Source of the DNA: a virus
Length of the DNA: 32,241 nt
Virus record (IMG/VR): IMGVR_UViG_3300046010_013256
Span: 1 to 32,241 of that record
Strand: one strand, 5' to 3'
The translations under genes and the position numbers were made by a program. This document shows positions 1 to 32,241 of the stretch, piece after piece (within the stretch, counting starts at the first letter, position 1; every line of letters begins with the position of its first letter). Below the pieces are notes generated by a model. That model was not told where the DNA came from, did no database searches, and saw only the letters and a list, made by a program, of their open reading frames with translations.

Positions 1-786
1 CGTTTCCCCATTCACGCTGGACACACCGCTCGCCGGGGCTGCGCCCCATTCGGGGGCCGTGCCGCCGCTGTTGACCTTTAGAATTTGGCCTGCCGTGCCT
101 ATTGGGAGTCTGGCATTGACGCCTGTAGCCCGATAGAGCATATCACCAGTTGTGGTAAGCGTGGACTCTCCAGCACCGCCAGATGTTCCATAGCGGGGAA
201 GGATTTGCCATCCACGGGTAGCCCCCGTGTAGATCATCGTGAAGTAGGCTCCCTCAACGTTACAAACCAGATTTTCTTCAATTCCCTCAATCTTGGTTCC
301 GTTTCTGGCGATAGTCAGGTTATTGGTGTCAAAGGTTCCGGCATGATCGAAGATGTCGATCGCGTCGCCGTTCGAAGGGTTAGCCGGGAGAGTCAGGGTA
401 AACGCACCGCCCGAGGTGTCCGCTGCAATGTTCTGAGAATTGGACAGGGTCTGGCCCGTAGTGACTACGGTGTAGTTGATATTAGCCTGGGGACCCGCCG
501 GGCCGGTTGCACCCGTGGCCCCGACATCGCCGCGCGGCACGGTAAGGCTCAAGGTCTGGCTGGGCGAGGTCCCGGTGATCGTGGCCGAGGCACTGCTTCC
601 AGGTGCTCCCGTCGTAACGGTCCCGATACTGAGAACATTGGGCGGCCCGATCTCCCCGGCCGGGCCAGTCGGACCCTGGACCCCTTGATCGCTGAACGTG
701 ATGCCGTAGGTGACGACTTCACCGGCCACGGAGCCCGTGGAAGTCAAAGTCTCGCCCCAAGCGATCTCGTAGACTTTGAGTTGCAT
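1..786 (-). CDS. Phage tail fibre/collagen-like protein, 3' part missing
   Basis: An open frame begins at ATG 786 and runs off the window at base 1 without a stop (262 codons visible). After a short N-terminal domain (begins MQLKVYEIAWGE) come collagen-like Gly-X-Y runs (GPTGPAGEIGPP, then GDVGATGATGPAGP), a Thr/Ser-rich beta region, and the phrases GDMLYRA and LPIGTAGQILKVNSG...EWG that are common in phage tail fibres. The likely role is a trimeric receptor-binding or fibre protein at the virion surface. It follows the 120-aa gene by 6 nt and is read with the head genes. The N-terminal residues probably attach it to the tail. The missing C-terminus would carry receptor specificity. Identification rests on these motifs and on position, so the exact fibre type is open. 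Confidence 0.8.
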   Translation of the reverse strand, partial: MQLKVYEIAWGETLTSTGSVAGEVVTYGITFSDQGVQGPTGPAGEIGPPNVLSIGTVTTGAPGSSASATITGTSPSQTLSLTVPRGDVGATGATGPAGPQANINYTVVTTGQTLSNSQNIAADTSGGAFTLTLPANPSNGDAIDIFDHAGTFDTNNLTIARNGTKIEGIEENLVCNVEGAYFTMIYTGATRGWQILPRYGTSGGAGESTLTTTGDMLYRATGVNARLPIGTAGQILKVNSGGTAPEWGAAPASGVSSVNGET

Positions 787-792
787 CGTGAC

Positions 793-1155
793 TTAGACGG
801 CCTTGGGACCGGCGGCCACCAACTCGAAGGACCCGGAGATCAGGGTGGCGCGGGTTCCGGATGCGGTTTTGACTTTGATGCCCCGGTAATACTTGCCGGG
901 TTCGGTGAACTCTTCGGCCGGAACCGAGAGAGTGATTTCGCCCGACACGGGATTGTTCGGGACAAATGTTTTGAAAATGTAAGCCTCGTCGTCTGACCAA
1001 CTCAGGTCTTTGGTGATGACCAGGTAAAATTCCCAGCCGGTCAGGTCGCGGGGTGTGGCGGGATCGGTGTCGGGTTCTGTAATTTTGACGACGACCGCCC
1101 AGTCATCTTTGACCGGGTGGATCACGTCGTCGACAATGTAGGGCTCAGTCGCCAT
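793..1155 (-). CDS. Small virion-associated protein, beta-rich, possibly BppU/tail-adaptor-like
   Basis: 120 aa, starting at ATG 1155 (MATEPYIVDD). The middle shows the pattern 'D-L-T-G-W-E-F-Y-L-V-I-T' followed by a strand-rich C-terminal half (SGEITLSVPAEE, GKYYRGIKV, RATLISGSFELV). That pattern fits a small Ig-like or BppU N-terminal-like domain found ahead of baseplate or tail-fibre genes. It lies 61 nt downstream of the capsid gene and 6 nt upstream of the fibre gene, so it is probably a fibre adaptor or head/tail decoration protein. There is no signal peptide or membrane segment. The domain assignment is from pattern memory only; 'hypothetical structural protein' is the safe reading. 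Confidence 0.55.
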   Translation of the reverse strand: MATEPYIVDDVIHPVKDDWAVVVKITEPDTDPATPRDLTGWEFYLVITKDLSWSDDEAYIFKTFVPNNPVSGEITLSVPAEEFTEPGKYYRGIKVKTASGTRATLISGSFELVAAGPKAV

Positions 1156-1175
1156 TATTTGTCATGAAGGTTGGA

Positions 1176-1200
1176 GGGAGGAGGCGTTATGCCCCCTCCC
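1176..1200 (-). other. GC-rich hairpin between capsid gene and downstream gene
   Basis: Arms 1176-1185 and 1191-1200 pair over 10 bp (one G-T pair) around the 5-nt loop GTTAT. The hairpin lies just after the capsid stop codon. There is no T-run after it on the minus strand, so it is more likely an mRNA-stabilising or attenuating hairpin than a full Rho-independent terminator. It could let capsid mRNA accumulate relative to the downstream genes. Confidence 0.5.
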
Positions 1201-1216
1201 CCGCAACTTGAACTAA

Positions 1217-2410
1217 TTAGGAACAGAGGACGTAGCCGAGATCAGCAGCCTTGCCGGGGCAACGGGCATGCAGGATCGCGTATCCCCACTCCGGACGAAC
1301 CGGCTTGGAACCGCTGGAGAGGACGCCACGGAAGTATCCGATGGTGCCATCCGGGTTTTCCTCGCGGTCGCGGATGTTGAGCCATTTGAACTCACCGCGA
1401 TAAGCGATGGGGTCAAACTTGGTGTTTCCACCAGGCGCGGTGATCGGGGCCGGAATCACGCTGTGGAAGACGTCCTTGTGGAACACGAAGGACACTTCGA
1501 AGTGCGCGGATTCATAGGCCGGATTGAGCACCCACTCGGTGACGCCACCGACGGTCTGCTTGATGTAAGGCTCGACAACAACATACGACGAGGTGCCCGC
1601 GTTCCAGTTGTAGCGCGGAGCGAAGTCGTCGATGATGTGGTAGAAGCCCTTGTAGGTGCGTTCGACACCCAACGGGGCAAGCAGGTCGTTGGCCTTCGAG
1701 CTGTAGCGATAATCCTCACGGTCAACCGCAAGGCTGCGGATGATGTCATAAGAGGTCTCGCTGGAGCAGATCAGACCGAACACCGGGGTGCCGTTTTCGC
1801 GGCCCATCGGATCGTTGCCAGCGCCGTCGCGGATCAGGTTCATGCGAACGCGATCGAGGTAGGGCTGGGTGAGTTTGGTCGTGGCGATCTGCGCCGGGAA
1901 GTTCGAGTTGGCCGAGGAGAAAGTCTCGGGATTCGAAGTTCCGGCCGAGGCGACGAGCACCTGACGCTTGGACAAGCGGAGAAACTCGTTGCGATAACGG
2001 TCTTTCCAGGCCCAGCTCGTGTTCTCCGTAAGAATACGGAAAATGTGGCTGAGCTGGTCCTTGCGACGCCAGGAGTAGCGCAGGTCATTGACGCAGAGCG
2101 GGGGCGATTGGATCGCCGTCTGCTGCAGGTTGTAGGTAGCCAGCTTCTGGTAGAAGTTGACCGTCGAGGCCGAAGGAACGCAGGTGCCAGCGCCGGAACC
2201 GGTGCTGAAGCCAACATTGTTCCATGAGAGTGCCGTTTCCGGCAGCGAGCGGGAGTAGGTCAGAACGGAGACCTCGTAGCCCATTTCATCGGGCCAGGTG
2301 TCTTGTTTAACCAATTTCAACCACGGGCTCGTATTGAGCGATTTGTGGTAAATATCGGGGCCGATGCGTCCGCTTTCCGCTTCCAGCCACGTGTTGATAT
2401 CGTATGCCAT
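1217..2410 (-). CDS. Probable major capsid (coat) protein
   Basis: 397 aa, starting at ATG 2410 behind a strong ribosome-binding site (AAAGGAGG, 2419-2426 region), the best of the structural module. Length, lack of enzymatic motifs, its own promoter and leader, and position directly after the acidic coiled-coil scaffold all fit the major coat protein of a P22-like or marine podovirus order (terL, portal, scaffold, coat). N-terminus MAYDINTWLEAESGR; the body mixes helix-rich (DQLSHIFRILTENTSWAW) and beta-rich stretches; no delta-domain cleavage site is obvious. The HK97 fold is expected from family knowledge but cannot be seen by eye. Alternatives such as a minor head protein are unlikely given size and expression signals. 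Confidence 0.75.
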   Translation of the reverse strand: MAYDINTWLEAESGRIGPDIYHKSLNTSPWLKLVKQDTWPDEMGYEVSVLTYSRSLPETALSWNNVGFSTGSGAGTCVPSASTVNFYQKLATYNLQQTAIQSPPLCVNDLRYSWRRKDQLSHIFRILTENTSWAWKDRYRNEFLRLSKRQVLVASAGTSNPETFSSANSNFPAQIATTKLTQPYLDRVRMNLIRDGAGNDPMGRENGTPVFGLICSSETSYDIIRSLAVDREDYRYSSKANDLLAPLGVERTYKGFYHIIDDFAPRYNWNAGTSSYVVVEPYIKQTVGGVTEWVLNPAYESAHFEVSFVFHKDVFHSVIPAPITAPGGNTKFDPIAYRGEFKWLNIRDREENPDGTIGYFRGVLSSGSKPVRPEWGYAILHARCPGKAADLGYVLCS

Positions 2411-2640
2411 ACAAAAAATCCTCCTTTAAGGAATTTTAGGTTTCGGGTTCGGGACGGAGTGGTCGCGGGGCACACAGCGTGCCTGCGGTCTCCATGCCGT
2501 GGATTTCTCCTTCCCGAGCCAGGGAGGAGGCAGAGCCGAGATGGCCTGCCGTTTAAGCTCTACAAATTAAGCTGGTAGAACGGGGTTATGGTCCCGAGCG
2601 AACCCGCATGAGTTTTCGTTCCTCATACTAGAACAAAGCT
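2411..2640 (-). other. Long structured 5' leader of the capsid gene
   Basis: Non-coding stretch between the scaffold stop and the capsid start. If the promoter at 2641-2668 is used, the mRNA has a leader of about 220 nt. On the minus strand it holds an inverted repeat TCGGGA(a)GGAG / CTCC(g)TCCCGA near 2449-2518, an inner hairpin GGCAC-GCTGT-GTGCC at about 2467-2482, and ATGAG/CTCAT arms at 2608-2626. A 13-mer here (2468-2480) recurs in the other structured intergenic region at 16890-16902. No ORF with coding character is seen. Confidence 0.5.
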
Positions 2641-2668
2641 ATATTAGCAGGTGACTGTCACCCGTCAA
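2641..2668 (-). promoter_or_regulatory. Promoter for capsid gene with palindromic operator in the spacer
   Basis: Read on the minus strand: TTGACG (2668-2663), a 16-nt spacer, TAATAT (2646-2641). The perfect palindrome GGTGACAGTCACC (2650-2662) fills the spacer. Both hexamers are good sigma-70-like matches. The same geometry is seen at 8657-8684 and 25161-25188. It would give the capsid gene transcription additional to read-through from the terminase side. Confidence 0.6.
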
Positions 2669-2675
2669 AGAAAAA

Positions 2676-3866
2676 TTAACCAAGGGCGAATCTTTTTTCG
2701 ATGGCGTCGAGGAATCCGGTGTCTTCGGGAGTTGACACGGTCGTGTCGGTGTTGCCGGAAACTTTGGGCGAGGCCTTCTTATACTTGGACAACGCCTTTT
2801 CCAGTTCGGCGACTTTGCTCGTAGCGGCTTCGAATTGTTTGACGACATGCGGCAAAGCCACCCCGGCGTAAACCGCGTAGGCCCGCTCTTCGGGAGTAGA
2901 CTCTAAAAGATCGGCCTCGGAACCCGCACCGCGCACTTCCTCCACGATGGATTTGTCCATCTTGGAGAGGACAGGGTGCTCGGAAAAGGTTTCGGCCCAA
3001 ATCTTGGTGGCGATCTGGCTGGTGCGCTCGCGGTAAGACTTTTCCATCTTCTCCTCTTCGGCCTTCATCTGCGCCTGTTGTTCTTCGTAGGCTTTGGAGG
3101 CGTTTTCGCGCAGGTAGTCGCGGCGGCGTGAGACATCCGATAAATCATCCGCCATGCGGTAAAGACGCACGCGATCGCGCTCGCTGAAGTCCCCGGCCAA
3201 CTCGGTCAGGGCGTCGCTGCCCTCGACCGCCGATTCTTCACGGAGAGCGTTGACCAGCTTGCGGGCGTCGATCTTGTAGCGTTCCGCCAAAGTGGAGGCG
3301 GCGTCCAGGATGGCCTGAGTCGGTTCGATGACCGCGCGCTTATATTCAGGAGTGGCCTCGACACGGGTCACGGCGATCTCCTGTTCATATTCGGCGAGCT
3401 TGGCTTTGAGCGTCTCGACTTCCTCGGGGTTGGCCGGAGTGCTTTTGGCTTCTTCAATCAGCTTGGTCGCCTCGGCCAGCTTGGCTTTGTATTCTTTAAG
3501 TTCGGTCTTGAGTTCCTTGAACTTGGCCCCGGCAGCAGCCGACATGTTCTTGGTCTCTTCGCCGTCGTCCTCTTCCTCTGCCTCGGACTCTTCTTTGGGC
3601 TCCTCGGACTTTTCCTCGGGCTCAGCCTCGGACTCCTCCTCCTTTTCGGTGGCAGGCTCCATCTCCTCCTCTTTCTTATCCCAAGGAGCGGTCTCTTCGC
3701 CCTTGTCGAACTTTTCCAGACGATCGGAGAGCCACGTGGCGAAATCCCCGTCGTTCTGCGGAAGGTTTTCGACCGTGGATGACGGGGTCTCCTGCAAAGG
3801 AGACGGGGTTTCGGTTGCGGTATTAGTTGTGGCCGATGAGGCCTCGGTAGCGGTTTCGTTTGCCAT
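2676..3866 (-). CDS. Scaffolding protein (acidic, coiled-coil)
   Basis: 396 aa. The N-terminal ~45 residues are Thr/Ser-rich. Residues ~50-105 are extremely acidic (repeated EE/EEE blocks). From ~110 to ~170 and ~255 to ~290 there are long heptad-like helices rich in Glu, Lys and Ala (KELKTELKEYKAKLAEATK). The tail is basic and ends KRFALG. This composition and the place between portal and coat genes are typical of internal scaffolds that guide procapsid assembly through a basic C-terminal coat-binding segment. No protease motif was seen, so a fused prohead protease is unlikely. The start at ATG 3866 lies 3 nt after the previous gene's stop; the ribosome-binding site is weak, implying coupling. 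Confidence 0.75.
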   Translation of the reverse strand: MANETATEASSATTNTATETPSPLQETPSSTVENLPQNDGDFATWLSDRLEKFDKGEETAPWDKKEEEMEPATEKEEESEAEPEEKSEEPKEESEAEEEDDGEETKNMSAAAGAKFKELKTELKEYKAKLAEATKLIEEAKSTPANPEEVETLKAKLAEYEQEIAVTRVEATPEYKRAVIEPTQAILDAASTLAERYKIDARKLVNALREESAVEGSDALTELAGDFSERDRVRLYRMADDLSDVSRRRDYLRENASKAYEEQQAQMKAEEEKMEKSYRERTSQIATKIWAETFSEHPVLSKMDKSIVEEVRGAGSEADLLESTPEERAYAVYAGVALPHVVKQFEAATSKVAELEKALSKYKKASPKVSGNTDTTVSTPEDTGFLDAIEKRFALG

Positions 3867-3869
3867 AAA

Positions 3870-4151
3870 TTATTGCAGCGCGGTGTTCTCCCAGGGTTCC
3901 GGGAGTTTCTTGCGCGGATCGGGTGGATCATCGGTCAATTTGACCAGGGCCCGGTGAAAATCGTAATAGCCCGCATTGCGGGCGTGTTGGAGAGCCGCCG
4001 CCGACATCGGGTCGGCATTGGGCGGCGTGGACCAACGGGGCAGGTTGCCCTTGAGCAGAACCTCCAAGGCCTCGCGCATAGGCGATACCATCAGAGCTTT
4101 GCGTAGTGTCATCCGGAGTTCCGGATCTTCGTTCCAATCTTTGAGTGTCAT
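3870..4151 (-). CDS. Small head-module protein, unknown function
   Basis: 93 aa. An upstream in-frame ATG at 4211 exists, but ATG 4151 (MTLKDWNEDPEL) is preferred because it overlaps the stop of the preceding gene as TAATG, the coupling seen throughout the window. It is soluble and helix-rich, with Pro/Asn-rich turns (PRWSTPPNADPM, DDPPDPRKKLPE). It sits between the basic 79-aa gene and the scaffold. No family recognised; presumably virion assembly. Confidence 0.65.
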   Translation of the reverse strand: MTLKDWNEDPELRMTLRKALMVSPMREALEVLLKGNLPRWSTPPNADPMSAAALQHARNAGYYDFHRALVKLTDDPPDPRKKLPEPWENTALQ

Positions 4152-4390
4152 TACCAGGCCTTGCAGGACCAATAGGCGGCAGAAAGTTTGCTGTGGTTTT
4201 TGGTATCGCACCCGTGGCGGGCGCGGAAGGATTTGCGCCGTTCCGGGATGTTCTTCTTAATCGTCATGTTGGGATCGCCAAACATAATGCTTTTGGTCTT
4301 GCCGCCCTCGGAGGCCAAGACCTTGAATTTCTTGCGGCCGTAGCCCGGCTCGCCTTTCTGGATTCGTCTGGGGTTGTTGGTTGAAGTCAT
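4151..4390 (-). CDS. Small basic Cys-containing phage protein (SFRARHxC...YWSCxxW family)
   Basis: 79 aa, strongly basic. The C-terminal half carries KSFRARHGCDTKNHSK followed by AAYWSCKAW. I recognise this conserved pattern (SFRARHxC, then a Lys-rich linker, then A-x-YWSC-x-W) from small proteins in the head regions of many marine phages. Its function is not established. Two Cys and one His could bind a metal, and the charge suggests nucleic-acid or scaffold contact. It is coupled to the following gene by TAATG and lies 15 nt after the 75-aa gene. Confidence 0.7.
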   Translation of the reverse strand: MTSTNNPRRIQKGEPGYGRKKFKVLASEGGKTKSIMFGDPNMTIKKNIPERRKSFRARHGCDTKNHSKLSAAYWSCKAW

Positions 4391-4405
4391 GAACCAGCAG
4401 ATACC

Positions 4406-4633
4406 CTACTTACTTTGTATGAACTCTTTACCGACCGAACGGCCAATCAATGCAAGTTTGCGTTTGGCCCGACCCAGACCGGTAGCTCCAAGGCGATCCA
4501 ACTCCTGCTCCGCCAGCTCCTCGGCTTGGTCTAATGTAAGTTTAGTGCGCTTGCGGTTCATTGCTGCCTTATCCAAGGCCGCACGACGATCGGGCGTAGA
4601 TCCTTGGTATCCTGTAGTTGCCATAGTCATCAT
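4406..4633 (-). CDS. Small helical head-module protein, unknown
   Basis: 75 aa from ATG 4633. AGGGGG in the end of the portal gene lies 9 nt before this first ATG, which favours it over two further in-frame ATGs at 4630 and 4624. The protein is charged and helical (DRRAALDKAAMNRKR, DQAEELAEQELDRLG), without membrane segment or recognised domain. It starts 6 nt after the portal stop and is part of the same transcript. Confidence 0.6.
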   Translation of the reverse strand: MMTMATTGYQGSTPDRRAALDKAAMNRKRTKLTLDQAEELAEQELDRLGATGLGRAKRKLALIGRSVGKEFIQSK

Positions 4634-4639
4634 AATAAT

Positions 4640-6892
4640 TTACCCCCTGATTTGAGTTAGTTTGTTGGCCACCTCGGCGTCCCGTAGTGCCAGTTTCTGG
4701 CGGACCTCGGCGACACGGAGATTGAGCTTGGTGCGATGCACTTCCTGCATCATTTGGAGTTTGAGTTGATGCTCCTGGAGTTTTTGTTCCAGTTTCTCTG
4801 TGAAGTCGTCCGTGATCGGTGCGGTCTGCTCTTGCGCTACGGCCGTCTCCGGACCCTGCGCCGCTTGCTGCTCGCGCATCTTCTGCACCTGCTTGACGCC
4901 GTTGTTGATGATCTCGCCAAACTGCTGAAGCGACTGACGCAGCATCGCGCCCTCTTCGGGAATCGTGACGTCCTGGGAAACTTGTTCGACGTGCATCGTG
5001 GTGTGGCCGAACAACGCCACCATCCCGTCGATGACGCCCTCGATCGGAGCCGCGCCACCCTCGACCGCCTCGGCCAACTGACCGAGCGCGGCCAAGTGAA
5101 CGCGGGCGTGTTCGAGGTGGTTCTCGTTGGGGAGAATCTGAATCTCCACGCCATTCTGCAGATCGGGGTTTTCCAGCATGGCCATTTTGACGTCGATGAC
5201 TGGGCGAGCCTCAGCATCCGGCGGCGGAGTGTAGCGATCGGCCAAGTCATAGCCGAAACGCGCGGCCACGCGGTCGCGAATAGCTGCTTTGCGTCCGTAT
5301 TCGTCGAAGCCCGGCATGAGCTGGGTAAGTTCGTCGGTGGCCAAGAGGCGAGCGGCCTCCGAGCCAGAACCGATGGCGCGCACTGGGCGAACCGAATCCA
5401 GGTCGATCGCGGCGATAGCCTCGGGGGGCACTCCACGCATCATGCAACGATTTTTGAATTCCAGAATCTCGCGGCTGCCGGGCTCCCCGTCGACATAACA
5501 CCCGCAGACAAAACGACGGACCACTTCCTTGAGCACGCGGCCCCAGGGTTCGTAGAAAAGATTCAGCGACGCCAAGGACAGACGGGATTGACCGGTCAGG
5601 ATCGCCTGGGTCTCGAACTTGGTTTTCTCGCGGTTGTCGTTGATCGCGGAACTGGCGTTCTCGTAGGCCCCGGTCTTGTATTGCATCTGCGCCACAAGAT
5701 CCTGAAGGAACGGCATGGCCGTCTTGGAGACATCGGGCATCGCCCGCTCGACCACGTTGATTTGGTCGGGGGCCAAAACCGAGTACGGCCCGTAATAGGT
5801 GAAGTTAAGTTCTTCGAGGGCCTGCTCGTTCTGCGGCTGAAGCAGCAAAGTCGAACTGAGCATGGCTCCATCGGCCATCTGGCAGCGGAGCCGGTTGCTC
5901 AGTTGGATCTGGGGAAAAATCTTGTAACCCAGGCCGCGAATCGAATGGTAATAACCGTTAGTGCCAATACCGAAAGGGAAAAAGACAAAAGCGCTATTGA
6001 CGTGATTGTAAATATTGCGCTTAACGCAGAGAAAATCTTCCGCTTCATTGTTTTCGAGGGTCATGTAGTAGGAGACCGTGCCGTCGAACTCCTTGACCCA
6101 AGCGTGCAGCACCTTGATCTCCGACGCTCCGGCGGTGCCGGTGAAGAGGTCATTGTTCTTGAATTCGTTTTGCAGGTGCTCCCAGTCGGTGAACGCGCCG
6201 GTATTGCCCTGCGTGGCTTTCATCAGCGCCTTGCGGACCTGCTCCACGTTCCAGCCCATGTCGGCCGCCACCTCGGGGTCCTCGATAAATTTGAAAAGTT
6301 GATGGGCCTGGTAGGAGCGCACGCAGACCGCCACCTCGATCTCGTCCTCGCAGGCCAGAGTTTTACGGGGGATCAGGAAGTCGCCGAACATCGAGACCTT
6401 CCAGCGCCAGTCGATGTCATCCTCCCAGTAAACGATGCCGATGCCGTGGGCGATGAAGTATTGGCAGAGCAGCAGATAGTTAAAATGAAACTGCGGCCAG
6501 GAACGGATGGCGCGGGTCAACTCTTCGGAAATGACTGAAGACATTTCGATGCGCTGCTTACTATCACCAAAGTCGGTCTTGAGTGTAAGGAGGTGCTCGA
6601 CCGAATGGATGAGGTCAATGTAACCGGCCATCGAGGATTCCAGGATCGCCGACGCCTCGTCGAAGTTGACGTTGCAGCGGTAGGCCTGACCACTGGTGAT
6701 CAAGTCGGTGTCCGAGTAGGGCGGGACCCCGTCGAACATGGCCTGGATCTCGGCGCGGTTACGGGAGGACTTGTCGTCGGCGTCCTTGAGCTTTTTGTAA
6801 ATCTCGTAAAGCGACTTCGAATCTTTGACGCGGGCGCGGGGCGGAGCGCCAGTCTCGGTAACATTTTCCAGAAGCGTTTCGTAGGAAGTCAT
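4640..6892 (-). CDS. Portal protein (head-to-tail connector, P22-like size)
   Basis: 750 aa, the largest structural protein here. It lies two small genes and a glycosyltransferase-like gene downstream of TerL and upstream of scaffold and coat, which is the portal position. The N-terminal half is mixed alpha/beta with many Trp/Tyr (FHFNYLLLCQYFIAHGIGI, YWEDDIDWRWKVSMFG). The C-terminal ~130 residues form a long Gln/Lys-rich coiled coil (EKLEQKLQEHQLKLQMMQE), which resembles the C-terminal barrel of long podovirus portals. Expected role: dodecameric ring at one capsid vertex through which TerL pumps DNA. The start ATG 6892 overlaps the previous stop (ATGA). The function is inferred from context and length rather than a short signature. 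Confidence 0.8.
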   Translation of the reverse strand: MTSYETLLENVTETGAPPRARVKDSKSLYEIYKKLKDADDKSSRNRAEIQAMFDGVPPYSDTDLITSGQAYRCNVNFDEASAILESSMAGYIDLIHSVEHLLTLKTDFGDSKQRIEMSSVISEELTRAIRSWPQFHFNYLLLCQYFIAHGIGIVYWEDDIDWRWKVSMFGDFLIPRKTLACEDEIEVAVCVRSYQAHQLFKFIEDPEVAADMGWNVEQVRKALMKATQGNTGAFTDWEHLQNEFKNNDLFTGTAGASEIKVLHAWVKEFDGTVSYYMTLENNEAEDFLCVKRNIYNHVNSAFVFFPFGIGTNGYYHSIRGLGYKIFPQIQLSNRLRCQMADGAMLSSTLLLQPQNEQALEELNFTYYGPYSVLAPDQINVVERAMPDVSKTAMPFLQDLVAQMQYKTGAYENASSAINDNREKTKFETQAILTGQSRLSLASLNLFYEPWGRVLKEVVRRFVCGCYVDGEPGSREILEFKNRCMMRGVPPEAIAAIDLDSVRPVRAIGSGSEAARLLATDELTQLMPGFDEYGRKAAIRDRVAARFGYDLADRYTPPPDAEARPVIDVKMAMLENPDLQNGVEIQILPNENHLEHARVHLAALGQLAEAVEGGAAPIEGVIDGMVALFGHTTMHVEQVSQDVTIPEEGAMLRQSLQQFGEIINNGVKQVQKMREQQAAQGPETAVAQEQTAPITDDFTEKLEQKLQEHQLKLQMMQEVHRTKLNLRVAEVRQKLALRDAEVANKLTQIRG

Positions 6893-7245
6893 GCCATTAA
6901 CAAATCCGAGTTAAACTCTTCGGTGACCGGGGTATTTTTGCGCAGTGCGTCTAGCCCTTTTTTCAAACGGGTGCGCTGTTGTAGCTTTTGCCAATCCGAA
7001 TCTTCTTTAGAATCGGCCTTACCCCTGGGGGCTTTTCTGCCGGGAAGCGGCGACGTCTCCGCGTCGTAGTTGTCCCACGCGCGCTGTTTTGTGGAGCCGG
7101 AATAGTTGCTCCACGCACGCTGTTTAAGTCCGCTCTTACCAGGTGTCCCAGACGAACCTCCTGCGTCGTGTCTCGACTTGTTGCGCCGAATCTCTTCGGC
7201 GATAGGGTCGCCGCTCTCCGCCAAAGCATCTAAAGCGTCTCTCAT
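6889..7245 (-). CDS. Hydrophilic 118-aa protein with internal repeat, unknown
   Basis: A charged, probably disordered protein between the glycosyltransferase-like gene and the portal, coupled to both by ATGA overlaps (7242-7245 and 6889-6892). Residues ~42-65 contain a near-duplicate unit, KQRAWSNYSGST then KQRAWDNYDAET. The C-terminal third is Lys/Glu-rich and helical. No family recognised. Its location suggests a minor head or portal-associated protein. The repeat hints at a short binding motif used twice. Confidence 0.6.
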   Translation of the reverse strand: MRDALDALAESGDPIAEEIRRNKSRHDAGGSSGTPGKSGLKQRAWSNYSGSTKQRAWDNYDAETSPLPGRKAPRGKADSKEDSDWQKLQQRTRLKKGLDALRKNTPVTEEFNSDLLMA

Positions 7246-8132
7246 GCTGCTTCCTCCAAGATTTTCTTCCGTTTACGATTCTTCGGGAAAACCAGATCGA
7301 CTTCGTCCGTGTTGAAGCGGGGCCTCTCGGCCGTCGGCTCGTCGAGCGGATCGGGATCGGGGATAAGTTTCGCCGTCTTCCCGTCGAGGTCTTCCAAGAT
7401 CAACCGGGCCAGACTGCCGTCCTTACACCCGTGACAAACCACCGCATCTGGCGCGATGGGGTTGTTGGTGTGCAGATCGGGATGCGGCATATCGAAATTG
7501 TCGGAAACGATCCGGCTGCCTTTGCGGCGGTAGTTCCGTGTTTTCCAGTTGTGCTGCATGTAAAGCGTCTCGTGCAGCTTGGGCAGCACCTCCCACTGGA
7601 CCCAGACATCGAAAGCGATGCCGCCCTCGACACGCCAAAGGGTCGAATGCTCGATAAAATTGCCCGGATAAACCGCCGTGCCGCACATGTGGTAACCCTG
7701 CACAACCAGCTCGCCCTCGGGGCCTTTGACATAGGTCGCGTGCTTCGGGCCCATGAAAATGGCGTTGCTGCGGTTATACTCGACCTGCAGCGTATCGAGC
7801 CAACCCTGCTTGAGCGGCGTGTTGTCCAACTCAAACCAATACCAGGGCATGCCGATGTCCGACGTGTTCTCGTAAAGATGCAGAATGGTCGAACGCCAAT
7901 AGAAATTCGGTCCGAGCGGCCAGCCTTTGACTCCGCCCTGGAACACGCGGATGTCGGACTTGTGGAACAAAGGACTTAGCTCGCCGAGCAATTTGTTCAT
8001 CGACGCGGCGTTCTCCTCCGTGCCCACGACAAGGAGATCGTGATGATGATAAGGCCCGAAGGCCTTGATCAGCGTCACGACGTCATCGGCCAAACGCACG
8101 TCGGCCTCGCTGACGGGAATTACGAGTAGCAT
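7242..8132 (-). CDS. GT-A-like glycosyltransferase/nucleotide-sugar binding protein in the head module
   Basis: 296 aa. N-terminal beta strands of a Rossmann-like GT-A domain are visible (MLLVIPVSEAD, HHHDLLVVG), followed near residue 105 by WYWFELDNTPLKQGWLDTL. That is the place of the acidic metal-binding signature and matches a phage family usually written as 'W-x-E-x-D-x-x-P-L-x-x-G-W'. A second conserved stretch is NAIFMGPKH. Probable role: transfer of a sugar to a virion protein, DNA or host glycan, but no substrate is known. It overlaps the 118-aa gene by ATGA and starts TAATG with the upstream gene. The C-terminal ~60 residues are Pro/Asp-rich then basic. Confidence 0.6.
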   Translation of the reverse strand: MLLVIPVSEADVRLADDVVTLIKAFGPYHHHDLLVVGTEENAASMNKLLGELSPLFHKSDIRVFQGGVKGWPLGPNFYWRSTILHLYENTSDIGMPWYWFELDNTPLKQGWLDTLQVEYNRSNAIFMGPKHATYVKGPEGELVVQGYHMCGTAVYPGNFIEHSTLWRVEGGIAFDVWVQWEVLPKLHETLYMQHNWKTRNYRRKGSRIVSDNFDMPHPDLHTNNPIAPDAVVCHGCKDGSLARLILEDLDGKTAKLIPDPDPLDEPTAERPRFNTDEVDLVFPKNRKRKKILEEAA

Positions 8133-8644
8133 TATTTTTTATCGCGCTTGTAGACCGGCATTTTACCCACCCACTTCGGAGACAACTCTTTTCCGTCCCT
8201 TAGAGCACGGGACAAATCGTTGCCAACGTCTGATAGCACACCGGTCAGTGGTCTGACCTGACGTCGACCCTGAGTATAACCTTCTCTTGCTAAAATTTCT
8301 CGCTCCCGATTAGTCAGATCGTAAACTTTTTCGGGGTCCGTTGCTTTTTCTACAATCTTTTTGACTATAGCTTTTTTCTGTTCTGGATCTTCTTTAATCA
8401 CATTGAACCAATCATCTCCGGCTTTTACAGCACGCTCAGTGTCATCTGATAACGTGACTTTTTTCCCGGTATAACGCAGTTCAGGATCCTGCCCATCGTA
8501 CCTAAACCTATCGCCTAAGCGTTCCTCAAGATCCTTGGCGCTTTTTTCACGCGACTTTTCGGCAGACTCACGCCCCGCGCTGCCTTTGCTGCGTGGTTTG
8601 GCTTTATCTAACAGCTCCTTAGCTTTTTTGAGTCCGTCGCCCAT
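8132..8644 (-). CDS. Charged helical protein of unknown function downstream of TerL
   Basis: 170 aa if started at ATG 8644 (MGDGLKKAKELLDKAK). A TTG at 8656 would add four residues but would lie upstream of the transcription start predicted from the -10 element at 8657-8662, so ATG is preferred. The protein is Lys/Glu/Arg-rich and helical throughout, with no membrane segment. It contains VYDLTNREREILAREGY and a basic tail. It follows TerL by 28 nt. The surrounding DNA (8280-8560) is noticeably more AT-rich than its neighbours, suggesting a later acquisition. Function unknown; head assembly or DNA binding is possible. Confidence 0.6.
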   Translation of the reverse strand: MGDGLKKAKELLDKAKPRSKGSAGRESAEKSREKSAKDLEERLGDRFRYDGQDPELRYTGKKVTLSDDTERAVKAGDDWFNVIKEDPEQKKAIVKKIVEKATDPEKVYDLTNREREILAREGYTQGRRQVRPLTGVLSDVGNDLSRALRDGKELSPKWVGKMPVYKRDKK

Positions 8645-8656
8645 TAGTAATCGCAA

Positions 8657-8684
8657 ATCTTACAGGTGACAGTCACCTGTGCAA
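8657..8684 (-). promoter_or_regulatory. Promoter with 19-nt perfect palindrome in its spacer
   Basis: Minus strand: TTGCAC (8684-8679), a 16-nt spacer, TAAGAT (8662-8657). The palindrome ACAGGTGACAGTCACCTGT (8662-8680) is perfect over 19 nt and also contains the TerL stop codon (8673-8675). Predicted transcription would start near 8650, leaving a leader of only about 6 nt before ATG 8644. It would drive the genes from 8644 towards portal separately from TerL. Confidence 0.6.
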
Positions 8685-10463
8685 GTTAAAAATTGCACGT
8701 CCTTTTTGATTTAGATTCCGCCCGGCCTTGGCCACCACATCTTTCTTTTTGAACCACGTCTTATAACCGGAGGTTCGATTATAGGGATCTTTGGGGGTTT
8801 TGTCCGTGGCGCTGAGTCCGAGCCGGGCCCGGCAGAGGTCAATCAGGATAAAGGCGGCATCGGACAAGTCGGGGCTTTTGCCGATCCGGGACTTCATGTC
8901 GGCCTTGCTCTCGACCCGAATCCGCATACCCGACCCTTTTTCGGTCGTATACAGCCGCTCGGTCATTTCCCGAACCAAATCGCGGCCGACTCCGAAGAGC
9001 TGTTTGTTGCGGATCAGCTCCTTGCCCGCCCACCAAAGCTCGCTCACCCGGTTGGAATACCGCTCATGGCCTGGCGTCGGATCGGTCAACGAGACATGCT
9101 TGTCACTGGCCTTGCCCCCGAAGTGGACCCGAAGGACCTCTCGGCTCCAGACCACGTCGACCACGTCCCCGAAAGGCGCGCCGCCACCGGAGGCATCGTA
9201 AGCCGCGTTTCTGGGCAGGACGCCCCAGGCTTCGCACTTGTCGCGGAACTGCCGGGCGATCTGGTAAGACCTTGGCTCTTCCTTGTTGGTCACGTCCTCG
9301 CGCAGCTCTTCGTAATGGTCCAGGCAAATGACTTTCTTGCCCTCAGCGTTAAAGCCACAAAAACCGAAATACAGGATGCTGCGGTCGCCATTGGAGCTAA
9401 ACGAAGGATCGAGAGCCGCGACTTTCGTGGGCGGTTCCAGCCAGGTCACCGTCTGGTCCGCCCCGTGGCGGATGATGTCGGCCTCGGAGTAGATGGAGTC
9501 TTCCGCACCCGTCGGACACCAAAAGCCACGATACATACGCCAATACCCTGGACTGTTTTCCCCGAGCTTGCTGGCGCTCTCGGCCAAGTTCTGTGGAGTA
9601 ATCATCCACGGATAGATGATGTGTCCGGCCTGAATGTTGGGGGACTTGTGGGCGTCAAAGTGCAGGCAATAGCCGCGCTCGGTTTCCCACTCCTCGTCGT
9701 TGACCGTTATCGAACCCCAGCCGCTCTTGGGAGTGGCGAACTGGCCGAAGGGATCGTAGTAAGACGCAGGGTTGCCGATGCCGATCAACTGAAAATGCGG
9801 GTTGTTGGATAAGTTGGTGTAGGCCGCCTCAAGGATGGACTCACCCAACTCGGGCAACTCGTCGGCGATGAAAATGACCCGCTGCTGCTTGATGCCGACC
9901 AGCTTGCCGATGGCCTCGCGTTCTTTTTTGCGTTCGGCGGCAATCAATGAAATACCGCAGCGGTCGCCGAATTGCTTCCCGCTTCCGTCGTCGAAGCGGA
10001 TCATGCCGACCGAGTCCACGAGCTTACCAGGTAAACCCGGCACCGCGCGCCACATGTCCGTGATTGCGCCCCAGATACGTTTGCGCGATTCCTTCAAACT
10101 CGTCGACGTGACCAGGACCAAGGTGTTCCAGGGCGAGCAAAGGAATTGCACGATGGCCCACAGTGCGTAGGCCTGAGATTTTCCCGACGAGGCGCAACCC
10201 GCCACGGCCAGATACTTGTGCTCGAAGGCGGCCTCGATCATGCGCTCCAGCCAAGGCGTCCATTCCACACGATTGCGCGAGTCCGGGTGGTTCCACAGGT
10301 GGTCCACAACCTCCTTGAAATGGTGCATTTGGCCCGGAGATTTTCTTGGCGGTTTTATCAAACAAGTCAGCTCGACGGTGACCATCGTGATGTCCGTGGG
10401 CCATTGTTCCCCATAGATCGAAACCGTGCGCGGGGCGGATGCTGATTTCTTTTTCGCTGGCAT
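8673..10463 (-). CDS. terL: Terminase large subunit (DNA-packaging ATPase/nuclease)
   Basis: 596 aa. The ATPase domain shows Walker A-like GCASSGKS (residues 89-96) and Walker B FIADE (198-202). The RNase H-fold nuclease shows the acidic set in ALDPSFSSNGDR (D352), AYDASGGG (D423) and PDLSDAAF (D532/D535). This is the full two-domain architecture of the motor that translocates DNA through the portal and cuts concatemers. The length is normal. The start at ATG 10463 sits inside a 7-bp inverted repeat (10456-10462 with 10480-10486) and has no clear Shine-Dalgarno sequence, so expression may be structured or low. No small subunit is adjacent; a candidate lies at 24659-25168. Confidence 0.95.
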   Translation of the reverse strand: MPAKKKSASAPRTVSIYGEQWPTDITMVTVELTCLIKPPRKSPGQMHHFKEVVDHLWNHPDSRNRVEWTPWLERMIEAAFEHKYLAVAGCASSGKSQAYALWAIVQFLCSPWNTLVLVTSTSLKESRKRIWGAITDMWRAVPGLPGKLVDSVGMIRFDDGSGKQFGDRCGISLIAAERKKEREAIGKLVGIKQQRVIFIADELPELGESILEAAYTNLSNNPHFQLIGIGNPASYYDPFGQFATPKSGWGSITVNDEEWETERGYCLHFDAHKSPNIQAGHIIYPWMITPQNLAESASKLGENSPGYWRMYRGFWCPTGAEDSIYSEADIIRHGADQTVTWLEPPTKVAALDPSFSSNGDRSILYFGFCGFNAEGKKVICLDHYEELREDVTNKEEPRSYQIARQFRDKCEAWGVLPRNAAYDASGGGAPFGDVVDVVWSREVLRVHFGGKASDKHVSLTDPTPGHERYSNRVSELWWAGKELIRNKQLFGVGRDLVREMTERLYTTEKGSGMRIRVESKADMKSRIGKSPDLSDAAFILIDLCRARLGLSATDKTPKDPYNRTSGYKTWFKKKDVVAKAGRNLNQKGRAIFNLHR

Positions 10464-10534
10464 AAATTTGTCAGCGATTTGCCAGCAGGTGACTATTCAC
10501 CTTCGTAAGTCGTTGATTTACAACGAGATAAAAA

Positions 10535-10554
10535 TGGAGCCATGGGGATTCGAA
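10535..10554 (-). other. Candidate attP core resembling a tRNA 3' end
   Basis: Read on the minus strand it is TTCGAATCCCCATGGCTCCA. The TTCGAAT T-loop, a C-rich arm and a 7-nt acceptor-like segment ending in a discriminator A look like the 3' end of a tRNA gene, a common target of tyrosine integrases. The upstream bases do not complete a T-stem, so this is not itself a tRNA. It lies about 180 nt from the integrase start, the usual place for attP. Confidence 0.4.
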
Positions 10555-10688
10555 GTCGCTTCTCAAATTGTCAAACACCCGCACTTGAAACTTTTTATCA
10601 CTGTGTAGGATCAACATTTTATGGCAAAAACTGCATGAATTGACAAAAGTTTCTCTTGCGTATGGTGTGGGTTTTGGTCACCCTCAAT

Positions 10689-10717
10689 TTGACAAAAGTT
10701 GTCATCCAGATGACAAT
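10689..10717 (+). promoter_or_regulatory. Integrase promoter with overlapping operator palindrome
   Basis: TTGACA (10689-10694), a 17-nt spacer, then GACAAT (10712-10717). The 18-nt palindrome TTGTCATCCAGATGACAA (10699-10716) covers the spacer and -10, so a bound dimer would block RNA polymerase. A second TTGACA at 10640-10645 is followed after 15 nt by TATGGT. With the start codon at 10733, the leader would be only about 10 nt. Confidence 0.5.
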
Positions 10718-10732
10718 GCTGTCATACAAAAA

Positions 10733-11908
10733 ATGAGCACCACACGCAGGATCACATGGCCGTTGGTTCAACGGAACCGCTACGGCAAAGTCACCATCTA
10801 CCGCCAGCCCCGCAACGGGGACTATTTGTTCACGATTGCCTACCGGCTGGGCAGCCGACGCATTCGCGAAACGCGCAAAGACTTCGACGACGCGCTGGAT
10901 CGCGCGGCCCAAGTCCTCGCGGCTTTCGAAAAAGGCGAAACGCCGCAACCGGCGACCAAAAGCGTCGACAAATGGAAACATGTCTTAAAGGGCACCAAAC
11001 TCGAAGACGTGCTGCGCTTCTACGCACAGCACCACAACCTGATGCCATCGGTATCGGCGGTGACTGTCACCGAAGAGTTCGTCGCAGTCAAGCGCAGAGA
11101 CCCGATCCAAAAAGACACGCTGGCCACGATCAAATACCACGTGGGCAAGTTTGCCGATTACTTCCGCAACAAAGACTTCAAGACCATCACGGTTGACGAT
11201 CTCAACAACTACCTGGGTTCAATCGAGGACCTGCGCACGCGGCACAACAACCGCGCCAACATCAAGGCCATGTACCAGTGGGCTTTGACCAAGGGCTATA
11301 CGTCTTTCATGCCGGAGTACAAAGGCACGGTGGCCGACGGGACAAAAAAGATCTCGTCCAAGCATTTTAAGAAGACCCCGAATTTTTACTCGCCCGACGA
11401 TCTCAAGCGTCTTTTTGAAGAGGCCCACTGGACCATGGTCCCGTGGATCATCGCGGCCAACTACAGCGGCATCCGTCTGGCCGAAATCGCCCGGCTCAAG
11501 TGGAGCGATGTCGACTGGGAGGAGGGCGCGTTTGTCCTCAAGACCGAAATCACCAAGACCAACAAGCGGCGGTATGCTTACTTCCCGCCAGGGGTCAAAG
11601 ACGGACTCAAAGAAATCGCCATGCAGGCCGAGACTCGGAAGATGACCAAGCTCATCCACGGCAACATCAACAAGCGGGTCAAAAAACTGCGCGAAGCGGC
11701 GGGGATACCTTACAAGCAAAACGGACACCGCAAGGCCTACATCACGTACGCCATGGCCCTAACGCGCAACGCCAACGAGATCGCCGAGCAGTGCGGAAAC
11801 TCGCCCTCGGAGATTCAATCGACGTACAAAGGCTTGGCGGCCAAAACGATAGCCGAAGAGTGGTTCAAGGTGATTGACACCCCGAAGATTCTGGCCAAAC
11901 TTTATTAA
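10733..11908 (+). CDS. int: Tyrosine recombinase (phage integrase)
   Basis: 391 aa from ATG 10733 (MSTTRRITWPLV). The frame is open upstream to a TTG at 10640, but that lies before the predicted promoter. There is an N-terminal arm and core-binding SAM-like region (~100-200). The catalytic domain has R248 (SGIRLAEIARL), a beta-hairpin Lys (TKTNKRRYAY), NGHRKAYITY with R333, CGNSPSEIQ and nucleophile Y365 (STYKGLA). The usual His of HxxR is Asn, and the GH box is GN. This variant is one I associate with integrases of Verrucomicrobiota-like genomes, so it is probably active. It performs site-specific integration/excision and makes the phage temperate. A palindrome copy lies inside the gene (11059-11071). 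Confidence 0.9.
   Translation: MSTTRRITWPLVQRNRYGKVTIYRQPRNGDYLFTIAYRLGSRRIRETRKDFDDALDRAAQVLAAFEKGETPQPATKSVDKWKHVLKGTKLEDVLRFYAQHHNLMPSVSAVTVTEEFVAVKRRDPIQKDTLATIKYHVGKFADYFRNKDFKTITVDDLNNYLGSIEDLRTRHNNRANIKAMYQWALTKGYTSFMPEYKGTVADGTKKISSKHFKKTPNFYSPDDLKRLFEEAHWTMVPWIIAANYSGIRLAEIARLKWSDVDWEEGAFVLKTEITKTNKRRYAYFPPGVKDGLKEIAMQAETRKMTKLIHGNINKRVKKLREAAGIPYKQNGHRKAYITYAMALTRNANEIAEQCGNSPSEIQSTYKGLAAKTIAEEWFKVIDTPKILAKLY
11059..11071. repeat. GGTGACTGTCACC palindrome inside the integrase gene
   Basis: Perfect 13-nt palindrome (15 nt including the flanking C/G pair, 11058-11072), encoding Val-Thr-Val-Thr. It is the same sequence as the intergenic copies. No promoter hexamers flank it at the standard spacing. 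Confidence 0.6.
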
Positions 11909-11940
11909 CAAACACAACCGCACAACACAGAACACACACA

Positions 11941-12219
11941 ATGGCTAACCAACGCGATAAGAACAAACGCATCCTGGGCGTCTACCTGGAGCGCGAAACA
12001 TACCAAAGACTGACCAAACTGGCGGTCCGCAAGAAAACCAACGTGGCCGACCTAGTTCGGTCACACCTTGGAAAAATGGTGGAGGACGTCGTCCTCTCGC
12101 CACAAGAGCGAGCTGACATCAAAAAAGAACAGTCGGACTTCGAGAAAAAACAAAAAGCCAAACTGGCCAAAGAACGCTCGCTCCAAAACCGCCTGGACCG
12201 ATATAAAAAAGATCTCTGA
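11941..12219 (+). CDS. Ribbon-helix-helix DNA-binding protein
   Basis: 92 aa. Residues ~8-45 (KRILGVYLERETYQRLTKLAVRKKTNVADLVRSHL) have the beta-strand/helix/turn/helix pattern of CopG/Arc-type ribbon-helix-helix repressors, shown here only as the boundaries KRILGVYL and DLVRSHL. The C-terminal half is a highly charged helix (KKEQSDFEKKQKAKLAKER). It is 32 nt downstream of the integrase behind an unstructured CA-rich leader without a clear Shine-Dalgarno site. A dimeric transcription factor for the integrase or early region is likely; it is a candidate ligand for one of the palindromes. Confidence 0.7.
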   Translation: MANQRDKNKRILGVYLERETYQRLTKLAVRKKTNVADLVRSHLGKMVEDVVLSPQERADIKKEQSDFEKKQKAKLAKERSLQNRLDRYKKDL

Positions 12220-12270
12220 GAAGTATCCCTCACCTGCTTCTCGGATTTAGGTAATCTACGCCAAAAACAA

Positions 12271-12312
12271 ACCCAAACTCGTTGGGTAAGGGGGTGACAG
12301 CCACCTTTACCC
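12271..12312 (+). promoter_or_regulatory. Two mutually exclusive hairpins and a palindrome variant ahead of the 48-aa gene
   Basis: ACCCAA (12271-12276) pairs with TTGGGT (12282-12287). Alternatively GGGTAAGGG (12284-12292) pairs with CACCTTTACCC sequence at 12304-12312. The two stems share GGGT and cannot coexist. The second stem encloses the palindrome variant GGTGACAGCCACC (12293-12305). Neither ends in a T-run. An attenuation-like or operator role is possible. Confidence 0.4.
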
Positions 12313-12340
12313 GACTCCACCTAATAAGAAACCACGACCC

Positions 12341-12487
12341 ATGTACAAAGAGGTAGAACTCGAAATCGACAATGAAACACTGACCAAACTCGACAAGCTC
12401 GCGGCCGAACAAGGTATGACGCGGGACGAACTCATCAACCGAAGCCTCAAGGCCGAGTTAGATGCGCTTGAACCGGTTAACGCTTGA
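12341..12487 (+). CDS. Small ribbon-helix-helix-like protein (48 aa)
   Basis: Starts at ATG 12341 (MYKEVELEIDNETLTKLDKL) and ends at TGA 12485-12487. A short beta strand (VELEID), then helix (ETLTKLDKLAAEQ), a GMT turn and a second helix (RDELINRSLKAEL) match the minimal CopG/Arc ribbon-helix-helix fold. Its last 26 nt overlap the next gene in another frame. It is preceded by the hairpin pair at 12271-12312. Together with the 92-aa protein it makes two RHH regulators in a row. A toxin-antitoxin antitoxin is an alternative, but no toxin partner is evident. Confidence 0.6.
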   Translation: MYKEVELEIDNETLTKLDKLAAEQGMTRDELINRSLKAELDALEPVNA

Positions 12488-12794
12488 GGCTGGCAACAGC
12501 GTTCGCCTGACGATGCTGTCCGATGGACGGATGCGCATCGACATGGAGGACGTGGAGCCGGGGCAATTGCTGCAGGACGATCGTGACCCCATCTACGACG
12601 TACGCAGCGCTGCCGACCGACTCCAGACCACGCCGCGACAAATCCGCGCTCTGATGCGTCAGGACAAAAACCCCCTGCCCTTTTACAAGATCGGCGGCAA
12701 AGTCCGGTTCCGTGAATCCGACATCCAGGGATGGATCGAGTCGGGACTCACGGCCTCGGCCCGCCGCTGCAGGGCGCGACTTCTCGCGGCATGA
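12462..12794 (+). CDS. Excisionase-like helix-turn-helix protein
   Basis: 110 aa. The central segment YDVRSAADRLQTTPRQIRALM, then FYKIGGKVRFRESDI and W, is the MerR/excisionase-type winged HTH (helix_turn_helix_17). It recognises DNA through the first helix pair and the 'GGKVRF' wing. The first ~40 residues form a separate acidic strand-rich part, so internal ATGs (12513, 12543) are possible starts. Proximity to the integrase supports a recombination directionality or early regulatory role. It overlaps the next gene by ATGA (12791-12794). Confidence 0.7.
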   Translation: MRLNRLTLEAGNSVRLTMLSDGRMRIDMEDVEPGQLLQDDRDPIYDVRSAADRLQTTPRQIRALMRQDKNPLPFYKIGGKVRFRESDIQGWIESGLTASARRCRARLLAA

Positions 12795-13237
12795 TCATCG
12801 CAATCGACCCAGGTAAGTCGGGCGGTTTCGCCTATGGTGTAGATTTAGCTGCACCACAGGTCTGCAACATGCCCGACACCCTGGGCGATCTCGCCACGCT
12901 CCTACGCCAATTCCCCTCCGGCGGGGTCGTCTACCTGGAAAAGGTCGGCGGCTACGCCGGAGGTCGGGGGGCTCCGGGTTCGGCCATGTTTAATTTCGGC
13001 AAGGGTGTTGGTCACCTCGAAGCGATAACATACATGCAAGGCTTCGAAATGCGGCAGGTGGCCCCGCAGAAGTGGCAAAAGGCCCTAAGCCTCGGCAACT
13101 CGAACGGCATGTCGAAGACCGAGTGGAAGAACAAGTTGAAGGAGCGCGCCCAGCAACTTTACCCCAAGGTCACGGTGACCCTGGCGACTGCGGACGCCTT
13201 ACTTATTTACCATGCTGCCCATCGGGGGTTAATTTGA
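12791..13237 (+). CDS. RuvC-like Holliday junction resolvase/nuclease
   Basis: 148 aa from ATG 12791. It shows the RNase H-fold RuvC pattern: IAIDPGKSGG with D6 at the end of strand 1, VVYLEKV with E50, a Gly-rich loop (GGYAGGRGAPGS), and a C-terminal TADALLIYHA with D135. The length is usual for phage RuvC-like resolvases. It would cut four-way junctions or branched replication intermediates before packaging. It is coupled both upstream (ATGA) and downstream, where the helicase starts with TTG overlapping its stop as TTGA. Confidence 0.8.
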   Translation: MIIAIDPGKSGGFAYGVDLAAPQVCNMPDTLGDLATLLRQFPSGGVVYLEKVGGYAGGRGAPGSAMFNFGKGVGHLEAITYMQGFEMRQVAPQKWQKALSLGNSNGMSKTEWKNKLKERAQQLYPKVTVTLATADALLIYHAAHRGLI

Positions 13238-14817
13238 AGACCCTCTACGCCGCTCAAGAGGAGCACGTTAACCGATTGGTTAATGCGCTAAAAAAGCACC
13301 GGGCCGCATTGGATTCGTCGGAGACTGGCACGGGCAAGACCGTCTGTGCCATCGAGACAGCCAAGCGGCTCGGTGCTTCCATTTTTGTCGTCTGTCCGAA
13401 GATCGTCATCCCCTCGTGGGAGCGGACATGTGTTGAACAAGGTACGAGGCCCCTTGGCATCCTCAACTACGAGAAGCTGCGCACCGGCAAGACGCGCTTC
13501 GGGCACTGGAGCGGCAAACAGTTCGAGTGGAAGATTCCGAACGACTGTTTGATCGTCTGGGACGAGGTGCACAGGTGCCAGGGGATGTGGAGCCAAAACG
13601 CGAAGATGCTCATCGCGGCCAAGCCGTGGCACAACCTGTTGCTTTCCGCCTCCGCCGCCGAAGACCCGACCGAGATGCGGGCCAGCGGATTCATCCTCGG
13701 GATTCATTCACTTTCGAATTTCTACAACTGGGCCAAGGCGCACGGGTGCGTGATCAACCCGTGGGGCCAGCTTGAGTTCAAACACCGCGAGTCCTGGGCC
13801 CTGGACAAGATCAACTACGAACTCTACCCCGAGCACGGCGACCGTATGACACGGGCTCTGCTGGCCGAGCACTTCAAGGAAACACGCATCGTCACCGACC
13901 CGATTGACTTCGGGGACAGGGGGCAGATCAAAAAACTCTATGAAGAAATGGACCAAGAATTGTCCGCCCTCGAACAGCGGATGCAAAACGACAGCAAAAA
14001 CAAAGCCGCGCAAAAACTCGTCGCGCAGCTCCGAGCAAGACAGGCAATCGAACTGGCGAAAGTACCAGCGACGGTTGAAATCATTGAGGACGAACTCCAC
14101 GCCGGAAATTCGGTGGCCGTCTTTGTCAACTTTGCGGCTACGATTGAAGCCCTTGGGCAAAGGCTCAAAGTCCCCTACGGCAAAATCGAAGGCGACCAAA
14201 AAACCGAAGAGCGACAGTTGGTCGTGGAACGATTTTCAAGCGATGCTGATCAAGTCGTCCTCTGCAACATCGCGGCCGGAGGACTCGGAGTATCGCTTCA
14301 TGACCAACGAGGCGTAAGACCGCGCACCGCACTGATCTCGCCGACCTTCAACGCCAAGGATCTTTTGCAAACGCTGGGCCGGGTCGACCGTGCCGGGTCT
14401 ATGACAAACTCGGTGCAGCGGATTTTGTTCGCGGCCGGGACGGTCGAGGAGAAAGTCGAGGCCTCCGTCAAGCAGAAACTGAAAAATTTGTCCGAGCTGC
14501 ACAAAGGTGACTTGACACCCACAACAGATTCCCTAGTGTTGACGCCACAAATGACACCGCCCGCCTCACAACCGGTAGTGCCGTCGGCTGAACCGGCCCA
14601 CGCCAAGCACGGCCCCTCCTCCCTCAAATACAAGGAAATCTGTCCGTCTTGGCAGAACCGTGAGGGGTCCAACTGGGCCTCGGACAAGGGCGACCGCATC
14701 CATGAGGCCATGGAAAAGGACGACCCGTCCAAGTGCGCCAATGACGAGGAACGGTCGATCTACGAGTCCCTGCAGGGGTATGTCGGGCAGATCATCCGGA
14801 GGAAAACGGGCGTATGA
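13234..14817 (+). CDS. SNF2/SF2-type helicase fused to the N-terminal piece of a Cas4-like nuclease
   Basis: 527 aa from TTG 13234, which overlaps the preceding stop (TTGA); no ATG fits the domain start. Helicase motifs: Walker A SSETGTGKT (K35), DEVH box (110-113), motif III LSAS, motif V IAAGGLGVSL, motif VI QTLGRVDRAG (379-388). Residues ~455-527 are foreign to helicases: HGPSSLKYKEICPSW, then SDKGDRIHEAME and DEERSIYES. This is the beginning of DUF2800/Cas4-type PD-(D/E)XK nucleases, with the first cluster Cys (C470) and the conserved His (H490). The rest of that nuclease is encoded at 15140-16015. Role: DNA translocase in replication or recombination, working with the nuclease. Confidence 0.85.
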   Translation: MKTLYAAQEEHVNRLVNALKKHRAALDSSETGTGKTVCAIETAKRLGASIFVVCPKIVIPSWERTCVEQGTRPLGILNYEKLRTGKTRFGHWSGKQFEWKIPNDCLIVWDEVHRCQGMWSQNAKMLIAAKPWHNLLLSASAAEDPTEMRASGFILGIHSLSNFYNWAKAHGCVINPWGQLEFKHRESWALDKINYELYPEHGDRMTRALLAEHFKETRIVTDPIDFGDRGQIKKLYEEMDQELSALEQRMQNDSKNKAAQKLVAQLRARQAIELAKVPATVEIIEDELHAGNSVAVFVNFAATIEALGQRLKVPYGKIEGDQKTEERQLVVERFSSDADQVVLCNIAAGGLGVSLHDQRGVRPRTALISPTFNAKDLLQTLGRVDRAGSMTNSVQRILFAAGTVEEKVEASVKQKLKNLSELHKGDLTPTTDSLVLTPQMTPPASQPVVPSAEPAHAKHGPSSLKYKEICPSWQNREGSNWASDKGDRIHEAMEKDDPSKCANDEERSIYESLQGYVGQIIRRKTGV

Positions 14818-15143
14818 GTGACACGCCACAAACAGATGCTCAGCTAACGAGCTTTTTGTCGATCAGCAAGCTCGGCAGGCACTTCACCAATCGCACCGGC
14901 ACGGTCAGTGCCAAGTTTGCCCGCAAACTGGAGCGGAGCATCTACGAGTGTGAAGCGGAGATCAAAGATCTGACGATCCGCGCTCAAAAGGCGGAGCGGG
15001 AACGCGACCTGATGAACTCCTATTTCGAGGCCCTGAAAGTCGAAGCCAAAAAACTGCGCCGTGAATTGGGTGACGCGCAAATCGAATCCAAAAACTGGAA
15101 AACGGCATGCTTCGCTTACCGGGAGGAGGCCGCTTCTAAATGA
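14814..15143 (+). CDS. Coiled-coil 'TPxTDA' small phage protein interrupting the nuclease
   Basis: 109 aa, ATGA-coupled on both sides. It begins MSDTPQTDAQL, close to the 'TPRTDA' start of many small phage proteins. It continues with FARKLERSIYECEAEI and a long charged helix to the end (KAERERDLMNSYFEALKVE). No catalytic motif is seen. It sits exactly between the two parts of the Cas4-like nuclease, so it looks like an inserted cassette. Function unknown. It might be neutral cargo or might hold the two nuclease pieces together. Confidence 0.7.
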   Translation: MSDTPQTDAQLTSFLSISKLGRHFTNRTGTVSAKFARKLERSIYECEAEIKDLTIRAQKAERERDLMNSYFEALKVEAKKLRRELGDAQIESKNWKTACFAYREEAASK

Positions 15144-16015
15144 CCACCATCGTCAAAGACCTTCGCGAGATCAGGGTCAAGATCGACCTGGGTTCGGGAC
15201 GCAGCACCTTCGGGACGTGTGACCGCTTTATTATTTACGCGGACGATACGGCTGACGCCATCGACTACAAGACCGGCTACGGCGCGATCGACGACGCGGA
15301 GATCAACATCCAGGGCCAGGCCTACGTCCTCGGGCTCTTCCAGAAATTTCCCCACGTCAACGAGATCACCATGTGGTTTTTGGTCCCAGCGCGGGACGAG
15401 GTTAGTACGCACACCTATACCAGGAAAGACATGTCGACCATTAGACTGCGTGTGTCGACCGTGATTGAGCGGGCGGAGGCCGGTGGGGGCTTCAACCCGC
15501 AAGCGGGAGTGTGCGATTACTGCGCCTATCAGGCGAAATGTCCCGCGCTGGCGACCAAGATTTTAACAATCGCCCAACGCTACCAGGAGGAAGGACTGCC
15601 GATTCCGGAATCTGTGCACGGCAGCGAGCAGGACGATCCTGAAAAAGTCGCAGCCCTCATGACCCTGGTCCCGATCGTCGAGTCCTGGGCCACCGGGGTC
15701 CGCAAACGCGCGACCGAGATGGCCGTCGATCAAGGTCTGGATCTCCCCGGCTTCAAGGTCATCGAACAAAGCAAACCGCGTTCGATCACCAGCGCGCTCG
15801 GGGCCTTCGAGGCCGTGCAGAGCGAGATCGAGCTGCGCGAGTTCCTGACCTGCGTGGACAAAGTTTCGTATCCAAAACTCGAAGAACTTTTTGCCCAAAA
15901 AGCCCCTCGGGGCTCGAAGGCGAAAACCCGGCTTACTTTGGAGGGTAAGCTGCGGGACCTGGGAGTCCTTCAAGACGAAGGCGTCTCCTACCAACTCCGC
16001 AAAAAGAAAACCTAA
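15140..16015 (+). CDS. C-terminal part of Cas4/RecB-like PD-(D/E)XK nuclease
   Basis: 291 aa. It has FGTCDRF (D28), AIDYKTGYG (D42-x-K44), and a QGQAYVLGLF helix (Q58/Q60), which are the core catalytic motifs of the RecB family. It also has CDYCAYQAKC (C125, C128, C134), the C-x2-C-x5-C end of a Cas4-type iron-sulfur cluster. The first cluster Cys and the RecB-type His are missing here and are found at the end of the helicase gene. The last ~120 residues resemble the extra domain of DUF2800 proteins. Probable role: exonuclease in recombination or end processing, next to an ssDNA-binding protein and PolA. It may only work as a complex with the helicase fusion. Confidence 0.8.
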   Translation: MTTIVKDLREIRVKIDLGSGRSTFGTCDRFIIYADDTADAIDYKTGYGAIDDAEINIQGQAYVLGLFQKFPHVNEITMWFLVPARDEVSTHTYTRKDMSTIRLRVSTVIERAEAGGGFNPQAGVCDYCAYQAKCPALATKILTIAQRYQEEGLPIPESVHGSEQDDPEKVAALMTLVPIVESWATGVRKRATEMAVDQGLDLPGFKVIEQSKPRSITSALGAFEAVQSEIELREFLTCVDKVSYPKLEELFAQKAPRGSKAKTRLTLEGKLRDLGVLQDEGVSYQLRKKKT

Positions 16016-16036
16016 AAATCCAAACAACCAAAATAT

Positions 16037-16801
16037 ATGGCAACTGTATCGTTCAAAGAAACGGCCCCCGAGGCCGTCAACCAGGCTCCGGCGACGGAGT
16101 CCAAAATCGTGCCCGCAGGTGACAGTCACCCCGTGGCAATAACCAAGTCTGAAGCCATGACGGTGCCCGCCGCTCGCGGCATCACGGGCGAGATCACCAT
16201 GCGCGACATCCAACTGCCGCGCGTCAACCTGGTCCAGAAGATCGGCGAATTGGCCGACTCGGGCCTGACACCGGGCGTCTTCATGCTCAACAAGGAAGCG
16301 ATGCTTTCCGACGGTAAGACGCCGCTAAGCATCACGGTCCTGCGCCTGCACAAGCAATACCGGCAGAAACTGGAACAAGGGGACCAGTCCATGCCGCAGG
16401 TCTATGACAAGCAGGAGCAGGTCATCGCCAACGGGGGCAGCCTCAAATGGGGTGAGCCGAACTACTTCCAGGAGATCGCGCACCTCTCGCTGGCCATCGA
16501 AAAACCGGCCAACCTCAAAGAGGAGTTCGCGGCCTTCTTCTACCGCGAGCACGCAAGCAAGCAATACACGCTGGCAGTCTATACTGTCGCGTCGTCTGCC
16601 TTCACCTCGCTCGGCAAGAAGATCATCACCGCCGGTTACAACCAGTTGTCCAGCGGACTCTGGACCGGTAAATGGCAGCTCACGAGTTCCCTGACCAAGG
16701 GGGCCAAGGGCACGTGGTTTATCCCCGAGGCCAAGTTCGACGGGCTGCATTCCAAGGAGGATGCGGCGTTCTTCGAGTCCATGGTCGCCAACACTCAGTA
16801 A
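16037..16801 (+). CDS. Probable single-stranded-DNA-binding/recombination accessory protein
   Basis: 254 aa from ATG 16037 after a CA-rich leader. The N-terminal ~50 residues are low-complexity. The body carries ITMRDIQLPRVNLVQKIG and GLTPGVFMLNKEA, a pattern I know from phage replication-module proteins near PolA. A beta-rich C-terminal half follows (YTLAVYTVASSAFTSLGKK, GLWTGKWQLTS). Location between the Cas4-like nuclease and PolA matches DUF2815-type ssDNA-binding proteins in other phages. The assignment is mostly contextual. A palindrome copy lies within the codons at 16117-16130. Confidence 0.5.
   Translation: MATVSFKETAPEAVNQAPATESKIVPAGDSHPVAITKSEAMTVPAARGITGEITMRDIQLPRVNLVQKIGELADSGLTPGVFMLNKEAMLSDGKTPLSITVLRLHKQYRQKLEQGDQSMPQVYDKQEQVIANGGSLKWGEPNYFQEIAHLSLAIEKPANLKEEFAAFFYREHASKQYTLAVYTVASSAFTSLGKKIITAGYNQLSSGLWTGKWQLTSSLTKGAKGTWFIPEAKFDGLHSKEDAAFFESMVANTQ
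16117..16130. repeat. AGGTGACAGTCACC palindrome near the start of the putative SSB gene
   Basis: The core 16118-16130 is a perfect 13-nt copy of the recurrent palindrome, inside codons for Ala-Gly-Asp-Ser-His-Pro. No -35/-10 pair at the standard spacing is seen on either strand. It falls in the low-complexity N-terminal segment, where an inserted operator would cost little. Confidence 0.6.
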
Positions 16802-16808
16802 CAATTCA

Positions 16809-16929
16809 TGTCTGGTCGGGGTGCATGCTACGCAGGGAGATCCTGCGGGGAGGAAGTAATGCGATGGGCGCTTTGTGTGGGCGCTCACTACGCTGTGTGC
16901 CCTCTGTGAAACAAAGCTCCGGCCAGACA
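16809..16929 (+). ncRNA. Candidate structured leader or small RNA upstream of DNA polymerase
   Basis: The 138-nt gap between the SSB-like and polymerase genes is closed by a 13-bp stem (16809-16821 with 16917-16929, two G-U pairs). Inside are CGCAGG-GAGAT-CCTGCG (16831-16847) and TGGGCGC/GCGCTCA around a 9-nt loop (16865-16887). The 13-mer at 16890-16902 recurs, complementary strand, in the capsid leader. No gene is seen. It could be a riboregulator of the polymerase, which starts 11 nt later without a Shine-Dalgarno site. Confidence 0.45.
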
Positions 16930-16939
16930 CTCCCCTTTC

Positions 16940-18694
16940 ATGCAAACAGCAGCCATCGACTTCGAGACCTACTACTCGAAGGACGTGGGTATCGACAGCC
17001 AGGGTGTGTGGCACTACTGCCGACACCCTGAATTCGATGCCTATTTGGTGACGATTTCCACTTCCACCGGCCAAAAATACTGTGGGAGGCCGGAAAATTT
17101 CGATTGGTCGACCATCGCCGGGGAAAACTGGCGTTGGGTGAGCCACAACCGGTCCTTCGACAAGCCGGTCTACGAGAGTATTGTCGAAAACGGCAAGGTC
17201 CCCGCCCATTTCCCGCACGTTTGGGACTGTACGGCCGATTTATGCGCCTTTTTGGGAGTGCCGCGCAACTTGAAGGGCGCATCGGAGGCTCTTTTCAAGG
17301 CTCAGGTGTCCAAAGACACCCGCAACAAGATGAAAGGCAAGCGATGGGAAGAGATGGACGAGGCTTTCCGCCGCGAAGTCGAAGAGTATGCCATCGCCGA
17401 CGCCGACTACTGCCTTAGAATTTGGGAAGAACACGGTCACAAGTGGCCCGAGCATGAACAATGGCTTTCGCGCGAGACCACGCGCATGTGTGTCCAGGGT
17501 GTGCCGGTCAATAAGACGGTCGTTCGGGACCGCATCGAACACTTGAAGGTCCTTTTGTGGGAAGCGGAGCAGAAACTCCCCTGGGTCCAGGAGGACAAGA
17601 AGACCCTGTCCCCCCTCGCCCTGGCTGAGGAGTGCCGCAAGGTTGGCATCCTGCCCCCGCCGTCCCTGGCCGAGGACAGCGAGGAATGCGAAGCGTGGGA
17701 AAAAGAGTATGGCGACCGCTACCCGTGGGTTTCGGCCATGCGTCAGTTCCGCAAGTGCAACGCGCTCCTGCGGAAACTCGAAACCATGGAGGGTCGCACA
17801 AGGCCCAACGGATGGATGGGCTACGGGCTCAAGTATTTCGGGGCCACCACGGGCAGGGATTCAGGGGACGCGGGGCTCAACATGCAGAACTTGCAGCGCG
17901 CCGAGAGCTACGGGGTCAACGTACGCGGATTGATCGAAGCCCCGGAAGGTATGACACTTGTTGTCGCGGACTTGGCGCAGATCGAACCAAGGTGCCTGGC
18001 CTACCTGGCCAAGGACGCCGAGATGCTGGAGTTCATCAAAAACAGCTCCGATCTTTATGAAGCACAAGCCAGGGCCTGGGGGTTCTGGGACAAGCCCGAA
18101 TCGCTGCGCACCGACACCACCGGCATCCGCCATCTGGTCAAGCAGCTCAACCTCGGCCTGGGTTATGGCATGGGCATCACGCGCTTTGGCGACGTCACCG
18201 GCTTGCCCAAGGAAGAGGCGACAAGACTCGTTCATCTCTACCGCAAAAAGAACCCGAAAGTCGGCGAGCTGTGGAAGATGTTGGAGAACAACCTGCGCGC
18301 CGAAGTCATTCGCAACTCGGACAAGTTCAGTATGGAGCTGCCAAGCGGGAGGAGTCTTTTCTACCGCAACCCCAACAACAACGAGGGTCATCTCTCGGCC
18401 GAGATCGTGCGCGGAGGCAAATTCATGCGCATGAAATGGTGGGGTGGAAGTTTGGTAGAGAACTTAGTTCAGGCCATGGCACGAGATGTTTTTATGGAAT
18501 GCGTGCGCAAGATCCGCGAGGCAGGTCTGAATGTCATCATGCGCGTGCACGACGAAGTCGTCGTTTGCGTCTACGAGGACCAGGCCGAGCAGGCCAAAGA
18601 ATTTATTCTGGACGTCATGTCGACGCCGCCGGAATGGGCCCAGACGCTGCCGCTGGCGGCCGAGGCCAAGACAACCAAGAAATACGAAAAATGA
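16940..18694 (+). CDS. polA: DNA polymerase, family A, with 3'-5' exonuclease
   Basis: 584 aa. Exonuclease motifs: AIDFET (D7, E9), SHNRSFD and YAIADADY. Polymerase motifs: A, VVADLAQIEPR (D344); B, RHLVKQLNLGLGYG (R397, K401); C, VHDEVVV (H537-D538-E539). There is no 5'-3' exonuclease domain, which is the usual compact phage layout. It replicates phage DNA with the PrimPol-helicase encoded 1.3 kb downstream. Motif A has LAQIEPR rather than the common YSQIELR, so the steric-gate/hydrophobic position is altered. ATG 16940 is the only sensible start; the stop overlaps the next ATG (ATGA). Confidence 0.95.
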   Translation: MQTAAIDFETYYSKDVGIDSQGVWHYCRHPEFDAYLVTISTSTGQKYCGRPENFDWSTIAGENWRWVSHNRSFDKPVYESIVENGKVPAHFPHVWDCTADLCAFLGVPRNLKGASEALFKAQVSKDTRNKMKGKRWEEMDEAFRREVEEYAIADADYCLRIWEEHGHKWPEHEQWLSRETTRMCVQGVPVNKTVVRDRIEHLKVLLWEAEQKLPWVQEDKKTLSPLALAEECRKVGILPPPSLAEDSEECEAWEKEYGDRYPWVSAMRQFRKCNALLRKLETMEGRTRPNGWMGYGLKYFGATTGRDSGDAGLNMQNLQRAESYGVNVRGLIEAPEGMTLVVADLAQIEPRCLAYLAKDAEMLEFIKNSSDLYEAQARAWGFWDKPESLRTDTTGIRHLVKQLNLGLGYGMGITRFGDVTGLPKEEATRLVHLYRKKNPKVGELWKMLENNLRAEVIRNSDKFSMELPSGRSLFYRNPNNNEGHLSAEIVRGGKFMRMKWWGGSLVENLVQAMARDVFMECVRKIREAGLNVIMRVHDEVVVCVYEDQAEQAKEFILDVMSTPPEWAQTLPLAAEAKTTKKYEK

Positions 18695-19032
18695 ACGCTG
18701 AAATACTGACCTATAAAAAATCCGACCTACTGACTGTCTCTGACATAGCTGACCAGCTCGGTTTAACCACCCCGCTGGGCCGCAAATCATTCGAAGTGTT
18801 CTGCGAATGCGCGGTGCTGCTGGACCAGAAGAACCGGGACTACGGTCCGGGGAACATCAGTGCCTTTGGAGAGAAGGGTGTCATCGTGAGGCTCAACGAC
18901 AAAGTCGAACGGCTCAAAACCTTGGTCTGGGGTGACCAACACCCGGAACACGAAAAGGTGAGTGACACGTGGCTGGACATCGCCAATTACGGCGTGATCG
19001 GGCTCCTGTGTCATAGAGGAGACTGGAAATGA
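18691..19032 (+). CDS. DUF1599/Nmad1-like nucleotide-modification-associated protein
   Basis: 113 aa from ATG 18691. It contains FCECAVLLDQKNRDYGPGN, then GVIVRLNDKVERL, then SDTWLDIANYGVIGLL. These three blocks are the signature of DUF1599 (Nmad1), an all-alpha family related to MazG-type NTP pyrophosphatases and often next to phage polymerases. It may shape the nucleotide pool or participate in base modification. The family's reaction is not settled. It is ATGA-coupled to PolA and to the next gene. Confidence 0.75.
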   Translation: MNAEILTYKKSDLLTVSDIADQLGLTTPLGRKSFEVFCECAVLLDQKNRDYGPGNISAFGEKGVIVRLNDKVERLKTLVWGDQHPEHEKVSDTWLDIANYGVIGLLCHRGDWK

Positions 19033-19178
19033 AACCGGGCGACGAAAACGATCTTTGGGACCTGGTGGCCTTTGTCATCATCATTCTCGGACTGGCGACC
19101 GTGTTCGCCTTCGCCGGGCAGAAGATCGACGAAATCCGCCAGGAGTATCTCCCCGCGCTCCAGGAGGCCGGGCAATGA
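19029..19178 (+). CDS. 49-aa single-pass membrane protein
   Basis: Begins MKPGDENDLWDLV, followed by a hydrophobic helix (FVIIILGLATVFAFAG, residues ~15-30) and a charged tail. It is ATGA-coupled on both sides (19029-19032, 19175-19178). It is predicted to be an inner-membrane protein with an acidic N-terminus. It could be a superinfection-exclusion or membrane-anchoring factor. A holin is less likely given its early-gene context. Confidence 0.6.
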   Translation: MKPGDENDLWDLVAFVIIILGLATVFAFAGQKIDEIRQEYLPALQEAGQ

Positions 19179-19396
19179 GATTTGACACCGACGATTGGGT
19201 TGGCAACGACGGGGTTTCGGAAGACTGGGGCGGTATGACACCGTTCCTGGCCGAGTACGATTTCCAAGGCGAGCGACACATCATCACGGTGTGGGAGCGG
19301 TGCTGGGCCGACGCCCATCGCCACGCAAACGAACACGGCATGCGCATCGTCGGCCACATCAGCGCGCACATCCGACTTAAACCTCATGTTGAATAA
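19175..19396 (+). CDS. 73-aa protein of unknown function
   Basis: Starts at ATG 19175 overlapping the previous stop. The sequence has an acidic start (MRFDTDDWVGND), a beta-like centre (RHIITVWERCW) and His-rich helix (ADAHRHANEHG). No family recognised. It overlaps the next gene by 11 nt. Confidence 0.6.
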   Translation: MRFDTDDWVGNDGVSEDWGGMTPFLAEYDFQGERHIITVWERCWADAHRHANEHGMRIVGHISAHIRLKPHVE

Positions 19397-19601
19397 CAAG
19401 TCCATCCAAGTCTTCGAGAAGCTCAGCGGCTGGCGTGAGAAGTCCAACTACGAGCATGACACTGGCGGCTACGTCACGATCGAGGAGGACATCATAACCG
19501 GAGAAGCGAACGCGTTTCTCTGGACCATGAGCGACGAGGACAGCCACGTAAACCATCTGCAATACCTGCACCTGGGTGACCACGTGTTTGTGAAGCCATG
19601 A
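19386..19601 (+). CDS. 71-aa protein of unknown function
   Basis: ATG 19386 lies 11 nt before the end of the preceding gene. The sequence is acidic and beta-rich (GGYVTIEEDIITGE, HLGDHVFVKP), reminiscent of small Ig- or OB-like phage proteins but not assignable. It is ATGA-coupled to the next gene. Confidence 0.55.
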   Translation: MLNNKSIQVFEKLSGWREKSNYEHDTGGYVTIEEDIITGEANAFLWTMSDEDSHVNHLQYLHLGDHVFVKP

Positions 19602-19837
19602 GTGAGCCCGACGAAATGATCACTTGGGCAACCAGCGCTGGAACCGGGACCCAATCCATTGGGTACAGCCACTCGTATGGGTCCAACGTATCCTCACCAA
19701 CCTGGACGACAACCACTAGCCCATGGGCGGCGTCGACCGACCCGCAAATGGTCAAGGCGTGGATGAGCGCGGTCATCGAGCGCCTCGAACACCTGCAACA
19801 GCGGATCAGGGAACTGGAGGGCGAACACCGTGGTTGA
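19598..19837 (+). CDS. 79-aa protein with Ser/Thr-rich half and C-terminal coiled coil
   Basis: The N-terminal ~45 residues are rich in Ser, Thr, Gly and Trp. The last ~28 (VIERLEHLQQRIRELEGEH) are a clear short coiled coil. Oligomerisation through the helix is likely; function unknown. It ends 8 nt inside the following GTG-started gene. Confidence 0.55.
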   Translation: MSEPDEMITWATSAGTGTQSIGYSHSYGSNVSSPTWTTTTSPWAASTDPQMVKAWMSAVIERLEHLQQRIRELEGEHRG

Positions 19838-20024
19838 ACAAGTTCTCAAGACCCTGGGCGGCTGGGAGCCGCTGGATGACTACATCAACCGCACCAAGTG
19901 CCTGGTGCTGCGCTGCGTCCATGAAGAGGACGGCGTGGTCGCCTTTTTGGAACACGACCCCTGGATTTCGAACCTACCCACCTCCGTCATCGACGGAAAA
20001 ACCTACATACCCACACAACCATGA
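19830..20024 (+). CDS. 64-aa protein of unknown function, GTG start
   Basis: GTG 19830 gives MVEQVLKTLGGWEPL; no ATG is available near the start and the overlap with the previous gene is 8 nt. The protein is mixed alpha/beta with two Cys (KCLVLRCVHEED). Its last bases, CCACACAACCATGAA (20011-20025), recur at two ATGA junctions near 27.8 and 28.0 kb. It is coupled to the primase gene. Confidence 0.5.
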   Translation: MVEQVLKTLGGWEPLDDYINRTKCLVLRCVHEEDGVVAFLEHDPWISNLPTSVIDGKTYIPTQP

Positions 20025-22162
20025 AATCTTTTTACCTCCCCAATATGTCCGCTTCGGACACGAAACCCCTGCCCGTCAATCCCTGGGAAGTGACGAGCGA
20101 CCCCTACCCCGTCTCGACCAAGGATGATTACGAGAAGTGGATCAAGGACAAGGACACCGACCATTGTTTCTACACCGCGTTCGAGGGACTCAATCCGCAC
20201 CGCCGCATCAGCCTGGAGAACCCCGCGCGCTGGATGCACGGGCTGGTCGCCGACTATGACGCCAAGCTGCCCGCCAACTTCGACCTGGGTGAACTGATCG
20301 AACGCTGCAACCCCGATGCTCTCCCTATAGCGATCAGCAAGACCTTCAGCGGCAACGCCCGCATCGTCTGGGAGTTCGACCGGCCGATCGCCGTGGACTG
20401 CCCGGAGATGACCAAGGCGGTCATGAAGGAGATGGCCCGCAAGTTCAAGCTGGGCAAGATCCTGCCGGGCATCGACGAGTGCACTTTCCGCACCAATCAG
20501 TTCTACGAGATCGGCTATGACTGGCAGCTCGTGCCGGGTTCCACGGCAGTGCGCGAAGATGTTCTCGGAGACCTTTTGGTGGAAGCAGGCAACAAGGTCA
20601 ACTGGAACAAGGTCGGTGAAACCGACACCGAGATCCCGATCGAGAAGATCGCGGCCGAGGTGGAGGCGCGCTGGCCGGGCCGGTGGCCGGGGGAATTCAA
20701 ACTGGGGGCCAGGGGGCCCACGTTCTGGCTCGATGACGGCGTGGACCGCGTGGGCTGTCAGGTGGGCGACCACGGCATGGTCTGCTACACCGACCGCGCG
20801 GGCAAAGCGTTTGTCACCTGGGGCGAACTACTGGGCAATTCCTTCGTCGAGAAATTCCGCGAGGAAGTGATCGGCCGCGCCGTGATGGATTTCTACTACG
20901 ACGGTCGCGCCTACTGGCGCAAGAACGGGACCAACCGGTGGTATGACTTCAAGGTCGAGGACGTCAGCCGCAAACTGCGGGTCAACGGGATCAAGACCGA
21001 CTCCAAGAAAGGCGCATCCCAACTCGACCGCGTGGTCGACGCCATCCAGACCCACCAGCGGGTCGACGCCGCCGTGCCGATCCTCTTCACCGAGGAGGAG
21101 ATCGTCGACATCGGCAACGACCGTTTCCTCAACACCAATTTCCGGAAACCCGTGGAACCGGCCGACGACGGCTCGGAGATCCTGTGGCCCTACATCAAGA
21201 GCTGGCTTTGGCCAGTCTTCGGAGACGAACAGCTCCCCTACTTCCTGGCCTGGTTCAGCAGATTCTACGCCGGGGCGATCGCGAGCGAACCGACCCAGGG
21301 CCAGGTGGTCGTGGTGGCCGGAGGCCCGAGCCAAGGCAAGACGCTGCTTAACTGGCGGGTGGTCGGGGCGGCCCTGGGAGGCTTCGCCGATGCCACACCC
21401 TACCTGCAGGGGAAAACCTCCTTTAACAAGACAGCGGCCGAGCACCCGGTGTGGAGTCTGGACGACCCGACCGGACAGATCGACTACGACAAACACAAGA
21501 TGTTCGGCGAGGCGATCAAGGCCCACGTGGCCAATCCACGGGTGAGCTACCACCCCAAGCACAAGGACTCGATCGAGATCCCCTGGTACGGGCGGCTCTT
21601 CATGACCTGCAACACCGACCCGCAATCGCTGTCCGTGCTGCCCCCGATGGACAATGCGGTGGCCGACAAGATCATGCTCTTCAAGTTCACCGACTACCAA
21701 CATCCCTTCGGCAAGAACGCAGAAGTTGAAGAAACCATTGCGGGGGAACTCCCGCACTTTTTGCGGTGGTTGCTGGATTATTCTCCGCCCGCCCATGTCG
21801 TCTGGGATGACAACAAGCGTTTCGGGGTCAAACCCTACCACCACCCGGAGATGCTCCATACCGCTGTCGAGGACAACCCGGCGACCAAGCTGATCGAAGT
21901 GATCGACCGCTGGGCCACCTCGATGCGGCGCGACAGTAAGGGCGTGGCCGAATGGAAGGGCACGGCGACCGACCTTTACACGAGCCTCATGGGCTTGGAC
22001 GAAGGGAATCTAAGGCCACTGCTCAACCGCTACACGGCGGTTAGGCTCGGCCGCGAACTGCGAACCCTGGCCCAACGGGGCGGGACCCGCGTCCTCAAGT
22101 GCAGCAAGAAGGCCAACGTGAGCCGCTACACGATTTCCGTGGAAGACAAGGAGAGCTGGTAG
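20021..22162 (+). CDS. PrimPol-type primase / SF3-like helicase
   Basis: 713 aa. The N-terminal third has LVADYDAKL (D78, D80), followed by SKTFSGNARIVWEF, consistent with the acidic pair and following strand of an archaeo-eukaryotic-type primase (PrimPol). The C-terminal half has Walker A AGGPSQGKTLL (K440), Walker B-like VWSLDDPTG and FMTCNTDPQS (sensor Asn), as in D5/SF3 replicative helicases. It would unwind and prime DNA for PolA at the origin, probably in the adjacent gene-free region. The length is typical for phage primase-helicases. It starts by ATGA overlap and is the last gene of the plus-strand replication operon. Confidence 0.85.
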   Translation: MKSFYLPNMSASDTKPLPVNPWEVTSDPYPVSTKDDYEKWIKDKDTDHCFYTAFEGLNPHRRISLENPARWMHGLVADYDAKLPANFDLGELIERCNPDALPIAISKTFSGNARIVWEFDRPIAVDCPEMTKAVMKEMARKFKLGKILPGIDECTFRTNQFYEIGYDWQLVPGSTAVREDVLGDLLVEAGNKVNWNKVGETDTEIPIEKIAAEVEARWPGRWPGEFKLGARGPTFWLDDGVDRVGCQVGDHGMVCYTDRAGKAFVTWGELLGNSFVEKFREEVIGRAVMDFYYDGRAYWRKNGTNRWYDFKVEDVSRKLRVNGIKTDSKKGASQLDRVVDAIQTHQRVDAAVPILFTEEEIVDIGNDRFLNTNFRKPVEPADDGSEILWPYIKSWLWPVFGDEQLPYFLAWFSRFYAGAIASEPTQGQVVVVAGGPSQGKTLLNWRVVGAALGGFADATPYLQGKTSFNKTAAEHPVWSLDDPTGQIDYDKHKMFGEAIKAHVANPRVSYHPKHKDSIEIPWYGRLFMTCNTDPQSLSVLPPMDNAVADKIMLFKFTDYQHPFGKNAEVEETIAGELPHFLRWLLDYSPPAHVVWDDNKRFGVKPYHHPEMLHTAVEDNPATKLIEVIDRWATSMRRDSKGVAEWKGTATDLYTSLMGLDEGNLRPLLNRYTAVRLGRELRTLAQRGGTRVLKCSKKANVSRYTISVEDKESW

Positions 22163-22163
22163 A

Positions 22164-22252
22164 TTTTAGCCGGGGGCTAGGGACCGAAAGTTGTTTAACA
22201 GGCTCCCTGGGGAGGTAGCCCGCGCCAACCAGTCCTCTAGCCCCCGGTAATC
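22164..22252 (+). ncRNA. Long hairpin/structured RNA candidate after the primase gene
   Basis: CCGGGGGCTAGGGAC (22170-22184) pairs with GTCC-T-CTAGCCCCCGG (22232-22247), 15 bp with one bulge. Inside, GTTG/CAAC (22190-22193, 22226-22229) and GGCTCC/GGTAGCC (22201-22220) can stack. The flanks AGATT/AATCT extend the symmetry. There is no T-run on either side, so it is not a classical terminator. It lies between convergent genes, so a 3'-end-protecting structure or independent RNA are the alternatives. Confidence 0.45.
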
Positions 22253-22255
22253 TTG

Positions 22256-22399
22256 TTAGGCCACAAGCGAGGCCAGGAACTTCAGGAAACGGCGGAGCCG
22301 GAAGGGGGATGGCATAGCCGCCCTCGGGTTGCGTCGCTCGAAGTATCCAATGCTGCCGTAGGGACCAATGACGATCCCGTTATCTGGTAAACGATTCAT
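22256..22399 (-). CDS. 47-aa minus-strand protein with perfect Shine-Dalgarno site
   Basis: ATG 22399 is preceded on the minus strand by AGGAGGTGAT 5 nt upstream (22405-22414), the full complement of the 16S rRNA 3' end and the strongest ribosome-binding site in the window. The protein starts MNRLPDNGIVIGPYG and ends RLRRFLKFLASLVA, a basic amphipathic helix. There are no Cys residues and no known family. It is isolated, opposite in direction to its neighbours, and faces the primase gene across a long hairpin. TCACCTC/GAGGTGA arms (22407-22432) could fold the ribosome-binding site into a hairpin, suggesting translational control. A small regulator or membrane-active peptide are possibilities. 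Confidence 0.6.
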   Translation of the reverse strand: MNRLPDNGIVIGPYGSIGYFERRNPRAAMPSPFRLRRFLKFLASLVA

Positions 22400-22534
22400 T
22401 TAATATCACCTCCTCTCGGATTGAGGTGACTAAGATAGCAGGAAGGGGACCAGGGGTCCAGGGGAAGAAGCTCAATAACCACGCAGGAAATATCTCTCCC
22501 CCGCCCGCTAAAATGAGTAATGGTTCTCGATGAT
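22400..22534. other. Upstream region of the 47-aa gene with CCCCTG-type repeat
   Basis: Holds the ribosome-binding-site hairpin (TCACCTC ... GAGGTGA, 22407-22432) and GGGGACCAGGGGTCCAGGGG (22445-22464), a member of the scattered CCCCTGnn repeat family. No gene is seen. Confidence 0.4.
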
Positions 22535-22837
22535 GCCGTATAGGGGTGGGCTTTTTTCGGGGGTGGGGAGGATTTTTGACTACCCCACCCCAGTTAAGTG
22601 TTTGGTTTGGAATGGTTTAACCCCTGTGGGGTGGGGAGGGTGGGGTAGGGTGGGGTGGTTTTGAAAGTTTTTCCGCCGCGCGGCGTTTGGCGGCCACGGG
22701 GGGACCGGCCGCCGCCCTTTATTATAATTTTATCTCTAAAAAAGTTTAGAACCCCACCCCACCCCACCCCATCGGGGTTAAGTGCCTTGCGGCCAAGGGT
22801 TTTCCGCGAAAATGGATCCCCACCCCACCCCAAAAAA

Positions 22838-22874
22838 GCCCACCCTCTTCTCTGTAGAGCTGGGGTGGGCTTTT
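22838..22874 (+). terminator. Hairpin with T-tract (plus-strand terminator candidate)
   Basis: GCCCACCC (22838-22845) pairs with GGGTGGGC (22863-22870), followed by TTTT (22871-22874). An A6 run precedes it, so it can also act in reverse. It shares its right arm with the next hairpin; the two are mutually exclusive. Confidence 0.5.
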
Positions 22875-22900
22875 CCAAAACCCGAAAAAAAGCCCACCCC
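22862..22900 (-). terminator. Hairpin with T7 tract (minus-strand terminator candidate)
   Basis: GGGGTGGGCTTTT (22862-22874) pairs with AAAAGCCCACCCC (22888-22900). Reading the minus strand, GGGGTGGGC is followed by seven T. It could insulate the 47-aa gene and the primase operon from transcription entering from the right. Confidence 0.45.
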
Positions 22901-23419
22901 AATAAACAGAACTCATATTCATATATCTTATTCTACTGTAGACCCCTGAACCCCTGGTCCAAGGCTATTTGCTACAAGGAAATTGTCGATCTTGGATAGT
23001 TTCCGCTCCACTTGTTGTAAACCATATACTTTTGTATCCAGGGTCCTACGGTTTGTAGTACTAGAGGTTCACCTATTCGATTTGACTGAATAGTTGGACC
23101 GGGGGGCCAGGGGTTCAATATACCCGCTCAGGATCTTTCCTGGGCACCTACAGAGAGGCCCTGTCGTGCCTATACCCGCTCGGGAACCCCAGGTCGAAAA
23201 TCCCAAAAATTTTTTCTCAGAGGGGGTATATAGGTAGCACGGCAGCGCGGACGCCCGCCCCCACCCCCACCCGCGTGGTGGGCCTTCGGCCCACGGCGCA
23301 CGCGCACAAGCGCACGTGCTTGCCCCTGGCCCCCTGTGCCCCTGTTCATCCACAGCCCCGCGCGTGGCGCGCTGCGTAGCGCGCACGGTCTTCGCGCGCA
23401 TTATGCGCAGGAAAGACGA
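22901..23419. other. Gene-free region with direct repeats, GC hairpins and a DnaA-box-like site
   Basis: No convincing gene. Visible items: CCCCTG-family repeats (22942-22960, 23096-23117, 23316-23345); hairpin CTATTC/GAATAG (23073-23093); direct repeat TATACCCGCTCrGGA at 23119-23133 and 23171-23185; GTGGGCC-TTC-GGCCCAC hairpin near 23278-23294; DnaA-box-like TCATCCACA (23346-23354, one mismatch to TTATCCACA); GCGCGCT-GCGT-AGCGCGC hairpin (23367-23384); perfect palindrome GCGCATTATGCGC (23396-23408). Confidence 0.5.
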
Positions 23420-23985
23420 GGGCTTGGGTTTCGGTAGCTAGGGCAGCTTCGGCGATGTCGGAGCGGCTCTCCTCGGAGGGCGACAACTTTCAGAGTCACT
23501 CTGCTGGACGGACACTCTGGGTTTGATCCTTAACATTCCAACCAATGCTTCTGACGAAAGCGTCTGGCCAACCGAGTGGGTGGGTGACGTGACTTGTCAG
23601 CGACAGAAAAAGCGGAGGTGTAATCGGCGGTCAGGTGACCAAAGGGCAAAGGCACGTAAGTGCCTCGCCGCGAAAGAATCGCCATGCGGTCGGTGGGCTA
23701 CATCCCAACAGAGTTGGGTGAGCTTCGTCCATCAATAGGGTGCATGGGTTCCGGTTCCGTAGCGTGTTCAATAGCGAGGATGTGCTGGCAGCCGGAGCAA
23801 GATGTCTCCTTCCGTGCCGGAAAAACGGATGAAAGTTATGCGGTAGCAATCCATGCGGGCCATATGCCAACCCGAGCCGACACACCGACGCATGACCTAC
23901 ACCAAGACGCACACCGCGTCACCTAACACTCAACCCTGATCCAACTGCGGTGCAGTTGGTTCAGTTCGGGACATTCATCGAGTGT
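23420..23985 (+). ncRNA. Candidate large structured RNA (~500 nt), gene-free
   Basis: About ten local hairpins occur in order: CAGAG-TCA-CTCTG (23491-23503), GACG-AAAG-CGTC (23553-23564), GGCAC-GUAA-GUGCC with a GNRA loop (23651-23664), CCCAAC-AGA-GTTGGG (23704-23718), GGAG/CTCC (23794-23809), TTCCG-TGC-CGGAA (23810-23822), GACGC-ACACC-GCGTC (23906-23920), CCAACTGC-GGT-GCAGTTGG (23941-23959), and a 9-bp stem TTCGGGACA/TGTCTCGAA (23965-23991). The reading frames here lack protein-like composition. Size, lack of genes and ornate folding recall large phage RNAs such as GOLLD and ROOL, but I cannot match either. Strand is assumed from neighbours. Confidence 0.4.
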
Positions 23986-24026
23986 CTCGAACTCGAATCA
24001 ATAACCAATCAGAGAAACTAAATCAT

Positions 24027-24395
24027 ATGAACAGCATCATTCCTGTCACAGAAAATCGCATCACCAACGTCACCATCGACAATGTCGGTGGCTTCTCGGC
24101 CTCCTTGCTTCGCAAGTCCTTGGTCGCGGCCAACCCCGGCATGTCCAAGAAGGAGATCCGCGAAGCGGTCAACGCCCGCTTGAAAGGCGAGCAAGCCGTG
24201 GCCCTCGCCAACACGAACGAGGCCGTGCGCCGTGGCTACACGTTCCTCAAGCAGACCATCAGCAAGTCTGGCCGTATGCACATCACCCTCACGCCTCCCT
24301 CGAAGGCACGTGATCGCAAGGTCGCGCTCTCGACCCTCTCGGTCGAAGAGATTGAAGCGGAGCTTCTCCGCCGTCGCGGCGTGGCCGTGGCCTAA
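24027..24395 (+). CDS. 122-aa protein of unknown function, first gene of the right-hand cluster
   Basis: ATG 24027 (MNSIIPVTENRITNVT) is preferred over an upstream alternative at 23982 that would overlap a hairpin. The sequence has a strand-rich start, then helix-rich basic segments (KKEIREAVNARLKGEQAVA, DRKVALSTLSVEEIEAELLRRRG). It is soluble and basic. The C-terminal helix pair could bind nucleic acid. No family recognised. It follows the structured-RNA candidate directly and precedes a UUCG hairpin, which suggests a separately transcribed, perhaps highly expressed, early gene. Confidence 0.7.
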   Translation: MNSIIPVTENRITNVTIDNVGGFSASLLRKSLVAANPGMSKKEIREAVNARLKGEQAVALANTNEAVRRGYTFLKQTISKSGRMHITLTPPSKARDRKVALSTLSVEEIEAELLRRRGVAVA

Positions 24396-24415
24396 TCCGG
24401 TCGCAGCTATACACT

Positions 24416-24439
24416 CGGCGCTCCCTTCGGGGAGCGTCG
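24416..24439 (+). other. 10-bp hairpin with cUUCGg tetraloop
   Basis: CGGCGCTCCC-TTCG-GGGAGCGTCG (24416-24439; one G-U pair). This very stable hairpin lies 20 nt after the 122-aa gene and 4 nt before the next ATG. There is no T-run. It probably protects the upstream mRNA end or dampens translation of the next gene. Confidence 0.55.
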
Positions 24440-24443
24440 CAGT

Positions 24444-24632
24444 ATGGCAGCACACACTGGGAACCAATGCAAAAGCCGCAGACCTATCTGCGGGAACACC
24501 CGTCACGTAGCCGATCAGGCTTTCCTCCGGAAATATGACCGCTGGCACGACCGGAACTGGTCTTACAATCCCGACCTCGATACCCGGCGACTCGCCCGCG
24601 AGGCCTCTAAAAAGGACTCTGTTGAGTCCTAA
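24444..24632 (+). CDS. 62-aa basic protein with Cys/His, unknown
   Basis: Starts MAAHTGNQCKSRRPICGNTRHV, so two Cys and two His are in a short span, which could bind a metal. It continues with an aromatic, charged segment (RKYDRWHDRNWSYNP) and helix. The start lies 4 nt after a UUCG hairpin and no Shine-Dalgarno site is visible. Its last codons form part of the terminator of the opposing gene (24609-24630). No family recognised. Confidence 0.5.
   Translation: MAAHTGNQCKSRRPICGNTRHVADQAFLRKYDRWHDRNWSYNPDLDTRRLAREASKKDSVES
24607..24630 (-). terminator. Rho-independent terminator for the minus-strand HTH gene
   Basis: Minus strand: AGGACTC-AACA-GAGTCCT (24630-24613) followed by TTTTT (24612-24608). 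A 7-bp stem with a T-run is a textbook terminator, lying 29 nt after the HTH gene's stop and inside the 3' end of the convergent 62-aa gene. Confidence 0.7.
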
Positions 24633-24654
24633 ACCCCATGGCACGTCTCTGTCC

Positions 24655-24685
24655 GTTGTCAGCTATCCCCTGTTTCCCTGACAAC
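24655..24685. repeat. 8-bp inverted repeat bracketing a CCCCTG repeat
   Basis: GTTGTCAG (24655-24662) and CTGACAAC (24678-24685) are perfect inverted arms. Between them lies ATCCCCTGTTTCCC, a CCCCTGnn-family repeat. The element contains the stop codon of the minus-strand HTH gene (24659-24661). Confidence 0.5.
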
Positions 24686-25168
24686 TTCGGCCTCGAATTC
24701 GGTATCCACGACATCATTATCAATCCGCGTCACAACCGCACCGGCCGTTTGATGCATGAATCCCACGTTGATGACGGACGTCGATCCTTTCTCCTCGTCC
24801 AGTCCAACCGCTTTCCTCGCCATGTTGTCGGCGATCTGCGCGTCCTTCCATGATCGGGGCGTTGGAAGACGCGCGCTTTTCAGCGCCTTGTGCGCCATCT
24901 CATAGACCACTGCTCTGTGGGCCGCACCCTTCTCCTTCCAGTTTTCTTCTAGGACTTTAGCCAGCACTTCAACTTCTTTAGGCGCAGGCTCTTGCGCCAA
25001 TGCTTCCCTCTTAATTTTATACCACCCAGCCTTTCCGATCTTGGTATAGATGGTATTTTCAGGAATTCCAAAGCGGCTCGACATCTCACGCGGGGTCATC
25101 CCGCTCAGATAGCACGCCTTGATCGTCTCCCATCTTTCCTTGGGTATGTTCGTTCTTATCTTGCCCAC
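24659..25168 (-). CDS. HTH DNA-binding protein, candidate terminase small subunit
   Basis: 169 aa from GTG 25168 (MGKIRTNIPKERW), just after the palindrome on that strand. The N-terminal ~50 residues form a helix-turn-helix: IKACYLSGMTPREMSSRFG and IPENTIYTKIGKAGW. A helical middle follows (KVLEENWKEKGAAHRAVVYEM, KDAQIADNMARKAVGLDEE) and an acidic tail. This layout matches HTH-containing small terminases and related phage proteins. TerL here has no adjacent partner, and this gene is on the same strand as the structural genes, which supports TerS. A transcriptional regulator is the main alternative. It is monocistronic with its own terminator at 24607-24630. Confidence 0.55.
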   Translation of the reverse strand: MGKIRTNIPKERWETIKACYLSGMTPREMSSRFGIPENTIYTKIGKAGWYKIKREALAQEPAPKEVEVLAKVLEENWKEKGAAHRAVVYEMAHKALKSARLPTPRSWKDAQIADNMARKAVGLDEEKGSTSVINVGFMHQTAGAVVTRIDNDVVDTEFEAEVVRETGDS

Positions 25169-25188
25169 AGGTGACCATCACCTATACC
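25161..25188 (+). promoter_or_regulatory. Promoter with palindrome in its spacer, ahead of the small-gene cluster
   Basis: TTGCCC (25161-25166), a 16-nt spacer, TATACC (25183-25188). The palindrome AGGTGACCATCACCT (25169-25183) fills the spacer, as at the capsid and 8.6-kb promoters. It overlaps the GTG start of the divergent HTH gene, so one bound factor could control both directions. Confidence 0.55.
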
Positions 25189-25256
25189 TGATCCCCTGTT
25201 CCCCTGCAACATCAATCCCTATTTCCCTAAACATCAACCCTAAATCAACCAACATC
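25189..25256 (+). other. Leader with CCCCTG repeats
   Basis: Contains TCCCCTGTTCCCCTGC (25191-25206), then TCCCTATTTCCCTA and an unstructured CA-rich stretch up to ATG 25257. The repeat recurs almost exactly at 25862-25877. No Shine-Dalgarno site is visible. Confidence 0.4.
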
Positions 25257-25535
25257 ATGCAAGACATCATCGTCGGTAAATACACCATCCTCTCCTACGA
25301 AGCCGCGCGCTACGACTACGAGAACTACCTGCTCACCTTCAGCGGGCTGCTCGGCTGGACGCTCTCGGCCGCCGAGGCCCCGAACGAACTCTCCCTCCAG
25401 CTCACCGACGCGGAGGCCAAGGAACTCCTGCGCACGTGGGAGCTGGCCAAGCAAAGCGAGGCCGACATGGCCAAGCACGCCGAAGAGCCCGAATACGACC
25501 CCGAGGTCGAGGACTTCCTGCTCGGTCATCCCTGA
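25257..25535 (+). CDS. 92-aa acidic protein, unknown
   Basis: ATG 25257 (MQDIIVGKYTILSYEAARYD) is the natural start; the frame extends upstream only through the promoter and repeats. An N-terminal beta/aromatic part is followed by an acidic helix (LTDAEAKELLRTWELAKQ) and a very acidic tail (EEPEYDPEVEDF). The net charge suggests a DNA-mimic or inhibitor-type small protein, but this is speculation. It is the first gene behind the 25.2-kb promoter. Confidence 0.65.
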   Translation: MQDIIVGKYTILSYEAARYDYENYLLTFSGLLGWTLSAAEAPNELSLQLTDAEAKELLRTWELAKQSEADMAKHAEEPEYDPEVEDFLLGHP

Positions 25536-25538
25536 GTC

Positions 25539-25643
25539 ATGAAAACCCGCATCCTCCTGCACCTGCGCTGCATCTTCTGGCGACCGGCGCACCTCTGGTT
25601 CCACGTCGCCGGGATTCTGCGCGAGTTCCATCTCCATTCATGA
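25539..25643 (+). CDS. 34-aa Arg/His/Trp-rich peptide
   Basis: ATG 25539, 3 nt after the previous stop; ends TGA 25641-25643 overlapping the next ATG. It begins MKTRILLHLRCIFW and contains HLWFHVAGILREF, an amphipathic to hydrophobic helix with basic residues. It may associate with membranes. Support comes only from tight spacing and coupling. Confidence 0.45.
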   Translation: MKTRILLHLRCIFWRPAHLWFHVAGILREFHLHS

Positions 25644-25861
25644 AACAACAACACCGCCACACCAAAGCCGCCGTCTCCGACGAGCGCGACCGCCCGCAAA
25701 AGAAACGCGGCGGCAAGGCCAAGCCCTACAAGATCGCCAGTATCAGCCGGTGGTCGAGTAAAGAGTTCACCATCGGCCGCTACGAAACATTCGAGCGTGC
25801 CGAGCAGGCCCTCGTTTCCCTGCGCAAGAGCTGGCCCGACTGCGTTTTGGTCAGCCCCTAG
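25640..25861 (+). CDS. 73-aa basic protein, unknown
   Basis: ATG 25640 overlaps the previous stop. The first ~35 residues are highly basic (KKRGGKAKPYK). The rest (YETFERAEQALVSLRKSWPDC) resembles the small alpha/beta 'query-sequence' domains of phage proteins with an 'F-x-T-x-x-E-A' strand-helix. It probably contacts nucleic acid. Its stop abuts a CCCCTG repeat. Confidence 0.55.
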   Translation: MKQQHRHTKAAVSDERDRPQKKRGGKAKPYKIASISRWSSKEFTIGRYETFERAEQALVSLRKSWPDCVLVSP

Positions 25862-25980
25862 TCCCCTGTTCCCCTGCGCCGCGAATCCCTTGGTCCACTG
25901 AGCCAGGGATTCGCAAACCCTTTCCGCCGACCCTCTGTCGGCACCAACACAACAACACCAACACAAGGAGACAACACACC
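25862..25980 (+). promoter_or_regulatory. Intercistronic region with repeat, 12-bp hairpin and CA-rich leader
   Basis: TCCCCTGTTCCCCTGC (25862-25877), then an inverted repeat GCGAATCCCT(T)GG / CCAGGGATTCGC (25881-25914), a small hairpin CCGAC/GTCGG (25927-25941), and an unstructured CA-rich leader carrying AAGGAG 10 nt before ATG 25981. The hairpin probably ends or processes the upstream transcript. Confidence 0.5.
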
Positions 25981-26112
25981 ATGCCACTGCATGCAATCCT
26001 CATCGCCGAGAATGGCGAGATCGACGCGGCCATCGAGTCCATGATGGCCCGCAAACCGCAACTGAGCGCCGACGACATCATCGACGCCATCGCCTGCCAA
26101 CCCGTGGAATGA
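25981..26112 (+). CDS. 43-aa acidic protein
   Basis: Starts MPLHAILIAENGEID behind a good AAGGAG site; ends TGA 26110-26112. Ala/Ile/Asp-rich and helical (LSADDIIDAIACQP). No family recognised. ATGA-coupled to the next gene. The strong ribosome-binding site, rare in this cluster, suggests it leads a sub-operon. Confidence 0.55.
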   Translation: MPLHAILIAENGEIDAAIESMMARKPQLSADDIIDAIACQPVE

Positions 26113-26273
26113 AGACTCCAAATTCACCGACCACGATGGCCTTCATCTCGACGCCGCCGGTCACGCGCCTGCGCATCGAGCAAGTCCAACCCCGGCCGCC
26201 GCGCAAGACCGAGTTCGTCTGGCGTCCCGGCCACAAGCACATGGTCCGTGTGCCCTGCGTATCCCATGCGTAG
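26109..26273 (+). CDS. 54-aa basic Pro-rich protein
   Basis: ATG 26109 overlaps the previous stop; ends TAG 26271-26273. It contains VTRLRIEQVQPRPPRKTEF and a basic His-containing end. It is probably partly disordered. It overlaps the next gene by 8 nt in another frame. Unknown function. Confidence 0.45.
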   Translation: MKTPNSPTTMAFISTPPVTRLRIEQVQPRPPRKTEFVWRPGHKHMVRVPCVSHA

Positions 26274-26385
26274 GCTCGTCGCGATCATGGTCTGGCTGGC
26301 CTGTCTGGTCGGCCACAATCCCCTGGGCCACTGGCTCTATGAGACCAGCGGCGCACTCGAACTCTGGCTCGATGAACGGGCCTAG
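26266..26385 (+). CDS. 39-aa hydrophobic protein
   Basis: ATG 26266 (MRRLVAIMVWLACLVGHNPLG) to TAG 26383-26385. A basic start followed by a hydrophobic helix reads like a signal peptide or single membrane anchor. A Trp/Leu-rich end (LELWLDERA) could form an interfacial helix. It may be a small membrane protein affecting superinfection. Evidence is limited to composition and coupling. Confidence 0.45.
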   Translation: MRRLVAIMVWLACLVGHNPLGHWLYETSGALELWLDERA

Positions 26386-26400
26386 AGTCTTTTTGCTTGC

Positions 26401-26456
26401 GGTGACAACCACCCCAAGCAGATAACCACAAACACAACACCGGGTGACAACACCCA
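26401..26456 (+). promoter_or_regulatory. Palindrome variant and second palindrome upstream of the 74-aa gene
   Basis: GGTGACAACCACC (26401-26413) is a two-mismatch member of the recurrent palindrome family. TTGCGG (26397-26402) and AGATAA (26420-26425) flank it at 17 nt, so it is a possible but weaker promoter. GGGTG-ACAA-CACCC (26443-26456) follows. Together they occupy the 88-nt gap before ATG 26474. Confidence 0.4.
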
Positions 26457-26473
26457 TTAGACAAAAGCACATC

Positions 26474-26698
26474 ATGAAAACACCGCATCGTCGTGGCGTC
26501 TCGCGCCACTATTCCATCACACCGGCCATCACACCGAAACACTTCCAGTGGGGCCGTGTCATAGCCGAGCAACGCGCGCAACGCACCAGCCTGCCGTGGA
26601 AAATGTCCGTCGGCCGCTATCTGGCTCTCGGGGCCACCCTCAACGAAGCCACCGCCGATCTCTTCGCCAAGGTCGTGTGTGGTAATCCGCTGGCCTAA
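26474..26698 (+). CDS. 74-aa protein of unknown function
   Basis: ATG 26474 (MKTPHRRGVSRHYS). Basic N-terminus, then helix (GRVIAEQRAQRTSLPWKM) and Ala/Leu-rich end (YLALGATLNEATADLFAK). It is first after a palindrome-containing gap and 4 nt before the next gene. No family recognised. Confidence 0.55.
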   Translation: MKTPHRRGVSRHYSITPAITPKHFQWGRVIAEQRAQRTSLPWKMSVGRYLALGATLNEATADLFAKVVCGNPLA

Positions 26699-26702
26699 CA
26701 CC

Positions 26703-26999
26703 ATGGGAGGATCACTCAACCACCGGCTCTTCGCCGATCACCTCGGCAAAGATGTCATCGTCAAAATATGGGACGATCTGTGCGAGCAGTCCCGCCACGA
26801 CCACGGCCATTCCTACTCCGGGGATATCGGCATGTTGCGCGGAAAAATCGAGTGGCATGACGCGTCGCTGTCCTCACGCAGTGAGGCCAGTGACTTTATC
26901 TCCGATAACCACAAAGAAAAATGGAACCCGCCGGTCGCCGTCTCGTTCAACGAAGAGGGCGTGAAGTTCTGGCTCATCGGAGGCTGGTGCCGCTCATGA
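26703..26999 (+). CDS. 98-aa protein of unknown function
   Basis: ATG 26703 (MGGSLNHRLFADHL) is preferred because it lies 4 nt after the previous stop. Mixed alpha/beta, with HDHGHSYSGDIG (His-rich loop), SRSEASDFISDN and a Trp-rich strand end (GVKFWLIGGWC). The His/Asp cluster could bind a metal. It is ATGA-coupled to the next gene. Confidence 0.6.
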   Translation: MGGSLNHRLFADHLGKDVIVKIWDDLCEQSRHDHGHSYSGDIGMLRGKIEWHDASLSSRSEASDFISDNHKEKWNPPVAVSFNEEGVKFWLIGGWCRS

Positions 27000-27202
27000 A
27001 CATCAACGACGCCATCAAAATGCTGCGCGACGCCAAGAAAGAAGGCGTGAAGGACATCGTCCTCGCCTACTGGACGGCCGACATGTTCGACCAGAAAGAG
27101 GGCGACGCCTGGGCGGAGATCTCCGGCATCATCGAAGACGACATGGACTGGTCTATGGCCCACGACCAGATGTCCCAAATCGCCGACCTCGCAGACGTAT
27201 GA
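26996..27202 (+). CDS. 68-aa acidic protein
   Basis: ATG 26996 (MNINDAIKMLRDAKKEG) overlaps the previous stop. Helix, strand (KDIVLAYWTADMF), then acidic helices with DDMDWSMAHDQM. This is the pattern of small phage proteins that begin 'M-x-I-x-D-A-I-x-x-L' and hold a buried Trp. No function assigned; the acidity would fit an inhibitor or adaptor. Confidence 0.6.
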   Translation: MNINDAIKMLRDAKKEGVKDIVLAYWTADMFDQKEGDAWAEISGIIEDDMDWSMAHDQMSQIADLADV

Positions 27203-27285
27203 ACCTCCACAACCAACTCCTCATCGCCGCGCTGGCCCTGTTTGCCTTCATGCAACTGGTCGACCGGCTCATCCCGACACCATGA
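27199..27285 (+). CDS. 28-aa membrane peptide
   Basis: ATG 27199 to TGA 27283-27285, ATGA-coupled on both sides. MNLHNQLLIAALALFAFMQLV is almost entirely one hydrophobic helix (shown only to its boundary by position 21), ending DRLIPTP. Real coding status is supported by exact double coupling. It would be a single-pass inner-membrane peptide. Confidence 0.45.
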   Translation: MNLHNQLLIAALALFAFMQLVDRLIPTP

Positions 27286-27521
27286 ACCTTATCACCAACA
27301 ACAACGACATTCATGTCTACGTCGACGACACGCAAGAGGTCGTCGTGACCGACGAACTCATCTTCGACCCCGACCACCGCACGATCGGTCGCGGGACATA
27401 CAACCCCGCCGAGGTCGAAGCTCCGTGGCACATCAAGTTCTACGACCTCAACTGGGCGAGGACTTACAAAACTCCCGAGGAAATCTCCGAGGATTACCTT
27501 CGGGTCTACCCTCGTCGCTGA
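27282..27521 (+). CDS. 79-aa acidic protein of unknown function
   Basis: ATG 27282 (MNLITNNNDIHVYVDD) overlaps the previous stop. Beta-rich acidic first half, then APWHIKFYDLNWART and an acidic helix. Soluble. No family recognised. It is separated from the next gene by 3 nt. Confidence 0.6.
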   Translation: MNLITNNNDIHVYVDDTQEVVVTDELIFDPDHRTIGRGTYNPAEVEAPWHIKFYDLNWARTYKTPEEISEDYLRVYPRR

Positions 27522-27524
27522 CTA

Positions 27525-27815
27525 ATGAACCCCTGCACCCCTGGTCCGTGGCACGTGGACCTCAATCAACCCTGTCCCGAGTGTTTCCGCGAGGAGGACG
27601 GCAAGTGGTTCTATCCCTGTCCGTCTGACGACTGCGTCCTTCACGACGCACGTCTCATCGCCGCTGCACCCGACCTGCTCGAAGCCCTGCGCTACCTGCT
27701 CGCCGACCATCAACGGATGTTCACCGAGGCGCATCCCGATTCAACGATCGCTTGGCGGGATTGCGAGGAAGTCAAGGGGGCCAAAGCCGCCATCAAGAAA
27801 GCCACACAACCATGA
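27525..27815 (+). CDS. 'TPGPWHV' phage protein with Cys pairs
   Basis: 96 aa. It begins MNPCTPGPWHVDL and has DARLIAAAPDLLEALRYLL in the middle. These are the hallmarks of a widespread family of small phage proteins (TPGPW..., then 'A-x-L-I-A-A-A-P-x-L-L-x-A-L'). CPECF and CPSDDC add four Cys that could bind zinc. The C-terminal KAAIKKATQP is identical to that of the next gene because both lie in a 35-bp direct repeat. Function unknown. A partial paralogue is encoded at 28051-28434. Confidence 0.75.
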   Translation: MNPCTPGPWHVDLNQPCPECFREEDGKWFYPCPSDDCVLHDARLIAAAPDLLEALRYLLADHQRMFTEAHPDSTIAWRDCEEVKGAKAAIKKATQP

Positions 27816-27816
27816 A
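27782..27816 (+). repeat. 35-bp direct repeat, copy 1, at an ATGA gene junction
   Basis: Identical to 28021-28055. It covers the last codons of one gene (AAIKKATQP), its TGA and the ATG of the next. Copy distance is 239 bp, the length of one gene cassette. Confidence 0.85.
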
Positions 27817-28054
27817 AACACAACACACATCCGACGCAGCCATCAGTCAAGCCGCGCAACTTCTGGAACAAGATTGGCAAGCAGCCGTCAACCTGATGGC
27901 CGCATCACAAGACCTCTACTGGGCCGCCCGCTGCGCCTTGGCCGATCTCGAAGGCATCATGCCCGAGTTCGAGCCGAGCGGAGACCGCGAGCATCCGGCA
28001 TGGCAGACCATCAAGGAACTCAAAGCCGCCATCAAGAAAGCCACACAACCATGA
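27812..28054 (+). CDS. 80-aa helical protein flanked by direct repeats
   Basis: ATG 27812 (MKTQHTSDAAISQAAQLL) overlaps the previous stop. Nearly all alpha-helical (LEQDWQAAVNLMAASQDLY), resembling the helical part of 'LIAAAPDLLEAL' proteins without their TPGPW start. It ends in the same KAAIKKATQP. The gene is bounded on both sides by the 35-bp repeat and looks like a mobile or duplicated cassette. Confidence 0.65.
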   Translation: MKTQHTSDAAISQAAQLLEQDWQAAVNLMAASQDLYWAARCALADLEGIMPEFEPSGDREHPAWQTIKELKAAIKKATQP

Positions 28055-28055
28055 A
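28021..28055 (+). repeat. 35-bp direct repeat, copy 2
   Basis: Identical to 27782-27816 and again placed over an ATGA junction. The last 15 nt (CCACACAACCATGAA) also occur at the primase start junction, 20011-20025. Confidence 0.85.
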
Positions 28056-28434
28056 CACCATGATCACTTACACCCCTGGTCCCTGGCACGTGGACGACGA
28101 GTCCATGACCGCCACCGTCCGCGATAGCAAAGGCAAAGCCGTGGCCCGCTGTTACCAAGGCGACGACGACGCCCGAGCCATCGCCCGACTGCCCGACATA
28201 CTGGAGTCGATACAACGTGAGCTGAACGCGCCATATCGCATCGTTGGCACCGAACGCCCTTGGCTTATGGCCAACGGAAAGTTCTGCGCCTACGTCGACG
28301 CAATCCCCGACGTGATCGAATGCCTGCGCTTGCTCCACGAAGTCGCCTCCGATCTGGGCGGTGAATCCGAGTGGATGGATGGCCGCATTTACCGGGCCAA
28401 ATACGCCCTCAAAAGAGCCCTCAGCAATCCATGA
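28051..28434 (+). CDS. Second 'TPGPWHV' phage protein (127 aa)
   Basis: Starts MNTMITYTPGPWHVDDES, then DARAIARLPDILESIQREL, the same order of motifs as the protein at 27525 but without its Cys pairs. A second helical domain follows (IPDVIECLRLLHEVASDLGG). The two copies and the helical gene between them suggest local duplication followed by divergence. ATGA-coupled on both sides. Function unknown. Confidence 0.7.
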   Translation: MNTMITYTPGPWHVDDESMTATVRDSKGKAVARCYQGDDDARAIARLPDILESIQRELNAPYRIVGTERPWLMANGKFCAYVDAIPDVIECLRLLHEVASDLGGESEWMDGRIYRAKYALKRALSNP

Positions 28435-28727
28435 ACCCCGAAACCGAAGCCCTCTACCGCGCCCTGCACGAACTCGCCTACCTGGTCGACGAGAACGTGC
28501 CGGTCGCCCAGCAGGGCCGCCAACTCAACAGCGCCCTGGCCTACGCCTTCGAGCTGCTCGAAGAGATCTGCGTGCCGGGCACACCGAAGACCCCGCTCAT
28601 CAAGAAATGGGCCCGTGACAACGGCAAGGAATACCACGACGCCTCGCTGCTCTTCGACGAGTTCCTCGCCGGTGACCCGGAGCACTTGGAGAACATGCGC
28701 AAGATCACCCAAATCCTGAACCAATGA
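28431..28727 (+). CDS. 98-aa helical protein of unknown function
   Basis: ATG 28431 (MNPETEALYRALHELAYLV) overlaps the previous stop. Helices separated by short loops, with PGTPKTPLIKKWARDNGKEY in the middle and an acidic end. Soluble. No family recognised. ATGA-coupled downstream. Confidence 0.6.
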   Translation: MNPETEALYRALHELAYLVDENVPVAQQGRQLNSALAYAFELLEEICVPGTPKTPLIKKWARDNGKEYHDASLLFDEFLAGDPEHLENMRKITQILNQ

Positions 28728-28900
28728 ACACACCCCTGATCATCCAAACCGCCGCCCACTTCAACGCCACCCATGACTACGACATGAACGCCGCGCTCGA
28801 ACTATCATCGCTTGTGCTGCGCCATGCCCACCAAGTGCAACTGGCCCGCAAAGAAGCGGCCGATCCGCAACTCTCCTTACCCTTACTCGACACACCATGA
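28724..28900 (+). CDS. 58-aa helical protein
   Basis: ATG 28724 (MNTPLIIQTAAHFNATHDYD) to TGA 28898-28900, with ATGA overlaps at both ends. Ala/Leu/His-rich helices (NAALELSSLVLRHAHQVQL) form a probable helical hairpin. Unknown function. Confidence 0.55.
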   Translation: MNTPLIIQTAAHFNATHDYDMNAALELSSLVLRHAHQVQLARKEAADPQLSLPLLDTP

Positions 28901-29151
28901 ATCCACAATACGGCACACTAGTAGTCACCATCGGGGGCGAGCCTGCCCACGAAGGCATCCCCTGCATCCCTGCAACAACAACCCTGACCATTGACCCGCA
29001 TGAGGTCCACATCTCCAGGCCCGGATGTCCGGGGATTTCCTGGGAGAAAGAAGTCCTCGAACGCGTGGTCATTTCGTTCACCGACATCCACGAATTCGAC
29101 GACGTGAGTCTCGACGACCTCCGTCCCTGCAGCAGTTCACCCATCCACTAA
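28897..29151 (+). CDS. 84-aa beta-rich protein of unknown function
   Basis: ATG 28897 (MNPQYGTLVVTIGGEPA) overlaps the previous stop. Alternating strands (LTIDPHEVHISRPG, LERVVISFTDIHEFDD) suggest a small beta barrel. Contains CIP and GCPG Cys-turns. The next gene starts TAATG. No family recognised. Confidence 0.55.
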   Translation: MNPQYGTLVVTIGGEPAHEGIPCIPATTTLTIDPHEVHISRPGCPGISWEKEVLERVVISFTDIHEFDDVSLDDLRPCSSSPIH

Positions 29152-29309
29152 TGAAAACATACACCATCCGTTACGACGTCACCACCCAAGGCATCGCCGA
29201 AGTCCAAGCCGACTCGGAGGAAGCCGCCAAGGAAGCATTCCACGACCAATTCAACGACGGGGATTACTACATCCTGGCCGTCGACGAAGTCGCCGACATC
29301 AACCCATGA
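29151..29309 (+). CDS. 52-aa acidic protein, DpnD/PcfM-like pattern
   Basis: MKTYTIRYDVTTQGIAEVQ followed by DSEEAAKEAFHDQF has the strand-strand-helix pattern 'Y-x-V-x-x...V-x-A-x-S-E-E-E-A' of small domains related to DpnD/PcfM C-termini. TAATG start and ATGA end. Molecular role unknown. Confidence 0.55.
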   Translation: MKTYTIRYDVTTQGIAEVQADSEEAAKEAFHDQFNDGDYYILAVDEVADINP

Positions 29310-29533
29310 AAAAATACATCGTCATCTACGTCAACGGGAACAGCGAAGAATCCCTCGACGAAGAGTTCCACACCAAACAACAGGCCTTGGCCTACGTCAA
29401 TCGTCGCAACGCCGACGACCCCGACGACGAGTTCACCGAGGACACCTACTGGGAATACCACATCTACGAGCGGGTCTCCTCCTTCCGCACCGACGTCAAA
29501 GTCAAAGCCGAGATCACCCACACCGAGATATGA
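29306..29533 (+). CDS. 75-aa acidic protein, related pattern to its neighbour
   Basis: ATG 29306 (MKKYIVIYVNGNSEESLDEE). Strand-helix-strand with many Asp/Glu and Tyr (DDPDDEFTEDTYWEYHIYE). It may be a diverged sibling of the 52-aa protein (both start MK-x-Y-x-I). Strong acidity fits DNA-mimic proteins, without further evidence. ATGA-coupled. Confidence 0.55.
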   Translation: MKKYIVIYVNGNSEESLDEEFHTKQQALAYVNRRNADDPDDEFTEDTYWEYHIYERVSSFRTDVKVKAEITHTEI

Positions 29534-29742
29534 AACTCCAAGTCTACGAACGCAACGTCTACGGACGCAGCACCATCTATCCCACGGGCGAGGAGGCCCC
29601 CATCCTCCAAGCCCTGACCGGACGCAAGACCCTGACCACAGCGGATCTCTGCCACCTCAACAACCTCGGGCATGAGATCGACTTCGTCATGGACCCCGAG
29701 TCCGCCATGGCCCGCCATGCGGCCCACACCTTAACCCGATGA
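29530..29742 (+). CDS. 70-aa protein ending in the HTLTR repeat
   Basis: ATG 29530 (MKLQVYERNVYGRST). Contains strand-rich start and helix (TTADLCHLNNLGHEIDFVM). The last codons (AHTLTR, stop) fall in a 21-bp direct repeat shared with the next gene. No family recognised. Confidence 0.55.
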   Translation: MKLQVYERNVYGRSTIYPTGEEAPILQALTGRKTLTTADLCHLNNLGHEIDFVMDPESAMARHAAHTLTR

Positions 29743-29743
29743 A
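29723..29743 (+). repeat. 21-bp direct repeat, copy 1, at an ATGA junction
   Basis: Identical to 29905-29925. It covers the codons HTLTR, the stop and the next start codon. Copy spacing is 182 bp. Confidence 0.8.
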
Positions 29744-29924
29744 ACTCTACGACACATTGTCCGACGAGATCGTGGACCTCACAGTCCCCGAGATTCTCGA
29801 AGAGATCAACCGCGACCGCACCGAGGACTGGCGTGCCTACACCAAGCACGACTGGCGCGACGGCCTGCAGTTCACCTACTACGAGCTGCTCTCCGATGCG
29901 GTCTCCCACACCTTAACCCGATGA
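29739..29924 (+). CDS. 61-aa acidic protein flanked by 21-bp direct repeats
   Basis: ATG 29739 (MKLYDTLSDEIVDLTVPEIL). Acidic helices, then KHDWRDGLQFTYYELLSD. It ends HTLTR like the gene before. Repeats on both ends mark it as a cassette. Function unknown. Confidence 0.6.
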   Translation: MKLYDTLSDEIVDLTVPEILEEINRDRTEDWRAYTKHDWRDGLQFTYYELLSDAVSHTLTR

Positions 29925-29925
29925 A
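29905..29925 (+). repeat. 21-bp direct repeat, copy 2
   Basis: Identical to 29723-29743, again spanning the end of one gene and the start of the next. Confidence 0.8.
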
Positions 29926-30079
29926 CACCCGACTCACCGACCTGCATACCATCTCCACCCACATCGTCTTGAACGCCGATTACGTGGAGGAACAAAGCAC
30001 CGACAAATACACCGTGCTGCACGTGGAACCCTGGCTCTATGCCAAGTTCCTCGCGCTGCTCGAATCCATGACACAATGA
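29921..30079 (+). CDS. 52-aa protein of unknown function
   Basis: ATG 29921 (MNTRLTDLHTISTHIVLN) to TGA 30077-30079, with ATGA overlaps at both ends. Strand/helix mixture with YTVLHVEPWLYAKFLALLE. No family recognised. Confidence 0.55.
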   Translation: MNTRLTDLHTISTHIVLNADYVEEQSTDKYTVLHVEPWLYAKFLALLESMTQ

Positions 30080-30816
30080 GCTACGAATTCCACACCGAAG
30101 AATACAAGGGCTGCACGATCCGCATCGTCCAAGACGAGCACCGTGAAGATCCCCGCAAGGATCACGATCACATCGGGGACCTCACTCCCTATGACGACCG
30201 TGCGTATGAAAACCAGCCGCAAGGATTTAGACACTGGGACAGTGAGAAAGAGCGAACCGCTTTAATGTGGAAGCTCTCCGAGCGGCAACGCAAGATCCGC
30301 GAAGCCTTGGTCGGCAAACCCTTTACCGAACCCGGCACGTTTGTCTGCGACATCGACGGCGTTCCCGATCCTGACTTGGCTTTGCCCGAGCCTACATTCG
30401 ACGAGTTGATCGAGATGGCCCTGATCGACCACGTCATCATCCCCTACAAATGGGACCGAGGCAGCTACAGCAAGAGCTTCTATGAAAGCGACGACTGGAA
30501 CGAATGTTCTGGCTACGCTCACATGGCTCTCGACACCGCCCTCCAGAACTGGACCGGCACCGACAACGAGATCCGCGCGGCTGCCGAGGCCTGCCTGCGC
30601 GCCGAGCTGGAGGAGCTAAACAACTGGGCCCAAGGCAACGTAGCCGGATGGATCGCCGAGACTCCCGAAGGCGAGACCATCGCCTCAGTCTGGGGCTACT
30701 ACCCCGACGAGTATCCCAAGGAATGGGACTACCCGATCAGCGAAGCCCGCAACGCCATCGACCACTGGCTGGCCGAACAACACGAACTCGAAACCCACCT
30801 CTGCATGAACATTTAG
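30076..30816 (+). CDS. Conserved phage/plasmid hypothetical protein (246 aa)
   Basis: Begins MSYEFHTEEYKGCTIRIVQDE. Later segments IIPYKWDRGSYSKSFYES, a helix, LRAELEELNNWAQGNVAGWI and TIASVWGYYPDEYP follow the order of a widespread family whose members read 'Y-K-G-...-I-...-D-E', '...P-(F/Y)-x-(C/K)-x-W-D-x-G...', 'E-x-x-x-Y-(D/N)-x-(Y/W)-x-x-G-x-V-x-G' and 'S-x-W-G-(F/Y)-(F/Y)'. These occur on phages, plasmids and conjugative elements without known biochemical function. It is the largest protein of the small-gene region and ends the coupled run; a palindrome follows. Confidence 0.65.
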   Translation: MSYEFHTEEYKGCTIRIVQDEHREDPRKDHDHIGDLTPYDDRAYENQPQGFRHWDSEKERTALMWKLSERQRKIREALVGKPFTEPGTFVCDIDGVPDPDLALPEPTFDELIEMALIDHVIIPYKWDRGSYSKSFYESDDWNECSGYAHMALDTALQNWTGTDNEIRAAAEACLRAELEELNNWAQGNVAGWIAETPEGETIASVWGYYPDEYPKEWDYPISEARNAIDHWLAEQHELETHLCMNI

Positions 30817-30822
30817 TGCATG

Positions 30823-30837
30823 AGGTGACCACCACCT
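30823..30837 (+). promoter_or_regulatory. Palindrome variant immediately upstream of the 69-aa gene
   Basis: AGGTGACCACCACCT is a one-mismatch family member in the 25-nt gap before ATG 30842. An A/T-rich TATTTA (30837-30842) follows directly, as at other sites, but it would overlap the start codon. GAGGTGA (30822-30828) could instead serve as a Shine-Dalgarno sequence 13 nt from the ATG. Confidence 0.4.
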
Positions 30838-30841
30838 ATTT

Positions 30842-31051
30842 ATGGAAAAACTTTACACCAACATCTGTCGCTGGATCGGACTGCGCCTCTTCACCCTGGG
30901 CGCGCAGCTCTCCGGTTTCAACGTCTTCACCTTCTACCAACCCGAGGGCGATCCGTATGTGCGCGCCATCCACGTGGCCGCCGACCCCGCCCATCTCAAC
31001 TCCTCCATGAGGACCTATGTCGAGGAACTCGACCGGTCCTACGAACTATGA
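30842..31051 (+). CDS. 69-aa protein of unknown function
   Basis: ATG 30842 (MEKLYTNICRWIGLRLF). An amphipathic N-terminal helix (ICRWIGLRLFTLGAQL) could touch the membrane; the rest is soluble. It is first after a palindrome gap and ATGA-coupled to the next gene. No family recognised. Confidence 0.55.
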   Translation: MEKLYTNICRWIGLRLFTLGAQLSGFNVFTFYQPEGDPYVRAIHVAADPAHLNSSMRTYVEELDRSYEL

Positions 31052-31563
31052 AACTTAAATTCACCAACGAGAAAGCCGTCGAGGCTTGGTTCGACCGCGT
31101 GCCCAAGTGCGGCCCGACTGACCCGAGCCTCGATGTCTCCGGCTCCAACCTCATGGCCTATGGATACACCCTGTATTCCTACGGCACGCACTTCCCCATG
31201 GTCCGCTGGTTCCCTGAACAGAAGGTCTTTCTGACCAACTGTTATGGGCGGGTTTCCTCCAGCACCAACAGGCACCAGTCGTATGTGCGACGACACGCTC
31301 CGGATAGCCGTATCGAGGTCGGCGGCATGATCAAGACCAACCCTATCTCCGAGCCGACAAAGTTCCTTGATTATTGGAACGGCTGCGCACGCGTCGCTCT
31401 GGATAACGCACACAGGGCTAGAAAATTTACGCAGATGTATATCGAGCAAGCTGAGCGATTATTCCACGACCGCAACCGTTTCATCCAAGCCTTCAAACTC
31501 GACGCCCCCGAACTCCCCGAGGACGTCACCGCCGCCTTGGTAGCCCTCAAATTAGCAGCATGA
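31048..31563 (+). CDS. 171-aa phage protein with YSYGTHFP motif
   Basis: ATG 31048 (MKLKFTNEKAVEAWFDR). Residues ~42-57 read YTLYSYGTHFPMVRWFPE, followed by a Cys-Tyr turn and STNRHQSYVRR. I know this combination ('YSYGTHF' then 'S-x-x-T-x-x-H-Q-x-x-V') from small phage and plasmid proteins of unknown function. The C-terminal half is helical (VALDNAHRARKFTQMYIEQ). ATGA-coupled on both sides. Confidence 0.65.
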   Translation: MKLKFTNEKAVEAWFDRVPKCGPTDPSLDVSGSNLMAYGYTLYSYGTHFPMVRWFPEQKVFLTNCYGRVSSSTNRHQSYVRRHAPDSRIEVGGMIKTNPISEPTKFLDYWNGCARVALDNAHRARKFTQMYIEQAERLFHDRNRFIQAFKLDAPELPEDVTAALVALKLAA

Positions 31564-32006
31564 AAAAGAAACCCAACATCGCCAAAGCTGTCGAGCAAGC
31601 CCTGCTCGGTTTGCCCGACAAGATCACAGTCTACATCCCCTGGGACCCTGAACTCGAAGAACCGGGTCTCTGGGAAGATTGGCCCGGTGAACTGGTCAAC
31701 CAGTTCCCCTGTGCTTTTGCAACCGAGGAAGAGTGCGAGAAAGAGATCGCCTCCTTCGCCATCGACACCTTTGAAGCCGTAGTCCGTGGCGACATGTCTC
31801 TGCCTTCGAGCATCGACTACCCGCGCGAATACCTCCTGCACCGGAATGGTCGGATGATCCACACCGGTCACTCCCTCGACACAACCATGTTCGATCTGGT
31901 CTCCGATCGCGAGAACAGCACCGAACAATTCACCAAGAAAACTTTCAACCGCGAGTTCGCGCAATACTACGCCGAACTCGTGGCCGAACAACGCAAAGGC
32001 AAATGA
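31560..32006 (+). CDS. 148-aa acidic protein of unknown function
   Basis: ATG 31560 (MKKKPNIAKAVEQALLGLP) overlaps the previous stop. Acidic and Trp/Pro-rich in the first third (WDPELEEPGLWEDWPGELV), then helix, then NREFAQYYAELVAEQRKGK. No membrane segment and no family recognised. Confidence 0.6.
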   Translation: MKKKPNIAKAVEQALLGLPDKITVYIPWDPELEEPGLWEDWPGELVNQFPCAFATEEECEKEIASFAIDTFEAVVRGDMSLPSSIDYPREYLLHRNGRMIHTGHSLDTTMFDLVSDRENSTEQFTKKTFNREFAQYYAELVAEQRKGK

Positions 32007-32188
32007 CCACCCTCCCCTACAACGGAAAGATCCACCTGATCACCGGTCCCCTGGCCCGCCTGACCAAGCTCCACGGCGTCGAGCCGGTGCGGGAGGCCCT
32101 TCACTATCATCAAATGACGCCCTCTTTTCACAATGCGGCGCTCATCGAGCAACGCATCGAAGAAACCCAAACCCAACAACCCACATAA
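32003..32188 (+). CDS. 61-aa protein of unknown function
   Basis: ATG 32003 (MTTLPYNGKIHLITGPLARL) overlaps the previous stop. Helix-rich with His (REALHYHQMTPSFHNAALI). It ends QTQQPT near TAA 32186-32188. No family recognised. Confidence 0.55.
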   Translation: MTTLPYNGKIHLITGPLARLTKLHGVEPVREALHYHQMTPSFHNAALIEQRIEETQTQQPT

Positions 32189-32193
32189 CCATT

Positions 32194-32241
32194 ATGCACG
32201 TAGGAATAACTCGGGAGCTTCTCAATAAAGTCTCCCACCGC
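32194..32241 (+). CDS. 5' end of a further gene, cut by the window
   Basis: ATG 32194, 5 nt after the previous stop, opens a frame of 16 codons (MHVGITRELLNKVSHR) to the window edge. Nothing more can be said. Confidence 0.4.
   Translation, partial: MHVGITRELLNKVSHR

Follow-up and report, generated by a model that had tools for sequence, protein, structure and literature searches.

The window analysed here is a virus record of 32,241 bases (IMGVR_UViG_3300046010_013256), whose plus strand carries, in this order, a gene for a RuvC-like Holliday junction resolvase (12791 to 13237; phrog_1770, E value of 1e-18), a helicase gene (13234 to 14817), a small gene (14814 to 15143), a nuclease gene (15140 to 16015), a gene at 16037, and a gene for a family A DNA polymerase. 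The helicase gene has a TTG start, which overlaps the stop of the resolvase-like gene (TTGA), and encodes 527 amino acids (chain A), while the small gene (the cargo) and the nuclease gene (chain B) encode 109 and 291 amino acids, respectively. The cargo is joined to both neighbours by a 4-nucleotide ATGA overlap, at 14814 to 14817 with the stop of the helicase gene and at 15140 to 15143 with the start of the nuclease gene, as a previous sequence-only reading of the locus had described. The gene at 16037 gave a sub-threshold match to Pam3 gp34.

Chain A comprises a helicase region (residues 1 to 425), a variable linker (426 to 452), and a segment corresponding to the N-terminal piece of a DUF2800/Cas4-type nuclease (453 to 527, encoded at 14590 to 14814). 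On the profile evidence, the motor is assigned to SF2: the Helicase_C and ResIII models exceed the Pfam cut-offs, and phrog_62 (DNA helicase) is matched with an E value of 2e-39. For the more specific name of SNF2 helicase, previously given to it, the evidence points both ways: the best solved relatives are SNF2/Rad54 proteins (E value of 7e-8), but the SNF2-rel_dom model reaches only 11.6 bits, below its cut-off of 24.9. The C terminus of the chain reads ...HGPSSLKYKEICPSW...GDRIHEAMEK...QGYVGQIIRRKTGV, with C470 and H490 at the positions that had been reported; C470, a putative cluster cysteine, and the G486xxxH490 motif are conserved.

Chain B was recognized as a nuclease by the DUF2800 model (PF10926; E value of 2e-23, 83.5 bits against a curated cut-off of 21), by PDDEXK_1 (positions 125 to 247, 37.5 bits against a cut-off of 22), and by the phrog_69 exonuclease profile (positions 193 to 417 of 501). 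The DUF2800 match covers positions 117 to 317 of 368, so that chain B does not align to the family over its full length; it begins at 117 in DUF2800 and at 193 in phrog_69, and therefore the N-terminal third of the nuclease is absent from this chain. Chain B contains D28, D42xK44, Q58xxxY62, and C125xxC128xxxxxC134, and the active-site residues D28, D42, K44, Q58, and Y62 are invariant in chain B and its relatives. In this respect, the earlier placement of the catalytic motifs and of the C-x2-C-x5-C group in the gene at 15140 to 16015 was correct.

The profile search gave a different result for the other half. The N-terminal piece taken alone (P0004) had no Pfam match and only a weak one to phrog_69 (positions 102 to 143, E value of 0.14). 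Since profiles barely detect this piece, its homology to the nuclease is recognized from the proteins that contain it: in fused relatives, where both parts form one open frame, the same region is 82 to 83% identical, and stand-alone DUF2800 proteins have it as their own N terminus. In the stand-alone nucleases, which have no helicase, the residues conserved in this piece are H, A, P, S, L, Cys, GxxxH, A, and E. Moreover, an alignment of 27 stand-alone and fused nucleases has 23 invariant columns, 10 in the N-terminal piece and 13 in the C-terminal half, and the split loci retain all 23 residues. The family invariants C18 and G34xxxH38 correspond to C470 and G486xxxH490 of the helicase product, and the four cysteine columns, all invariant in the 27 relatives, follow a layout of one N-terminal and three C-terminal residues, with C470 on chain A and C125, C128, and C134 on chain B. 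The nuclease gene is cut in two, and its N-terminal part lies on the helicase chain. The sequence-only reading had made this same assignment for the end of the helicase, and the fused and stand-alone relatives bear it out.

Relatives were gathered by IMG/VR scans using the C-terminal half, the N-terminal piece, and the helicase as queries, and three gene states were found among them: separate, fused, and split within the nuclease. In the separate state, which is that of the more distant relatives, a helicase of about 430 to 452 amino acids is accompanied by a complete nuclease of about 371 to 402, and the two genes overlap by 4 nucleotides or have small genes between them (e.g., L098 to L114, L120, L121, L123, and L124). 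In the fused state, a single protein has 780 to 898 amino acids; the near fused genes are 72 to 77% identical to the window (L005, L006, L008, L019 to L022, L025, L026, and L028, the last of which runs off its own contig), and the distant ones are L030, L085 to L089, L091, and L094 to L096. Unsplit relatives without the insert, for which a search had been proposed, are thus represented by the near fused group. The split state occurs at nine loci of uncultured phages, namely the window, L001, L002, L003, L004, L007, L017, L018, and L029; at this locus, L001 does not differ from the window, and the two may represent one virus. Scoring left out L052/L074 and L090, which stop short of the junction. 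Because the same cut recurs at nine loci from several IMG/VR records with differing inserts, chance or an assembly error is a very unlikely origin of the split, and an assembly artefact was discarded. No second DUF2800 gene was found in the nine records, which may be fragments and which include a split record of 70.8 kb. A profile scan of cellular genome contigs with the C-terminal half found no homes for it; in isolated phages, this half had only distant matches (<30% identity), and the helicase had no match at 1e-10.

The junction is constant in all nine split loci: the N-terminal half ends in RRKTGV or KRRTGK, the C-terminal half begins with MTTI or MTHI, and no nuclease sequence has been lost at the cut relative to the fused genes; the insertion was clean, as had been proposed. 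This single cut point holds six different sets, each made up of between one and four small genes and spanning 322 to 1006 nucleotides. The sets are 109 amino acids (window, L001, and L002), 110 and 154 (L003 and L007), 101 and 109 (L004), a 71-residue Zn-ribbon protein and 156 (L017), 124, 144, and 71 (L018), and 99, 72, 78, and 60 (L029); the cargoes of 154, 144, and 99 residues have a common C-terminal module. In all split loci, the first cargo overlaps the stop of the N-terminal half by 4 nucleotides (ATGA or GTGA) and the last cargo overlaps the start of the C-terminal half by an identical ATGA, whereas the joints within the sets are variable, with a short gap in L017. A GGAGG or GGAGGA site lies within the end of the N-terminal half of the split loci; in the window, a GGAGG-like site stands immediately upstream of the seam, in CATCCGGAGGAAAACGGGCGT. 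Comparable 4-nucleotide overlaps occur elsewhere in the window (29306 to 29742). As a type of joint this is ordinary; what is unusual is its location within an enzyme domain. The cut is best read as having become a site at which accessory genes enter, leave, and replace one another between two unchanging seams.

The 109-residue cargo of the window has a TPQTDA N terminus and a putative coiled coil, and searches of Pfam and PHROG gave only sub-threshold, coiled-coil-like matches. In other phages, TPxTDA proteins are not located at a split nuclease. The gene had been regarded as foreign, a description not supported by its near-average GC content (0.54, versus 0.575 for the window), its dN/dS of about 0.1 in comparisons of the window with the copies in L003 and L004, which points to purifying selection, and its place as one of six interchangeable cargo sets.

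It could be supposed that a full-length enzyme is restored by removal of the insert through RNA splicing, ribosome bypassing, or protein splicing, given that introns and inteins are common in phage genes and often found in split ribonucleotide reductases (PMC3653736). We regard this as barely conceivable. No cargo matched HNH, GIY-YIG, or LAGLIDADG models above the cut-off (HNH_5 in the Zn-ribbon protein of L018 was far below it), and no intein match reached the cut-off either; a homing endonuclease, intein, or intron was accordingly rejected as the nature of the insert, which consists of ordinary back-to-back genes with their own starts, stops, and GGAGG-like sites, in differing frames. Furthermore, the joint has a few extra residues, including the start methionine, that are missing from the fused genes.

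The split loci form a single clade in both the helicase tree (support 99/97) and the nuclease tree (96/92), built with 32 to 33 rows; an earlier helicase tree of 19 rows supported the group only weakly (27/34) and was resolved after outgroups were added. In both trees, the near fused genes are the sister group of the split clade, which sits among fused lineages. The parsimonious order suggested by these trees is a fused gene, split once, followed by turnover of the cargo; that is, the whole nuclease would have been fused to the helicase first and split later, and not, as had been suggested, fused as a half. An ancestral split, from which the near fused genes would derive by cargo loss and precise restoration of the frame, is a highly improbable alternative. 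The near fused and split genes being sister groups, the direction of change rests on the outgroups, and several separate-gene relatives do have cargo genes between the helicase and a complete nuclease. However, the outgroups at 40 to 57% identity (L085, L089, L091, L094, L095, and L030) are fused, and the nuclease of the separate-gene relatives is complete, never cut internally.

Gene order offers a candidate for the first insert. The near fused loci examined have a Zn-ribbon gene, with a product of 89 to 91 amino acids, between the genes for the resolvase and the helicase; in the split loci examined, it is absent from this upstream position, and the resolvase gene runs directly into the helicase gene. 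L017, L018, and L029 have a Zn-ribbon homologue inside the nuclease (about 50 to 58% identity over about 50 residues). From this gene order, we infer that the first insert was the Zn-ribbon gene formerly just upstream of the helicase and that this gene made the cut. It would have shifted about 1.6 kb downstream, or an equivalent swap of adjacent blocks would have occurred, cutting the nuclease; the branch of the window would later have exchanged the Zn-ribbon gene for the 109-residue one.

Selection on the two halves was estimated as dN/dS by NG86, with the N-terminal piece taken as residues 453 to 521; the estimates for the split state come from nine loci, some of them near-identical. For the N-terminal piece, the ratio was 0.058 among near and 0.122 among far split pairs, compared with 0.069 among fused pairs; for the adjacent linker, it was 0.74, 0.37, and 0.60 in the same order, and for the C-terminal half, 0.09 to 0.12 in split pairs. 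By these estimates, the orphan N-terminal piece is about as constrained as when it is part of one chain, under strong purifying selection.

These values bear on the idea, also raised previously, that the nuclease is dead, in which case the insertion broke the enzyme and the pieces are relics or are carried along by the helicase or the operon. A cut in a conserved domain makes the nuclease a plausible casualty, and decay may be slow. Nevertheless, both pieces have dN/dS values as low when split as when fused, at synonymous divergences among the compared pairs of up to pS 0.3 to 0.6, with the linker evolving nearly freely; stops or frameshifts are absent from the halves across the nine split loci, and the invariant residues, with active-site residues on both chains, are all retained. 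We consider a dead nuclease very unlikely. Both halves being under strong selection, the most likely outcome is that the enzyme is rebuilt from two chains.

The domain predicted by AlphaFold2 for the fused nuclease of L006 (mean pLDDT, 85.9; pTM, 0.66) places the junction at loop 70 to 73, between a helix (52 to 69) and a strand (74 to 88), and the cut is best read from this model as lying in a loop at the surface of the nuclease domain. Foldseek comparison of the fused model with the PDB returned the Cas4-family protein ACE1, AdnA, Cas4 SSO0001, MGME1, and RecE, with E values of 1e-6 to 1e-3 and modest TM-scores, and comparison with viral models returned DUF2800 proteins. When the PDB was searched by sequence with the nuclease profile, the only credible lead was again ACE1 (9iab and 9iac), the other matches being dismissed as chance similarity to designed repeat proteins. 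When the C-terminal half of the window was modelled alone, a nuclease-like core was retained; the pLDDT of the cysteine region was 41 to 53, versus 81 to 85 in the fused model, the alignments having 15 and 27 rows, respectively. Given this unequal alignment depth, the drop in confidence without the N-terminal piece is only suggestive.

The two chains might also act apart, with chain B needing no N-terminal piece and the latter serving the helicase as a tail that binds DNA or has a regulatory role. D, DxK, and QxxxY are all on chain B, which alone models as a nuclease-like core, and the Cas4 protein Pcal_0546 cleaves DNA despite loss of its Fe-S cluster (PMC4176176). On the other hand, the constraint on the N-terminal piece falls on residues that are invariant in helicase-free nucleases, as expected if the piece completes the nuclease, and the cysteine region of the C-terminal half is poorly predicted without it. 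Independent action of the chains therefore seems unlikely to us.

Taking these observations together, we think it probable that a helicase-nuclease frame was cut once by a small gene and that the product is a working two-chain enzyme located at a gene-insertion hotspot. For this enzyme, we infer translational coupling, assembly in trans, activity, and a metal cluster to which both chains contribute. A single mRNA would be translated in a coupled manner into the helicase with the N-terminal piece, then the cargo, and then the C-terminal half. The helicase and the first nuclease helices, with one cluster cysteine and the histidine of GxxxH, would come from chain A; chain B would bring the core of the nuclease, including the D, DxK, and QxxxY residues and the other three cluster cysteines. 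The helices of the N-terminal piece would pack onto the core of the C-terminal half as in the fused model, tethering the nuclease to the helicase, so that the product would be a Cas4/RecB-type nuclease tethered to its own helicase. It is possible to hypothesize further, if more tentatively and with a little less than even confidence, that the locus is a stable gene-docking site in a replication enzyme, and that the cluster, to which the helicase chain would give one cysteine and the nuclease chain three, forms the joint between motor and nuclease.

The closest precedent is given by the split genes of T4-type phages, such as nrdA-a/nrdA-b of Aeh1, split by mobE, gene 60/39 of T4, split by mobA, and 43A/43B in phages 25 and 44RR (PMC2988022, PMC3653736); the halves of Aeh1 NrdA and of the phage 25 polymerase have been shown to work or co-purify in trans (PMC2988022, PMC3653736). 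As in those cases, one coding region is cut in two by an inserted gene and unsplit orthologues occur in related phages, here the near fused genes, and, as in Aeh1 nrdA/mobE, stop and start codons overlap at the insert. In contrast, the T4-type inserts are homing endonucleases or untranslated spacer, whereas those described here are ordinary small genes; different from the T4-type genes are also the complete turnover of the insert between constant seams and the division of a Cas4-type cluster site between chains.

The cluster of Cas4 and AddB is bound by four cysteines, one of them N-terminal and the other three C-terminal (PMC3466216, PMC4176176); its loss inactivates SSO0001 but not Pcal_0546 (PMC4176176), and a DUF3799 nuclease with the same four cysteines binds zinc (PMC3466216). 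The two chains combined have the cysteine motif layout of these iron-staple nucleases, and the model of the fused relative has a RecB-like fold as they do, but the four cysteines are in one chain in Cas4 and AddB, whereas here, judging from the sequence, one is on the helicase chain and three are on another. The coupling of a DNA motor to a Cas4/RecB-type nuclease recalls AddAB, AdnAB, and the UvrD-Cas4-like fusions (PMC5704561, PMC3466216), although the AddAB and UvrD-like systems described use SF1 motors and here the motor is of the SF2 type and the nuclease domain is divided over two chains. The N-terminal piece and the C-terminal half jointly span the full length of the DUF2800 phage exonuclease family (phrog_69), and between them they have every invariant residue; the DUF2800 members found here outside the split loci and in annotated phages are, however, single chains or are fused whole to a helicase. 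A literature search of partial coverage found no description of split DUF2800 or Cas4 genes, and we provisionally consider as new the type of insert, the way it turns over at fixed seams, and the splitting of the cluster site between helicase and nuclease chains.

The natural series from separate to fused to split genes, in which a single cut holds six insert sets, makes the breaking and refilling of a phage enzyme gene directly amenable to study, and it extends the phage "genes in pieces" from insertions of homing endonucleases to a site that accepts ordinary accessory genes. Moreover, it leads to the prediction that a metal cluster bridging two chains would act as the joint between helicase and nuclease, a prediction accessible to experiment with two small proteins.

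In three IMG/VR relatives that have the same split nuclease with other cargo sets between its halves, one cargo protein each (encoded at 4540-5001 in L003, 5358-5789 in L018 and 5078-5374 in L029) ends in a common C-terminal module, TGYW...GPFAGWSQEKMVR.ADELWE, while the coiled-coil-like N-terminal parts ahead of it differ among the three proteins. From these sequences, it looks as if modules had been swapped within the cargo genes. In several relatives that encode the helicase and a complete nuclease as separate genes (L098, L100, L104, L108, L111, L113, L117, L120 and L124), unrelated small genes likewise lie between the two, so this spot in the operon gathers accessory genes even without the split.

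Elsewhere in the window, a series of small ORFs on the plus strand (28897-29924) is linked by ATGA overlaps at 29306, 29530 and 29739, the same type of joint as that found at the seams of the split nuclease.

Between the nuclease and DNA polymerase genes lies a gene (16037-16801) for a 254-aa product, whose position suggests a DNA-binding replication protein; the comparison of this product with Pam3 gp34 gave 25.2 bits, slightly below the cut-off of 27. A 713-aa ORF (20021-22162) is weakly similar to phage DNA primases (phrog_1829, E 1e-5).

Five large leftward ORFs that were compared from the minus strand (1-10463) had almost no match in PHROG, with only weak ones to virion structural or unknown families, and thus the phage structural module is highly diverged. 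The rightward operon opens with small genes, of which those at 12462-12794 and 11941-12219 resemble, respectively, an excisionase-like HTH protein (phrog_66, E 3e-8) and an Arc-like repressor (E 0.002).
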